NCBI GenBank assembly: GCA_017446225.1
Contig: JAFSRH010000024.1
Location: 1 to 49,647, forward strand
Length of the DNA stretch: 49,647 bases
Source: Oscillibacter sp.
GTDB lineage: Bacteria > Bacillota > Clostridia > Oscillospirales > Oscillospiraceae
Direction of reading: 5' to 3'
How positions within the stretch are numbered: the stretch's first letter is position 1; every line of letters begins with the position of its first letter. This document shows, in pieces, positions 1 to 49,647 of this stretch. The position numbers and the translations under genes were made by a program. Under the pieces are notes generated by a model. That model was not told where the DNA came from, made no database searches, and saw nothing but the letters and a program-made list of their open reading frames with translations.

Positions 1-336
1 CAGACGTTCCGCCGGGACGCCGTAGAGCGCCGACAGCCTGTCCGCGACAGCGGCGGGGAAATGGTCAACCGCGCCTGTTTCCATGTCCACGTACACGGCG
101 CGGCTGACGCCTATCCGCTCCGCGACTTCCTTCTGCATGAGACCCATACTGTGGCGACACCAGCGCAGACGTTCCGGCGTGTTGTCGATGTCGGCTAAAG
201 TCTGATAACGCCGATAGAGCGTCCGCGCCTCCGCGAACTTGCGCGGCGCAATCAACCGGAAACTGTGTACATACAAGGGCGCGTAATTCGGAACTCCGTT
301 AGCATAGCGGCGCATCATATACAGGCGTTCGCTCAC
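1..336 (-). CDS. XRE-family helix-turn-helix regulator (3' part cut off by window edge)
   Basis: The minus strand is open from a GTG at 336 through base 1, giving 112 codons, and continues beyond the window. Residues about 65-105 read as a Cro/C1-type HTH: RLRWCRHSMGLMQKEVAERI followed by GVSRAVYVDMETG, the usual Q-x-E-V-A...V-S...Y...E-x-G pattern of DNA-binding XRE domains. The N-terminal 60 residues (YMMRRYANGVPNYAPLYVHS and on) are not recognised. The GTG at 336-334 overlaps the TGA of the upstream truncated sigma factor (GTGA), which suggests translational coupling. An in-frame ATG at 318 is an alternative start; neither has a strong Shine-Dalgarno. The target and role are unknown. Confidence 0.7.
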   Translation of the reverse strand, partial: MSERLYMMRRYANGVPNYAPLYVHSFRLIAPRKFAEARTLYRRYQTLADIDNTPERLRWCRHSMGLMQKEVAERIGVSRAVYVDMETGAVDHFPAAVADRLSALYGVPAERL

Positions 337-737
337 GCGGCAAGAGACGCGCCACGCCGTTTCCCGGACGGGCGCGGGCTTTCCCGCGTAAGGCGCGCTT
401 GTGATAGGATAGCATTTTCAATGCAACGGGCGGCGTACGTGGCGAGACGTACGCCTTTATCCGGGTTGAACGTGGACACCGCTTTCATCAGTCCGATAGT
501 CCCGATGGAAATCAAATCCTCCTGTTCGCCGCTCTGCGCGTAGTATTTCTTGACAATATGCGCAACCAAACGGAGATTATGTTCAATCAGGACGTTCCGC
601 GCTTGCGGGTCGCCGTTTCTGCGATGCTCCAGCCATTCGCGCTCCTCCGATGCCGTGAGCGGTTTCGGAAACGAGCCGCCGTTCGACAGCCGCAACGTCA
701 GCAACAGCGTATTCGCAACGAGCAACCATGACAACAT
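333..737 (-). pseudogene. Truncated pro-sigma-K-like factor, copy A (N-terminal half)
   Basis: This 134-residue ORF starts at an ATG with an AGGAGG box at 747-752. It has a hydrophobic pro-sequence (MLSWLLVANTLLLTLRLSNG) and then sigma-70 region 2: RNVLIEHNLRLVAHIVKKYY, EQEDLISIGTIGLMKAVSTF and KGVRLATYAARCIENAIL. This pattern is typical of the mother-cell sporulation factor SigK. Homology stops after CIEN-AIL, and the last 22 residues (ARLTRESPRPSGKRRGASLAA) are unrelated to regions 3 and 4. Without region 4 it cannot recognise a -35 element alone. It may be a spoIVCB-like half of a split sigK or a decayed duplicate. A second copy lies at 3050-3386. Confidence 0.75.
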
Positions 738-758
738 CAAAAATCGCCTCCTGCCTCC

Positions 759-788
759 ACTTTATGGAGATGCGGGATGTCCCTATGA
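759..788 (-). promoter_or_regulatory. Possible SigE-type promoter for truncated sigK copy A
   Basis: On the minus strand TCATAGG (788-782), a 15-base spacer and CATAAAGT (766-759) resemble the mother-cell SigE consensus (KMATATT, 13-15 bases, CATACAnT). sigK is normally SigE-dependent. The predicted start falls at the edge of the AGGAGG box, which weakens the call. Confidence 0.3.
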
Positions 789-818
789 CGCCTTTCCGCC
801 GCGCCGCCGAAAGGCGTC
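787..818. repeat. Perfect 10-bp inverted repeat
   Basis: GACGCCTTTC (787-796) and GAAAGGCGTC (809-818) form a perfect stem with a 12-base GC-rich loop. No U-tract follows on either strand. It overlaps the possible SigE -35 and lies between the LRR gene terminator and the truncated sigma gene. It could be an operator or an RNA hairpin. Confidence 0.5.
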
Positions 819-827
819 CGCGATATG

Positions 828-873
828 GAAATCAAACGAACCGTCCAGGAGCGTATGCTCTCCGGGCGGTTCG
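828..873 (-). terminator. Terminator of the LRR protein gene
   Basis: Downstream of the stop at 882, the minus strand reads CGAACCG (873-867), an inner GAGC-ATAC-GCTC stem, then CGGTTCG (843-837), followed by TTTGATTT. This is an intrinsic terminator shape with an interrupted stem and a moderate U-tract. Confidence 0.6.
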
Positions 874-881
874 CCCTGTTT

Positions 882-1757
882 TCACGCCGCGATGTCAAAG
901 CCCGTTGCGGACAGCGGACGGAAATCGGCGTTCAGAAAGATGACGTTCAATTTCCCCGCGCCGGACACGTTGCCCGTCACGGGTACGGTCACGGACTGCG
1001 TTGTTTTGTCCACAGTCGCCGTAACGAATCCCATGCCAAGGAACTTTCCGCCGTCAAAGAACGGGACGCACAGCGTGACTTGCGTCGGCGTATCGGCGGA
1101 AATCGAGACCGGGACGGAAATTTCCGTCAGGCCGGACAAATCCGCCTTGCCGATTGCGTGTCCGCCAACGGTCGGCGCGGATTTAATGTCAAATTCTTCA
1201 GCATAGTGAATCGTAATACTATCGGAAATTAGATTGCTATCGCTGATTCCGTCAATCGCTTTCCATTGCGCTTTCGTTCCGCCATAGTAAATGTCGCGCA
1301 AACTATTACATCCGCTAAACGCCAAGTTTCCAATGGAAGTAACGCTGGCGGAAATCTCCATACTTGTCAAATTATCACAAGCATAAAATGCGGAAGCTCC
1401 GATTGAAGTGACGCCATTGCCAATTTTTATGCTTGTCAGGCTGTCGCACGTAGCAAATGCCCATTCTCCAATAGAAGTGACGCTATCAGGCATTTTTACC
1501 TTTATCAAGCCTGTTTGAAGATAAAACGCAAAGTCTCCAATAGACGTAACCTCTACGCCGTTAATTTTCAACGGAATAACCGCTTCCGTTACGCCCCAAT
1601 TATCGCAGTCCGTAACGGTTCCGCTGTCGGCGTCAAAGTAGATGTTGCCGCCCGTGACAGCATAAGCAATATCCGTGTCACTGTGTCCGGCATAAGACGC
1701 CGTCACGAGTACGAACGCCGTCAGGAAAAGCAATGCCATCCGCATTAGAAGTTTCAT
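882..1757 (-). CDS. Secreted BspA-like leucine-rich-repeat (LRR_5) protein
   Basis: This 291-residue protein starts at ATG 1757, chosen because GAGGTGGAG lies just upstream and a signal peptide follows (MKLLMRMALLFLTAFVLVTA). The longer upstream ORF adds only residues that overlap the promoter. Residues about 65-160 hold BspA/TpLRR repeats with the recurring VTSIGxxAFxxCxxLTS pattern, a family usually displayed on or secreted from the surface. After them comes IYYGGTKAQWKAI, the common end of such arrays. The C-terminal 75 residues (VTLCVPFFDGGKFLGMGFV onward) look like a beta-sandwich module. It is shorter than the homolog at 44355-46682. The ligand is unknown. It lies between two truncated sigK copies. 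Confidence 0.85.
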   Translation of the reverse strand: MKLLMRMALLFLTAFVLVTASYAGHSDTDIAYAVTGGNIYFDADSGTVTDCDNWGVTEAVIPLKINGVEVTSIGDFAFYLQTGLIKVKMPDSVTSIGEWAFATCDSLTSIKIGNGVTSIGASAFYACDNLTSMEISASVTSIGNLAFSGCNSLRDIYYGGTKAQWKAIDGISDSNLISDSITIHYAEEFDIKSAPTVGGHAIGKADLSGLTEISVPVSISADTPTQVTLCVPFFDGGKFLGMGFVTATVDKTTQSVTVPVTGNVSGAGKLNVIFLNADFRPLSATGFDIAA

Positions 1758-1803
1758 AGGCTCCACCTCTCGTATCAGTCGCCGTATGTCGCGGCGTGTG
1801 GTC

Positions 1804-1832
1804 AGTGTACCATACGTTCCCGGCAAATGCAA
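1804..1832 (-). promoter_or_regulatory. SigA-type promoter of the LRR protein gene
   Basis: On the minus strand TTGCAT (1832-1827), a 17-base spacer and TACACT (1809-1804) lie about 47 bases upstream of the ATG at 1757. It is divergent from the antitoxin promoter at 1865. Confidence 0.55.
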
Positions 1833-1864
1833 CCTGTTTTTTGACGCCTATGAAAAATTCGCCG

Positions 1865-1893
1865 TTGATTTTTACGTGAAACTATGCTACAAT
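1865..1893 (+). promoter_or_regulatory. SigA-type promoter of the antitoxin gene
   Basis: TTGATT (1865-1870), a 17-base spacer and TACAAT (1888-1893) precede a GGGGGAG ribosome binding site and the ATG at 1917. The leader is very short. Confidence 0.7.
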
Positions 1894-1916
1894 GACGCCG
1901 TAAGGGGGAGTGCGCC

Positions 1917-2174
1917 ATGCCGAATATCAAACCCGTGTCCGATTTGCGCAACTACGGGGAAGTCCTGCGGGATGTGGCGGTCGGACGCCCGGTGTTCCTC
2001 ACCCGCAACGGCCACGGACGTTACGCCATTCTCGATATGGAGGAGTATCAGGAGTACGAGCGCATGAAGCGCGAACTCAAAAAAGGCTGTTGTTTCGGAG
2101 AGACGGGACGTTTGGCGCCGGAAAAAGCCAAAGGCAATGAAACCCGAGAGCGTGATAACGAGGAAAACGAATAA
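1917..2174 (+). CDS. Phd/YefM-family antitoxin without a recognisable toxin
   Basis: This 85-residue protein has a good SD (GGGGGAG, 1904-1910). Residues 1-52 match the Phd/YefM fold: MPNIKPVSDLRNYGEVL, then GRPVFLTRNGHGRYAILDME and EYERMKREL. In this family the N-terminal part dimerises and binds operator DNA, and the C-terminal tail wraps a toxin of the RelE or Doc type. The tail here (KKGCCFGETGRLAPEKAKGN...) is charged and degenerate. The next gene, 27 bases downstream, is a pRiA4b ORF-3-like protein rather than a RelE/YoeB/Doc toxin. The protein may be an orphan antitoxin, a simple repressor, or part of a non-standard pair. The family assignment is firm and the function is open. Confidence 0.8.
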   Translation: MPNIKPVSDLRNYGEVLRDVAVGRPVFLTRNGHGRYAILDMEEYQEYERMKRELKKGCCFGETGRLAPEKAKGNETRERDNEENE

Positions 2175-2201
2175 TGCACCGTATGCGAAAGGAGCGGCGT
2201 T

Positions 2202-3005
2202 ATGGCTACACAACCGATTTACCAATTCTACGCGGAACTGCTGGACTATGAGCCGAAAATCTGGCGGCGGTTTCAGGTTCCCGGCAATATCACGCTTGCC
2301 AGATTGGGTTACATTGTGATGGCGCTGTATGAGATGAAAGGCAACCACCTGTTTCAGTTCATCGTCCCGAACGGCTTCAATCATGCCGTGTTCGATAAGG
2401 CGCATGGCATTCAGGACGAGAGCCTTGACCTGGAAAAGTTCACGACCTATCTTCTGCCGGACGAGGAAATGGAGGAAATGACGGCGGAAATGGACGCGAA
2501 AGACATGGCGGCAACGAAAATGAAAGACCTGTTTTTCCCTGTCGCCGGGGAAAAACTGCTCATGGAGTACGATTTCGGCGACAGTTGGCAGGTGGAGTTG
2601 ACGCTGGAATCCGTCACGAAAGACCCCGACCTTCCGGGAAAGGAATTGCCCCGCGTACTGGACGGCAAAGGATTCGGCATTGTCGAGGACTGCGGCGGGA
2701 CGCCGGGACTTGCGGAAGTGGCGCAGGCGTTCAAGGACAAAAACAGCGAGGCGTATTACGAGTATCGGCAATGGCTGGGCGTAAAGAATCTGAATCTGGA
2801 ACGCCTTGACAAGAAGGACATGAACGTCCGGCTGAAGAAACTGCCGCGTATTTTCCAGAGCCTGTACGAGAACGGGGAGCCGATGTCGCAGGCGTCCATA
2901 GACTTTCTGGAACGCGCCTATAAGCGCAAGCCCAAGAAGAAGCCCGGTCGTCAATGGGTCTGGGTCTATACGGGGAAAGACAAGCGTGATGACGAGAGCG
3001 AATAA
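2202..3005 (+). CDS. pRiA4b ORF-3-like protein
   Basis: This 267-residue protein matches the plasmid pRiA4b ORF-3-like family. Its landmarks are YQFYAELLDYEPKIWRRFQV near the start, LLMEYDFGDSWQVELTLESV around residues 107-126, and PRVLDGKGFGIVEDCGGTPG around 135-155. The family is widespread on plasmids and in accessory regions, and its biochemical role is unsettled. The N-terminal 'piWRR..vp...tL..L' core is typical. The C-terminal 60 residues are lysine-rich (YKRKPKKKPGRQ). The start ATG follows GAAAGGAG. It appears co-transcribed with the antitoxin and ends at a terminator at 3007-3050. Confidence 0.75.
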   Translation: MATQPIYQFYAELLDYEPKIWRRFQVPGNITLARLGYIVMALYEMKGNHLFQFIVPNGFNHAVFDKAHGIQDESLDLEKFTTYLLPDEEMEEMTAEMDAKDMAATKMKDLFFPVAGEKLLMEYDFGDSWQVELTLESVTKDPDLPGKELPRVLDGKGFGIVEDCGGTPGLAEVAQAFKDKNSEAYYEYRQWLGVKNLNLERLDKKDMNVRLKKLPRIFQSLYENGEPMSQASIDFLERAYKRKPKKKPGRQWVWVYTGKDKRDDESE

Positions 3006-3006
3006 C

Positions 3007-3050
3007 GATAATGGGACACCCGGCGCTTTGACTGGGTGCCCCGTTATTTT
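3007..3050 (+). terminator. Terminator of the antitoxin/pRiA4b operon
   Basis: ATAATGGGACACCC (about 3008-3021) pairs with GGGTGCCCCGTTAT (3034-3047), with two G-U-type mismatches, and is followed by TTTT. It separates the operon from truncated sigK copy B on the opposite strand. Confidence 0.7.
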
Positions 3051-3386
3051 ACGGCGCGGGGTTTCCCGCATAAAACGCGCTTGCGATAGGATAGCATTTT
3101 CAATGCAACGGGCGGCGTACGTGGCGAGACGTACGCCTTTTTCCGGCTTAAATATGGAAATCAAGTCGTCCTGTTCCCCGCTCTGCGTATAATACTTTTT
3201 GACAATGTGCGCGACAAGACGGAGATTCCGTGCAATCAGCACATTCCGCGCCTCCGGATCGCCCCGCATATGACGCCCCAGCCATAAGCGTTCCTCGGAA
3301 GCCGTCAAGGGCTTCGGAAACGAACCGCCGTTCGAGAGACGCAGGGACAGTAACAGAGTGTTCGCGAACAGCAACAGCGACAACAT
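3050..3386 (-). pseudogene. Truncated pro-sigma-K-like factor, copy B, with 11-codon deletion
   Basis: The ATG at 3386 begins MLSLLLFANTLLLSLRLSNG, the same hydrophobic pro-sequence as copy A, then ARNLRLVAHIVKKYYTQSGE and KGVRLATYAARCIENAIL. Relative to copy A, GTIGLMKAVST is missing (DLISI joins FKPEKG), which removes the region 2.2 core-binding helix. Homology again ends after CIENAILSQAR. Downstream the frame stays open by chance through the antisense of the pRiA4b gene to 1887, which I do not regard as coding. The two copies share about 30 further bases after the breakpoint, including a small GCGGG-AAAC-CCCGC hairpin. It is clearly non-functional as a sigma factor. Confidence 0.75.
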
Positions 3387-3422
3387 AAAAACATCCCTCA
3401 GACCCGTTTGACAAAATGCTGA

Positions 3423-3725
3423 TTGCATGAGCGAAAGATTGATACGGGTATAAAATTCCGTTTTCAACGTCACATAGCATTGTTAAAGCCAATCGCAGAT
3501 ACTTCTACGGAATATTTGCTTTATTCTCTGAACAGCCCTCCTATTTCACAGCAATGTGACGCTGTTGCAACAGGCACAGCGCAAAAGACAGTCGGAACAA
3601 AAGCATTGAGGAATTTTCTTGTTCCGCTTCCGCCGCTTGCGGAACATGTCGCGAAGCCCGAAAAACTGTTGCCGCTGTGCGAAAAACTCCCCCGCCATGA
3701 CAATCAAAGTCCGGAAACCTTCTGA
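3423..3725 (+). pseudogene. Remnant of a type I restriction specificity subunit (HsdS)
   Basis: The readable frame contains KFRFQRHIALLKPI, then YLLYSLNSPPISQQCDAVAT, then GTKALRNFLVPLPPLAE and EKLLPLCEKL. This is the C-terminal half of an HsdS target-recognition domain and the start of its spacer helix. The usual 'LPPLAEQ.RIVA.IEELLPLCE' is shortened by an in-frame loss between AE and VAK. There is no start, no N-terminal domain, and no hsdM or hsdR nearby. The segment is visibly AT-richer than its neighbours, consistent with imported DNA that has decayed. About 88 residues are recognisable. Confidence 0.65.
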
Positions 3726-3743
3726 CAGGTTCCCGGACTTTTT
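3708..3743. terminator. Terminator downstream of spoIVA (possibly bidirectional)
   Basis: AGTCCGGAAACC (3708-3719) pairs with GGTTCCCGGACT (3728-3739), with one G-U pair. Five T residues follow on plus and TTTGATTG on minus. It sits between the hsdS remnant (plus) and the 3' end of spoIVA (minus). Confidence 0.7.
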
Positions 3744-3776
3744 GCGCCCCACGACAGGAAAAGCGCAAACGCCTTT

Positions 3777-5252
3777 TCAGAGAATGATACAAATCAAGCC
3801 GCCGCTGCCCTCGTTGATAATCCGCGTCAAGGTTTCCTGTAACTTCTTGCGGGCGTCCTCCGGCATTCGGCGGAGTTTCGCCTGCAAGTCGTCATTGACC
3901 AGTTCATGGAAACTCCGGCCGAAAATGTTGGTCTCCCAGATTTTGTTGGTGTCGCCCTCAAACTCCTGCAACAGATAGTTGACCATGTCCTCCGACTGCT
4001 TCTCGTTGCCCACAATCGGCGATACCGCCGCCTGTATGTCCGCGCGGATCATGTGAATGGACGGCGCGCTGGCCCGTAAGCGTACGCCGTAACGCCCGCC
4101 CTGCTTCATGATTTCCGGCTCTTCCAGTTTCAGTTCCGACATATCCGGGACCACGATTCCGTATCCCTTCTCCCGCACGTCCTTCAACGCGTCCGCCACG
4201 CGCCCGTAGGCCTCGTTGATGTCCGCCAGACGGGTAAGCAGACTCATCAAATCGCCGTCATCCGCAACCTGAAAGCCCGATTGTTCGGAGAGGGTCCGGT
4301 AGAAGAGCGCGCGCGGGAGCGATAACCGCGCCACGGCAATGCCGGTCCCAAGGTCCATGGACGTGACCGCCGCCTGTTCGATGTTCTCCCCCTGTCCCAG
4401 AAGGTCGATCACGTCCTTGACTTCCCGGATGTGGCGCAGAGAGGGGGCCTGCTGGCGGACGGCCTCGTAGAGTTCGGCGCGGATGGGATGTTCCATGGGG
4501 AGCGCGTCCACCCACGCGGGCAAGTAGAGCCGGAGTTCCTGCATGGGGAACTCGTACAGGACGCCGCGTAAAATGTCGGCGGTGGCCTCTTCGCTCAGTT
4601 CCAGACAGTTTACGGGCGTACAGTTGACGCCGTGCCGGCGGGAGATATCCGCGGCGATGGCCCGCGCGCGGGGGCTGTCCGGCTCCGAGGAGTTCAAAAG
4701 GACGATGAACGGCTTGCCGAGTTCCTGTAACTCTTCAATGACCCGGTCCTCCGCCGCCTGATAATCTTCCCGCGGGATTTCGGATATCGTCCCGTCCGTG
4801 GTGATGACGATGCCGATGGTGGAATGTTCGGCGATGACTTTCCGCGTCCCGGCTTCGGCGGCCTCCGTCATGGGAATTTCGTGGTCGAACCACGGGGTTG
4901 TGACCATACGTGGCATATCGTCCTCAAACTGTCCGATGGCCCCGCGGACCATGTAGCCCACGCAGTCAATGAGGCGTACGGAGAAGGACACGCCGCCCTC
5001 TAATTGAATCTGCGCGGCCTCTTCGGGCACAAATTTGGGTTCGGCCGTCATGATGGTGCGTCCGGAACCGCTCTGGGGGAGTTCGTCCCGCGCCCGCTCC
5101 TTGCGGTAGACGTTTTCAATGTTCGGAATGACCTGCGTTTCCATGAAACGCTTGATGAACGTTGACTTTCCCGTCCGGACGGGTCCCACAACGCCAATGT
5201 AGATGTCGCCCGCCGTACGCGTGGCGATGTTCTGATAAATGGTGTGATTCAT
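3777..5252 (-). CDS. spoIVA: Stage IV sporulation protein A, coat basement-layer ATPase
   Basis: At 491 residues this is essentially the length of the Bacillus protein. The N-terminal P-loop domain has the Walker A motif GPVRTGKST at residues 23-31, then RDELPQSGSGRTIMTAEPKF and the DCVGYMVRGAIGQFEDD segment. The middle and C-terminal regions end in GGLICIIL, as expected for the family. SpoIVA is made in the mother cell and polymerises, using ATP, into a shell on the outer forespore membrane, which anchors the coat and is needed for cortex formation. The start follows AAAGGATG. It lies 3 bases after sipL and in the same operon as spoVM, both known partners. Confidence 0.97.
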   Translation of the reverse strand: MNHTIYQNIATRTAGDIYIGVVGPVRTGKSTFIKRFMETQVIPNIENVYRKERARDELPQSGSGRTIMTAEPKFVPEEAAQIQLEGGVSFSVRLIDCVGYMVRGAIGQFEDDMPRMVTTPWFDHEIPMTEAAEAGTRKVIAEHSTIGIVITTDGTISEIPREDYQAAEDRVIEELQELGKPFIVLLNSSEPDSPRARAIAADISRRHGVNCTPVNCLELSEEATADILRGVLYEFPMQELRLYLPAWVDALPMEHPIRAELYEAVRQQAPSLRHIREVKDVIDLLGQGENIEQAAVTSMDLGTGIAVARLSLPRALFYRTLSEQSGFQVADDGDLMSLLTRLADINEAYGRVADALKDVREKGYGIVVPDMSELKLEEPEIMKQGGRYGVRLRASAPSIHMIRADIQAAVSPIVGNEKQSEDMVNYLLQEFEGDTNKIWETNIFGRSFHELVNDDLQAKLRRMPEDARKKLQETLTRIINEGSGGLICIIL

Positions 5253-5255
5253 ACG

Positions 5256-6812
5256 TCATCCTTTCAAGCCCTGTCCACCGCGCTTGCGCGGAATCAGAAT
5301 CATGCTGTCCCGCGGAAGTTCCGCCTCTTCGGCAATCCGGTTGGCGTCCAGAATCGCCGCGACCGTGCTGTTACAGGCCTTCGCCATGTCCCACGCGGTT
5401 TCGTCCGGACCCATCCGGCGCAGAATCAGGGACGGCGCGTCCGTGGTATCTTTGGGGGCGTCCGTGTCGAGTTCCGCGGCCGTTACGCACAGGCTCCGCG
5501 TCAGGCGTACGGCCTCCATGCGGAAGTCCACGGCAAAGCGCACTTCAACGCCGCGTTCGCCGATTGCGCCCCGCGGCTCTTCCGACACCTCCGCCTGTGC
5601 CGTCACCTGACAGCCGTCCGGCAAATCCGTCTCACAGCGGACCTCCGTCCGGCGTTCGGCGAGCAGGGTTACGCCGCCTTCGTCACAGTAAAGCGCCCGT
5701 ATGGCCACCGGCGTACGCAGGATCGTGCGCCCCTCCTCCGCGGACGCGGAGACCGGCCCGCACAGGACGCGTAACGACAGAATTTCATCCGCCGCGGTCC
5801 CCGTTTCCAGCAGTTCCCGCACCGGCTGACGGCACGTCTGACGCTCCCATGACTCCGTCATGGTCAGCGGCACGGCGTCATAACGCGTCTCCCACGCCGT
5901 GGAATAGAGGTCCCGCAACAGGTCCAGTTCCAGTTCCCGGCGCACCGCGGCCAGCGCGTCAAGATAGAGCGTGACGCCGATTTCCCGGCCTTCGGGGTCG
6001 CCGCCGTCAAGCTGTACGTCCGCCCCGTTGAGCGTCACCCGTACGGACACGGGCGCGTCCTCCGGCACGTCCTCCACGTCCATAATCTGGGAAAATGGCA
6101 GTTCCGCCGTCTGGGATGCGCACGCGTTTTCTTCCGTCAGGTACAGAAGGGAGAGCGTAAAGACGCCCTTGCAAATCAGCTTGTTTCCGATGATCTTCGT
6201 CTCCGTGACATTGGGCGTCACGTCCACGGAGAGCAGTTCCACCGCCCCGGGACGCCCGGACGGGAGCGTGAAGGAGTCCGAAAACTGAAACTCCCGCCGG
6301 AGCATACGCGTAAGCAGAACGATTTTCCGCCGCTCCCGCCTTTTTTCCAGTCGGCAGTCGTCCCCCGCCACAACGTCCGTAGTCAGACAGAGCGGCTTTT
6401 TCCGGTAGCCCGTCAGACGCGTGGAGAGCCGGCAACGCGTCAGGACCTTGCGCGGGTTGAGCATTCGGGCCTCCAACAGCTCCGGCGTCACCTCCGCCGT
6501 GACTTCCTCGCAGTCCGACAGGGCGCGGTTGTCGCTCTCCGCCGAAAAGGGGAGCGTGAGTTCCAACGCCCGTACGCCGCTTTCTCCGTCCGGCGTGTAA
6601 AGGATGTTTACTTGTACGCTTCCCGTGACTTCCGCCCGGCCTTCCCGTAACTCCTGACTGTGTAAAAATACCGTGCCTTCCGTGACAATCACCCGCGCCA
6701 TATCCGGGCAGTAGTCCGGCACGATCGTTTCCGCGCTCTCGTCCTGTGTGAGCGTGATGTCGCCGCCTGTCTCGTACGCGTCCACGCTGACCTGTTGCAG
6801 TTCCAGTTCCAT
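5256..6812 (-). CDS. sipL: SipL-like SPOCS (DUF3794) and LysM protein
   Basis: This 518-residue protein starts after GGGGAGG. It has several SPOCS/DUF3794-type beta-rich segments: about 35-130 with VPDYCPDMARVIVTEGTVFL, about 190-275 with TETKIIGNKLICKGVFTLSL, and about 330-420. The C-terminal LysM module at about 466-512 contains DETAWDMAKACNSTVAAIL and MILIPRKR. In Clostridioides difficile, SipL is required for coat localisation and its LysM domain contacts SpoIVA. The immediate neighbour here is spoIVA, whose start lies 3 bases beyond the stop. It replaces the Bacillus SpoVID/SafA function in many Clostridia. The SipL name rests on architecture plus context. Confidence 0.88.
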   Translation of the reverse strand: MELELQQVSVDAYETGGDITLTQDESAETIVPDYCPDMARVIVTEGTVFLHSQELREGRAEVTGSVQVNILYTPDGESGVRALELTLPFSAESDNRALSDCEEVTAEVTPELLEARMLNPRKVLTRCRLSTRLTGYRKKPLCLTTDVVAGDDCRLEKRRERRKIVLLTRMLRREFQFSDSFTLPSGRPGAVELLSVDVTPNVTETKIIGNKLICKGVFTLSLLYLTEENACASQTAELPFSQIMDVEDVPEDAPVSVRVTLNGADVQLDGGDPEGREIGVTLYLDALAAVRRELELDLLRDLYSTAWETRYDAVPLTMTESWERQTCRQPVRELLETGTAADEILSLRVLCGPVSASAEEGRTILRTPVAIRALYCDEGGVTLLAERRTEVRCETDLPDGCQVTAQAEVSEEPRGAIGERGVEVRFAVDFRMEAVRLTRSLCVTAAELDTDAPKDTTDAPSLILRRMGPDETAWDMAKACNSTVAAILDANRIAEEAELPRDSMILIPRKRGGQGLKG

Positions 6813-6826
6813 GAGGCTTCCTCCCC

Positions 6827-6866
6827 TTCCCGGCAGTTCCTGTCCTACTCTATGAACCGCCGGGAA
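6827..6866 (-). other. Intercistronic hairpin between spoVM and sipL
   Basis: TTCCCGGCAGTTC (6827-6839) pairs with GAACCGCCGGGAA (6854-6866), 12 of 13 positions plus one G-U pair, with a 14-base loop. It ends immediately before the sipL Shine-Dalgarno. It may protect or process the mRNA, or adjust SpoVM relative to SipL. No U-tract follows. Confidence 0.6.
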
Positions 6867-6875
6867 CGCTTATGC
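6847..6875 (-). promoter_or_regulatory. Possible SigE-type internal promoter before sipL
   Basis: On the minus strand GCATAAG (6875-6869), a 14-base spacer and CATAGAGT (6854-6847) resemble the SigE pattern. The -35 overlaps the spoVM stop codon. SpoIVA and its partners are mother-cell products in other spore formers. Confidence 0.33.
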
Positions 6876-6956
6876 CTCTTTCGCCTTCTTCATCCCGAAC
6901 AGACGCCGCAACAGCCCGCGCAAACTCTTCGGTGCTTTCCACACCACAATGTTCAT
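6870..6956 (-). CDS. spoVM: SpoVM, 28-residue curvature-sensing coat anchor peptide
   Basis: The ORF runs from ATG 6956 to TAA 6870 and encodes MNIVVWKAPKSLRGLLRRLF followed by GMKKAKEA. A strong AAAGGAG box lies 8 bases upstream. The Bacillus peptide begins MKFYTIKLPKFLGGIVRAML. Aligned residues include Lys7, Pro9, Lys10, Leu12, Gly14, Arg17 and Gly21; Pro9 is important for function in Bacillus. SpoVM is an amphipathic helix that lies in the forespore outer membrane, prefers positively curved membrane, and recruits SpoIVA. Sitting directly upstream of sipL-spoIVA strongly supports the call. It is too short for routine ORF finding and is likely to be missed in annotation. Confidence 0.88.
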   Translation of the reverse strand: MNIVVWKAPKSLRGLLRRLFGMKKAKEA

Positions 6957-6975
6957 GTTACCCGCTCCTTTCGCC

Positions 6976-7131
6976 TCAGCGTCTCCGGCAGCAGGCGCAG
7001 CCGCACGCAATCAGCAGAAACGCCGTCACGAACAGCAGCAGCCCCACCGGGAATATCGCGGCAATGAGAATCCCGGTCCCGAGCGCCGCCGCGCAGAGTC
7101 CCAGCACAAACAGTCCGCCTCTCCCGCACAT
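6976..7131 (-). CDS. Small membrane protein, first gene of the spoVM-sipL-spoIVA cluster
   Basis: I place the start at ATG 7131 because GGAGG lies just upstream; an in-frame ATG at 7161 is possible. The 51-residue product is MCGRGGLFVLGLCAAALGTG, then a hydrophobic stretch (ILIAAIFPVGLLLFVTAFLL) ending in CACCRRR. It resembles a two-pass or hairpin transmembrane protein with a cysteine/arginine tail. The stop is 19 bases before the spoVM ATG, so co-transcription is likely. Small hydrophobic proteins of this sort recur near sporulation genes in Clostridia, but I cannot name the family. It may be a sporulation membrane protein. Confidence 0.6.
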   Translation of the reverse strand: MCGRGGLFVLGLCAAALGTGILIAAIFPVGLLLFVTAFLLIACGCACCRRR

Positions 7132-7236
7132 CCGCCACGCCTCCTCTCCGTGCCCGGACACCGTCCGGTTACCCCAGTATATCCGCCCCCGCCTGTCCGG
7201 GTTCCGCGAAAAATCCGGCGGCGCGAAAATTTATGG

Positions 7237-7265
7237 TAGCCAAAACGCATAACTTGTGTTATCAT
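7237..7265 (+). promoter_or_regulatory. Possible SigA promoter of the phosphoesterase-mnmG-murT-gatD operon
   Basis: TAGCCA (7237-7242), a 17-base spacer and TATCAT (7260-7265). The -35 is weak. The -10 covers the ATG at 7264, which argues that this ATG is not the start of the downstream gene. Confidence 0.4.
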
Positions 7266-7314
7266 GTCGTGCGGGACGCCCGTCACGGGCGTTGCCGGAA
7301 GGAGGCGGGATACG

Positions 7315-8208
7315 TTGTCGGAGCGTAGAAAGCGGAGACACGGAAGAAGCAGACGGGAATACCGTCACCGTATGCTGTGGTTACGGCGTCTGCTTGGCGT
7401 GGCGCTGTTCCTGTTATTTTGCGCGGCCTTTTTCCGCTGGAGCAATCATTCCTTACAGGTAGCAAAATGGGAAGCCGCGTTCCCGGACCTCCCGGAAGGC
7501 TTTGACGGGTGCCGGGTGGCGGTCCTGTCCGACTTTCACGGGGCCTCCTTCGGGCTGGACGGCAGGGCGCTTTACCGGAAAGTGGCGCGGCAAAAACCTG
7601 ACTATATTCTTTTGCTGGGCGACTTGGAGGACAGTTTCCGGGGACCCGTGGAGGGGTACCCCGAGACGCTGGCCCGGGAGTTCTCCGCGCTGGCCCCGAC
7701 TTACTACGTCACCGGAAATCACGAGTGGGCCATTGGCGATGTCCCCGAACTGAAAGAGCGCCTCACCGTGAACGGCGTCCGGGTGCTGAGCAACGAGTTT
7801 GTCGCGCTGGAACGCGGCGGGGATGTCGTGGTTCTGGCGGGCATTGACGACCCGAACGGTTACGCCGACCAGAAGTCCCCGGAAGGCGTGGCCGCCGACC
7901 TGTACGCCGCCTACGGAGACCCGTTCTGGATACTGCTGGCCCACCGGAACAACCTCTTCCCGACCAAATACTGCTATCTGGGGGCCGATCTGGTGCTTTC
8001 CGGCCACGCGCACGGCGGCTTAATCCGCTTCCCGTTCACGGACGGCCTCGTGTCCACGGACCGCACTTGGTTTCCGAGCTGGACCGCCGGATTTTACGAA
8101 AAGAACGCTTCCCGGCTGTTCGTCACGCGCGGACTGGGCAACGCCGGGAAAACGTTCCGGCTCTTCAACCGTCCGGAAATCGCCGTGCTGACTTTCCGGA
8201 AAGCGTAA
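7315..8208 (+). CDS. Membrane-anchored calcineurin-like metallophosphoesterase
   Basis: I choose the TTG at 7315 because GGAGG at about 7300-7304 precedes it and the ATG at 7264 falls in the promoter. The product is about 297 residues. A basic N-terminus (SERRKRRHGRSRREYRHRML) leads into one transmembrane helix (LLGVALFLLFCAAFF). The catalytic domain then has the metal-binding series DFHGA, GDLED, GNHEW and HAHGG, as in YkuE/YaeI-type enzymes. Those enzymes act on phosphodiester or UDP-lipid substrates outside or near the membrane; the substrate here is unknown. mnmG begins 21 bases after the stop. Confidence 0.85.
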   Translation: MSERRKRRHGRSRREYRHRMLWLRRLLGVALFLLFCAAFFRWSNHSLQVAKWEAAFPDLPEGFDGCRVAVLSDFHGASFGLDGRALYRKVARQKPDYILLLGDLEDSFRGPVEGYPETLAREFSALAPTYYVTGNHEWAIGDVPELKERLTVNGVRVLSNEFVALERGGDVVVLAGIDDPNGYADQKSPEGVAADLYAAYGDPFWILLAHRNNLFPTKYCYLGADLVLSGHAHGGLIRFPFTDGLVSTDRTWFPSWTAGFYEKNASRLFVTRGLGNAGKTFRLFNRPEIAVLTFRKA

Positions 8209-8229
8209 GAAATATCAGAGGATGAGACT

Positions 8230-10125
8230 ATGAGAGAATTTCACGCCGGAGACTACGCGGTCATTGTCATTGGCGCGGGACACGCCGGAATCGAAGCGGC
8301 GCTCGCGGCGGCGCGTCTGGGACTGCGTACGGCCGTTTTCACGCTGAATCTGGACGCCGTTGGAAATATGCCCTGCAACCCCGCAATCGGCGGCACCGGG
8401 AAGGGACATCTGGTCCGCGAACTGGACGCGCTGGGCGGGGAAATGGCCAAGGCCGCGGACGCCTGTTGTATTCAGTACCGTTTGCTGAACAAGGGCAAGG
8501 GTCCGGCGGTGTGGAGCCTGCGCGCACAGGCCGACCGCCGCGCCTATCAGGAGCGCATGAAGCGCACCTTGGAACAACAGGACGGTTTGACCGTCCGACA
8601 GGGGGAAGTGACGGAAATCCGGAAAGACGCGGACGCCTTTCAAGTGGTCCTTGCCACGGGGGCGGCGTTCCGCGCCGGGGCGGTCATACTGGCCACCGGG
8701 ACCTATCTTTCCGGGCGGACCATTGTCGGGGAGTGGGTGGAGGAGTCCGGCCCGGACGGTATGCACCCGGCCGCGCGCCTGACGCCGTCCCTGTTGAAAC
8801 TGGGCCTTCCCCTGCGGCGTTTTAAGACCGGTACGCCGCCGCGCGTCAACCGCCGGAGCGTGGACTTTGACGAGATGGAGCTACAGGAGGGCGACACGCT
8901 CCCGGTCCCGTTTTCGTACTCCACCGCCGAGCCGCCGAAAAACCGGGCGGTCTGCTGGCTGACGTGGACCACCGAAGAGACCCGGCGTATCGTGGAAGCC
9001 AACCTGCACCGCGCGCCCATGTATTCCGGCGTCATACAGGGCGTGGGGCCGCGGTACTGCCCCTCGTTTGAGACGAAAATCGTCCGTTTTCCGGACAAGC
9101 TCCGTCACCAGCTATTCGTGGAGCCGATGGGCCTGAACACGGAGGAACTCTATATACAGGGCTTTTCCTCTTCCATGCCGGAAGAGGTACAGATCGCCAT
9201 GCTGCACAGCGTCCCCGGACTGCGCCGCGCGGAAATGACGCGTCCGGCCTACGCCATTGAGTACGACTGTATCGACCCGCTGGCCCTCCGCGCGACCATG
9301 GAAGTCAAGGCCGTTCCGGGGCTGTACGGGGCCGGACAGTTTAACGGCTCGTCCGGCTACGAAGAGGCCGCCGTACAGGGATTCGTGGCGGGCGTCAACG
9401 CGGCGCGGAAACTGCGCGGGGAACCGCCCTTTCTGCTTTCCCGTTCGGAATGCTATATCGGCGCGCTGATTGACGACCTTGTGACCAAGGGCACGGAAGA
9501 GCCATACCGGATGATGACGTCCCGGAGCGAATACCGCCTCTTACTGCGTCAGGACAACGCCGACCAGCGTCTGACGCGGCGCGGGTACGAAATCGGACTG
9601 ATTCCGGAAACGCGTCTCCGGGCCGTGGAACGCAAATATGAAGCGGTTCAACGGGAAATCACGCGGCTGGAACACACGGGACTGTCCGTTTCCCCGGAGC
9701 TGTCCGCACTGCTGGACGCCCGGGACGCCGGAACGGTCCCGGACGGAACGTCCCTGCTGTCCCTGCTCAAACGTCCGCGGATTTCCTATGACGATTTGGC
9801 CCCGTTTGACCCCGGACGTCCGGACCTGTCGGCCGATATCCGCGAACAGGTCGAGATTTCCGTCAAGTACGAGGGCTACATCCGGCGGCAGAAGAAACAG
9901 GTCGAAGAATTTCAGCGTATGGAGAACCGGACCCTTCCGCCGGATATCGACTATTTGTCTATACAGGGCCTGCGGCTGGAGGCCCGGGAAAAGCTCTCCG
10001 CCGTCAGACCGTTCAGTCTGGGACAGGCGGCGCGGATTTCGGGCGTCTCCCCGGCGGATATCGCCGCGCTGGCCATTTTTCTGGAACGGTCCGGGAACCG
10101 TCACAAAGGAGCGTGCGTGTCATGA
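8230..10125 (+). CDS. mnmG: tRNA uridine-5-carboxymethylaminomethyl modification enzyme MnmG
   Basis: At 631 residues it has the family's usual length. The FAD-binding motif is VIGAGHAGIEAALAAARLGL near the N-terminus, followed by PCNPAIGGTGKGHLVRELDA. It also has the conserved FNGSSGYEEAAVQGFVAGVN and the DNADQRLTRRGYEIGLI region, with a helical C-terminal domain. With MnmE it installs cmnm5 at U34 of tRNAs reading split codon boxes, using FAD and methylene-THF. The usual neighbours mnmE and rsmG are not in the window. The start follows AGAGGATG. It overlaps the next start by 4 bases (ATGA). Confidence 0.97.
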   Translation: MREFHAGDYAVIVIGAGHAGIEAALAAARLGLRTAVFTLNLDAVGNMPCNPAIGGTGKGHLVRELDALGGEMAKAADACCIQYRLLNKGKGPAVWSLRAQADRRAYQERMKRTLEQQDGLTVRQGEVTEIRKDADAFQVVLATGAAFRAGAVILATGTYLSGRTIVGEWVEESGPDGMHPAARLTPSLLKLGLPLRRFKTGTPPRVNRRSVDFDEMELQEGDTLPVPFSYSTAEPPKNRAVCWLTWTTEETRRIVEANLHRAPMYSGVIQGVGPRYCPSFETKIVRFPDKLRHQLFVEPMGLNTEELYIQGFSSSMPEEVQIAMLHSVPGLRRAEMTRPAYAIEYDCIDPLALRATMEVKAVPGLYGAGQFNGSSGYEEAAVQGFVAGVNAARKLRGEPPFLLSRSECYIGALIDDLVTKGTEEPYRMMTSRSEYRLLLRQDNADQRLTRRGYEIGLIPETRLRAVERKYEAVQREITRLEHTGLSVSPELSALLDARDAGTVPDGTSLLSLLKRPRISYDDLAPFDPGRPDLSADIREQVEISVKYEGYIRRQKKQVEEFQRMENRTLPPDIDYLSIQGLRLEAREKLSAVRPFSLGQAARISGVSPADIAALAIFLERSGNRHKGACVS

Positions 10126-11450
10126 GAAAGCCCTTGGCCATTCTTGCCTGTAAACTGGGCTACTTTTTCGGAAAACTCGTGGGGAAAGGAAGTTCCCTTC
10201 CCGGCAAACTGGCTTTACGGATCTGTCCGGACATTCTCGGACAAATCCGCCTCCCGTCCACGGTGATTGCCGTCAGCGGCTCCAATGGCAAAACGTCCAC
10301 GGTGGAGATGATCGCCGCGATTCTGCGCGCCGATGGACGGAAGGTCATTTATAATAAAGAAGGTTCCAATCAGATAGAGGGCGTGGCGACCATGATTCTG
10401 ACCCACGCGAGCCTGTCCGGGAACGTCCGCGCCGATGTCCTCCTGATGGAAAGCGATGAGCGTTACGCCGCGCGCACGTTCCAATTCTTCCGCCCCACGC
10501 ATTTTGTCATAACGAACCTCTACCGGGACCAGTTGACCCGGAACGGACACCCGGAGAGCGTGTATGACGCCCTGCGTCCGGCGCTGGCCCCGGAAACGGA
10601 ACTGCTCCTGAACGCCGATGACCCGCTGTCGTCCTGTTTCGGACAGGACCGGCAAAACGTAACATGGTTCGGGCTGGACCGTTGCGGCATTTCCGTGCCG
10701 TCCCCGACCGGCGTCTACCATGACGGCGCGTACTGTCCGGTATGCGGCGGGCGCATGGAGTACGCCTACGCGCACTATAACCATATCGGCGCGTGGCGTT
10801 GTACGGCCTGCGGACGCGAACGCCCCCGCACACAGTACGCCGTCACCGCGCTGGACCTGCAAACGGGCGTCCTGACGATTGACGACACTGTAAAAGTGAA
10901 GCTCGCCTTCCGGAGCATTTATAATGTCTACAACATTCTCGCGGCGTACGCGATCTGCCGGCGTTGCGGGGTGTCCTCGGCCACGGCGGCGGGCGTGATT
11001 GAGAACTATGTCCTGAAAAACGGCCGAATGCGGACCTTCCGTCTGGGGGACCATCACGGAACCCTGCTGACCAGCAAGCATGAAAATTCGATTGCCTATG
11101 ACACCAACCTTCGCTATGTACAGGACCACGGGAAGGACTGCGTGGTAGTCGTGATTGTGGACGCCGTCAGCCGGAAATACTTTACCAGCGAAACAAGCTG
11201 GCTATGGGATATCGACTTTGACCGGCTGAACAGTCCGAACGTGAAACGGGTCATTCTTTCGGGCCGCTACTGTAACGACCTCGCGGAACGCTTCGCGTAC
11301 AGCGCGCTCCCGGCGGAGAAGTGGGAAGTCGTGGAGACGATTCCGGCGGCGGCCGGGACGCTCAAGGCGTCCGGCAGTGAGGAAATTTACGTGCTGACCT
11401 GTTTTTCCGACCGCGACAAGTTCCTGACGCTGACCGAACGGGAGGCCTGA
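10122..11450 (+). CDS. murT: Lipid II isoglutaminyl synthase, Mur-ligase-like subunit MurT
   Basis: I use the ATG at 10122, which overlaps the mnmG stop and has AAAGGAG 10 bases upstream, rather than the GTG at 10113. The 442-residue product has the Mur-ligase P-loop SGSNGKTSTVEMIAAIL, the NLYRDQLTRNGHPESVYDAL segment, a four-cysteine zinc ribbon (CPVCGGRMEY ... CTACGRERP), and a C-terminal DUF1727 domain with DTNLRYVQDHGKD. MurT activates the alpha-carboxylate of D-Glu in lipid II with ATP and receives ammonia from GatD, giving D-isoglutamine. gatD follows after 3 bases. Confidence 0.93.
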   Translation: MRKPLAILACKLGYFFGKLVGKGSSLPGKLALRICPDILGQIRLPSTVIAVSGSNGKTSTVEMIAAILRADGRKVIYNKEGSNQIEGVATMILTHASLSGNVRADVLLMESDERYAARTFQFFRPTHFVITNLYRDQLTRNGHPESVYDALRPALAPETELLLNADDPLSSCFGQDRQNVTWFGLDRCGISVPSPTGVYHDGAYCPVCGGRMEYAYAHYNHIGAWRCTACGRERPRTQYAVTALDLQTGVLTIDDTVKVKLAFRSIYNVYNILAAYAICRRCGVSSATAAGVIENYVLKNGRMRTFRLGDHHGTLLTSKHENSIAYDTNLRYVQDHGKDCVVVVIVDAVSRKYFTSETSWLWDIDFDRLNSPNVKRVILSGRYCNDLAERFAYSALPAEKWEVVETIPAAAGTLKASGSEEIYVLTCFSDRDKFLTLTEREA

Positions 11451-11453
11451 ACC

Positions 11454-12188
11454 ATGAAACTGACCATCTTGCACGTTTACCCGGACTTAATGAACCTTTA
11501 CGGCAGTTACGCCAACGTTGCGGTACTGGGCCGTCTGCTGGAACGTCTGGGACACGCCGTGGAGGTACGGCGCATCGCGCCGGGGGACGGCGCGGACCTG
11601 CCGGACGCCGATTTCCTCTATATGGGGGCGGGAACCGAACGCCGTCAGAAATTCGCGCTGACAGATTTCCGGCGTCACGCCGAACGCGTACGCGCCGCCG
11701 CCCGTGACGGCTGTCCCATGCTCTTCGCCGGTACGGCCATGGAACTGATCGGGCAGAGCGTCACGGACGCGGACGGGAATACCGCGGACGGAATCGCGCT
11801 GGCCCCTTTCCGGACCGTACAGCATACGCGCCGCATTGTCGGGGACGTGTACGGACAGACAGACCTTTTTCCGGAGCCGGTCATAGGGTTTATGAACAAG
11901 TGCGGCGTGATTTCCGGCGCGGACCGTCCGCTTTTGACCGCGCTGGAAATGGGCTTCGGGAACGAGTCCGAACGCGCCCCGGAGGGATGGCACAGTGAAA
12001 ACGTGTACGCTTCCGAACTGACCGGCCCGTTACTGGTCAAGAATCCGAAACTGCTGGAACATGTCGCCGCCGCGCTGCTCACGCGCAAAGGCCTGACGCC
12101 CCCGGATACGTGGCCCACGGACCTGTGGGCGCGTCAGGGCTATGACGTGACGGCGCGCGAACTCCGCGCAAGAGCGCAAAAAGCGTAA
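11454..12188 (+). CDS. gatD: GatD-like glutamine amidotransferase subunit lacking the catalytic Cys and His
   Basis: This 244-residue protein has the GatD/CobQ-type class I amidotransferase fold: HVYPDLMNLYGSYANVAVLG at the start, YMGAGTERRQ, then ELTGPLLVKNPKL near the end. Its position after murT identifies it as GatD. In Staphylococcus aureus GatD the nucleophile lies in ICGGYQFLG and the histidine in TYLHGP. The equivalents here are AGTAMELIG (Gly93 at the Cys position) and SELTGP (Thr190 at the His position). The nearby Cys87 and Cys150 are not in the nucleophile-elbow position. Either the protein is a structural partner and MurT uses free ammonia, or the pair has another role. The DNA shows no frameshift. 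Confidence 0.88.
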   Translation: MKLTILHVYPDLMNLYGSYANVAVLGRLLERLGHAVEVRRIAPGDGADLPDADFLYMGAGTERRQKFALTDFRRHAERVRAAARDGCPMLFAGTAMELIGQSVTDADGNTADGIALAPFRTVQHTRRIVGDVYGQTDLFPEPVIGFMNKCGVISGADRPLLTALEMGFGNESERAPEGWHSENVYASELTGPLLVKNPKLLEHVAAALLTRKGLTPPDTWPTDLWARQGYDVTARELRARAQKA

Positions 12189-12223
12189 ACAGCACACAAA
12201 CCTGATGAGGAGTGATTGATATC

Positions 12224-13360
12224 ATGGAACTGACGTTAAACCGTGCGGCCGCGAAAGTGGGCCTGTCCGGAATCCGCCGCTTCACCTATCTGGTACGCGA
12301 CACCCCCGGCGCGTGCGCGCTGACCATCGGGGAGCCGGACTTGAATACTCCCACCGAAATCAAAGAGGCCGCCAAGGCCGCCCTTGACGACAACGATACC
12401 CATTATCCCCCCGGCAACGGCTATCCGTATCTGTTGGAGGCCGTTTCGGAGTACGAGGCGCGGGCGCATGATTTGCGTTACTCCCCGGACGAAATCCTCA
12501 TGACCGTTGGAGCCACGCACGCCCTCTATATCAGCCTGCGAACCATCTGTAACCCCGGGGACGAGGTCATCATCCCCACCCCCGCCTTCGGACTTTACGA
12601 GGCGTTGGTACAACTCTGTGACGCCGTTCCGGTCATGATTCCCACCGAAAACAACCGCTTTCAGATCGACCCCGAACAGCTCCGCGCCGTCCTCACCGAC
12701 AAGACAAAGGCTATTATCCTGACTTCCCCCAACAATCCTACCGGGTGCATTTACACCAAACAGACCCTTGACGCCGTACATGACATTCTCAAGGACCTTC
12801 CGGTGTTCGTGCTCTGTGACGATGTCTACCGGACCCTTGTCTACTCCGGGGATTACCACAGCTTCGCGGAATATCAGGACATGAGGGACCGCCTGATTAT
12901 TATCAACAGTTTCTCGAAACCTTACGCTATGACGGGCTGGCGTCTGGGCTGGTGCATGGCGGACGCCCCCATCCGCGAACGCTTACAGGTACTTCTACAG
13001 TACAGCGTGACTTCGGTCCCGTCCTTTGTACAACGCGCCTGCGTTGCCGCCCTGCAAAGCGACACGTCCTACATTGTGGACACGTTCCGGCGGCGGCGCG
13101 ACATGGTCTACCGGCGTCTGTGCGATATGGGCCTTGACGTACAGGAACCGGAAGGCGCGTTTTATATGTTCATCCCCATTGCCCGTTACGGCATGGACTC
13201 CCTGACGTTCTGCGAAAAAATGCTCACGGAGGGCAAAGTCGGCCTGATTCCCGGCATTTACTTCAACACAGAGGGTTATATGCGCCTGTCCTACTGCTAC
13301 TCGGACGAGGACTTGAAAGAAGGCCTTGACCGTATCGAACGTTTCTTGAAAACGCTGTAA
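12224..13360 (+). CDS. Class I/II PLP-dependent aminotransferase
   Basis: This 378-residue protein starts at ATG 12224, preceded by AGGAGT about 10 bases upstream. It is a fold-type I aminotransferase with TIGEPDLNTPTEIKEAAKAA, THYPPGNGYP, a GATHALYISLRTICNPGDEV segment, LTSPNNPTGCIY, CDDVYR, and the PLP-lysine motif NSFSKPYAMTGWRLGW (Lys232). It belongs with the PatA/AspC-like enzymes that transaminate aspartate, aromatic or succinyl-diaminopimelate substrates; the sequence alone does not decide which. The start is 35 bases after gatD, so read-through from the murT-gatD operon is possible. Confidence 0.9.
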   Translation: MELTLNRAAAKVGLSGIRRFTYLVRDTPGACALTIGEPDLNTPTEIKEAAKAALDDNDTHYPPGNGYPYLLEAVSEYEARAHDLRYSPDEILMTVGATHALYISLRTICNPGDEVIIPTPAFGLYEALVQLCDAVPVMIPTENNRFQIDPEQLRAVLTDKTKAIILTSPNNPTGCIYTKQTLDAVHDILKDLPVFVLCDDVYRTLVYSGDYHSFAEYQDMRDRLIIINSFSKPYAMTGWRLGWCMADAPIRERLQVLLQYSVTSVPSFVQRACVAALQSDTSYIVDTFRRRRDMVYRRLCDMGLDVQEPEGAFYMFIPIARYGMDSLTFCEKMLTEGKVGLIPGIYFNTEGYMRLSYCYSDEDLKEGLDRIERFLKTL

Positions 13361-13366
13361 CCGTCC

Positions 13367-13395
13367 AAAAAGGCCGCCTCTTGCAAGAGGCGGCC
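13367..13395 (-). terminator. Terminator of the MBL-rubredoxin gene
   Basis: A perfect 9-bp stem, GGCCGCCTC/GAGGCGGCC (13372-13380 and 13387-13395), has a 6-base loop. It is followed on the minus strand by TTTTT (13371-13367). The same stem could also slow plus-strand transcription from the aminotransferase gene. Confidence 0.85.
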
Positions 13396-13404
13396 CGATT
13401 ACGT

Positions 13405-14346
13405 TTACGCTTTGTTGAATTTCTCCTTGGGCTTCTTACAGCGCGGACATTTCCAGTCGTTCGGCAAGTCCTCAAAGGCCACGCCGTCATGTTCGGCGGG
13501 GTCGTAGACGTAGCCGCACACGGAGCAGACATACTTCCCGGTGGCCTTCTTGGCCGTGAAATCGACTTCCGCCAGCACGGTTTCTACCGGGCGGTCCAAA
13601 TCCATAACCCGCTTGGCCTCCAGATTCTCGTACCCCTGCGGCGTATGCGTGGAGATGTACACGGTCGGATGATTCCGGACAAATTCGCGGACCCGATCGA
13701 GCGTCTCACGCGCCGCCGCGAGGTCGTCAAACACTACGGAGAGCTTGTTTTCATGGAGCGCTTCGTCCACGTACGTGATGTCGCCATGGATCATATAAAA
13801 CAAGCCGTCCTGTTCCACAATGACGATACTGTTGCCGTTGGTATGCCCCTTCGCCTTGATAAAGTAAATGCCATCGCGGATTTTCTGGCACTCCGGGAAG
13901 TTGTAGTACGCGCCGTCCGTGAATTTCACGGGAACAAGATTGCCGATTCCCTGAAGTTCATCGGCGGACAGTTCCTCCGCGTTGACGTAAATCTTCGCGT
14001 TGGGGAAAGAACGCAACTCGCCGGAGTGGTCAACATGCTTGTGCGTGAGCAGAATTTTCGTGACCTGTTCCGGCCGGTAGCCCAGCGCCGCGAACGCGTC
14101 CATGTAACTGGAAATGTCCTTACCGGTAAAGGCAATGCTGTTTTCGTCCGGGGCTTCCTCGGGAGTGCCCGCGGGGATACCGGTATCAACCAGAATCACC
14201 TCATCGCCCGTGTCGATCAGGTAATTTTGCAGACTGCCGCGGTAGCGGATGTTCTTGTCGAACTTCTCCATGCCCTCTTCCCCGCCAAAGGCGAACGGCT
14301 GGGTATAGAATCCGTCTTTTCTGAATTTAACCGCCTTGATTTCCAT
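13405..14346 (-). CDS. Metallo-beta-lactamase-fold hydrolase fused to a C-terminal rubredoxin
   Basis: The start is ATG 14346, preceded by AAGGAGGAG. Residues 1 to about 255 form an MBL-fold hydrolase of the lactonase-like group with [16 protein letters not shown] (HxHxDH-type metal ligands), [19 protein letters not shown] and STHTPQGY. The last 45 residues are a complete rubredoxin: [17 protein letters not shown] and [14 protein letters not shown], with four iron-ligating cysteines. MBL-rubredoxin links are known in oxygen-reducing flavodiiron systems, but no flavodoxin domain is present here. The substrate is unknown; an oxygen- or redox-linked hydrolase is one inference. Confidence 0.88.
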
Positions 14347-14388
14347 GAATGCTCCTCCTTGCGCTGGCATTTTGCAAGTTATTGAAAC

Positions 14389-14417
14389 ATTATATCATAT
14401 CGCGGGCGGAAATTCAA
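14389..14417 (-). promoter_or_regulatory. SigA promoter of the MBL-rubredoxin gene
   Basis: On the minus strand TTGAAT (14417-14412), 17 bases, then TATAAT (14394-14389), about 43 bases upstream of the ATG. Confidence 0.75.
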
Positions 14418-14460
14418 GGGGAAAACTTCCGTTTTTCTGTTTGCCGCCGTACCGCCGCGC

Positions 14461-14489
14461 TTGCCAAGGGCGCAAAAGTGTGTTATCAT
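14461..14489 (+). promoter_or_regulatory. SigA promoter of the DUF1538/PII-like operon
   Basis: TTGCCA (14461-14466), 17 bases, then TATCAT (14484-14489), about 50 bases before the GTG at 14538. Confidence 0.65.
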
Positions 14490-14537
14490 AGAAGCGTATG
14501 CTGAAAACGGACGGCTCGCGGAAAAGGAGAGAATGCA

Positions 14538-16064
14538 GTGTATCGAACAAGACTGAGAGAAAAGTTAGATGAGGCTGTCGCGGCGGTGTTGCCGGTGATT
14601 GCCATTGTACTGGTCCTGTCGCTGACGATTGCCCCCGTGACAACCAGCGTGTTACTGGCGTTTTTGTTCGGCGGGGGTATGCTGGTGGTGGGGAATATGT
14701 TCTTCTCCCTCGGCGCGGAACTGTCCATGGAACCCATGGGACAGCATATGGGCGCGCGCATTACCCGGACAAGACGCCTGTCCCTGATTCTGTGTATCGG
14801 CTTCCTGCTGGGCTTCCTCATCACGGTTTCGGAACCGGATTTACAGGTGCTGGCCAATCAGGTGCAGTCCATTCCGAACAATACGCTGATCTTCTCCATC
14901 GCGGGCGGCGTGGGATTGTTTCTTGTGCTGGCCCTGTTGCGGATTCTGCTGGGCGTCCGTCTGCGTACCATGCTAATCGCCTCCTACGCCCTGCTCTTCC
15001 TGCTGACGCTCTTCACGCCGTCCGACTTTCTGGCGGTCGCGTTCGACTCCGGCGGCGTTACGACCGGGCCTATGACCGTTCCGTTTATTATGGCCTTCGG
15101 TATCGGTATTTCCGCTATCCGGAGCGACCGCCACGCCGCGGACGACAGTTTCGGGCTGATTTCCCTGTGCTCCGTGGGGCCGATTATCGCCGTACTGCTC
15201 CTGAGCCTGATTTACCGTCCGGACAGCGCCGACTACGCCGAAACGCTCGTGCCCACGATTGCGCACTCCATCGCCCTGCGGCAACTCTTCTTGGAGGCCT
15301 TTCCTACGTATCTGCGGGAGATTGCCGCGGCCCTGCTCCCTATCGCCGGATTTTTCGCGGTCTTTCAGATTGTCAGCCTGCATTTGGGCAAAAATACGTT
15401 AATCCGTATCGGAATCGGCATTCTGTACACCTACATTGGGCTGGTCGTCTTTCTGACGGGCGTCAACGTGGGCTTCATGCCCGCGGGTACCTATCTGGGG
15501 CAGACGCTCGCCGAACTCCCCTTCCGCTGGATTGTCATCCCGATTGGAATGTTGATCGGGTTCTACATCGTCAAGGCGGAACCGGCGGTTTATGTGCTCA
15601 TGCGTCAGGTGGAGGAACTGACCAACGGCGCGGTATCCGGACCGTTACTGCAACGTACTTTGTCTGTCGGCGTATCGGTGTCGATCGGGCTGGCGCTGTT
15701 CCGGGTCCTGACGGGCCTGCCCGTGATGTTCTTCCTGCTCCCCGGCTACGCGCTGGCGCTGGGGCTGACGTTCTTCGTCCCCGACATCTTCACCGCCATT
15801 GCGTTCGACTCCGGCGGCGTGGCCTCCGGACCCATGACGGCAACGTTTCTGTTACCGTTCGCCACGGGGGCGTGTCTGGCCGTGGGCGGCAATGTCGTCA
15901 CGGACGCCTTCGGCGTGGTGGCCATGGTCGCTATGACGCCTCTGGTGGCCATCCAGCTTCTTGGACTGGCCTACCGTCTGCAAGGACGCGGCAAGGCCGG
16001 GGAAACGCCGTCCGGAGATGACCCGTTTGCCGCGCTGGACGATTACGCCATCATTGAACTGTAA
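14538..16064 (+). CDS. DUF1538 two-repeat integral membrane protein (candidate transporter)
   Basis: This 508-residue protein starts at GTG 14538 with GGAGA 9 bases upstream. It has about 12 hydrophobic segments. Two halves carry the same signature, FDSGGVTTGPMT (about 172-183) and FDSGGVASGPMT (about 420-431), which marks an internal duplication of the DUF1538 domain, as seen in inverted-repeat transporters. In some bacteria the two domains are separate genes. The C-terminal 25 residues are soluble and acidic. The next gene, 14 bases downstream, is PII-like, so flux may be gated by a nucleotide- or metabolite-sensing trimer, as AmtB is by GlnB. The substrate is not established. Confidence 0.85.
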   Translation: MYRTRLREKLDEAVAAVLPVIAIVLVLSLTIAPVTTSVLLAFLFGGGMLVVGNMFFSLGAELSMEPMGQHMGARITRTRRLSLILCIGFLLGFLITVSEPDLQVLANQVQSIPNNTLIFSIAGGVGLFLVLALLRILLGVRLRTMLIASYALLFLLTLFTPSDFLAVAFDSGGVTTGPMTVPFIMAFGIGISAIRSDRHAADDSFGLISLCSVGPIIAVLLLSLIYRPDSADYAETLVPTIAHSIALRQLFLEAFPTYLREIAAALLPIAGFFAVFQIVSLHLGKNTLIRIGIGILYTYIGLVVFLTGVNVGFMPAGTYLGQTLAELPFRWIVIPIGMLIGFYIVKAEPAVYVLMRQVEELTNGAVSGPLLQRTLSVGVSVSIGLALFRVLTGLPVMFFLLPGYALALGLTFFVPDIFTAIAFDSGGVASGPMTATFLLPFATGACLAVGGNVVTDAFGVVAMVAMTPLVAIQLLGLAYRLQGRGKAGETPSGDDPFAALDDYAIIEL

Positions 16065-16078
16065 GGAGGGAGACAGAT

Positions 16079-16789
16079 TTGTATCTCATGGTGACAGTCA
16101 TGGACCGGAAACGCCTTCGGGACTTCATCTCCCTGTACCGTCTGCATCAGGTCTATGTGAACATGATCGCGCTTGGGCACGGCACCGCGCGCGGAGAGCT
16201 GTTAAGCCTGCTGGGGCTGACGGGTTCGGAACGCGCCGTGTCTCTGTCCATGGTCACGGAACAGACGTGGAAAACGCTCAAGCGCGACCTTGAACAGAAA
16301 ATCCGGATTGACATTCCCGGTACCGGAATCGCGTTTCTTGTGCCGCTTAGCAGTATTGGCGGGAAGCGCGAACTGCGATTTATGACGGACGGTCAGAACT
16401 GGAAAATGGGGGAGGAAAGCGTCATGCAAGGTACGAACCGGGAATTGTTAATCGTGATCAGCAATCAGGGCTACAACGAACTGGTCATGGACGCGGCGCG
16501 GGAGGCGGGCGCGCACGGCGGAACCGTCTTACACGCGCGCGGTACGGGAATGGAACGGGCCGAAAAGTTTCTGGGGATTTCGCTGGCCTCGGAAAAGGAC
16601 ATTACGTTGATTGTCACGAAAACCGCCGGAAAGAACGCTATCATGCGGTCGGTCATGGAAAAGGCGGGTATGGGCACACAGGCGCAGTCGATTGTGTTCT
16701 CTCTACCGGTGACCAGTACGGCGGGACTTCGTCTGCTGGATCAGGATGACGAAACGCCGCCCGCCCCCGTGGAAGCGGCAAACGAATAA
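16079..16789 (+). CDS. PII-like signalling protein with two GlnB-like segments
   Basis: The TTG at 16079 lies 8 bases after AAGGAGGG, so I prefer it to the ATG at 16088. The 236-residue product has two ferredoxin-like segments: residues 1-110, and 115-225 with ELLIVISNQGYNELVMDAAR, GAHGGTVLHARGTG and SLASEKDITLIVTKTAGKNA. The GTVLHARGTG loop resembles the PII T-loop region. PII-like proteins bind nucleotides or bicarbonate and control adjacent membrane proteins. The partner here is the DUF1538 protein. The effector is not predictable from sequence. A long terminator follows. Confidence 0.8.
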   Translation: MYLMVTVMDRKRLRDFISLYRLHQVYVNMIALGHGTARGELLSLLGLTGSERAVSLSMVTEQTWKTLKRDLEQKIRIDIPGTGIAFLVPLSSIGGKRELRFMTDGQNWKMGEESVMQGTNRELLIVISNQGYNELVMDAAREAGAHGGTVLHARGTGMERAEKFLGISLASEKDITLIVTKTAGKNAIMRSVMEKAGMGTQAQSIVFSLPVTSTAGLRLLDQDDETPPAPVEAANE

Positions 16790-16797
16790 CGATTCCT

Positions 16798-16839
16798 GTC
16801 CGGACCGGTTCCAATCGGGACCTGTCCGGACAGAATTTT
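16798..16839 (+). terminator. Terminator of the DUF1538/PII-like operon
   Basis: GTCCGGACCGGTTCC (16798-16812) pairs with GGGACCTGTCCGGAC (16817-16831), a 15-bp stem with one mismatch and one G-U pair and an AATC loop. AGAATTTTG follows. Confidence 0.75.
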
Positions 16840-16843
16840 GACG

Positions 16844-17548
16844 TCAGCCCACGCATTTTTTACAGGGCGTCAAACCACGTTCTTCCGCTTCCGTCAGCGT
16901 GGACTCGTAATAGGTACCGCCATTGCAATGGCTGTCGTAATGGTACCGCTTCCCGGTTTTGGTGACGTAAACCGTCCTTGCGGCGGCTGTCTCCGGCTTC
17001 GCGGTTCCGGAAGCCGCCGCGGAACGGGGAGCCATCGCGTTGTTTCCGGCCCCGGAACCTTCTTCATAACCGGTCTGGTATCCCTGTTTGTATCCGGCCG
17101 CTTCTCCGCTTGCGTACCCGGCTTTCCGGCCTTTTTCGTAACCCGCCGATTCTCCGGCCTTCTGGCCCTCTTCGTAACCGGCGGCCTGTCCGGCTTTCTG
17201 GCCCTCTTCGTAACCGGCGGCCTGTCCGGCCTTTTGGCCTTCCTCATACCCGGCCGCCCGTCCGGCCTCATACCCGGCCGCTTTTCCTTCCTCGTACCCT
17301 GTCTGATATCCGGTCTCGTAACCGCCGCCCGCGGCGTCATGCCCTTCCTGATATCCGGCGGTGTAACCGTCTTTCTGTCCGGCGGCGTATCCGGCGTTCG
17401 TGCCTTCCGTGTAGCCGCTTTCATAGCCGTTGACCGCGCCGCGCGATTCCCCGGCACGCACCCCGACAGCGTACCCGCACAGGGCGCATATCAGGATACC
17501 AAACGCCAAAGCCGCAAACGGTCCGTACTTCTTCTGTTGCTCCGTCAT
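16844..17548 (-). CDS. Membrane-anchored Tyr/Gly-repeat protein with a C-terminal metal-binding-like motif
   Basis: The start is ATG 17548 (MTEQQKKYGPF) after AAAGGA; the longer ORF runs back into the rplU promoter. The product has about 234 residues. A single transmembrane helix (AALAFGILICALCGYAVGV) is followed by some 130 residues of regular Y-x-x-G-x-x-x-G repeats, including three near-identical copies of YEEGQKAGQAAG. GxxxG periodicity of this kind recalls the deca-GX3 motif of Yae1-type proteins. The tail (KRYHYDSHCNGGTYYESTLT, then LTPCKKC) has the H-x4-C...C-x2-C spacing of a small zinc-like module found after nucleases and surface proteins. The function is unknown. Confidence 0.75.
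   Translation of the reverse strand: MTEQQKKYGPFAALAFGILICALCGYAVGVRAGESRGAVNGYESGYTEGTNAGYAAGQKDGYTAGYQEGHDAAGGGYETGYQTGYEEGKAAGYEAGRAAGYEEGQKAGQAAGYEEGQKAGQAAGYEEGQKAGESAGYEKGRKAGYASGEAAGYKQGYQTGYEEGSGAGNNAMAPRSAAASGTAKPETAAARTVYVTKTGKRYHYDSHCNGGTYYESTLTEAEERGLTPCKKCVG
17154..17260. repeat. 36-bp coding tandem repeat
   Basis: About three copies of a 36-base unit (TCTGGCCCTCTTCGTAACCG... at 17161 and 17197, diverged at 17233) encode the 12-residue YEEGQKAGQAAG unit of the membrane-anchored repeat protein. Such arrays can change copy number by slippage. Confidence 0.85.
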
Positions 17549-17632
17549 GGCCACCCGTCCTTTCTTACGGCAGTATAACACACGCTCCGCCGCCATGCAA
17601 CGAACCGGCGCGCGAAATCTTTCAAAAAAACG

Positions 17633-17661
17633 TTGACATTTTCCGGTTTGGCTGATATACT
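17633..17661 (+). promoter_or_regulatory. Strong SigA promoter of rplU-prp-rpmA
   Basis: Consensus TTGACA (17633-17638), 17 bases, then TATACT (17656-17661), preceded by an A-rich stretch. Confidence 0.9.
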
Positions 17662-17667
17662 TTGAAA

Positions 17668-17747
17668 ACCGCTTTGAACGGGTCCCAAGCGCGTCCCGCC
17701 GGACGCCGCCCGCGAGAGCGAGACCGTCATAAAGGAGTGAACCGGCG
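17668..17747 (+). promoter_or_regulatory. 5' leader of rplU (candidate L21 autoregulatory leader)
   Basis: About 80 GC-rich bases lie between the promoter and the L21 start. They contain self-complementary blocks (for example GGCGTCCGGCGGG-type pairing around 17690-17712) and end in AAAGGAGTG. Firmicute rplU genes often carry an L21-binding leader; position and size fit, but I could not match the consensus. Confidence 0.35.
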
Positions 17748-18059
17748 ATGAACGCAATTATTGTGACCGGAGGCAAACAGTACAAGGTCGCGGAGGGCGA
17801 TGTCATCTACATTGAGAAGCTGGAACAGGAAGCGGGAGACACCGTAACCTTTGACCGCGTGCTTGCCATTCTGGACGGCGACAACCCGCGTTTCGGTACG
17901 CCTGTGGTGGAAGGCGCGTCCGTGGAGGGCAAAGTCGTCAAGAACGGCAAGGGAAAGAAAATCCGCGTGTTCAAGTACAACCCCAAGAAGGGCTACCGCA
18001 GACGTCAGGGACACCGCCAGCCCTACACCAAAGTCGAAATCGGAAAAATCAGCGTCTGA
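17748..18059 (+). CDS. rplU: 50S ribosomal protein L21
   Basis: At 103 residues it has the standard length. The sequence has [18 protein letters not shown] at the start and the conserved [20 protein letters not shown] followed by [12 protein letters not shown] at the end. L21 binds 23S rRNA in the large subunit. The start follows AAAGGAGTG. It heads the classic rplU-prp-rpmA operon; prp begins 2 bases after the stop. Confidence 0.98.
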
Positions 18060-18061
18060 TT

Positions 18062-18397
18062 ATGACAACCATCACATTCCGTACGGACCGGGACCGGATT
18101 ACCGGCTTTCTCTGTCAGGGGCACAGCGGATACGCGGAGGCCGGAACAGATATCGTATGTGCCGCCGTTACCAGCGCTATCCGCTACGTGGAAACCGTGG
18201 TCAACGATGTGTTCGGGCTGGCCGCGTCCGTACGGGTCCGGGAGGAGGAATCGCCGTCCATTGCGTTCCGTCTGCCCGGCGGGCTTTCCCCGGAGTTGGA
18301 GGAGACCACGCAGGCCCTGATGGCCGGCCTGATGGTCTACTTTTCCCAGCTTCACAGCGAATACCCCGATTCCGTGGAAGTCTATGAGGAAGTGTGA
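18062..18397 (+). CDS. prp: Ribosomal-processing cysteine protease Prp
   Basis: This 111-residue protein has the diagnostic [19 protein letters not shown] motif carrying the catalytic pair His21 and Cys33, and an [20 protein letters not shown] helix. Prp removes the short N-terminal extension of L27 in Firmicutes and related groups, a step needed for functional ribosomes. The L27 gene downstream carries the matching cleavage site. It is translated within the rplU operon with almost no gap. Confidence 0.95.
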
Positions 18398-18426
18398 CGC
18401 ATTCAGAAGAACAGGAGGAGTTTACC

Positions 18427-18708
18427 ATGCTTCAGATTGGTTTGCAGTTTTTCGCCCACAAAAAGGGCGGCGGCTCCACGAAAAACGGCCGCGATTCCAA
18501 CGCGAAACGCCTCGGACCCAAGCGGGCGGACGGACAGTTTGTCAAAGCCGGTAATATTCTGGTTCGCCAGCGCGGTACCAGAATCCACCCCGGCCTGAAC
18601 GTGGGGATCGGCAGTGACGATACCCTCTACGCCCGCGCCGATGGCGTGCTCCGCTTTGAGCGTATGGGCCGGGACCGGAAACAGGCTTCCGTATACGTTG
18701 CCGAATGA
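18427..18708 (+). CDS. rpmA: 50S ribosomal protein L27 with Prp-cleaved leader
   Basis: The start is the ATG at 18427, directly after AGGAGGAG; the ORF extension to 18394 overlaps prp and has no homology. The 93-residue product begins [20 protein letters not shown], in which [11 protein letters not shown] is the Prp cleavage site. The rest ([20 protein letters not shown], then [11 protein letters not shown]) is canonical L27, which reaches the peptidyl-transferase centre. A strong terminator follows the stop. Confidence 0.98.
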
Positions 18709-18722
18709 CGGACCAAGTCTTT

Positions 18723-18762
18723 CCCCGCGAAACAGGTTTTGCCTGTTTTCGCGGGGGTTTTT
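18723..18762 (+). terminator. Terminator of rplU-prp-rpmA
   Basis: CCCCGCGAAACAGG (18723-18736) pairs with CCTGTTTTCGCGGGG (18742-18756), with one bulged T, and is followed by TTTTT. Confidence 0.92.
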
Positions 18763-18778
18763 GCGCGCGAAACGGTTC

Positions 18779-18807
18779 TTGACATCACGCTCAAACTGGG
18801 GTATGAT
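18779..18807 (+). promoter_or_regulatory. SigA promoter of the hybrid histidine kinase gene
   Basis: TTGACA (18779-18784), 17 bases, then TATGAT (18802-18807). A leader of about 145 bases follows before the ATG at 18960; I see no confident structure in it. Confidence 0.8.
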
Positions 18808-18959
18808 AATTTGAAAACACATCCGGGAAGATTCGGAGTTTTCAGGGCGTTTCAAAAACAATCCGCGGAAGAACGCTCTTTACTCGTAAAGTATGACAGC
18901 CTGTTCCGTTTTCCGGTCTCGCGGCCCTCTTTCATCACGCGACAAAAGGAAGTGCTTTC

Positions 18960-21755
18960 ATGTTAGACTTTAAAACCAGCTTCTATAAAAAACTGTTTCG
19001 TTCTCTCGAAAATAACGCCGTGATTATGAGAGTGGAAGAGGATGGACGCTATTACCCAATTTGGTGTTCCCGCGAATTTACGGAAATGATAGAGGGCACG
19101 GAAGAGGAATTCATCCGGATGGAAAGCGGCGGAACTATGCTGACCATTCACCCCGATGATCAGCCCGAAATCGCGTACCTGTTCCGGAACCATGTCACCC
19201 GGGACGGCTCCAACAGCGTGACCGTACGTAAATACACGCTCAAAGGCAACTTGCTTTGGGTCCGCATTCACTACGCGTTCATGAAAGAGGACGGCCAGCA
19301 GTACGCCTACTGCACCTATTTTAACGTAACGGACTTGAAAGAGAGCGAACGCCAGACACAGGCCATGTACGAAGGCCTAAACCGGGAACTGCACACGCTG
19401 GCCAACGAGAGCCTGTGCGTACTGCGCCTGAATCTGACGGAGGACGTGGCGGAGGAAATCCGCGGCAAGGACCTGTTCGACTCGGACCGCGCCGGGGCGT
19501 CCGTCCGGGAGATGGTGCGGGTCCGGCTGGAGCATATGCCGCTGGATACCGACCGCCAGAACTTCCGGAACCTGTTCACCATGGACCATTTACGCGAACA
19601 GTATTACAAAGGGGAAGGGCCGATATCCGTTGTGGTGTTTTCCCAGCGGCAGTCGGGACGGCAATGCTTTGTACGCTGTTCGGTCTCCATGCGCAAGGAC
19701 CCCGTAACCAGCGATTGGATCGCCTTGGGCGTGGAGTCCGAATATGACGCGCAAATGGTCATGGAAGTCCTGAACGGAAAAATTCTCGCCCAGCAGTACG
19801 ACATGGTCTGTTATCTCTCCGGGGACAGTTACGGAATCGCCATCGGAGACGTTGCCAACATTGGCAAGGGGAGCGTCTTTCCGAAGGAGCGCAACGGCAG
19901 TTATACGCGCTATCTTCAGGAACAGGTGCTTCCGGTGGCTTCGGAGCACGTGCATGACCGTGAGGAACTCTTCAGGTCCCTTTCGCTGGACACCATCGCA
20001 AAAAAACTTTCGGAACGGGAACCGTATACCGTGGACGTGACATGTGACATAGAGGGCGAAATTTATAATAAGCGCTTCATGTTTTTCGTGGTGGACCCCA
20101 AGACAAAGTTTTACATCCTCCTGAAATCGGACATTACGGAACTTTTGCGCGAGCAGAGAGAACAGAACAACCTCATGGCACAGGCGCTGGAAGAGGCCCG
20201 GCAGGCCAATATTGCCAAAACCGCGTTTCTGTCCAGCATGAGCCACGAAATACGGACCCCCATGAACGCCATTATCGGGTTGGACAGTATCGCCCTCAAG
20301 GACCCCGCCCTTTCCGAACATACCAGAGAACAGCTTGAAAAAATCGGCCGGAGCGCGCATCACCTGTTAGGCCTGATTAACGACATCCTTGACATGAGCC
20401 GGATTGAATCGGGACGCATGGTCCTTAAAAATGAGGAGTTTTCCTTCTACGCCATGCTCGAACAAATCAATACCATGATTCAGAGCCAGTGTCAGAACAG
20501 CGGCCTTCGCTATGACTGCGCGATTCACGGAATCATGGATGAGTTCTACATCGGGGACGACATGAAGCTCAAACAGGTGCTGATTAACATCCTCGGCAAC
20601 GCGGTCAAGTTTACGCCCGCGCCCGGGACGGTGTCTTTGAGCGTGGAGCGTACCGCGTGCTTTGAGGACCATTCCACCTTTCGCTTTATCGTCAAAGATA
20701 CCGGTATCGGTATGGACAAGTCCTTTTTGCCCAGAATCTTTGACGCGTTCAGTCAGGAAAACCAAAGCCGTACCACAAAGTACGGCAGTACGGGCCTTGG
20801 AATGGCCATTACCAAGAACATTGTCGAGATGATGAACGGAAATATCTCCGTCCGTTCGGAAAAAGGGGTGGGTTCGGAGTTCACCGTCAACGTCACGCTC
20901 AAGAATTGCGACCGCGCCGGACAGGACACGGACAATTTCCGTCCGCAGGATATCCACGTTCTGATCATTGACGATGACCCCATTGCCTGTGAACACGCCA
21001 AACTGGTGCTGGAAGAAGTCGGGGTAACCGCGGATACCTGTATGAGCGGCGCGGAAGGCCTGAAAATGATGGAAGTCCGCCGCGCACGGCGTGAGGCCTA
21101 CAACCTCGTGCTCGTGGATATGAAAATGCCCGGGGAGGACGGAATCGAAGTTACGCGCAAAATCCGCGAACTTTACAGCGGAGAGGCCACCATTATTATT
21201 TTGACCGCCTATAACTGGGACGATATCATGGCGGAAGCGATTGAGGCCGGCGTGGACAGCTTCCTGTCAAAGCCCCTTTTCGCCTCCGGCGTCCTTTCGG
21301 AACTGCGTCAGGCGCTCCGGAACCAGACCCGCCAGCCGCCCCCGGCGGTACAGCGCGCCGACCTGAACAACCGCCGGATTCTGCTCGCGGAGGATATGCC
21401 CATTAACGCCGAAATCATGCTGGAACTGCTGGATATGCGCGGCATGACCGCCGACCACGCCGAAAACGGTCAGGCGGCCGTACAGCTCTTCTCCGAACAT
21501 CCCCCGCACTATTACAACGCCGTCCTGATGGATGTCCGTATGCCCGTCATGGACGGTCTGGACGCCGCGCGCGCGATCCGCTCTCTGGACCGCCCGGACG
21601 CGAAAACCATTCCCATTATCGCAATGACCGCCAACGCCTTTGACGAGGACGTCCAGCGCTCCTTACAGGCCGGGATGAACGCGCATTTGAGCAAGCCCGT
21701 GGACCCTGAACGCCTCTTTGACACGCTCGAAACGCTCATTCAGGACGAAACATGA
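18960..21755 (+). CDS. Soluble PAS hybrid histidine kinase with two receiver domains
   Basis: This 931-residue protein is preceded by AAAAGGAAG. I see no transmembrane segment, so it is probably cytoplasmic. A PAS-like domain occupies about 20-130 (YAYCTYFNVTDLKESERQTQ at its end) and a second sensory region about 150-400. A coiled linker leads to the HisKA domain with SSMSHEIRTPMNAIIGLDSI (His429). The HATPase domain has LINILGNAVKFT, FIVKDTGIGMD and GSTGLGMAIT. Two receivers follow, with phospho-acceptors Asp720 (VLVDMKMPGEDG) and Asp858 (VLMDVRMPVMDG). There is no output domain and no HPt domain, so signalling must pass to a partner elsewhere. The ligand is unknown. Confidence 0.93.
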   Translation: MLDFKTSFYKKLFRSLENNAVIMRVEEDGRYYPIWCSREFTEMIEGTEEEFIRMESGGTMLTIHPDDQPEIAYLFRNHVTRDGSNSVTVRKYTLKGNLLWVRIHYAFMKEDGQQYAYCTYFNVTDLKESERQTQAMYEGLNRELHTLANESLCVLRLNLTEDVAEEIRGKDLFDSDRAGASVREMVRVRLEHMPLDTDRQNFRNLFTMDHLREQYYKGEGPISVVVFSQRQSGRQCFVRCSVSMRKDPVTSDWIALGVESEYDAQMVMEVLNGKILAQQYDMVCYLSGDSYGIAIGDVANIGKGSVFPKERNGSYTRYLQEQVLPVASEHVHDREELFRSLSLDTIAKKLSEREPYTVDVTCDIEGEIYNKRFMFFVVDPKTKFYILLKSDITELLREQREQNNLMAQALEEARQANIAKTAFLSSMSHEIRTPMNAIIGLDSIALKDPALSEHTREQLEKIGRSAHHLLGLINDILDMSRIESGRMVLKNEEFSFYAMLEQINTMIQSQCQNSGLRYDCAIHGIMDEFYIGDDMKLKQVLINILGNAVKFTPAPGTVSLSVERTACFEDHSTFRFIVKDTGIGMDKSFLPRIFDAFSQENQSRTTKYGSTGLGMAITKNIVEMMNGNISVRSEKGVGSEFTVNVTLKNCDRAGQDTDNFRPQDIHVLIIDDDPIACEHAKLVLEEVGVTADTCMSGAEGLKMMEVRRARREAYNLVLVDMKMPGEDGIEVTRKIRELYSGEATIIILTAYNWDDIMAEAIEAGVDSFLSKPLFASGVLSELRQALRNQTRQPPPAVQRADLNNRRILLAEDMPINAEIMLELLDMRGMTADHAENGQAAVQLFSEHPPHYYNAVLMDVRMPVMDGLDAARAIRSLDRPDAKTIPIIAMTANAFDEDVQRSLQAGMNAHLSKPVDPERLFDTLETLIQDET

Positions 21756-21842
21756 ACCGAACGCCGACACGCGTTTCCCTTTACGGAAGGGGCGCGTGCC
21801 GGCGTGACATTTGTCAGATTGTCCAATTTCAGGCAATGAATT

Positions 21843-21876
21843 TTGGACTGTACAAACTGACAACATATGATATAAT
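21843..21876 (+). promoter_or_regulatory. SigA promoter of the beta-glucoside PTS operon
   Basis: TTGGAC (21843-21848), 17 bases, then TATGAT (21866-21871), overlapping a perfect TATAAT (21871-21876). The rest of the 168-base gap shows only an imperfect CCAA...TTGG dyad (21819-21846). I found no clear BglG/LicT antiterminator site. Confidence 0.6.
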
Positions 21877-21923
21877 AAAAGAGATGGCGAATTTCGCCGA
21901 ATATATGGCAGGGAGGTTTTTGT

Positions 21924-23876
21924 ATGGCATTGGATTACGTGTCCACATCCAAGAAAATTGTGGACGCGGTTGGCGGCGCGGGCAATATCGCAAGCGCCAC
22001 CAACTGCATGACCCGCCTTCGTCTCGTCCTGAATGATGAGGGCAAAGCCAATGATGACGCCGTAAAAGCGATTAAGGGCGTCAAAAGCGTCATCAAGCAA
22101 GGCGGACAGTATCAGGTGGTCATTGGCAACGAGGTCTCGAACCTCATGAAGGAGTTCAACAAACTGGGCAACTTCTCTGAGGACGCCGCGCCAGCCGCCG
22201 GAAAAAAACCCGAAGGAAACCCCGTACAACTCCTGTTCGGCTTTGTGGCGGGCTGTCTGACGCCTCTGCTCCCGGCCATGCTCGGTACCGGTATGGTCAA
22301 GGTCCTGCTGACGCTCCTGACGACCCTAAACGTCATGAGCGCCACCGGCCCGACTTATACCATCCTGTTTTCTATGGCCGACTCCTTCTTTTACTTCCTG
22401 CCCGTCATGCTCGGCTGGAGTATCGCGAAGAAAACCGGCCACTCCGTACCGCTGTACATGGTGATCGGCGCTCTGCTGGTCTATCCCGATTTTATTACCC
22501 TGCTGGGCGGCGCGGCGGAAGGCGCTCCGTACGGAACGTTCCTCGGCCAGAATTGTACGTATCTGTTCGGCTTCCTGCCGGTCATTGGCGCGTCCTACTC
22601 CTCCTCCGTGCTCCCCATGCTTCTTATGACGCCGGTTATGGCATGGGCGGAGGATTTCGCCGACCGCGTGTCGCCGAACGTCCTGAAAGCGTTCCTGAAA
22701 CCGATGATTTTCCTGCTCATCTGCACGCCGGTCGTCACTGTGGCGCTCGGCCCGCTCGGAAGCGTCCTCGGACAGCTCCTCTCCGCGCTGACCACGCTCC
22801 TGTACGGCACGGTGCCTTGGCTGACAGTGGGCCTCCTCTCCGCGGCCATGCCGTTTATCGTCATGACCGGTATGCACTACGCCCTCATCCCCCTGTTCAC
22901 GAACAATATCGCCACGCTGGGCTATGACGTGGTCGTACTCGTCACGATGTTCTGCTCCAATCTCTGTCAGGGCGGCGCGTCTCTGGGCGTGGCGGTCAAG
23001 ACCAAGGACGTGGAGACAAAGTCCGAAGGCATTGCGTGTGGAATCTCCGCCATTGTCGCGGGCGTCACGGAACCGGCGATGTACGGCATCAATATGCGGT
23101 TCATGAAGCCCATGATCGCGGCGGTCGCGGGCGCGGGCGCGTCCGGACTGCTGGCCGGTATTACGGGGGTCAAGGGTTACACGATGGGCGGATCTCCGTC
23201 CATTATGTCCCTGATTACCTTTATCGGCGGCAATGACGCCCTCGGCCCCTTCCACAGTGTGATTTGGGGCGCGGTATGCGCCGCTGTGGGCCTCGCGGTT
23301 TCGTTCGGCCTGACGCTGGTCCTCTTTAAAGACGAAACCCCCGCCGCCGAAGTCAACGCGGACGGAATCGCCGCCGCGAACGCCGCAATGGCCGGGGAGG
23401 AACACGTCAAGAAAGTCAGCGCGGCCCCGCTGGAAATCGACTCCCCCATGACCGGGACGCTGGTTCCTATGAAAGACGTACCCGATGAAGTGTTTGCTTC
23501 CGGCGCGCTGGGCGAAGGCATTGCCATTCTGCCCACGGACGGCAAAGTAGTCGCGCCGTGTGACGGCGTGGTTGCGCAGATGATGGATACCCGCCACGCG
23601 ATCGGCATGGTCGCCGACAATGGCGTGGAAATCCTGATTCATGTCGGCCTTGACACGGTGGAACTCCACGGCGCGCCGTTTACGTACCATGTCAAGGCGG
23701 ATCAGGAAGTGAAGAAGGGCGACCTGCTCCTGACCGCCGACCTTGACGCCGTGACCAAGGCCGGAAAGAAGCTCTATACGCCGGTGATTGTCACCAACTC
23801 CGATGACTACACGGACATTACGCCCGTGGAGGGAACGGAAATCAAGGCCGGCGAAAAACTCATGACCGTGAAGTAA
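21924..23876 (+). CDS. PTS beta-glucoside-type EIIBCA permease
   Basis: This 650-residue protein follows a GGGAGG box. The EIIB domain (1-90) has the phospho-cysteine in SATNCMTRLRLVL (Cys28). The EIIC domain (about 105-465) is strongly hydrophobic and includes ITEPAMYG-like GVTEPAMYGINMRFMKP. The EIIA domain of the Glc/Crr family (about 505-650) has SPMTGTLVPM and the phospho-histidine in VEILIHVGLDTVEL (His573). It imports and phosphorylates a beta-glucoside such as cellobiose, arbutin or salicin, using phosphate from HPr. It pairs with the GH1 gene downstream. No BglG/LicT-type regulator lies within the window. Confidence 0.94.
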   Translation: MALDYVSTSKKIVDAVGGAGNIASATNCMTRLRLVLNDEGKANDDAVKAIKGVKSVIKQGGQYQVVIGNEVSNLMKEFNKLGNFSEDAAPAAGKKPEGNPVQLLFGFVAGCLTPLLPAMLGTGMVKVLLTLLTTLNVMSATGPTYTILFSMADSFFYFLPVMLGWSIAKKTGHSVPLYMVIGALLVYPDFITLLGGAAEGAPYGTFLGQNCTYLFGFLPVIGASYSSSVLPMLLMTPVMAWAEDFADRVSPNVLKAFLKPMIFLLICTPVVTVALGPLGSVLGQLLSALTTLLYGTVPWLTVGLLSAAMPFIVMTGMHYALIPLFTNNIATLGYDVVVLVTMFCSNLCQGGASLGVAVKTKDVETKSEGIACGISAIVAGVTEPAMYGINMRFMKPMIAAVAGAGASGLLAGITGVKGYTMGGSPSIMSLITFIGGNDALGPFHSVIWGAVCAAVGLAVSFGLTLVLFKDETPAAEVNADGIAAANAAMAGEEHVKKVSAAPLEIDSPMTGTLVPMKDVPDEVFASGALGEGIAILPTDGKVVAPCDGVVAQMMDTRHAIGMVADNGVEILIHVGLDTVELHGAPFTYHVKADQEVKKGDLLLTADLDAVTKAGKKLYTPVIVTNSDDYTDITPVEGTEIKAGEKLMTVK

Positions 23877-23884
23877 GCACGAAC

Positions 23885-23915
23885 CATCCCCCGCTGTCCC
23901 GTACGGCGGGGGATG
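23885..23915 (+). other. Intercistronic hairpin between the PTS and GH1 genes
   Basis: CATCCCCCGC (23885-23894) pairs perfectly with GCGGGGGATG (23906-23915), with an 11-base loop and no U-tract. It probably stabilises or processes the mRNA and sets the PTS:enzyme ratio. Confidence 0.75.
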
Positions 23916-23916
23916 A

Positions 23917-25377
<1,461 letters not shown>

Positions 25378-25389
25378 ACGCAAATACAA

Positions 25390-25433
25390 ACCGCGTATCG
25401 TTCCCGTACGGGACCGGGTACGCGGTCTTTTTT
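25390..25433 (+). terminator. Terminator of the PTS/GH1 operon
   Basis: ACCGCGTA (25390-25397) pairs with TACGCGGT (25419-25426), with an inner TCCCGTACGGGA palindrome, followed by CTTTTTTC. Confidence 0.88.
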
Positions 25434-25531
25434 CTTGCGCGGCGGTATAAAACCGGCTCCAAAAGGGAAACCTTTCCATAATTTCAGCGGAACGGACACT
25501 CCCCCGTTCCGTCACAGAAGGAGGCTTCCCC

Positions 25532-26155
25532 ATGGACAAGACCTTTTTTCAGGAGAGCCAGACCCTGCAAAATCTCATGTTGGCCTTTGCCGGAGAGAGT
25601 CAGGCCCGCAACCGTTACACGTTCGCCGCCGCGCTGTGCGGAAAGCAGAACTTCCACGTGCTGGACGCCGTGTTTACCTTCACGGCCAATCAGGAGAAGG
25701 AACACGCGCAAATTTTTTACAACCATATGAAAGCCGTTTCCGGCCGACAGGTTCATATCAGCGGCGACTATCCCGTGAATTTGAGCCATGACGCGCTGGA
25801 CCTTCTCCGTATGGCGCGCGACAGCGAGTTTGAGGAATCGGGCGCCCTCTACCCGTCCTTCGGCGATACGGCCCGACAGGAGGGCTTTCCGGAAATCGCC
25901 GATTCCTTTGAGCGGATCGCGCGGATTGAGCAATCCCACGGAAACCGGTTCGCCCGGTACATGGACCTGTTAGGCGGCGGCGGGCTGTACGTCTCCGACA
26001 CGGAACAGGGGTGGCTCTGTCTGAACTGCGGGCATATTCATCAGGGAACGGAAGCGCCGAAAAGCTGTCCGGTATGCGGACACCCGCAGGGATTCTTTCT
26101 CCGGCTGGAGGCCGCTCCCTACGGCGGTCCCGGCGTACTGTTCCCCATGCAGTAA
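25532..26155 (+). CDS. rbr: Rubrerythrin
   Basis: This 207-residue protein begins after GAAGGAGG. The N-terminal ferritin-like diiron domain has AFAGESQARNRYTFAAAL, NQEKEHAQIF, EFEESGALYPSF and ARIEQSHGNRF, supplying the glutamate and histidine ligands. The C-terminal rubredoxin-like domain has CLNCGHIHQGTEAPKSCPVC, followed by a 25-residue extension. Rubrerythrin reduces hydrogen peroxide in anaerobes, taking electrons from rubredoxin or NADH. I saw no PerR box; a GGAACGG...CCGTTCC stem lies just upstream of the SD. The C-terminal extension (LRLEAAPYGGPGVLFPMQ) is unusual. Confidence 0.95.
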   Translation: MDKTFFQESQTLQNLMLAFAGESQARNRYTFAAALCGKQNFHVLDAVFTFTANQEKEHAQIFYNHMKAVSGRQVHISGDYPVNLSHDALDLLRMARDSEFEESGALYPSFGDTARQEGFPEIADSFERIARIEQSHGNRFARYMDLLGGGGLYVSDTEQGWLCLNCGHIHQGTEAPKSCPVCGHPQGFFLRLEAAPYGGPGVLFPMQ

Positions 26156-26227
26156 AGGCGCGTCCCGTGCGCGCACACCGCCCCCGCCCTCCGCGCATAG
26201 GATGGGAAAGCGAAGGAGGGATACACC

Positions 26228-26668
26228 ATGAGTTTTTCCGACCGTGAATTATTGGCGCGTCTGATACAGTGCGAGGCGGGCGGAGAGGGAGAAAACGGCA
26301 TGAAAGCGGTAGCCGGGGTCGTGATGAACCGCGTCCACGCCAGAGGGGGCGAGTACGCGCGTACGGGACGGGGCAGCATTCGGAACATCATTTTTCAGCC
26401 CTATCAGTTCGTGTGCGCCAGTGAGATGGAGGGCGGCGTCTACAACCCGCAGAACATCTATAACATGAGACCGGAACAGATTCACTATGACATTGCCGAC
26501 TGGGCCATTGCCGGGAACCGTCTGGCCGATGTTGCCGAGTCCATGTGGTTCTACAACCCCTATGGCCCGACATGCCGGTCCTTTTTCCCGTCAGAGGTGG
26601 GCTACTGGCAGACGCGCATAGGGGACCACTGCTTTTACAATCCTACCAACGCATATTATCGGACCTGA
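26228..26668 (+). CDS. cwlJ: CwlJ-type spore cortex-lytic hydrolase
   Basis: This 146-residue protein starts after GAAGGAGG. It consists only of the SleB/CwlJ catalytic domain and has no signal peptide, which matches CwlJ (about 142 residues) rather than secreted SleB. The catalytic glutamate lies in RLIQCEAGGEGENGMKAVAG (Glu16), with VVMNRV, IIFQPYQF and MWFYNPYGPTCRSFFPSEVG following. CwlJ is made in the mother cell, held in the coat, and hydrolyses cortex peptidoglycan containing muramic-delta-lactam during germination. The next gene encodes a GerQ-like protein, the known CwlJ localisation factor, and the same pair occurs in Bacillus. Confidence 0.88.
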   Translation: MSFSDRELLARLIQCEAGGEGENGMKAVAGVVMNRVHARGGEYARTGRGSIRNIIFQPYQFVCASEMEGGVYNPQNIYNMRPEQIHYDIADWAIAGNRLADVAESMWFYNPYGPTCRSFFPSEVGYWQTRIGDHCFYNPTNAYYRT

Positions 26669-26694
26669 AATGAAGGAGAAAAGAGGCGCTTACT

Positions 26695-27273
26695 ATGAAA
26701 AACCATTCCGCTACTTATGGACAGACGCATAATATGGACTGGAGTTCGGAAGTGAAAGCCGCGCCGGGGAACGGCCGCGCGCCGTCCAGTACCGGGCTGG
26801 GCGGCATGGAACAGGACAGCCCCGACACGTGGCGCACGGACAGAAACGCCGTTTCCGTCTTAGACGCCGCGAACGAAACCTCAATGCCGTCCGGCCCGCA
26901 GACGCTCAGCGAAGCGGAAATGAATCAACTGTGGCCGAATATCGAAAACAATCTGCCAAATGACATGATAGAGTCTCCCACGACCATGGAAGAGGTTTAC
27001 CGGGGGTCTATGAAATCATTGTTGTTGCGGAACGTGGGAAACTACGTGGTAGCCACGTTTCTAATCGGCACACAGACCACGGTTTCGTGGGAAGGGATTC
27101 TGTACGATGTGGGAAACGACTATCTCGCGATCTATCAGTCCGGCCGGGACCAATATATTGTCAGCGACCTGTATTCCCTCAAGTACGTGGAGTTCTACGA
27201 CACGCGCCGCCGGGAGTTGTGCGACTCCCTCCTGACGGAACAGCGCCCAAGCGGCAATTCCCAGCGGCCGTGA
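26695..27273 (+). CDS. gerQ: GerQ-like spore coat protein
   Basis: This 192-residue protein lies 26 bases after cwlJ. The N-terminal 90 residues are low in complexity (Ser, Gly, Pro, Asn). The C-terminal domain at about 100-172 (SLLLRNVGNYVVATFLIGTQ, then WEGILYDVGNDYLAIYQSGR and SLKYVEFYD) matches the small beta domain of Bacillus GerQ. GerQ anchors CwlJ in the coat and becomes transglutaminase cross-linked. The N-terminus here lacks the lysine cluster of the Bacillus protein. The SD is AAGGAG or, nearer, GAGG. The stop is only 2 bases from the convergent lipoprotein gene's stop. Confidence 0.8.
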   Translation: MKNHSATYGQTHNMDWSSEVKAAPGNGRAPSSTGLGGMEQDSPDTWRTDRNAVSVLDAANETSMPSGPQTLSEAEMNQLWPNIENNLPNDMIESPTTMEEVYRGSMKSLLLRNVGNYVVATFLIGTQTTVSWEGILYDVGNDYLAIYQSGRDQYIVSDLYSLKYVEFYDTRRRELCDSLLTEQRPSGNSQRP

Positions 27274-27275
27274 CA

Positions 27276-29939
27276 TTACGAAAGTTCGTCCAGTGACGTG
27301 ACAAGTCCGTCCCTGTCAATCGTGACCCGGAACGTTTTCATAGGATATTCCGGGTCGCCGCAGTCCTCGAACGCGCCGAACAGGTCCGGGGACGAGAGCG
27401 GACAGGCCACGCAGGGCGCGTGCGGCTTCACGCAGAAAAGCGTCACGAGTTCGTCCCACTCGTATTCTTGCGCCTCCCGGAGCCAGATCACATTTCTGTC
27501 CCTTTCGACTTTGGCGACTTTCGCCGTGAGTGTGACGTTCCGCAGGGGCGCGACAGGCTCCGCCGCCCCGTGGTAACTGTGCAGGACCACATCAGACAGA
27601 AATTCCGACTGGTGCGGAAGGAGGATATCCAGCGCGGCGTCCCCGTTGTTCATCTGACGGAGGCGCAGAATACTTTCTCCATCCGTCCGGAAGCGTTCTA
27701 TGTGGTAGTCCCCGACACCGCCTTCCATGCCTTGCAGGGCGGCGATCGTGTCGGCGTCCTCGGCGGCGAGGCACAGTAAATCCGCCGGTTCCCATTCCTC
27801 GGTGTACAGATGTTCCAGACTGCTTGTCAACGTGCGGTACTTGTCGCCAACGTTCACCCCTACAATATCGTCCATAAAGTCGACTTTCGCGGCGTGTTGG
27901 CCGCTTTCCGGGTCACGGTAGAGCCAAGAGCCGGTAAAGGGATTTTCCTGTTCGGGATAGCCCGCCAGAATCTTTTGCGCGTAACGCCCGTTTACGGGTT
28001 CTTCGTGCAGGTAGTTATCCTCTCCGAACACATACGCGCCGTAAGCGCCGTTGCGCGTGACAGATACCCGTATTTCGCCGTGCCACGGCAGGGAGGCGTA
28101 CAGTCCGACACTCTCCCCGCGGTTCATCACGCGCCGGAACAGTACCGAACCCGGCACGAACTCCCCGCCGATCATGGAAATTTCTTCCGTTTCGTTCATG
28201 TCGTCCGGGGTACGCTCAATGAACAGCGTTACGCCGTCCTTCAGCGCGGTCAGGCGCGCCCAGTACCACGGCGTGTCCTCATCGGACGGGCGGGGCGTAA
28301 GACTGATGTTTTCCACGGCGTCCGACAGTTCCACTTCCGGGACGCCGACATCAATCGTCAAAAGCGCGTCCGGGGATTTCGTTGTGAGAAAAACCGCCTC
28401 CCCGTCCCGGTTCAGTCGCAGACACAGGAACTGTCCTTCGGTATCGGGCAATGTCCAGCCGCTGTAATCGGGCGCGCCCGTTGGCTCCACGTAGACCGCT
28501 TCCGAAAGAATCGCGTCTTTGTCGTCCCACTCGGCATTGGCGGCGACCGGAATCATAAACGCGTATTCCGTTTCGGACCTCCACACATCTTCCTCAAACG
28601 TGTTCTGCTGTAGCAGGAGCGTTTCCGCGCCTTCCAAAAACCACGCGTTTCCCTGTAGGACGGTATCACAGTCCGCGCTGGCCAGTTCGGTTTGTTCGCC
28701 GTCCGCGGAGACCGCCACATAGGCCATGTTCAACAGCCGGTAGGCGCTTCTCCAGCCGATATCGTCCAGCGGGGAGGCGTACGCGCTGGCAAGCGTCACG
28801 TAGATGGTATCGCCCACGTATTCCATTGTTTGGGCGATTTGCCGATAGCCGGAACCGTCCAAACGTTCCTCCAAGAACTGCGGAACGAACGTCCGCCACG
28901 CTCCGTCATGGTAGACTTTCAAGTCCCCGTTGTCGTCCGCCTTCCAGCCGATTTGAACCTCTCCGGACAGTCGCGGAACACAGACAATGTCCCCGCCCTC
29001 GCTGACGGTCAGTTTCGGCGGAGATTCGGGTCCTTCCTCCGCGTCCGTGTCCAATTCCGCGGTATCCAAAACGGACAGACTGTTTTCCGCGCCGGGGGTT
29101 GCCGTCACAACGGTAACATCATTGAGGAAATGTCCGGTCCCGGCGTAGTAGCCAACGACAAGGCCGATTTGCGCGCCAGTCGATAGAAACTGTTCCGCTT
29201 CCGCGCCGTACGTATATTCGACTTGAGGCAGGGTCCCCAGACGAATCGGCGTGCCGCCATCGGGCGTCAACTGCCAGAGGCCGCAAGTGACCCCGCCGCC
29301 ATCGGCGGCTTCGCTCCTGTCCTCGTCACGCAACAGAAACAGGCCGTCATCGGAAAGTCCCGCGTACAGGTACCCCGTTTCGGACTGGTAGCTTCCGACT
29401 TCCTTGCCGTCACGGTAGAAGTAGAAGGACGTGGTAGCGCCTTCGTACTGTTGAATGGCCAGAAGGCCGCTGTCCGTGATATCCAACAGCGTCCCCTTGC
29501 GGACGGTCTCGCAGGTCCCGCCGTCCGGACTGTACCGGACTACATAGTCATCGCGGTTGATACGCTCTTGCAGATAGAAAGCGTTGTCCGCGACATACAA
29601 GCCGCCGTAACCGGTATCTTTGAACGCGGTTTTGACCGCTCCGGTTTTCAGGTCACGGAACACAATTTCGGATTCGTCCCCCGTGACCCAGCCATTGACG
29701 AACTCGCCGAACATGGCCAGCGTGTCCAACGCGTCCGGGCCGTACTTGCGGAAATAGACCCGCTCCCCAACGCGGACATACGCTCCGCCGTTGTTCTCCA
29801 CGTCCGACATATCCGCCGGGGCTTGCGTCAGGCTGTCCACGAGTTCCGACACCTTGCCTTTGTCCGCGTTGCCGGACATCGCGCAGGCCGACAGCAACAA
29901 AACCGCCACAAGTGTAAATATGGCGCATATCTTTTTCAT
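27276..29939 (-). CDS. Large secreted lipoprotein of unknown function
   Basis: The start is ATG 29939 (MKKICAIFTLVAVLLLSACA), preceded by GGAGG. The lipobox LSAC gives Cys19 as the predicted lipidated residue after signal peptidase II cleavage. The mature protein has about 868 residues. It is rich in short beta strands with recurring G-x-x-Y/F motifs (GGLYVADNAFYL, DDGLFLLRDED, GDTIYVTLASAY), suggesting one or two beta-propellers on the outer face of the membrane. A KVERDRNVIWLREAQEYEWD segment and a CVKPHAPCVACPL cluster occur near the C-terminus. I do not recognise a family. It follows the antiporter gene on the same strand after 165 bases. Confidence 0.8.
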   Translation of the reverse strand: MKKICAIFTLVAVLLLSACAMSGNADKGKVSELVDSLTQAPADMSDVENNGGAYVRVGERVYFRKYGPDALDTLAMFGEFVNGWVTGDESEIVFRDLKTGAVKTAFKDTGYGGLYVADNAFYLQERINRDDYVVRYSPDGGTCETVRKGTLLDITDSGLLAIQQYEGATTSFYFYRDGKEVGSYQSETGYLYAGLSDDGLFLLRDEDRSEAADGGGVTCGLWQLTPDGGTPIRLGTLPQVEYTYGAEAEQFLSTGAQIGLVVGYYAGTGHFLNDVTVVTATPGAENSLSVLDTAELDTDAEEGPESPPKLTVSEGGDIVCVPRLSGEVQIGWKADDNGDLKVYHDGAWRTFVPQFLEERLDGSGYRQIAQTMEYVGDTIYVTLASAYASPLDDIGWRSAYRLLNMAYVAVSADGEQTELASADCDTVLQGNAWFLEGAETLLLQQNTFEEDVWRSETEYAFMIPVAANAEWDDKDAILSEAVYVEPTGAPDYSGWTLPDTEGQFLCLRLNRDGEAVFLTTKSPDALLTIDVGVPEVELSDAVENISLTPRPSDEDTPWYWARLTALKDGVTLFIERTPDDMNETEEISMIGGEFVPGSVLFRRVMNRGESVGLYASLPWHGEIRVSVTRNGAYGAYVFGEDNYLHEEPVNGRYAQKILAGYPEQENPFTGSWLYRDPESGQHAAKVDFMDDIVGVNVGDKYRTLTSSLEHLYTEEWEPADLLCLAAEDADTIAALQGMEGGVGDYHIERFRTDGESILRLRQMNNGDAALDILLPHQSEFLSDVVLHSYHGAAEPVAPLRNVTLTAKVAKVERDRNVIWLREAQEYEWDELVTLFCVKPHAPCVACPLSSPDLFGAFEDCGDPEYPMKTFRVTIDRDGLVTSLDELS

Positions 29940-30104
29940 CAAAACACGTCCCTCCTCACAGGGTACCATCACCGGAAGGGGCGCCGAAACCTTGCCGTTT
30001 CGTTGAGAGTTCCCCATCAGCGTTGCGGTACCATGGGAAGGGACGCATGACGTTTTATGACAGGTTCTGACAGAATTCGCAACCCGTCCGGTGATGATGT
30101 TTTT

Positions 30105-32102
30105 TTATTGCGGCTTTACAAGCTCCACTTTCTCGGACGCTTCCGTATCGGAAGCCGGTTCGGGTTCGGCGCCGTCCTCCCCGGGAGCCGTTTCCAATAT
30201 CGCGGTCTCATCGGTTTCAGGGGCGGCGGAATCCGGCGTAAAGGCTTCTTCTACGGGCGAGTCGTCCACGTCCGCCGGGATTGGAAGGTCCGGTTCCGTA
30301 TTGGGTTCGGGCGTCCATACCGGGGCCGGCGTTTCCGGCGCGGGCATGTCCACGGGTTCGGATTCGACTATCGGGGAATACTCCGCTTCCGCGCGTTTGC
30401 TTTCTTCCTCGGCGCGCAGAGCGGCCGCGCGTAAGGCGTTGTCCTCGTCCTGTTTGCGTTCGATCCGCTCAATGAAGAATACCACGATTCGCAGAATCAG
30501 CAGGACAGCCATCAGCGCAATGGCACTGATTCCCCATGTCAGGTACAGGTCTTGGAAGAATCCCGCGACCACGTACCCCACGAAACTGACGGCCGCCACC
30601 GTCAGGGCGTACGGAAGCTGTGTGGAAACATGGTCCACGTGTTCGACTTGCGCTCCGGCGGAGGCCATAATCGTGGTATCGGAGATGGGGGAGCAGTGGT
30701 CGCCGCACACGGCCCCCGCCAGACACGCGGAGATTCCGATAATCAGCAACGGACTGCTTGTCGGGAAAATCGCGGTGACAATCGGGATCAGGATTCCAAA
30801 CGTCCCCCACGATGTGCCGGACGCGAACGCCAGTACGCAGGCCACAAGGAAAATCACGGCGGGTAGCATACTGTAAAGGTGGTCGGCCGCGCCGGTCATG
30901 GCCGTGCGTACGAACTCCGCCGCGCCGAGCTTGTCATTGGTCATGGTTTTCAGGCTGACGGCGAGCGTCAGGATGATAATGGGCGAACCCATGGCGTTAA
31001 AGCCCTTCGGCACACAGTCCATCGCCTCCTGAAAGGTCAGGCACCCGCGGAAAACAATGTAGGCGACAACCAGAATTAAAGCGATAATACTGCCCCACGG
31101 AAGCCCTATAAACGCGTCCGTATTGCTGAGCGCGCCAATGATATTCCACTTGTTGTCCGTGCCGCCCCACCAGTCAACGCCAAAGAAGCCGCCTACGTAC
31201 AGCATACCGAGCGTACAAGTGACAATCAGGAGCAGAACCGGCAGGAGCAGGTCAATTACGCGCCCCTTGTGATTTTCTTCGGTCTCAAGGGAACCCGGCA
31301 GGCCGCTCAATTCGCCCTTCCGGATGGCCAGCTTCTCAAAGCGGCGCATGGGTCCATAGTCGAACCCCAGCAGGACCAGCAGAATGATAAACAGGAACGT
31401 CAGCAGGGAGTAGAGGTTGTAAGGAATGGCGCGTATAAAGAGTTCCAGTCCGCTGATACCGGTATCGAGTTGTTCGGCGGTGCCGGATACCGCGGCCGCC
31501 CACGAGGAGACCGGCGCAATCATGCACACGGGCGCGGCGGTGGCGTCAATCAGATAAGCCAGTTTCGGCCGGCTGATACGCTGCCGGTCGGTGACGGGCC
31601 GCATGACGGAGCCAACGGTCAGACAGTTGAAATAGTCGTCAATGAAAATCAGGATGCCCAGCAGGAAGGTGGCAAGCTGTACGCCCACGCGGGAGTGGAT
31701 ATTCTTTTCGGCCCAGCGTCCGAACGCGGCGGAGCCTCCGGCGGCGTTCATCAGCGCCACGACAATGCCCAGAAGTACGAGGAAGATAAAGATTCCGGCG
31801 TTGCTCTTCACGGACTCCATAAGCCCGTCTTCGATAATCGTATTCAGCGTTCTGACGGGATGGAAATCACAGGCGAGGAAGGCCCCCACGGTCACCCCGA
31901 TAAAGAGGGAGCCGTAGGCCTCTTTGGTAATCAGCGCCAGAAAGATGGCAATGAACGGCGGAACAAGCGCCCACCACGTACCGTACAACGCCGCGTTTGC
32001 GGCCGCTTCCTCCCCCTCCGCGAACGCGGGGACCGTAAGAAGGCCGCAAAGTAACAACATCATAGGCAGGAACGCCATGAGCCGCCGCGATACTTGTTTC
32101 AT
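30105..32102 (-). CDS. NhaC-family Na+/H+ antiporter with long acidic C-terminal tail
   Basis: This 665-residue protein follows an AAAGGAG box. The N-terminal segment (MAFLPMMLLLCGLLTVPAFA) looks like a cleavable signal or first helix. Membrane segments cover about 40-540 and include the family marks ILIFIDDYFNCLTVGSVMRP and CGDHCSPISDTTIMASAGAQ, plus ASGTSWGTFGILIPI. It exports Na+ in exchange for protons, or exchanges organic acids in some NhaC relatives. The last 120 residues (from about 545) are hydrophilic, Glu- and Pro-rich and apparently disordered, which is unusual. The gene has its own promoter and a long leader with a terminator ahead of the SD. Confidence 0.9.
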   Translation of the reverse strand: MKQVSRRLMAFLPMMLLLCGLLTVPAFAEGEEAAANAALYGTWWALVPPFIAIFLALITKEAYGSLFIGVTVGAFLACDFHPVRTLNTIIEDGLMESVKSNAGIFIFLVLLGIVVALMNAAGGSAAFGRWAEKNIHSRVGVQLATFLLGILIFIDDYFNCLTVGSVMRPVTDRQRISRPKLAYLIDATAAPVCMIAPVSSWAAAVSGTAEQLDTGISGLELFIRAIPYNLYSLLTFLFIILLVLLGFDYGPMRRFEKLAIRKGELSGLPGSLETEENHKGRVIDLLLPVLLLIVTCTLGMLYVGGFFGVDWWGGTDNKWNIIGALSNTDAFIGLPWGSIIALILVVAYIVFRGCLTFQEAMDCVPKGFNAMGSPIIILTLAVSLKTMTNDKLGAAEFVRTAMTGAADHLYSMLPAVIFLVACVLAFASGTSWGTFGILIPIVTAIFPTSSPLLIIGISACLAGAVCGDHCSPISDTTIMASAGAQVEHVDHVSTQLPYALTVAAVSFVGYVVAGFFQDLYLTWGISAIALMAVLLILRIVVFFIERIERKQDEDNALRAAALRAEEESKRAEAEYSPIVESEPVDMPAPETPAPVWTPEPNTEPDLPIPADVDDSPVEEAFTPDSAAPETDETAILETAPGEDGAEPEPASDTEASEKVELVKPQ

Positions 32103-32333
32103 GTCTCCTCACTCCTTTGATAAGCAACAAAAATGAAGTCATGACAGGACATGACTTCATAAATTTGGCGCGCTTTTCTCCCGTGGAAGCGCCTCTATGA
32201 AGCCATGACAGCGCTCCGCGCTTACGTAATGCGTGAGTGTGCCACGCGCTGAACAACTATCTTCCGGCGGGAGCCTGTATCCCGAACGGTTCCGCTCCGC
32301 AAAGGAACGGAACCGCCGCGCCTTTATCATGCT
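32103..32333 (-). promoter_or_regulatory. Structured 5' leader of the antiporter gene (riboswitch- or attenuator-like)
   Basis: About 230 bases separate the predicted transcription start from the ATG at 32102. A strong early hairpin pairs CGGTTCCGTTCC with GGAGCGGAACCG (32315-32304 and 32298-32287). Near the 3' end, CATGGCTTCAT (32207-32197) is nearly identical to the 3' arm of the terminator. It could therefore pair with the terminator's 5' arm ATGAAGTCATG (10 of 11 plus one G-U) as an antiterminator. This competing-stem design is typical of transcriptional riboswitches. I could not match a known class. Na+ or pH sensing would fit the gene. Confidence 0.65.
32129..32160 (-). terminator. Intrinsic terminator inside the antiporter leader
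   Basis: On the minus strand ATGAAGTCATG (32160-32150) pairs perfectly with CATGACTTCAT (32143-32133), an 11-bp stem with a 6-base loop, followed at once by TTTTT (32133-32129). It lies between the promoter and the SD of the antiporter gene, so it must be conditional. Confidence 0.85.
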
Positions 32334-32339
32334 CCGTAC

Positions 32340-32367
32340 ATTATACTCTGATTGCGCCGAATGTCAA
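32340..32367 (-). promoter_or_regulatory. SigA promoter of the antiporter gene
   Basis: On the minus strand perfect TTGACA (32367-32362), 16 bases, then perfect TATAAT (32345-32340). Bases 32368-32444, up to the end of proS, show no clear proS terminator. Confidence 0.82.
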
Positions 32368-32444
32368 CAGATTTTGACGACATTGCCCGAAACGTCCCGG
32401 ATTTTCCGAAAAATGCCTTCTTTTTCCAGCGTTTTCTTTGGAAA

Positions 32445-33884
32445 TCAGTAGGCCACGCCCCAGTAAATGTCCGTGGCGCACGGTTTCCCGCATACCGGGC
32501 AGACGCCCTCCGTCCCGCTCTGTGCCAGCGGCAGACAGCGGGACGAAACCCCGGCGCGTTCCTTCATAGCCTCCTCACAGGCCCGGGAACCGCACCATTT
32601 TGAGCGTAAAAATCCGCCCTCCCCTTCTATAATGGCCTTGGCTTCTTCCGGAGAGCGAATATCAAAGGTATGTTCTTCCAGATTCCGCCGGGCTTTCGCG
32701 AACAAGTCCGCCTGTATGGTCTCCAACAGGTTTGCCGCGCTCTCCTCCAGTCCGGCCAAGGGGGTAAAGGCCTTCTCGCCCGTGTCGCGGCGGACGAGCA
32801 CGCATTGCGCCTTGTCGATGTCTTTCGGGCCGATTTCCACGCGCAGCGGCACGCCCTTCATCTCGTACTCGGCGAACTTCCAGCCGGGGGAGTTGTCGGA
32901 AGCGTCCATTTTGACGCGAATGCCGGCGTTTTTGAGGCGTTCGCACAGGGCGGACGTGGCGTCCAGTACGCCGGGCTTGTGCTGTGCGACGGGAATCACG
33001 ACCGCCTGAACCGGGGCCACGCGCGGGGGAAGGACGAGTCCGTGATTGTCGCCGTGAGTCATGATAATTCCGCCGATGGTACGCGTGGTAATGCCCCATG
33101 AGGTTTCAAAGGGGGCGCGGCGCTGGTTGTCGCGGTCGGAAAAGCTGATGTCAAAGGATTTGGCGAACCCGTCCCCGAAGTAATGGCTGGTTCCGTTCTG
33201 CAAGGCTTTGCGGTCGTGCATCATGCACTCGATCGTATAGGTACGCTCCGCGCCCGCGAACTTCTCCTTGTCGGTCTTGATCCCCTTGACAACCGGCATG
33301 GCCAGCAGATTTTCGCAGACATCCGCGTAGATTTCCAACATCCGCTCCGTCTCCTCAATGGCTTCCTCGGCGGTGGCGTGCAAGGTGTGCCCCTCCTGCC
33401 AGAGAAATTCCCGGTGCCGAAGGAAGGGGCGCGTGGTCTTTTCCCAGCGCATGACGCTGCACCACTGATTGTACAGCATGGGCAAGTCCCGCCACGAGTG
33501 AACGGTCTTGCTCCAATGCTCGCAGAAGAGGGTTTCGGACGTGGGACGCACACAGAGGCGTTCTTCTAATTTCTCACTGCCGCCCATGGTCACCCACGCG
33601 CATTCCGGCGCGAACCCTTCAATGTGATCCTTTTCCCTCTGCAACAGGGATTCCGGTATCAGCATGGGCATGGAGACGTTCGAGTGTCCGGTCGCCTTGA
33701 ATCTCCGGTCAAGCGCCTGCTGGATATTCTCCCAGATCGCGTACCCGTAGGGCCGGATGATGAAAAGCCCCTTGACGCTCGTGTAGCCAATCAGTTCGGC
33801 CTTGATACACACATCCGTGTACCACTGCGCGAAATCCTGCTCCATATCGGTAATCGCGTCCACCTGTTTCTGTTCCTTTGCCAT
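32445..33884 (-). CDS. proS: Prolyl-tRNA synthetase (archaeal/eukaryote-like ProS)
   Basis: The start is ATG 33884 (MAKEQKQVDAITDMEQDFAQ) after GGAGGG; the longer ORF overlaps the divergent promoter. At 479 residues, without the bacterial editing insertion, this is the ProS type 3 architecture found in many Clostridia. Class II motifs are visible: RPTSETLFCEHWSKTVHSWR, the RWEKTTRPFLRHREFLWQEG motif 2 region, and GGIIMTHGDNHGLVLPPRVA for motif 3. An anticodon-binding domain follows, and then a C-terminal zinc-type domain with CPVCGKPCATDIYWGVAY. It charges tRNA-Pro. No T-box leader is visible in the short 5' region. Confidence 0.97.
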   Translation of the reverse strand: MAKEQKQVDAITDMEQDFAQWYTDVCIKAELIGYTSVKGLFIIRPYGYAIWENIQQALDRRFKATGHSNVSMPMLIPESLLQREKDHIEGFAPECAWVTMGGSEKLEERLCVRPTSETLFCEHWSKTVHSWRDLPMLYNQWCSVMRWEKTTRPFLRHREFLWQEGHTLHATAEEAIEETERMLEIYADVCENLLAMPVVKGIKTDKEKFAGAERTYTIECMMHDRKALQNGTSHYFGDGFAKSFDISFSDRDNQRRAPFETSWGITTRTIGGIIMTHGDNHGLVLPPRVAPVQAVVIPVAQHKPGVLDATSALCERLKNAGIRVKMDASDNSPGWKFAEYEMKGVPLRVEIGPKDIDKAQCVLVRRDTGEKAFTPLAGLEESAANLLETIQADLFAKARRNLEEHTFDIRSPEEAKAIIEGEGGFLRSKWCGSRACEEAMKERAGVSSRCLPLAQSGTEGVCPVCGKPCATDIYWGVAY

Positions 33885-33989
33885 AAATCCACCCTCCATC
33901 AGAGAAAAACATGGCCCTATTGTAGCCACTGGCCGGAAAAAAGTCAACCCTTTCGCGGGGCGGGACATCGCGCGCGCGTAAAAACGCCC

Positions 33990-34018
33990 TTGAAAAGAGG
34001 CGGAAATGGTGATATAAT
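33990..34018 (+). promoter_or_regulatory. SigA promoter of the giant NTPase/HEPN operon
   Basis: TTGAAA (33990-33995), 17 bases, then perfect TATAAT (34013-34018). The ATG at 34059 follows AAGGAGG at 34045-34051. Confidence 0.85.
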
Positions 34019-34058
34019 GTTTCAGGAAGTTTTTTGGCATGAACAAGGAGGTTTTTCT

Positions 34059-37000
34059 ATGTCAAGACTTATCATGAAATCGCTCTCAAAATTGCGGAGC
34101 GGAAACGCCGTGTCCGTCACCTATGGAGACGTAACGCACCCGGAAACACTTTCCGGAACCGTGGCGGAGAACGAGACCGACTACGATCCCAGCGGCGCGC
34201 CGGTGGGAGGAACGCTTGTGCTGTCAGATGAGACCGGACAAGAGCTGTTCTTAAGCTACAGCATCATTCACGGCTGGAAACAGGTCGGCAAGATAGCCGC
34301 ACCGGCGGCCGCGCCCACACCCGCGCCCGCGCCGGCGGAACCCAAAATTGAAACCGCCTCCCTGCTCAGGGACGAAATATCCGTTGCGGGACTGGCGCTC
34401 AGTGACCGGAAAATCCGGGACCTGTTCGGTCAACTCCCCCGAAAGGAACGGAAAAAACTTGACAGCACGTACAGTAAATTTCAGTATGGCGTGAAATGTA
34501 CGGACCGGGACCGGATGTCAGCGGCGGCCAAAGCCGCTTACCAACTCATTACGCAGCCACAGACGCCCATGCAGGACGGCTGGAGCGCGGACGCGGCCTG
34601 TTTTTGCGGGGCGTTGCTGGCCCGCGCGGGTCTGTATTACGCGGACGTGTTTTTAGTCGGACGCTGTTTCCACGAGGCCGCCCTGTGCGCCTTCCGGGAA
34701 AAACTTTGGTCCAAGGCGGGCGCTTACGCCGCGCTGGCTCTGCTCGAACCTGATTCCAGACACCCCGAAGAGTCTGGGAAAGAGGACCTGTTGAACATTC
34801 TGACCGTCAGCGCCCTGAACGCCAAGGACCTTTCGGCCATTCGACTGCTGGACAGGCGTTTGGGAATCGCCTTCCGGCCGGACCTTTCCCGCGTGCTTGC
34901 CGCCCTGATTGCCAGTAAGCCGCTCCCGGAGGCCGTCAACGTACAGGACACCGAACGTACGCTTGCCGCGCTGGCCCCGTTCTTCCCCGGGAACGAAAGC
35001 GCGTTGGAAATCCGCCGCGTGACGTCCAACGCGCCGGACGAGCCAACGCCGGAGGCCGCGCCGATTTCCGAATTGCCGTCCCTCTCCAAAGTGCCCGGAC
35101 GCCGTTACACCGGCTGGATCAGCAAACTGGACTGGGGCGCGCGCCGGGGCGAAATCAACTCCCCCAACGGACGGTGTTACTTTGCCTATCAGGAGACGGA
35201 AAAACCGCTGGCGCAGAAGCTGGAAGAAAATTTAAACAACCGTTTGGACCCTACCCCGTTATGGGTCAGCTTTGTGCCCCGGGAAGGCTGGGCCTACGAA
35301 ATCCGGGCCACGGAATCCCCGCTGGTCCGGGCGCGTCAGGCGGTGGCGCGCGGGGAGTACGAGAACGCCATTCTCCTGTGCGAAGAGGCCGCGCTGACCC
35401 CGGACGCCCAAAACGCAATGGGCGACTTGGTACAATTCGCGCTGGAAAAGTTCCGTATGGACCGGCAGACCGACACCTTATATGAAGTGGAATCCTTTTT
35501 CCGTGCCCATCAGGACATCTATCCGCAGGAGCCGTGGCGGATTGCCGCCGTTGGGCAACTGTACTACGGGCTGTGTCAGTTCCCGGTCTCGCGGGAGTAT
35601 CTGGGCCGCGCGCTGGAAGCCGGACCCATCAGCGCGAAGGTACGTTCCACGTTTTTGGCGCAGTATATCCGCTCCTGTATCCGCAGTTACTACGAAAAAC
35701 TCGACCTCTCGCTCATGGAGGACGTGAAACGGAGCGCGCAGGAGTGGCTTTCCCTCTACCACAGTGACGAACTCAGCGGGGACGAACAGAACGCCCGTTT
35801 CTATCCGCGAATCCTGATTTGGAAATGTCGGGCGGAATGCGCGTTAAATCTGCCCGATGAGGCGGAGGAAGACCTTCGTCTTGCTTCGGCGGCGCTCCCG
35901 CCTTACGATGAACGTCTGGCGCGGTCGTACGCGGCGCTGGAAGAGACGCGCAGACGGGTGAGTCAAAACCGGCCGCAGACGGAAGCCGTCCCCGATGAGC
36001 CAAACGCCCCGCGGGAACCGGACGCTTCCGCGGAGACGTTCCCGGAAACGTCCGAGCCGGACGGGGAGGAGTCGCCGGAGGACTACCCCGAGGAAGAGGA
36101 GGACGAGCCGGAACCCGGCGACGAGAGCATGGAGACCGTACCCTATCAGGACCGGGACGGGTGGGCCGCGCTCGGCCTCACAAAACAGGACGTGGTCAGC
36201 CGCGCCATGGACTTTGACGGCCCGGACGCCGTACCGCTTGCCGTGGCCTATCTGAAAGCCGCCTCTACGCTCCATTCCGCGCTGCTGCCCGTCTACCGGA
36301 TCGCCGCCATTGCCGTCAGCGACCCTATGATGACGCAGGATTACTCCATCTCCGCGCTCCTCAACGCCTTCGAGAACATGGACTCCGATTACGCCCGCCT
36401 GACAGACTTCTGCATGGCCGCGGCCTTTTTACGCGCGTCCTTCCTCTCCGGGCGCGGCTGGGACTTCACCGCCCGCGGACTTCGCGACAGTATCGCGGTC
36501 GTACGGGACCTCCCCGCCCTTCAGGGCGCCTGTGACACGCTGGAAGAGTTCCGCGCCCTCTCCGGTCAGGCTATGGACATTTACGCCGATTACCGGAATC
36601 AGGACGTCAACCGGATTCGGGACGAATTGGACGAGGTTGTGCACCACGCGGAAGAAGTGTACCGCCGCTTTGTGCTCACCCCGCCCCGGGAGGGCGTACG
36701 TTTCGCGCGGCTTCTGGAGACGAAAAAAATCGCCTTCGCCAAAGACAACTGGCTCTCTATGATGATACGCCACGTCATGGAGCGTGACCACGCCGCCCTT
36801 GAACAGGAACAGGACGCCTTTGTGGAACGCTTCCTGAACGGCGTCCCGCAGTTCGCCCACAAGCAGTTGAGCGCTGACGCCGTGGACGAGTTCATAGAGG
36901 ACTGCTGGACGCAGGCCGCGAAACGTCTCCGGCTCCAGAAGGAACACACGGATTTACAGGGCGACCGCCGGAACAATCTCCGCTCCAACATTACCGAAAT

Positions 37001-39767
37001 GCTGGACGTGATCTGCCACTGGTACGCGCTCTCCGCCCGGAACGCCGGTCTGACGTGGCGTACGCCGGAAGGGGAGGCCGCCGCCGCGAATCTGCGCCCC
37101 CGCCTGTCCGGACAGTTGGAGGAACTCGCCGCCTATTGTCAGGACACCATTCCGCAGGCTTCCAACCCGGAAGAACGGCTCGGCCTTCGTATCCTTGGCC
37201 ACACCGCGCAGGAACTTTTCGACCGTCTGGAAGGCAGATGGAGCTTTGAACAGGAAAACTTTTTCTATGTCACCTTCCTGAAAAGCGACGATATTCTCCT
37301 TGACGAAGAGTTTTTGCCGGACTTCTCCTCCACCTTCTGCGCCCTTCCGAAATTCAACGTGCTGGCGCGGATACGCGCCCACGCCGAACGTGACCTTCCC
37401 GACTGGCAGACCCGCCTTGACCAGATTTACGGACCCGACAAGACTTCCCATAACTACGGTGCCGCCGCCCGGATTCTGGACTACCTCCGCGCCGTTGGCC
37501 GGGAGAACGCCGTCAACATCCCCGAAAATCCGGAGCAGTTCGACACGCAGGGACGTTTACAGGCCGGCGTCCGCTTCCGCAGTTTCTTGGAGGCCTACGC
37601 CCTCGCCATGAACTACGGGCAGATTATGCACTCCGACAACTTCTGCTCCACCCTTGAGGATACCGTGCGCTACTGGTACGTGGACTGCCTGAAAAGCAGA
37701 AATTACGGCTTCTTTAACCGCATTCTGACGCAAGCTATGGACAAAATCCACGAGAGCGCGCAGGAGTACGAATCCCTTCTCAGCGCCCAGCTTGACGCCC
37801 TCATCAGCGGCAATCAGGACCAGTTCGACCAGCACCCCGGTTACGTGGACGCCATCCGCGAACAGATTGCCAACCAAAACTTCATTGTCGCCGAAGACTG
37901 GATGCGCCGTATCCGTGTGGGCGACTTCTCGCTGGACATCCAGCAACCGGAGGTGCTCGGATACCTTGAGGACTTCTGGAACAATTACGCGGCCGTTTAC
38001 AACCGCGTCTCGGACGCCAGCCGCTCCTTGAGCGCCCTTCTGGGCGGACGCCGCGTCCGCAACAAGGACGCCAAAGGCGCGCAACAGCTTATTGACAACT
38101 GGCTCAACAATGGCAGTCCCTCCAATCCGGAACGTATCACGCAACTGCTCAACCGTCTGGGATGGAACAACGTCCAGACCACCCCGTACCGCTTCCCCGC
38201 CGACCCCCGCGCCGAACTGTACCATGTCGTACAGGACGCGGAAGCCGCCAATATGACCGCGCCGCTTCATCCCATCGCGGCCTTCGGTTCCCGGCTGGCC
38301 CGGGAGGGTATGTACGTGGCCTGCCTCTACGGCTCCTATGACTGCGACCGGCTCTATGAGAAAATCCGCGCGCTGGACGCGCTGGACGGTAACAAAGTCA
38401 TTCTTCTGGACTACGCCCTCGGCGGCGTGGACAGACGCGAACTGGCCCGGAAAATCAAACAGCGGGAAAGCGGTCTCCGGAACGTCTACCTTGTCATTGA
38501 CCGCGTCCTTCTCTGCCACCTCGCCAACAACTACAATGAAAACCTGATTAACCGTATCCTGATGGCGGACGGGATTCCGTTTTCGTACTGTCAGCCGTAC
38601 GTTGTGGAGTCGTCCCACACCATGCCCCCGGAAATCTTCATCGGCCGGAAAGACGAACTGCTCCGCATTGAGGACCCGAACGGCGTAAACCTCATTTACG
38701 GCGGGCGTCAGCTCGGCAAGTCGGCGCTCTTCAAGAAGGCCCGCGGCGATTTGGACGGCAATCAAGGCCGCCGTGCCGTACTGGTCGACATCAAAGACTG
38801 TGACTGCGCCGCCGCCGCCCGTAGGCTGTCCATGGAGCTGATGGAGCTGGAACTTCTCCCGGACGATGGTCCCGCCATTGAGGACTGGGACGAACTGGCC
38901 GATTTGATCCGCCGCTGTCTGCGCCGGAATGAGGAGATCCGCTACCTGCTCATTATGCTGGACGAGGCCGACGCCTTTATTTCCGATTGCAGTCAGTACA
39001 ATTACAAACCGCTGGTAAACCTGAAAAACATTCAGCAAGTCCTTCCCGGAAGGTTCAAGTTCGCGCTGGCGGGCCTTCACAACATCATCCGGTTCAACCG
39101 GGAAGTCGCGCTCGGAAAAAACGCCGTCATTACGCAGTTCTCTTCCCTGAAAATCACGCCCTTCCGTACCCCGGAGGCACAGGAACTCTTGACGGTCCCC
39201 CTGAGTTACCTTGGACTGTCCCTGCCCAGCCGCGTCACCGTCTCGCAGATTCTGGCCACCGTGAACTATTTCCCCGGGCTGATCCAACTCTACTGCCAGA
39301 AGCTGATCGAGTCGCTCCGCGCCCCCGATTACGCCGGATATGACGTCAAGCGCACTCCGCCCTATGTCATCACGGACGACCATCTCCGGCGCGTCATGGC
39401 CGACAAGGAGTTTCTCGAACAAATCCGTGAAAAGTTTGAAATCACGCTCCGGCTGGATCAGGACCAAGGGAGCCGTTACTATCCGCTGACGCTCCTGATC
39501 GGCTGGATGTACACGGACGAACCGTCACGCAGCGGTTACACGGCGGAAGATATTCTCCGGCACGCGAAAGACCTCTCGATTGCCCCCCTGCGGGACCTGT
39601 CCGAAGAACAGGTGGACGCGCTGTTACAGGAGCTTCAGGACCTGAACATCCTGCGGAGCGTCAGTCAGGATACCTATCTGCTGGCCTCGAAGAACTTCCG
39701 CGATCTGCTCGGGTCCGATGATGAAATCTTTGAAAAGCTCTCCCGGATGGGGGAGGCGAAAGTATGA
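34059..39767 (+). CDS. Giant multidomain P-loop NTPase (STAND/AAA-like, 1902 residues)
   Basis: The start is the ATG at 34059 with AAGGAGG; the longer ORF is antisense to proS. Visible order: a small beta domain (1-75); a Pro/Ala linker; a cold-shock-like barrel at about 345-410 (RRYTGWISKLDWGARRGEIN); TPR-like helices at about 420-640; an acidic linker at about 645-695; a long helical region to about 1400; a Rossmann-like segment at about 1410-1520 (MYVACLYGSYDCDRLYEKIR); then the NTPase. The NTPase opens PPEIFIGRKDELLRIEDPNG, with Walker A GGRQLGKS (1548-1555) and Walker B LLIMLDEADAF (Asp1635-Glu1636). A winged-helix-like C-terminus follows. It overlaps the HEPN-motif gene by 4 bases. I infer a sensor-switch protein, perhaps in defence. 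Confidence 0.75.
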   Translation: MSRLIMKSLSKLRSGNAVSVTYGDVTHPETLSGTVAENETDYDPSGAPVGGTLVLSDETGQELFLSYSIIHGWKQVGKIAAPAAAPTPAPAPAEPKIETASLLRDEISVAGLALSDRKIRDLFGQLPRKERKKLDSTYSKFQYGVKCTDRDRMSAAAKAAYQLITQPQTPMQDGWSADAACFCGALLARAGLYYADVFLVGRCFHEAALCAFREKLWSKAGAYAALALLEPDSRHPEESGKEDLLNILTVSALNAKDLSAIRLLDRRLGIAFRPDLSRVLAALIASKPLPEAVNVQDTERTLAALAPFFPGNESALEIRRVTSNAPDEPTPEAAPISELPSLSKVPGRRYTGWISKLDWGARRGEINSPNGRCYFAYQETEKPLAQKLEENLNNRLDPTPLWVSFVPREGWAYEIRATESPLVRARQAVARGEYENAILLCEEAALTPDAQNAMGDLVQFALEKFRMDRQTDTLYEVESFFRAHQDIYPQEPWRIAAVGQLYYGLCQFPVSREYLGRALEAGPISAKVRSTFLAQYIRSCIRSYYEKLDLSLMEDVKRSAQEWLSLYHSDELSGDEQNARFYPRILIWKCRAECALNLPDEAEEDLRLASAALPPYDERLARSYAALEETRRRVSQNRPQTEAVPDEPNAPREPDASAETFPETSEPDGEESPEDYPEEEEDEPEPGDESMETVPYQDRDGWAALGLTKQDVVSRAMDFDGPDAVPLAVAYLKAASTLHSALLPVYRIAAIAVSDPMMTQDYSISALLNAFENMDSDYARLTDFCMAAAFLRASFLSGRGWDFTARGLRDSIAVVRDLPALQGACDTLEEFRALSGQAMDIYADYRNQDVNRIRDELDEVVHHAEEVYRRFVLTPPREGVRFARLLETKKIAFAKDNWLSMMIRHVMERDHAALEQEQDAFVERFLNGVPQFAHKQLSADAVDEFIEDCWTQAAKRLRLQKEHTDLQGDRRNNLRSNITEMLDVICHWYALSARNAGLTWRTPEGEAAAANLRPRLSGQLEELAAYCQDTIPQASNPEERLGLRILGHTAQELFDRLEGRWSFEQENFFYVTFLKSDDILLDEEFLPDFSSTFCALPKFNVLARIRAHAERDLPDWQTRLDQIYGPDKTSHNYGAAARILDYLRAVGRENAVNIPENPEQFDTQGRLQAGVRFRSFLEAYALAMNYGQIMHSDNFCSTLEDTVRYWYVDCLKSRNYGFFNRILTQAMDKIHESAQEYESLLSAQLDALISGNQDQFDQHPGYVDAIREQIANQNFIVAEDWMRRIRVGDFSLDIQQPEVLGYLEDFWNNYAAVYNRVSDASRSLSALLGGRRVRNKDAKGAQQLIDNWLNNGSPSNPERITQLLNRLGWNNVQTTPYRFPADPRAELYHVVQDAEAANMTAPLHPIAAFGSRLAREGMYVACLYGSYDCDRLYEKIRALDALDGNKVILLDYALGGVDRRELARKIKQRESGLRNVYLVIDRVLLCHLANNYNENLINRILMADGIPFSYCQPYVVESSHTMPPEIFIGRKDELLRIEDPNGVNLIYGGRQLGKSALFKKARGDLDGNQGRRAVLVDIKDCDCAAAARRLSMELMELELLPDDGPAIEDWDELADLIRRCLRRNEEIRYLLIMLDEADAFISDCSQYNYKPLVNLKNIQQVLPGRFKFALAGLHNIIRFNREVALGKNAVITQFSSLKITPFRTPEAQELLTVPLSYLGLSLPSRVTVSQILATVNYFPGLIQLYCQKLIESLRAPDYAGYDVKRTPPYVITDDHLRRVMADKEFLEQIREKFEITLRLDQDQGSRYYPLTLLIGWMYTDEPSRSGYTAEDILRHAKDLSIAPLRDLSEEQVDALLQELQDLNILRSVSQDTYLLASKNFRDLLGSDDEIFEKLSRMGEAKV

Positions 39768-40822
39768 ACGCCGACAACATCTGGTGGGGACAGATCGGCA
39801 ATTCCCTGCGCCTGCTGGCCCGTGTGACGGAACGCCTCCGGGACCACCGTTCGGCGGTGTTGTCCATGCCCGTACGCTTCCCGTGGCGCGAACGCTTCTA
39901 CCGGGAAATCGACATCCGGCGCGCGCCGTACAGCGTGGCGCGGCGTCTGAAACGGATCGCGTGGCCCGGCAAGGGCGCGCCCGGACAATTCGTCCTGACG
40001 ACCCTGTGTCCGCTGGACGTTCAGGCCGATTACTGGCCCGGGCAGACGTACGGCGAATACCTCGGTTCCCGCCGCAATCTGGCCATGAACGACTACGACA
40101 TCTGGATTACGGGCGTACACCGGAAGTCCGACCTCATGAAATGGGTCGAGTTCGTGACGCAGTATCACGCCGCCGTCGGGGAGGCGGAGCCTCACGCCGT
40201 GTTCCTCATTGAATACGACGGCCCCCCGATGAAAACCGGCGGCGTGGAGCAGATATCGTGTCAGGTGGAGCGTTACGACTGCCGGGTGTTCTGTCTGGAA
40301 ATGGCGGCGGAAGTGTCGGGAACGGTCCTGCGGGACTATCAGGCCGAACTCGCGCTGAGAATCGGGGGCAGTCAGCCGGAACTTTGCGCGGCGCTTCTGG
40401 AGACGGGAAACCGTCTCCCGGAAGCCCCGCTGGACACGGCCCGTCAGGTACTCTCCCGGGCGCGCGGTTCGGACGGGTATCCCTTCCCCGCGCTGAGCGA
40501 AACCGAATTGACCAGCGCGGTATGGCTCGCGGCGGTGGTGCTCCTGTTCCCGCTCATGGAACGTTACCGGATTGCCTTTATCGAGCGGCACAAGATGGAA
40601 CTGTCCCGCTTTCTGCCGATTTCCAATTCCAACGGCGATGAGGTGACGGAACCGTTTGATCTGGAAATCGGGGCGTTATGTTATATCATTGCCAATCTGC
40701 GGGTACATCTGTTCGCGCCGGCCGAAGTGAACGGTCTGCGCCTCTGCCGCCGGATACGGAACCAGCTTGCGCACAACAAGCCCGTGGACTGCGCGGACGT
40801 GGAAGCGGTCATGAGCCTGTAA
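39764..40822 (+). CDS. Protein with C-terminal HEPN-type RNxxAH motif, partner of the giant NTPase
   Basis: This 352-residue protein is translationally coupled to the NTPase gene (ATGA overlap). The N-terminal 230 residues are unrecognised and include NDYDIWITGVHRKSDLMKWV and EPHAVFLIEYDGPPMKTGGV. The C-terminal 130 residues are helical and end LRLCRRIRNQLAHNKPVD. RNQLAH (332-337) is an R-x4-H motif as in HEPN ribonucleases, which cut RNA in toxin-antitoxin, abortive-infection and CRISPR effectors. HEPN domains also occur without nuclease activity. The natural reading is effector plus NTPase switch, but no experiment supports it. A hairpin follows the stop. Confidence 0.72.
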   Translation: MNADNIWWGQIGNSLRLLARVTERLRDHRSAVLSMPVRFPWRERFYREIDIRRAPYSVARRLKRIAWPGKGAPGQFVLTTLCPLDVQADYWPGQTYGEYLGSRRNLAMNDYDIWITGVHRKSDLMKWVEFVTQYHAAVGEAEPHAVFLIEYDGPPMKTGGVEQISCQVERYDCRVFCLEMAAEVSGTVLRDYQAELALRIGGSQPELCAALLETGNRLPEAPLDTARQVLSRARGSDGYPFPALSETELTSAVWLAAVVLLFPLMERYRIAFIERHKMELSRFLPISNSNGDEVTEPFDLEIGALCYIIANLRVHLFAPAEVNGLRLCRRIRNQLAHNKPVDCADVEAVMSL

Positions 40823-40830
40823 AAACGAAC

Positions 40831-40854
40831 CGGGACGGCCTTTCGGCCGTCCCG
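40831..40854. terminator. Hairpin after the NTPase/HEPN operon
   Basis: CGGGACGGCC (40831-40840) pairs perfectly with GGCCGTCCCG (40845-40854) around a TTTC loop. No U-tract follows on plus; GTTCGTTTTT follows on minus. It is a probable operon end, though not a classic terminator in the plus direction. Confidence 0.55.
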
Positions 40855-40953
40855 CGCTCGTGACAAGGGCAAATTTTCCGTTTTTCAGATTCATTTAAGG
40901 GATATGGGCTATACTGTGCCTGTTTCGTTCGGGAAACAGAAAGGAGCGATGAA

Positions 40954-41622
40954 ATGCGCTACCGGCACGAGTGGAAACATGAACTGTCATGGATGGACGT
41001 ACTGGTAATTCGTCAGCGCCTCCGGGCGGTGGCACAGCCCGACCCCCATGCCGTGGACGGGCGGTATCTGATACGCAGTCTCTATTTTGACACCCTCTCC
41101 GATGGCGCCCTCCGGCAAAAACTGGACGGCGTCAACCGGCGTGAAAAGTTCCGGATTCGTTACTACAATCACGATCCGCACGTGATACACCTTGAAAAGA
41201 AAAGCAAGCTGAACGGTCTTGGGACCAAAGTCAGCGCCACCCTGACGGCAACGGAAGCGCAGTCCATTGTCAAAGGGGACCTTGACTGGATGCCGCTTTC
41301 GGGCCGTCCGCTGGTACAGGAACTGTACAGCAAGCTCCGTTCCGGGCTGCGTCCGCGGACCATTGTGGACTACACGCGGGAGCCGTACATTTACCCGCCC
41401 GGAAATGTGCGTGTCACTTTTGATTACGACATCCGGACCGGTCTGTGTTCCACGGATTTCCTGAATCCGGACTGCCCCACGATTCCCGCCGGGAATGCGC
41501 CGATTCTGATGGAAGTCAAATGGGACGCCTACCTTCCCGACATCATCCGTGACGCCGTACAAGTCCCCGGACGCCACGCCTCCGCCTTTTCAAAATACGC
41601 GCAGTGCCGTGTTTACGACTGA
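40954..41622 (+). CDS. VTC-domain polyphosphate polymerase
   Basis: This 222-residue protein follows AAAGGAG. It has the triphosphate-tunnel (VTC) pattern of alternating basic and acidic strands: WKHELSWMDVLVIRQRLRAV, RYLIRSLYFDTLSDGALRQK, RREKFRIRYYNHD, VIHLEKKSK, a VTFDYDIRTG strand and PILMEVKWDAYLP near the end. VTC domains polymerise ATP-derived phosphate into polyphosphate. The gene begins the conserved bacterial trio VTC-DUF4956-CotH. A TATACT -10-like element is at 40910-40915, but no good -35 is present. Confidence 0.9.
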   Translation: MRYRHEWKHELSWMDVLVIRQRLRAVAQPDPHAVDGRYLIRSLYFDTLSDGALRQKLDGVNRREKFRIRYYNHDPHVIHLEKKSKLNGLGTKVSATLTATEAQSIVKGDLDWMPLSGRPLVQELYSKLRSGLRPRTIVDYTREPYIYPPGNVRVTFDYDIRTGLCSTDFLNPDCPTIPAGNAPILMEVKWDAYLPDIIRDAVQVPGRHASAFSKYAQCRVYD

Positions 41623-41643
41623 GTGAATAAGGAGAACGCTGTT

Positions 41644-42315
41644 ATGACATTCAATGACATTTTCAAGTCCAACTTTCTGGACAATATCGCCGCCGTCACC
41701 CCGCTGGACATGGTCCTTTCCCTCCTGCTCGCCTTCGGGGTCGGCCTGTTCATCTTCTACGTGTACCGGAAAACGTATCAGGGCGTGCTTTACTCGTCCA
41801 GTTTCGGCGTCACGCTCGTGGCTCTGACCATGATTACCACACTGGTTATTTTGGCCGTGACCAGTAACGTGGTACTGTCTCTGGGCATGGTCGGCGCGCT
41901 TTCGATTGTGCGTTTCCGTACGGCCATCAAGGAGCCGCTCGACATTGCGTTTCTGTTCTGGTCCATTGCCGTGGGCATCGTACTGGCCGCCGGCATGATT
42001 CCGCTTGCCGTCATTGGAAGCGTGTTCATTGGCATAATTCTGCTTTTGTTCGTCAACCGGAAATCCGCCGTCAATCCCTACATCGTGGTGTTACAGTGTG
42101 ACGGTCCCGAGAGCGAAAAACTTGCCATGGAACATCTCAAAGAACATACGCTCCGCTGTGTGGTCAAGAGCAAGACGGCACGCAAAGGGGCCGTGGAAGT
42201 CAACGCCGAAATCCGCCTGAAGGACGAAAGCACCGATTTTATCAATACGCTTGCCGGACTGGACGGTGTCAGCAGTGCGGTGCTCGTCAGCTACAACGGG
42301 GATTACATGGGATGA
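41644..42315 (+). CDS. DUF4956 membrane protein
   Basis: The ATG at 41644 is chosen because AAGGAG precedes it; the frame is open back to 41623. The 223-residue product has four hydrophobic segments (about 22-150), including SNVVLSLGMVGALSIVRFRT, a signature of DUF4956, which also has AIKEPLDIAFLFWSIAVGI. A soluble C-terminal ferredoxin-like domain follows (VEVNAEIRLKDESTDFINTL). It regularly sits between VTC and CotH genes; its biochemical role is unknown, and passage of phosphate or polyphosphate across the membrane is one idea. It overlaps the CotH start by 4 bases. Confidence 0.88.
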   Translation: MTFNDIFKSNFLDNIAAVTPLDMVLSLLLAFGVGLFIFYVYRKTYQGVLYSSSFGVTLVALTMITTLVILAVTSNVVLSLGMVGALSIVRFRTAIKEPLDIAFLFWSIAVGIVLAAGMIPLAVIGSVFIGIILLLFVNRKSAVNPYIVVLQCDGPESEKLAMEHLKEHTLRCVVKSKTARKGAVEVNAEIRLKDESTDFINTLAGLDGVSSAVLVSYNGDYMG

Positions 42316-44309
42316 GTACGCACAAAAATTTGGACCGTATCAGCATAGCGGTTCTGACGCTGTCCCTGCTGTTGACGGCGCTTTTTATGAACGGCGCCGC
42401 GCTGGGACTGGAAAGCGCTTCCCATGGGCTGGGTTACGAGAAGCGTTTGTTTGACACGTCAAAAGTTCACAGCCTCTCCATTGTCATAGATGACTGGGAC
42501 GGCTTTTTGGATACGTGCGAAAATGAGGAATACGCCTCCTGCTCCGTGGTCATTGACAACGAAAACTATAAAAACGTGGGCCTTCGCGCAAAGGGAAACA
42601 CGTCCCTGACCACGGTCCGTTCCATGGACAGCGACCGTTACAGTATGAAAATTGAGTTTGACCACTACGAGAGCGGAAAGACGTATCACGGTCTGGACAA
42701 ACTCTGCCTGAACAACGTCATTCAGGACAACACCTATATGAAAGATTACCTGACCTACCGTATGATGGGGGAATTTGGCGTACACGCGCCGCTGTGTTCC
42801 TATGTATGGATTACGGTCAACGGGCAAGACTGGGGGCTGTACTTGGCGGTCGAGGGCGTGGAGGACTCCTTTTTACAGCGCAATTACGGCAATGATTACG
42901 GGGAACTGTATAAACCGGACTCGCAGAGCTTCGGGGGCGGCGGTCCGGGACGCGGACGGGATTTCCGGATGTCGGAATTTATGAACGAACTGAACGGAGA
43001 AAGCGGTACGGACAATACGGAAACCCGTACCGGACAGCGTGAAATGGCGCAAAATAACGCCGTTTCAACCGGCAACGGCGTTCCGTTCCCACCCGGCAAC
43101 GGCTTTCCGTCCCCTCCGGACACGGACGCCGCCGGAAACGGTTTTCCGTCCCCTCCGGACATGGACGCTACCGGCAACGGTTTTCCCAACCGGGGCAATA
43201 TGCGCGGAATGGGCAGTGATGACGTAAAGCTGAAATATTCCGATGACAATGCCGACAGTTACGGCAGTATCTTTGAAAACGCGAAAACCAATGTCACGGC
43301 GGCGGACAAATCCCGTTTGATTGCCTCTTTAAAGTCGCTCGGGGAGAGGGAGAGTCTGGAAAGCGTGCTCGACATGGAAACCGTACTCCGCTATTTCGTG
43401 GTGCACAATTATGTGGTCAATGGCGACAGTTACACCGGCTCCATGATACACAATTACTACCTGTACGAAAAAGACGGACAGTTATCTATGATTCCATGGG
43501 ATTACAACCTTGCTTTCGGCGGTTTTCAAGGCGGAAGCGCGTCCGGGAGCGTCAACGATCCCATTGACACGCCGCTGTCCGTCTCCGGTGACGGAGACCG
43601 GCCTATGGCGGACTGGTTTGTACAGCAGGACGATTACACGGAATTGTACCATCAATATTTTCGTGAATTTCTGGATTCCGTGGACGTCTCCGGCCTGATT
43701 GACACCACCCGCGCATTGATTGCGCCCTATGTCGAACGGGACCCCACAAAATTCTGTACCTATGAAGAGTTTGAAACAGGCGCGGAAACATTGCGTACGT
43801 TCTGCGGCCTCCGGACAGAAAGCGTACGGGGACAGCTTGAAGGCTCCATTCCCGCCACGGATGAAGCGCAGCTTGAGGACAGTTCCGCCCTGATTGACGC
43901 CTCGTCCCTGACGCTGTCCGACATGGGGAGTATGAATCGCGGCGGCGGTTTCAGAGACGGATTTCACAGAACACGTGCCGCCGGTACGGAAGCCTCTGAC
44001 GGAACAGGCGAAAGCCCCGCGTCTCCGGATGGAACCGCCGCAAGCGGCGTAACGCGTCCGGCGTTTCCGGGCAGTACCAGCGCGGAAGCCTCTGACGGAA
44101 CAGACGAAAGCCCCGCGTTTCCGGATGGAGCCGCCGCAAGCGGCGTAACGCGTCCGGCGTTTCCGGACGGACAGCGCGGTCCCGGCAGTGCGTCCGGACC
44201 AAGCGCTTTGTCAAGGGAAATATGGATGTTGCTGGGCGTATCCTGCGCCGTACTCTGCGCCGGACTGCTTGCCGCCGCAAGACCGTTTCATAGGAAATAC
44301 CGGAATTAA
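42312..44309 (+). CDS. CotH-family atypical protein kinase, membrane-attached, with repeats
   Basis: This 665-residue protein has an N-terminal signal/anchor helix (ISIAVLTLSLLLTALFMNGA). The CotH kinase core has GLRAKGNTSLTT, FDHYESGKTYHGLDKLCLNN, MKDYLTYRMMGEFG, WGLYLAVEGVEDSFLQRNYG and the IPWDYNLAFGGFQGG metal-binding segment. The core is interrupted at about 210-300 by a Gly/Pro/Asn-rich insertion with GNGFPSPPD repeats. The C-terminal 100 residues carry two Ser/Pro/Gly-rich repeats before a final transmembrane helix (EIWMLLGVSCAVLCAGLLAA) and basic tail. CotH proteins phosphorylate coat or surface proteins. It probably faces outward with both ends membrane-bound. Confidence 0.92.
   Translation: MSTHKNLDRISIAVLTLSLLLTALFMNGAALGLESASHGLGYEKRLFDTSKVHSLSIVIDDWDGFLDTCENEEYASCSVVIDNENYKNVGLRAKGNTSLTTVRSMDSDRYSMKIEFDHYESGKTYHGLDKLCLNNVIQDNTYMKDYLTYRMMGEFGVHAPLCSYVWITVNGQDWGLYLAVEGVEDSFLQRNYGNDYGELYKPDSQSFGGGGPGRGRDFRMSEFMNELNGESGTDNTETRTGQREMAQNNAVSTGNGVPFPPGNGFPSPPDTDAAGNGFPSPPDMDATGNGFPNRGNMRGMGSDDVKLKYSDDNADSYGSIFENAKTNVTAADKSRLIASLKSLGERESLESVLDMETVLRYFVVHNYVVNGDSYTGSMIHNYYLYEKDGQLSMIPWDYNLAFGGFQGGSASGSVNDPIDTPLSVSGDGDRPMADWFVQQDDYTELYHQYFREFLDSVDVSGLIDTTRALIAPYVERDPTKFCTYEEFETGAETLRTFCGLRTESVRGQLEGSIPATDEAQLEDSSALIDASSLTLSDMGSMNRGGGFRDGFHRTRAAGTEASDGTGESPASPDGTAASGVTRPAFPGSTSAEASDGTDESPAFPDGAAASGVTRPAFPDGQRGPGSASGPSALSREIWMLLGVSCAVLCAGLLAAARPFHRKYRN
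43070..43190. repeat. 39-bp coding tandem repeats in the CotH insertion
   Basis: A 39-base unit encoding GNGFPSPPDTDAA recurs two to three times (GNGFPSPPDTDAA, GNGFPSPPDMDAT, GNGFPNRG) within the kinase insertion. Confidence 0.8.
43988..44165. repeat. 96-bp coding direct repeat in the CotH C-terminal linker
   Basis: GGAAGCCTCTGACGGAACAG starts at 43988 and a near-identical copy starts at 44084. Each encodes EASDGTxESPAxPDGxAASG plus VTRPAFP. The high DNA identity suggests recent duplication. Confidence 0.85.
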
Positions 44310-44324
44310 CTTCTGCGCGTACAA

Positions 44325-44348
44325 AAAACCGGCCTTCGGGCCGGTTTT
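44325..44348. terminator. Bidirectional terminator between CotH and LRR genes
   Basis: AAAACCGGCC (44325-44334), loop TTCG, GGCCGGTTTT (44339-44348). The U-rich arm works in both directions for the convergent genes, which have 45 bases between them. Confidence 0.9.
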
Positions 44349-44354
44349 CCGCGC

Positions 44355-46682
44355 TCATTCGGTGAGCGTGTAAGGGGTACGGGAACAGCGGGGCAAGTTC
44401 TCCCCGTCCAGCACAAACAGACGCAGTTCCGCCGTGTCCTCTACAACGGAGAACGTCAAATCATAATCCGTTCCCGGCGTTGCCAGTTCGCGGGAGTCCA
44501 CGGTCAGGAAACACCCGTCCTTGTCGTACATGGCACACAGGGCCGTTGCGCCGAGTACGTTCGCCCCGCAGTGGACACTCACCAGAATGTTTGTACCGGT
44601 TTCCGTCTTTTCCTCCTGCACGGAAGTAATGCTGGTAACATTAGCGGGGTCCGAGGTGTCCGTTCCCTCACAGTGGAAGTGCTCCTTGTCGTTCATAATA
44701 CTGAGCAAGGGGTCGTTGCCCTGTTGGCCGATATTCGGCAATACGTCTTGGTTCCACTGCGTCTGACTGCCCGCGTAGTAGATGTCTTTCAACGCGGTCG
44801 CGCCTTGGAACGCGAACGAGGCAATGCTGGTCACGCTGTCGGGAATCGCGCAAGCGGCGCTGTTACGTCCGCCGGGATAGTAGAGAATATATGTCTGGTC
44901 CTTGTTCATGAGCATGCTGTTCAAGGCGCAATATGTCTGATTGTTTTCGTCCACGTTTACGGCGGCGAGGGCCGGACAGGATGAGAACGCGCAATTTCCC
45001 ACGCCCGATACGCTGGCCGGTAAAGTAACCGCGGCCAGTTTCTCGCATTTTGTCAGGGCATAGTCGCCAAGCACGGTCAGGTTTTCCGTGAACGACACGT
45101 TTTGCAGCGCCGCGCAGTCGGCGAGGGCATAGGCGTCAATGGATGTGTAATGGGCGCTTTCCTCTTTTGCCAAGGGCGCCATGGTGAAGGAAGCCAGCTT
45201 CGTACACCCGCGAAACGCCCACTCTCCAACGGAAGTCACAGCGGACGGAAGCGTAATTTCCGTAAGGCCGGAACAGTTCAGGAACGCGCGGCCTCCAATA
45301 GTCAGGAGCGTTTCGGGGAACGTGACGCCGGCCAGCGCGGCGCAACCGTTAAAGGCATAGTTTCCAATAGACGTAATCAGCGTTTCGGACAGGTTGATAT
45401 CTGTCAGCGCGGCGCAGTTGGAGAACGTCCGGGAGCCAATGCTCGTGACGCTTTCCGGCAGTTTCACCTCTTTCAGCTTTTCGCAGTCGTAAAAGGCGTA
45501 ATCGCCGACATTGGAAATGCCGTTGCTGACCGTTACTGTCAGGATTTGCGGACGCAGGTCGGTGGCGTCCGTGCCGTAGGCGGACCATGGCACGGCGGAC
45601 GCGCTCTGATAGTCCTTCATGACGCCTTTGCCGCTGATGAGGAACTCCCCCTCTTTGCTCAGCGACCACGAAGCGTTGTTGCCTACCGCGCCGCATTCTC
45701 CGCTGGCTATGACATTATCCTGTTTCATATCGCCGAATACGATGTTGGAGTTTGTCAGGCGGTAGTTTCCGGTCCCCATGATCAGGGCCGACCACTGCTG
45801 ACGGCTGCCCGTATAATTCACGGTGCCCACGGCCTTTCCGCTGTCGTCACTCAGTCCCGCGCAGCCGCGAAAGGCGTAATCTCCGACTGTGGTCATGCTC
45901 ACAGGGATGGTAATTTCAGACAGGGCGCCGTAGGCGAAGGCGTACGGGCCGATTTCCACGAGGCCGCCGTTCGCCACGCTCGGAATCGTGACTTTCTTCA
46001 ACAGGGAGCTGTTATGGAAGGCGTAACTGCCGATTCGCTTGACCGTTTCCGGGACGTTATACTCTGTCAGGCTTTTTTTCGCCGGATACCAGATAAGAAC
46101 GCTCTTGTCATGGTTGAACAGGATACCGTCAACCGCGGAATAGGACGTGTTGTTTTCGTTCACGGTGATGGCGGTCAGGGCGGCGCATTGATAGAACGCG
46201 CTCTCCCCGATGTTCGTAACGCTGGCGGGAATGGCGAACGTGGACAGCGCGCAGAAACCGAACGCGTTTTCTCCGATATCCGTCACGCCCTCCGGGATGG
46301 TAACCGTAGCCAGCGTGTCGCATTGATAAAACGCCACATCTCCAATGGAAATCAGGCCCTTTGCGGGAAAAGTGACGGCAGTCAGGTTCGCGCAGGACTG
46401 GAACGCGTTTTTTCCCACCGTTGTGACGCCGCTCTGAATCGACACGGATTTGACCTGTTCCCGGTAGGCGTACCACGGCACGTCCTCCGCGTTTGAATAA
46501 TCGTACATGGCGCCGGTTCCGCTGACGGTCAGAAGGCCATCGCGGTCCAGCGTCCAAGTGACCGCGTTGCCTTGCGCTCCGCACTCGCCGCTGGCCAGAA
46601 CGGTTGCCGCTGTGGCCGGGGCCGTCAGCAGTCCGATCAGCGCCGCCAAAATCAGGAGCGGGACAAACAGTTTCTTTTTCAC
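44355..46682 (-). CDS. Large secreted BspA-like leucine-rich-repeat (LRR_5) protein
   Basis: The start is a GTG at 46682 with AAGGAGG 8 bases upstream; product 775 residues. A signal peptide (KKKLFVPLLILAALIGLLTA) is followed by two similar halves. Each opens with ASGECGAxGNxxxWxL and a GxGxMxDYxxAxxVPWxAY segment, then runs through BspA/TpLRR repeats of the xxSIGxxAFxxCxxLxxVTxP type. Array ends are marked VNYTGSRQQWSAL and IYYAGSQTQWNQD. A C-terminal beta-sandwich (LVSVHCGANVLGATALCAMY onward) ends the protein. No sortase motif is present. Such proteins are often surface or secreted adhesins; the ligand is unknown. The gap upstream, 46683-46907, shows no obvious promoter. Confidence 0.9.
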   Translation of the reverse strand: MKKKLFVPLLILAALIGLLTAPATAATVLASGECGAQGNAVTWTLDRDGLLTVSGTGAMYDYSNAEDVPWYAYREQVKSVSIQSGVTTVGKNAFQSCANLTAVTFPAKGLISIGDVAFYQCDTLATVTIPEGVTDIGENAFGFCALSTFAIPASVTNIGESAFYQCAALTAITVNENNTSYSAVDGILFNHDKSVLIWYPAKKSLTEYNVPETVKRIGSYAFHNSSLLKKVTIPSVANGGLVEIGPYAFAYGALSEITIPVSMTTVGDYAFRGCAGLSDDSGKAVGTVNYTGSRQQWSALIMGTGNYRLTNSNIVFGDMKQDNVIASGECGAVGNNASWSLSKEGEFLISGKGVMKDYQSASAVPWSAYGTDATDLRPQILTVTVSNGISNVGDYAFYDCEKLKEVKLPESVTSIGSRTFSNCAALTDINLSETLITSIGNYAFNGCAALAGVTFPETLLTIGGRAFLNCSGLTEITLPSAVTSVGEWAFRGCTKLASFTMAPLAKEESAHYTSIDAYALADCAALQNVSFTENLTVLGDYALTKCEKLAAVTLPASVSGVGNCAFSSCPALAAVNVDENNQTYCALNSMLMNKDQTYILYYPGGRNSAACAIPDSVTSIASFAFQGATALKDIYYAGSQTQWNQDVLPNIGQQGNDPLLSIMNDKEHFHCEGTDTSDPANVTSITSVQEEKTETGTNILVSVHCGANVLGATALCAMYDKDGCFLTVDSRELATPGTDYDLTFSVVEDTAELRLFVLDGENLPRCSRTPYTLTE

Positions 46683-46871
46683 GGGTTGTACCTCCTTGTC
46701 AGCGGACAGCGGTCCTCCCGGTTGCTGTTGCGCTCTCCGCCTTGGAAAATGGATGTTCCTTCATTTTTTCTCCCGCGGATTCTACGCCGCATGGTTCCGC
46801 CCGCCCGTCATTCCGTCACTGTTGCCAGCCTCCGCGGCTTTCCATGTGGGGTTGTGGACACAAGTCCGGGC

Positions 46872-46894
46872 GCGGGAGCCTTTGAAACTCCCGC
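46872..46894 (-). terminator. Hairpin downstream of ppdK
   Basis: GCGGGAG (46872-46878) pairs with CTCCCGC (46888-46894), with a 9-base loop, 14 bases beyond the ppdK stop. No U-tract follows on minus, so it is a weak terminator or 3'-end stabiliser. Confidence 0.45.
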
Positions 46895-46907
46895 ACCCGT
46901 TCCGCGA

Positions 46908-49541
46908 TTACTTTCTGAGGTGCGCAATGGCGGCCTGTGCGGCGGCCAGACGCGCAATCGGTACCCGGAAGGGAGAACAGGAAACGTAGTCAAGATTGGC
47001 CCGGTGGCAGAACTCAATGGAGGACGGGTCGCCGCCGTGCTCGCCGCACACGCCCATATGAAGCTGAGGGTTCGTGTCACGGCCCAGCCGCGCGGCCATC
47101 TCTACGAGTTTGCCTACGCCGGTCTGGTCCAGACGGGCGAACGGGTCGAACTCGTAAATTTTCTTCTCATAGTAGGACGGGAGGAACTTTCCGGCATCAT
47201 CGCGGGAGAAGCCCAGCGTCATTTGCGTAAGGTCATTGGTGCCGAAGGAGAAGAAATCGGCCTCTTTGGCAATCTGGTCAGCGGTCAGGGCGGCGCGCGG
47301 AATCTCAATCATGGTGCCGACACGGTATTTCAGGTCCGTTCCGGACTCGGCGATCAGCTTGTCCGCCGTCTCGCAGACAATGCCCTTGACGTATTTCAGT
47401 TCCTTGACGTCCCCGACCAGCGGAATCATGATTTCCGGAACCATGCTCCACGCGGGGTGACGTTCATGGACCGCCAGCGCGGCCTTGATGACGGCGCGCG
47501 TCTGCATGACGGCAATTTCCGGATAGGTAATCGCCAGACGGCACCCGCGGTGGCCCATCATGGGGTTGAACTCGTGAAGGGAGGCAATGACCGCTTTGAT
47601 GTCCTCCACGCTCTTGCCCATGTCCTTGGCCATGAAGGCGATTTCCTCCTCGTCCGTGGGGACGAACTCGTGAAGGGGCGGGTCAAGGAAGCGAATGGTA
47701 ACGGAATGGTCCTCCATGGCCTCGTAAATGCCCTCGAAGTCGCTCTGCTGCATGGGTTCGAGTTTGGCAAGGGCCTTTTCGCGCTCCTCCTTGGTGTTGG
47801 AGCAAATCATTTCCCGCATAGCGGTAATACGGTCCCCGCCGAAGAACATATGCTCGGTACGGCACAGGCCCACGCCTTCCGCGCCGAATTTCCGCGCCTG
47901 CGCGGCGTCATGGGGGTTGTCGGCGTTGGCCCGGATTTTCAGGCGGCGGAAGTGGTCCGCCCACGCCATCACGCGCCCGAACTCGCCGCCAATGTCGGCG
48001 TCCACGGTCGGAATCGCGCCGTCATAGATGTTGCCCGTGGAGCCGTCAAGGGAAATCCAGTCGCCCTCGTGATAGGTCTTTCCGGCAAGCGTAAACTGCT
48101 TGTTGGCCTCGTCCATGGTAATGGCCCCGCACCCGGAGACACAGCACCGGCCCATACCGCGCGCCACAACGGCGGCGTGAGAGGTCATACCGCCGCGCAC
48201 CGTCAGCACGCCCTCGGCGGATTTCATGCCCTCGATATCTTCCGGGGAAGTTTCCAGACGCACCAGAACGACTTGCTCTCCGCGCGCCGCCCACTCTTTG
48301 GCGTCCTCGGCGGTGAACACGATTTTACCGCTTGCCGCGCCCGGGGACGCGCCCAGCGCCTTTCCGATCGGCTCCACCTTCTTGAGCACTTCCGCGTCAA
48401 ACTGCGGATGGAGAAGCGCGTCCAAAGAACGCGGCTCAATCATCGTGACGGCCTTCTGACGGTCAATCATGCCCTCATCGACAAGGTCACAGGCGATTTT
48501 CAGCGCGGCGGCGGGGGTACGCTTGCCGTTACGCGTCTGGAGCATATACAGCTTGCCATGCTCGACCGTGAATTCCATGTCCTGCATGTCGCGGTAGTGC
48601 TTTTCCAGCCGCTCGCAGACTTCCTTAAACTGCTTGAACGCCTCCGGGAACTTCTGTTCCATTTCGCTGATGGGCATGGGCGTGCGCACGCCGGCTACCA
48701 CGTCCTCGCCCTGCGCGTTGGTCAGGAATTCGCCAAAGAGTTTCTTTTCGCCGGTGGCGGGGTTGCGCGTAAAGGCAACGCCCGTGCCGCAGTCATCGCC
48801 CATGTTGCCGAACGCCATGGACTGTACGTTTACCGCCGTGCCCCAAGAGTAGGGGATGTCATTGTCCATACGGTAGACGTTCGCGCGGGGGTTGTCCCAA
48901 GAGCGGAACACCGCACGGACCGCGCCCATGAGCTGTTCCTTCGGGTCGGACGGGAAGTCCTCGCCGATTTTCTCCTTGTACTCGGCCTTGAACTGCATGG
49001 CCAGTTCCTTGAGGTCCTCGGCGGTCAGTTCGACATCCTGCTTGACGCCCTTCTTTTCCTTCATCTGGTCAATGAGCTGTTCAAAATACTTCTTGCCCAC
49101 TTCCATGACGACATCGGAGTACATCTGAATGAACCGGCGGTAGCAGTCCCACGCCCAGCGGGGATTTCCGGACTTGCGCGCCAGCACTTCTACGACCTGT
49201 TCGTTCAGGCCCAGATTCAGGATCGTGTCCATCATTCCGGGCATGGACGCGCGCGCGCCCGAACGGACCGACACCAGCAACGGATTGGTCGTGTCGCCGA
49301 ACTGCTTTCCGGTGATTTCCTCCATTTTGCCGACATACTCCATAATTTCGGCGGTAATGGCGTCATTGATCCGGCGTCCGTCCTCGTAATACTGCGTACA
49401 GGCTTCGGTGGTGATGGTGAAGCCCTGCGGAACCGGCATACCAATGTTCGTCATTTCCGCCAGATTGGCGCCTTTGCCGCCCAGCAGTTTCCGCATATCC
49501 GCATTGCCTTCGGTGAACAGGTAGCAGTATTTCTTCCCCAT
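46908..49541 (-). CDS. ppdK: Pyruvate, phosphate dikinase
   Basis: The start is ATG 49541 (MGKKYCYLFTEGNADMRKLL) after GGGAGG; product 877 residues, the family length. The N-terminal ATP-grasp domain has GGKGANLAEM and VSVRSGARASMPGMMDTILN. The swivelling phospho-histidine domain has LTVRGGMTSHAAVVARGMGR, with the catalytic His next to the regulatory Thr. The C-terminal PEP/pyruvate domain has GLCRTEHMFF, GTNDLTQMTLGFSRDDAGKF and GVCGEHGGDP. It interconverts pyruvate, ATP and phosphate with PEP, AMP and pyrophosphate, and serves glycolysis or gluconeogenesis in anaerobes. No regulatory-protein (ppdR) gene is visible here. Confidence 0.98.
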   Translation of the reverse strand: MGKKYCYLFTEGNADMRKLLGGKGANLAEMTNIGMPVPQGFTITTEACTQYYEDGRRINDAITAEIMEYVGKMEEITGKQFGDTTNPLLVSVRSGARASMPGMMDTILNLGLNEQVVEVLARKSGNPRWAWDCYRRFIQMYSDVVMEVGKKYFEQLIDQMKEKKGVKQDVELTAEDLKELAMQFKAEYKEKIGEDFPSDPKEQLMGAVRAVFRSWDNPRANVYRMDNDIPYSWGTAVNVQSMAFGNMGDDCGTGVAFTRNPATGEKKLFGEFLTNAQGEDVVAGVRTPMPISEMEQKFPEAFKQFKEVCERLEKHYRDMQDMEFTVEHGKLYMLQTRNGKRTPAAALKIACDLVDEGMIDRQKAVTMIEPRSLDALLHPQFDAEVLKKVEPIGKALGASPGAASGKIVFTAEDAKEWAARGEQVVLVRLETSPEDIEGMKSAEGVLTVRGGMTSHAAVVARGMGRCCVSGCGAITMDEANKQFTLAGKTYHEGDWISLDGSTGNIYDGAIPTVDADIGGEFGRVMAWADHFRRLKIRANADNPHDAAQARKFGAEGVGLCRTEHMFFGGDRITAMREMICSNTKEEREKALAKLEPMQQSDFEGIYEAMEDHSVTIRFLDPPLHEFVPTDEEEIAFMAKDMGKSVEDIKAVIASLHEFNPMMGHRGCRLAITYPEIAVMQTRAVIKAALAVHERHPAWSMVPEIMIPLVGDVKELKYVKGIVCETADKLIAESGTDLKYRVGTMIEIPRAALTADQIAKEADFFSFGTNDLTQMTLGFSRDDAGKFLPSYYEKKIYEFDPFARLDQTGVGKLVEMAARLGRDTNPQLHMGVCGEHGGDPSSIEFCHRANLDYVSCSPFRVPIARLAAAQAAIAHLRK

Positions 49542-49609
49542 GTTCCATTCCTCCCTTAGTTCTTCCGCCCGATACACTGGCAGACTTCCTCTCCAGAGAA
49601 AGTACCCCT

Positions 49610-49638
49610 ATTATACCGAACCTTTCCCGGAAAATCAA
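49610..49638 (-). promoter_or_regulatory. SigA promoter of ppdK
   Basis: On the minus strand TTGATT (49638-49633), 17 bases, then perfect TATAAT (49615-49610), about 70 bases upstream of the ATG. Confidence 0.82.
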
Positions 49639-49647
49639 CCTCTTTTC

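Follow-up and report, generated by a model that had tools for sequence, protein, structure and literature searches.

The gene pair and its features

The window, i.e. the whole analysed stretch of 49,647 nucleotides from an Oscillibacter sp. (contig JAFSRH010000024.1), contains two overlapping genes on the forward strand, which are referred to as gene 1 and gene 2 (Table 1). An initial reading made from the letters alone had described an ORF of 1902 amino acids with a 4-base ATGA overlap to a second gene, preceded by a consensus promoter, and all of these were found again, the second ORF having 352 amino acids. Six promoter-like sites were observed in the region, with 1.6 expected from shuffles. 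Pfam and NCBIfam gave no match above the cut-offs for gene 1 or gene 2 of the window. The dN/dS values of the pair in comparison with locus L007 were about 0.09 and 0.12.

Table 1. Coordinates of the gene pair and its features in the window.
Feature	Position	Strand	Description	Basis
Promoter, σ70-like	33990..34018	+	TTGAAA-17-TATAAT	11/12 consensus positions, TG before second hexamer
Gene 1	34059..39767	+	multidomain, 1902 aa, AAA/STAND-like module at the C-terminus	ORF call, homologues
Fast-diverging N-terminal part	34059..36158	+	aa 1-700, candidate sensor	TPR-like helices below cut-off
Acidic linker	36015..36137	+	aa about 653-693	
AAA/STAND-like ATPase module with winged-helix-like tail	38274..39752	+	aa 1406-1898	profiles; tail by eye
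Conserved domain preceding ATPase	38274..38588	+	about aa 1406-1510	alignment A1
Walker A	38700..38723	+	GGRQLGKS, aa 1548-1555	invariant positions across 26 loci
Walker B	38961..38966	+	DE, aa 1635-1636	invariant in 26/26 loci
Gene 2	39764..40822	+	352 aa, uncharacterised N-terminal domain and C-terminal HEPN-like domain	
HEPN-like domain	40493..40819	+	aa 244-352	family profile; hhalign to Swt1-like HEPN 90%
R-x4-H motif	40757..40774	+	RNQLAH, R332-H337	R and H invariant in 22/22 rows

The ATPase module of gene 1

Profiles show that the C-terminus of gene 1 encodes a predicted STAND/ORC-like AAA ATPase of a cross-phylum family. Both Walker motifs lie where the sequence-only reading had placed them, and G1548, G1549, R1550, G1553 and K1554 as well as D1635 and E1636 show no variation across all 26 loci. 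The GR-x-x-E motif, which is a mark of STAND NTPases, is found upstream of Walker A; its G125 and R126 (numbering of alignment A1) are invariant in 12/12 and its E129 is conserved at 90% or more. Among 12 members of the ATPase family, 11 matched the Pfam model AAA_22, 10 ATPase_2, four nSTAND1 and one NB-ARC; the window's own row scored under every family-model cut-off. When the ATPase profile was compared to the PDB, the top match was the STAND sensor PH0952 (6mfv; E = 0.0012), a likeness limited to 38 profile positions, followed by Cdc6. PH0952 is not known to have a HEPN partner. A degenerate second AAA copy C-terminal to the ATPase is absent from gene 1 of the window, although it was supported in 17 proteins from outside the window's order (92.5% in the profile comparison; maximum of 30 column shuffles, 0.6%).

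The N-terminal part of gene 1

Identity of gene 1 to its relative at locus L115 is 23-34% per 100-aa segment N-terminally (aa 1-700) and 64-81% over aa 1401-1900. Pfam TPR models matched gene 1 with E-values of 0.05-0.8, all under Pfam's cut-offs, and the acidic linker that had been seen by eye is present. The cold-shock-like barrel of the initial reading was not supported at aa 335-430 (0.4% against 20 CSD sequences), and the Pfam model CSD gave no match in gene 1. Against the same 20 sequences, aa 1-95 reached a weak 24.9% and aa 20-85 reached 31.5% over just 23 columns, each exceeding 200 of 200 column shuffles; aa 1-140 reached 16.2%, which was equalled by 1 of 200 shuffles.

The HEPN-like domain of gene 2

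Profiles likewise show a predicted Swt1-like HEPN domain at the C-terminus of gene 2. Using hhalign, the gene-2 HEPN profile matched Swt1-like HEPN with 90% over 46 columns around the motif, the best of 200 column shuffles being 7.6%. The Pfam model HEPN_Swt1 was touched by seven of 22 gene-2 members (best E = 0.0093), below the cut-off wherever scores were shown. Gene 2 of the window by itself had no Pfam match, and a plain HMM built from ten Swt1-like HEPN domains recovered none of the gene-2 proteins. The RNQLAH motif, of the R-x4-6-H type expected for HEPN proteins, is located at the end of gene 2 as first read. All 22 rows retain its R and H, as do both pairs in genome G868, and this suggests catalysis. 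For the N-terminal part of gene 2, a degenerate AAA domain suspected by eye was not supported (0.5% and 1.3%).

Co-occurrence, co-divergence and distribution

Co-occurrence of the two families had been suggested as a check of their coupling and was examined at two levels. With single-sequence queries, gene 1 and gene 2 were found in the same four of 295 genomes of the order. Among 398 genomes of the phylum, the full ATPase module was present in 11, all of which also have gene 2, and gene 2 was matched in 12, i.e. these 11 and one weak extra; weak partial ATPase matches, mostly in ORFs with lengths around 415-500 aa (G318 is an exception), were set aside in 25 of 36 genomes. An overlap of 11 out of 12 has a probability of about 1e-20 if both were independent, and since the gene-2 profile A3 already included rows from 10 of the 11 ATPase genomes, the new information is that gene 2 is missing from 386 of the 387 others. 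In nine newly fetched strong members, none of which was part of profile A2, this profile detected gene 2 immediately downstream in 9/9.

Both genes diverge together, with a Mantel r of 0.94 for 26 loci and 0.87 for 21 loci (0 of 9999 permutations). The ATPase loci L010, L012, L020, L022, L024, L079, L081, L083, L084, L086, L117 and L118 were left out of this test because their gene 2 is missing, broken, truncated or a duplicate; L022 was simply not entered. One member of the order, G031, has a broken gene 2.

The distribution of the pair is patchy. Within the genus it occurs in three of 61 genomes, or in two of the 31 which are ≥ 90% complete and ≤ 5% contaminated; the 58 others gave no gene-2 match. 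In the family scan, strong ATPase matches were obtained in two of 150 genomes and 148 were without (nine of 11 matches were weak and set aside). Relatives are spread over several phyla and some are carried on plasmids. At seven of 16 inspected plasmid loci, the ATPase protein has no adjoining HEPN gene (one adjoins a helicase), hence, it has other partners. No phage relatives were found, viral contigs yielded no close relative, and gene 2 of L059 had no match in plasmids and phages.

Genomic surroundings

Besides the pair, 15 ORFs of the window were scanned, including SpoIVA, MnmG, MurT, ProRS, VTC and CotH. None is a defence gene, in agreement with the housekeeping surroundings described initially. 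The window has no tRNA, and there is no GC shift. The gene proS adjoins the pair in the window and a metG-like ORF, named by eye, adjoins it in L006-L010. An empty insertion site was not found among 29 other genomes of the genus. A VTC match with at least 50% identity was present in 12 of these 29, and in 11 a strong proS match lay on a different contig. In G737, proS is about 265 kb away from VTC; elsewhere, contig breaks could mask adjacency.

Defence-type neighbours were seen for relatives as individual cases. Of the distant relatives, L056 adjoins 18 regularly spaced CRISPR-like repeats, L064 has GmrSD_N and a helicase nearby, and L061 a DEAD/MZB helicase; another relative is adjoined by ThiF and patatin genes. 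At L021, a fusion of the ATPase protein with pPIWI_RE precedes a gene 2 that carries an additional AAA_33 domain. On alphaproteobacterial plasmids from Azospirillum, Microvirga and Bradyrhizobium, the pair has relatives that form fusions with pPIWI_RE or lie just behind it, and in the plasmid sample seven of 11 records of pPIWI_RE loci have the ATPase-HEPN tail (four are B. elkanii plasmids with identical scores). In a cyanobacterium, the ATPase protein has a sigma-70-like N-terminus, and a phospholipase-D/helicase gene comes next.

Comparison with known systems

At E = 1, PADLOC-DB 2.0.0 returned 0 families for either protein of the window. Weak matches were obtained for relatives only, the best being PDC-S27 (E = 1.2e-4, 1/12 rows) and PDC-S01 (E = 0.0034, 4/12 rows) for the ATPase, and PD-T4-5 (E = 0.0084, 1/22 rows) for gene 2. 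The initial statement that the pair matches no system holds as far as Pfam, NCBIfam and PADLOC name none, but similar HEPN-STAND-TPR-S1 fusions were already listed in 2013. In the proteins Npun_F6454, MED222_16016 and Desac_1927, Anantharaman et al. describe fusions that combine a Swt1-like HEPN with STAND-ATPase, TPR and S1 (PMC3710099). By this description, they resemble the predicted pair in a Swt1-like HEPN with an Arg/His motif, a STAND-type ATPase and helical repeats, the last being TPR-like helices below the cut-offs in the window. In contrast to those fusions, which include S1, the window has two genes, and an S1/cold-shock domain is not established.

Hma, a defence system related to type-1 BREX, has a DUF499 ATPase, often with an N-terminal HEPN (PMC12839542). 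As far as described there, it shares a STAND/ORC-type AAA ATPase and a HEPN RNase with the predicted pair, whereas the HEPN of the window is C-terminal and on a separate protein; DUF499, methyltransferase and helicase had no match in the pair or in the 15 scanned neighbours. The three-gene pPIWI_RE system (PMC3702460) is joined to relatives of the pair and not to the pair of the window, where the scanned ORFs had no pPIWI_RE match. In the main text of that paper, neither HEPN nor AAA appears as a word, and no link between the ATPase protein and pPIWI_RE was found there. TOTE conflict systems consist of a TPR-cold-shock protein, a TBP and an effector (PMC12458937); going by that outline, a large TPR-like protein plus an effector gene is similar, but the window has an ATPase module and a weak cold-shock likeness at the N-terminus of gene 1, and no TBP gene was noticed.

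Interpretation

The pair is best explained as one bicistronic conflict module, in which an NTP-switched sensor would control a predicted HEPN ribonuclease, probably for abortive anti-phage defence (probability about 0.6). A switch NTPase with a ribonuclease-type effector had been proposed at the outset; the co-occurring and co-diverging families, the invariant R-x4-H and the lack of a named system agree with it, and the defence role is suggested by the neighbours of relatives. The invariant ATPase residues, the patchy spread, the Swt1-like HEPN profile match and the PDB match to PH0952 fit this reading as well. Against it speak the lack of a defence gene among the 15 scanned ORFs, the short HEPN match, the plasmid loci without a HEPN gene, the missing phage relatives and the broken gene 2 of G031. 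We infer that gene 2 has RNase activity and is controlled by gene 1, as well as the trigger and abortive infection. The large gene-1 protein may serve as sensor and scaffold at once; its helical N-terminal part, which changes fast, would recognise an infection cue, and its C-terminal ATPase would act as the switch. The putative HEPN endoribonuclease would be kept inactive by gene 1 or be complexed with it. Once triggered, the ATPase could exchange its nucleotide or oligomerise and thereby bring HEPN domains together, and the assembled domains would cleave RNA, so that growth stops before the phage completes.

Alternatively, gene 2 could encode a HEPN toxin, with gene 1 as its large NTP-dependent antitoxin or chaperone, in a stress-triggered module which responds to starvation or plasmid loss instead of phage. 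HEPN toxins are known (PMC3710099), the genes overlap and are tightly paired, and relatives reside on plasmids; however, a partner of ~1900 aa whose ATPase residues are invariant and whose N-terminus diverges would be costly as an antitoxin and some relatives adjoin defence-type genes, which renders this explanation rather unlikely. The ATPase protein might also be an ORC/Cdc6-like platform loading DNA or RNP in restriction-type systems, with the HEPN-like domain as a non-catalytic adaptor to other effectors. The PDB matches to Cdc6, the L021 fusion with its AAA_33-bearing gene 2 and the seven plasmid loci with other neighbours point in this direction, but such an adaptor is unlikely given that every row retains the motif's R and H. 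A housekeeping pair for RNA processing or translation quality, to which the adjoining proS here, the metG-like ORF in close relatives and the absent GC shift would fit, is highly improbable in view of 58 of 61 genus genomes without a gene-2 match (31 of the 61 being of good quality), 148 of 150 family genomes without a strong ATPase match, and relatives scattered across several phyla.

The pair recurs in unrelated bacteria and, under the preferred reading of a defence module, probably forms a self-sacrifice or anti-virus system that has not been named. If true, bacterial immunity would gain a widely spread STAND-HEPN pair that has no name and is missed by the PADLOC models; here it sits among housekeeping genes, outside the reach of island-based discovery. 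The pPIWI_RE fusion in relatives would tie an Argonaute-like protein to an RNA-cutting abortive effector in a testable manner. More tentatively, the giant ATPase could be an ancient platform for immune switching that is shared across phyla and whose partners are exchangeable, i.e. the HEPN ribonuclease alone, pPIWI_RE with a HEPN-kinase, or a sigma-70-like N-terminus with a phospholipase-D/helicase gene. In that case, the pPIWI_RE fusion would let guide-dependent recognition trigger RNA cleavage, and one switch would serve protein, nucleic-acid-guided and transcription-linked sensing.

Organization and distribution of the gene pair

The sequence-only reading had described one promoter in front of two genes joined by an ATGA overlap, and both features are present. 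In the window the pair adjoins proS; in the close relatives' loci L006-L010 it adjoins a metG-like ORF (named by eye).

Features of the window in and around the gene pair
Feature	Position	Strand	Remark
Near-consensus promoter	33990-34018	+	in front of both genes
Gene 1, giant ATPase protein	34059-39767	+	open reading frame, 1902 aa
Gene 2, HEPN-like-domain partner	39764-40822	+	352 aa; overlaps gene 1 by ATGA
Consecutive genes for a VTC-domain protein, a DUF4956 membrane protein and a CotH kinase-like protein	40954-44309		probably a separate unit

The window genome (2.18 Mb, 78 contigs) contains a single gene 1 match. The nearest relatives were found in five Oscillibacter assemblies at 79-87% identity (one is cut off; full-length values are 80-87%), and assembly titles give sheep or goat foregut as the source for three of the five. 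Gene 2 occurs in 3 of 61 genus genomes (2 of the 31 of good quality) and strong ATPase matches in 2 of 150 family genomes. No clean empty insertion site was found in the genus genomes, neither a tRNA nor a GC shift in the window, and neither phage relatives nor a close relative on a viral contig. The pair looks accessory and patchy, and here without a tie to a recognised element. Cold-shock domain (PF00313) matches numbered 0 in 13 genomes (G000 and 12 relatives) versus 43 of 61 in a phylum sample.

Co-occurrence and co-divergence

Using single-sequence queries, both genes were detected in the same 4 of 295 order genomes. Gene 2 is broken in one of these, G031 (locus L012, about 6149-10839), by a frame break; the upstream ATPase part is open and gene 1 changes frame further upstream. 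Among 398 phylum genomes, 36 had ATPase matches; 25 of these were weak and partial, and the other 11 were strong (E 5.9e-127 or better) and covered the full length. The gene-2 profile A3 matched 12 genomes, namely the 11 with strong ATPase matches and G659 (weak, partial); since A3 already included rows from 10 of the 11, the scan says more about absence from the other genomes than about presence. Presence was tested independently with a profile containing none of nine newly fetched strong members, and gene 2 lay immediately downstream in all nine (E 1e-17 to 4e-28). The tenth fetched stretch, from G318 (weak partial ATPase match), was without gene 2. The match of a 1183-aa protein of G318 (L065, 3155-6706) is confined to the domain preceding the ATPase (E 6.6e-8); the ATPase itself is lacking.

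Co-occurrence of the two families in other genomes, which the sequence-only reading had named as a check, was thus borne out in the order, the phylum and the newly fetched members. The two genes also co-diverge (Mantel r 0.94 for 26 loci and 0.87 for 21 loci; 0 of 9999 permutations), and G868, from the window's family, carries two diverged gene pairs.

HEPN-like domain of gene 2

The R-x4-H motif RNQLAH (aa 332-337) sits in the final ~110 aa of gene 2. R332 and H337 are invariant in 22/22 gene-2 rows, drawn from the window's phylum and from plasmids of Pseudomonadota, Actinomycetota and Rhodothermota. The gene-2 domain profile reached 90% against Swt1-like HEPN in a match of 46 columns surrounding the motif; none of 200 column shuffles exceeded 7.6%. 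Pfam HEPN_Swt1 weakly matched 7 of the 22 members. A plain HMM built from ten Swt1-like HEPN domains missed gene 2, which is therefore only distantly related to them. One of the two G868 copies (L115, L116) reads RNRLMH, not RNxLAH; R-x4-H is kept in both.

ATPase module of gene 1

Neither window protein reached the curated Pfam or NCBIfam cut-offs or matched a PADLOC model, and single-sequence PDB searches gave nothing useful. The conserved module comprises the final ~490 aa of gene 1 (alignment A1, 12 rows), whose rows matched AAA_22 (11/12), ATPase_2 (10/12), AAA_16 (10/12) and nSTAND1 (4/12). The STAND sensor PH0952 (E 0.0012) headed the PDB matches of the module profile, followed by Cdc6 proteins, and the ATPase residues are intact in 26/26 loci. 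In 17 proteins from outside the window's order, 303-347 aa lie behind the ATPase. Compared as a set, this stretch matched the ATPase module at 92.5% (controls ≤ 0.6%) and looks like a degenerate second copy, absent from the window lineage.

Plasmid relatives and pPIWI_RE fusions

The ATPase module, used as a query against plasmids, returned 24 records, of which 16 were inspected. A HEPN-domain gene-2 homologue adjoins the ATPase gene in nine; six of these, which BLAST to the window's gene 2 or its relatives had first identified, were themselves part of the profile used, and three (L080, L082, L085) are independent of it. No adjoining HEPN gene was found in the other seven (Brasilonema, Euzebya, Burkholderia, Cupriavidus, Bosea and two Streptomyces, one of the latter with the ATPase gene in two frames). 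An apparently whole sigma-70 factor opens the Brasilonema ATPase frame (L020, 5156-12361), and the next gene is phospholipase-D/helicase-like (both by eye). In two Burkholderiales loci (L081, 14418-17186; L086, 14454-17255) the second gene encodes a protein of 922 or 933 aa that lacks the HEPN motif; further downstream in L086, a helicase-like piece lies behind a transposase-like ORF (by eye).

On an Azospirillum oryzae plasmid (L021, 2426-12196), pPIWI_RE (Argonaute-like) domains precede the ATPase in a protein of 3256 aa (pPIWI_RE_X, E 2.7e-16; MID, E 5.1e-12; RNaseH, E 4.2e-30), and gene 2 carries an additional AAA_33 domain (E 7.4e-15). A pPIWI_RE query matched 11 plasmid records, seven of which also contain the ATPase module, a count biased by the query's origin in the fusion protein. 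The seven are two Azospirillum, one Microvirga and four Bradyrhizobium with identical scores; the four without the module are cyanobacterial. A HEPN gene follows in all four inspected (L021, L080, L082, L085). The pPIWI_RE part of A. ramasamyi is divided between two genes, and Agrobacterium, Bosea and Methylocystis plasmids gave no pPIWI_RE match though the ATPase protein is present. The published pPIWI_RE neighbourhood consists of three genes (PMC3702460), and the main text of that paper mentions neither HEPN nor AAA. In contrast, the operon in these four loci is larger, with a giant ATPase (pPIWI_RE fused or split off) and a downstream HEPN gene.

Neighbours of relatives

Beside the relative in L056 lie 18 regularly spaced 36-nt repeats, taken for a CRISPR array; an adjacent 504-aa ORF considered as a cas gene had no Pfam match. 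Further neighbours were GmrSD_N and a helicase (L064), a DEAD/MZB helicase (L061), HerA (L062), which is not specific to defence, and ThiF and patatin (Agrobacterium). For the other five distant loci of this phylum (L057, L058, L059, L060 and L063), the scan covered a single neighbour, in L058. Because the scan was partial and had no control rate, the association with defence-type genes is suggestive only.

Known relatives and proposed function

The pair had been said to match no nameable system. This stands for Pfam, NCBIfam and PADLOC, and no description of this gene pair was recognised in the open-licence literature, but proteins of similar composition, which join a Swt1-like HEPN domain to STAND-ATPase, TPR and S1, were tabulated in 2013 (PMC3710099). 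In the literature searched, these fusions and the DUF499-HEPN (Hma) systems (PMC12839542) are the closest descriptions. Judged by that table entry, the window's pair differs in being split into two genes, and the S1/cold-shock domain is at best weakly indicated, at the N-terminus of gene 1; unlike Hma as described there, the pair has no methyltransferase or helicase genes among the neighbours scanned.

Identity to L115 per 100-aa window is 23-34% in the N-terminal 700 aa of gene 1 versus 64-81% in aa 1401-1900; the N-terminal part is the fastest-changing, as expected of a sensor. Against L007, dN/dS values (0.075/0.815 for gene 1, 0.080/0.686 for gene 2) indicate that purifying selection acts on both genes. 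The pair is most simply read as a STAND-like switch controlling a HEPN ribonuclease: gene 1 would sense infection and, once triggered, would license the gene 2 ribonuclease, and we infer sensing, switching, RNase activity and protection alike.
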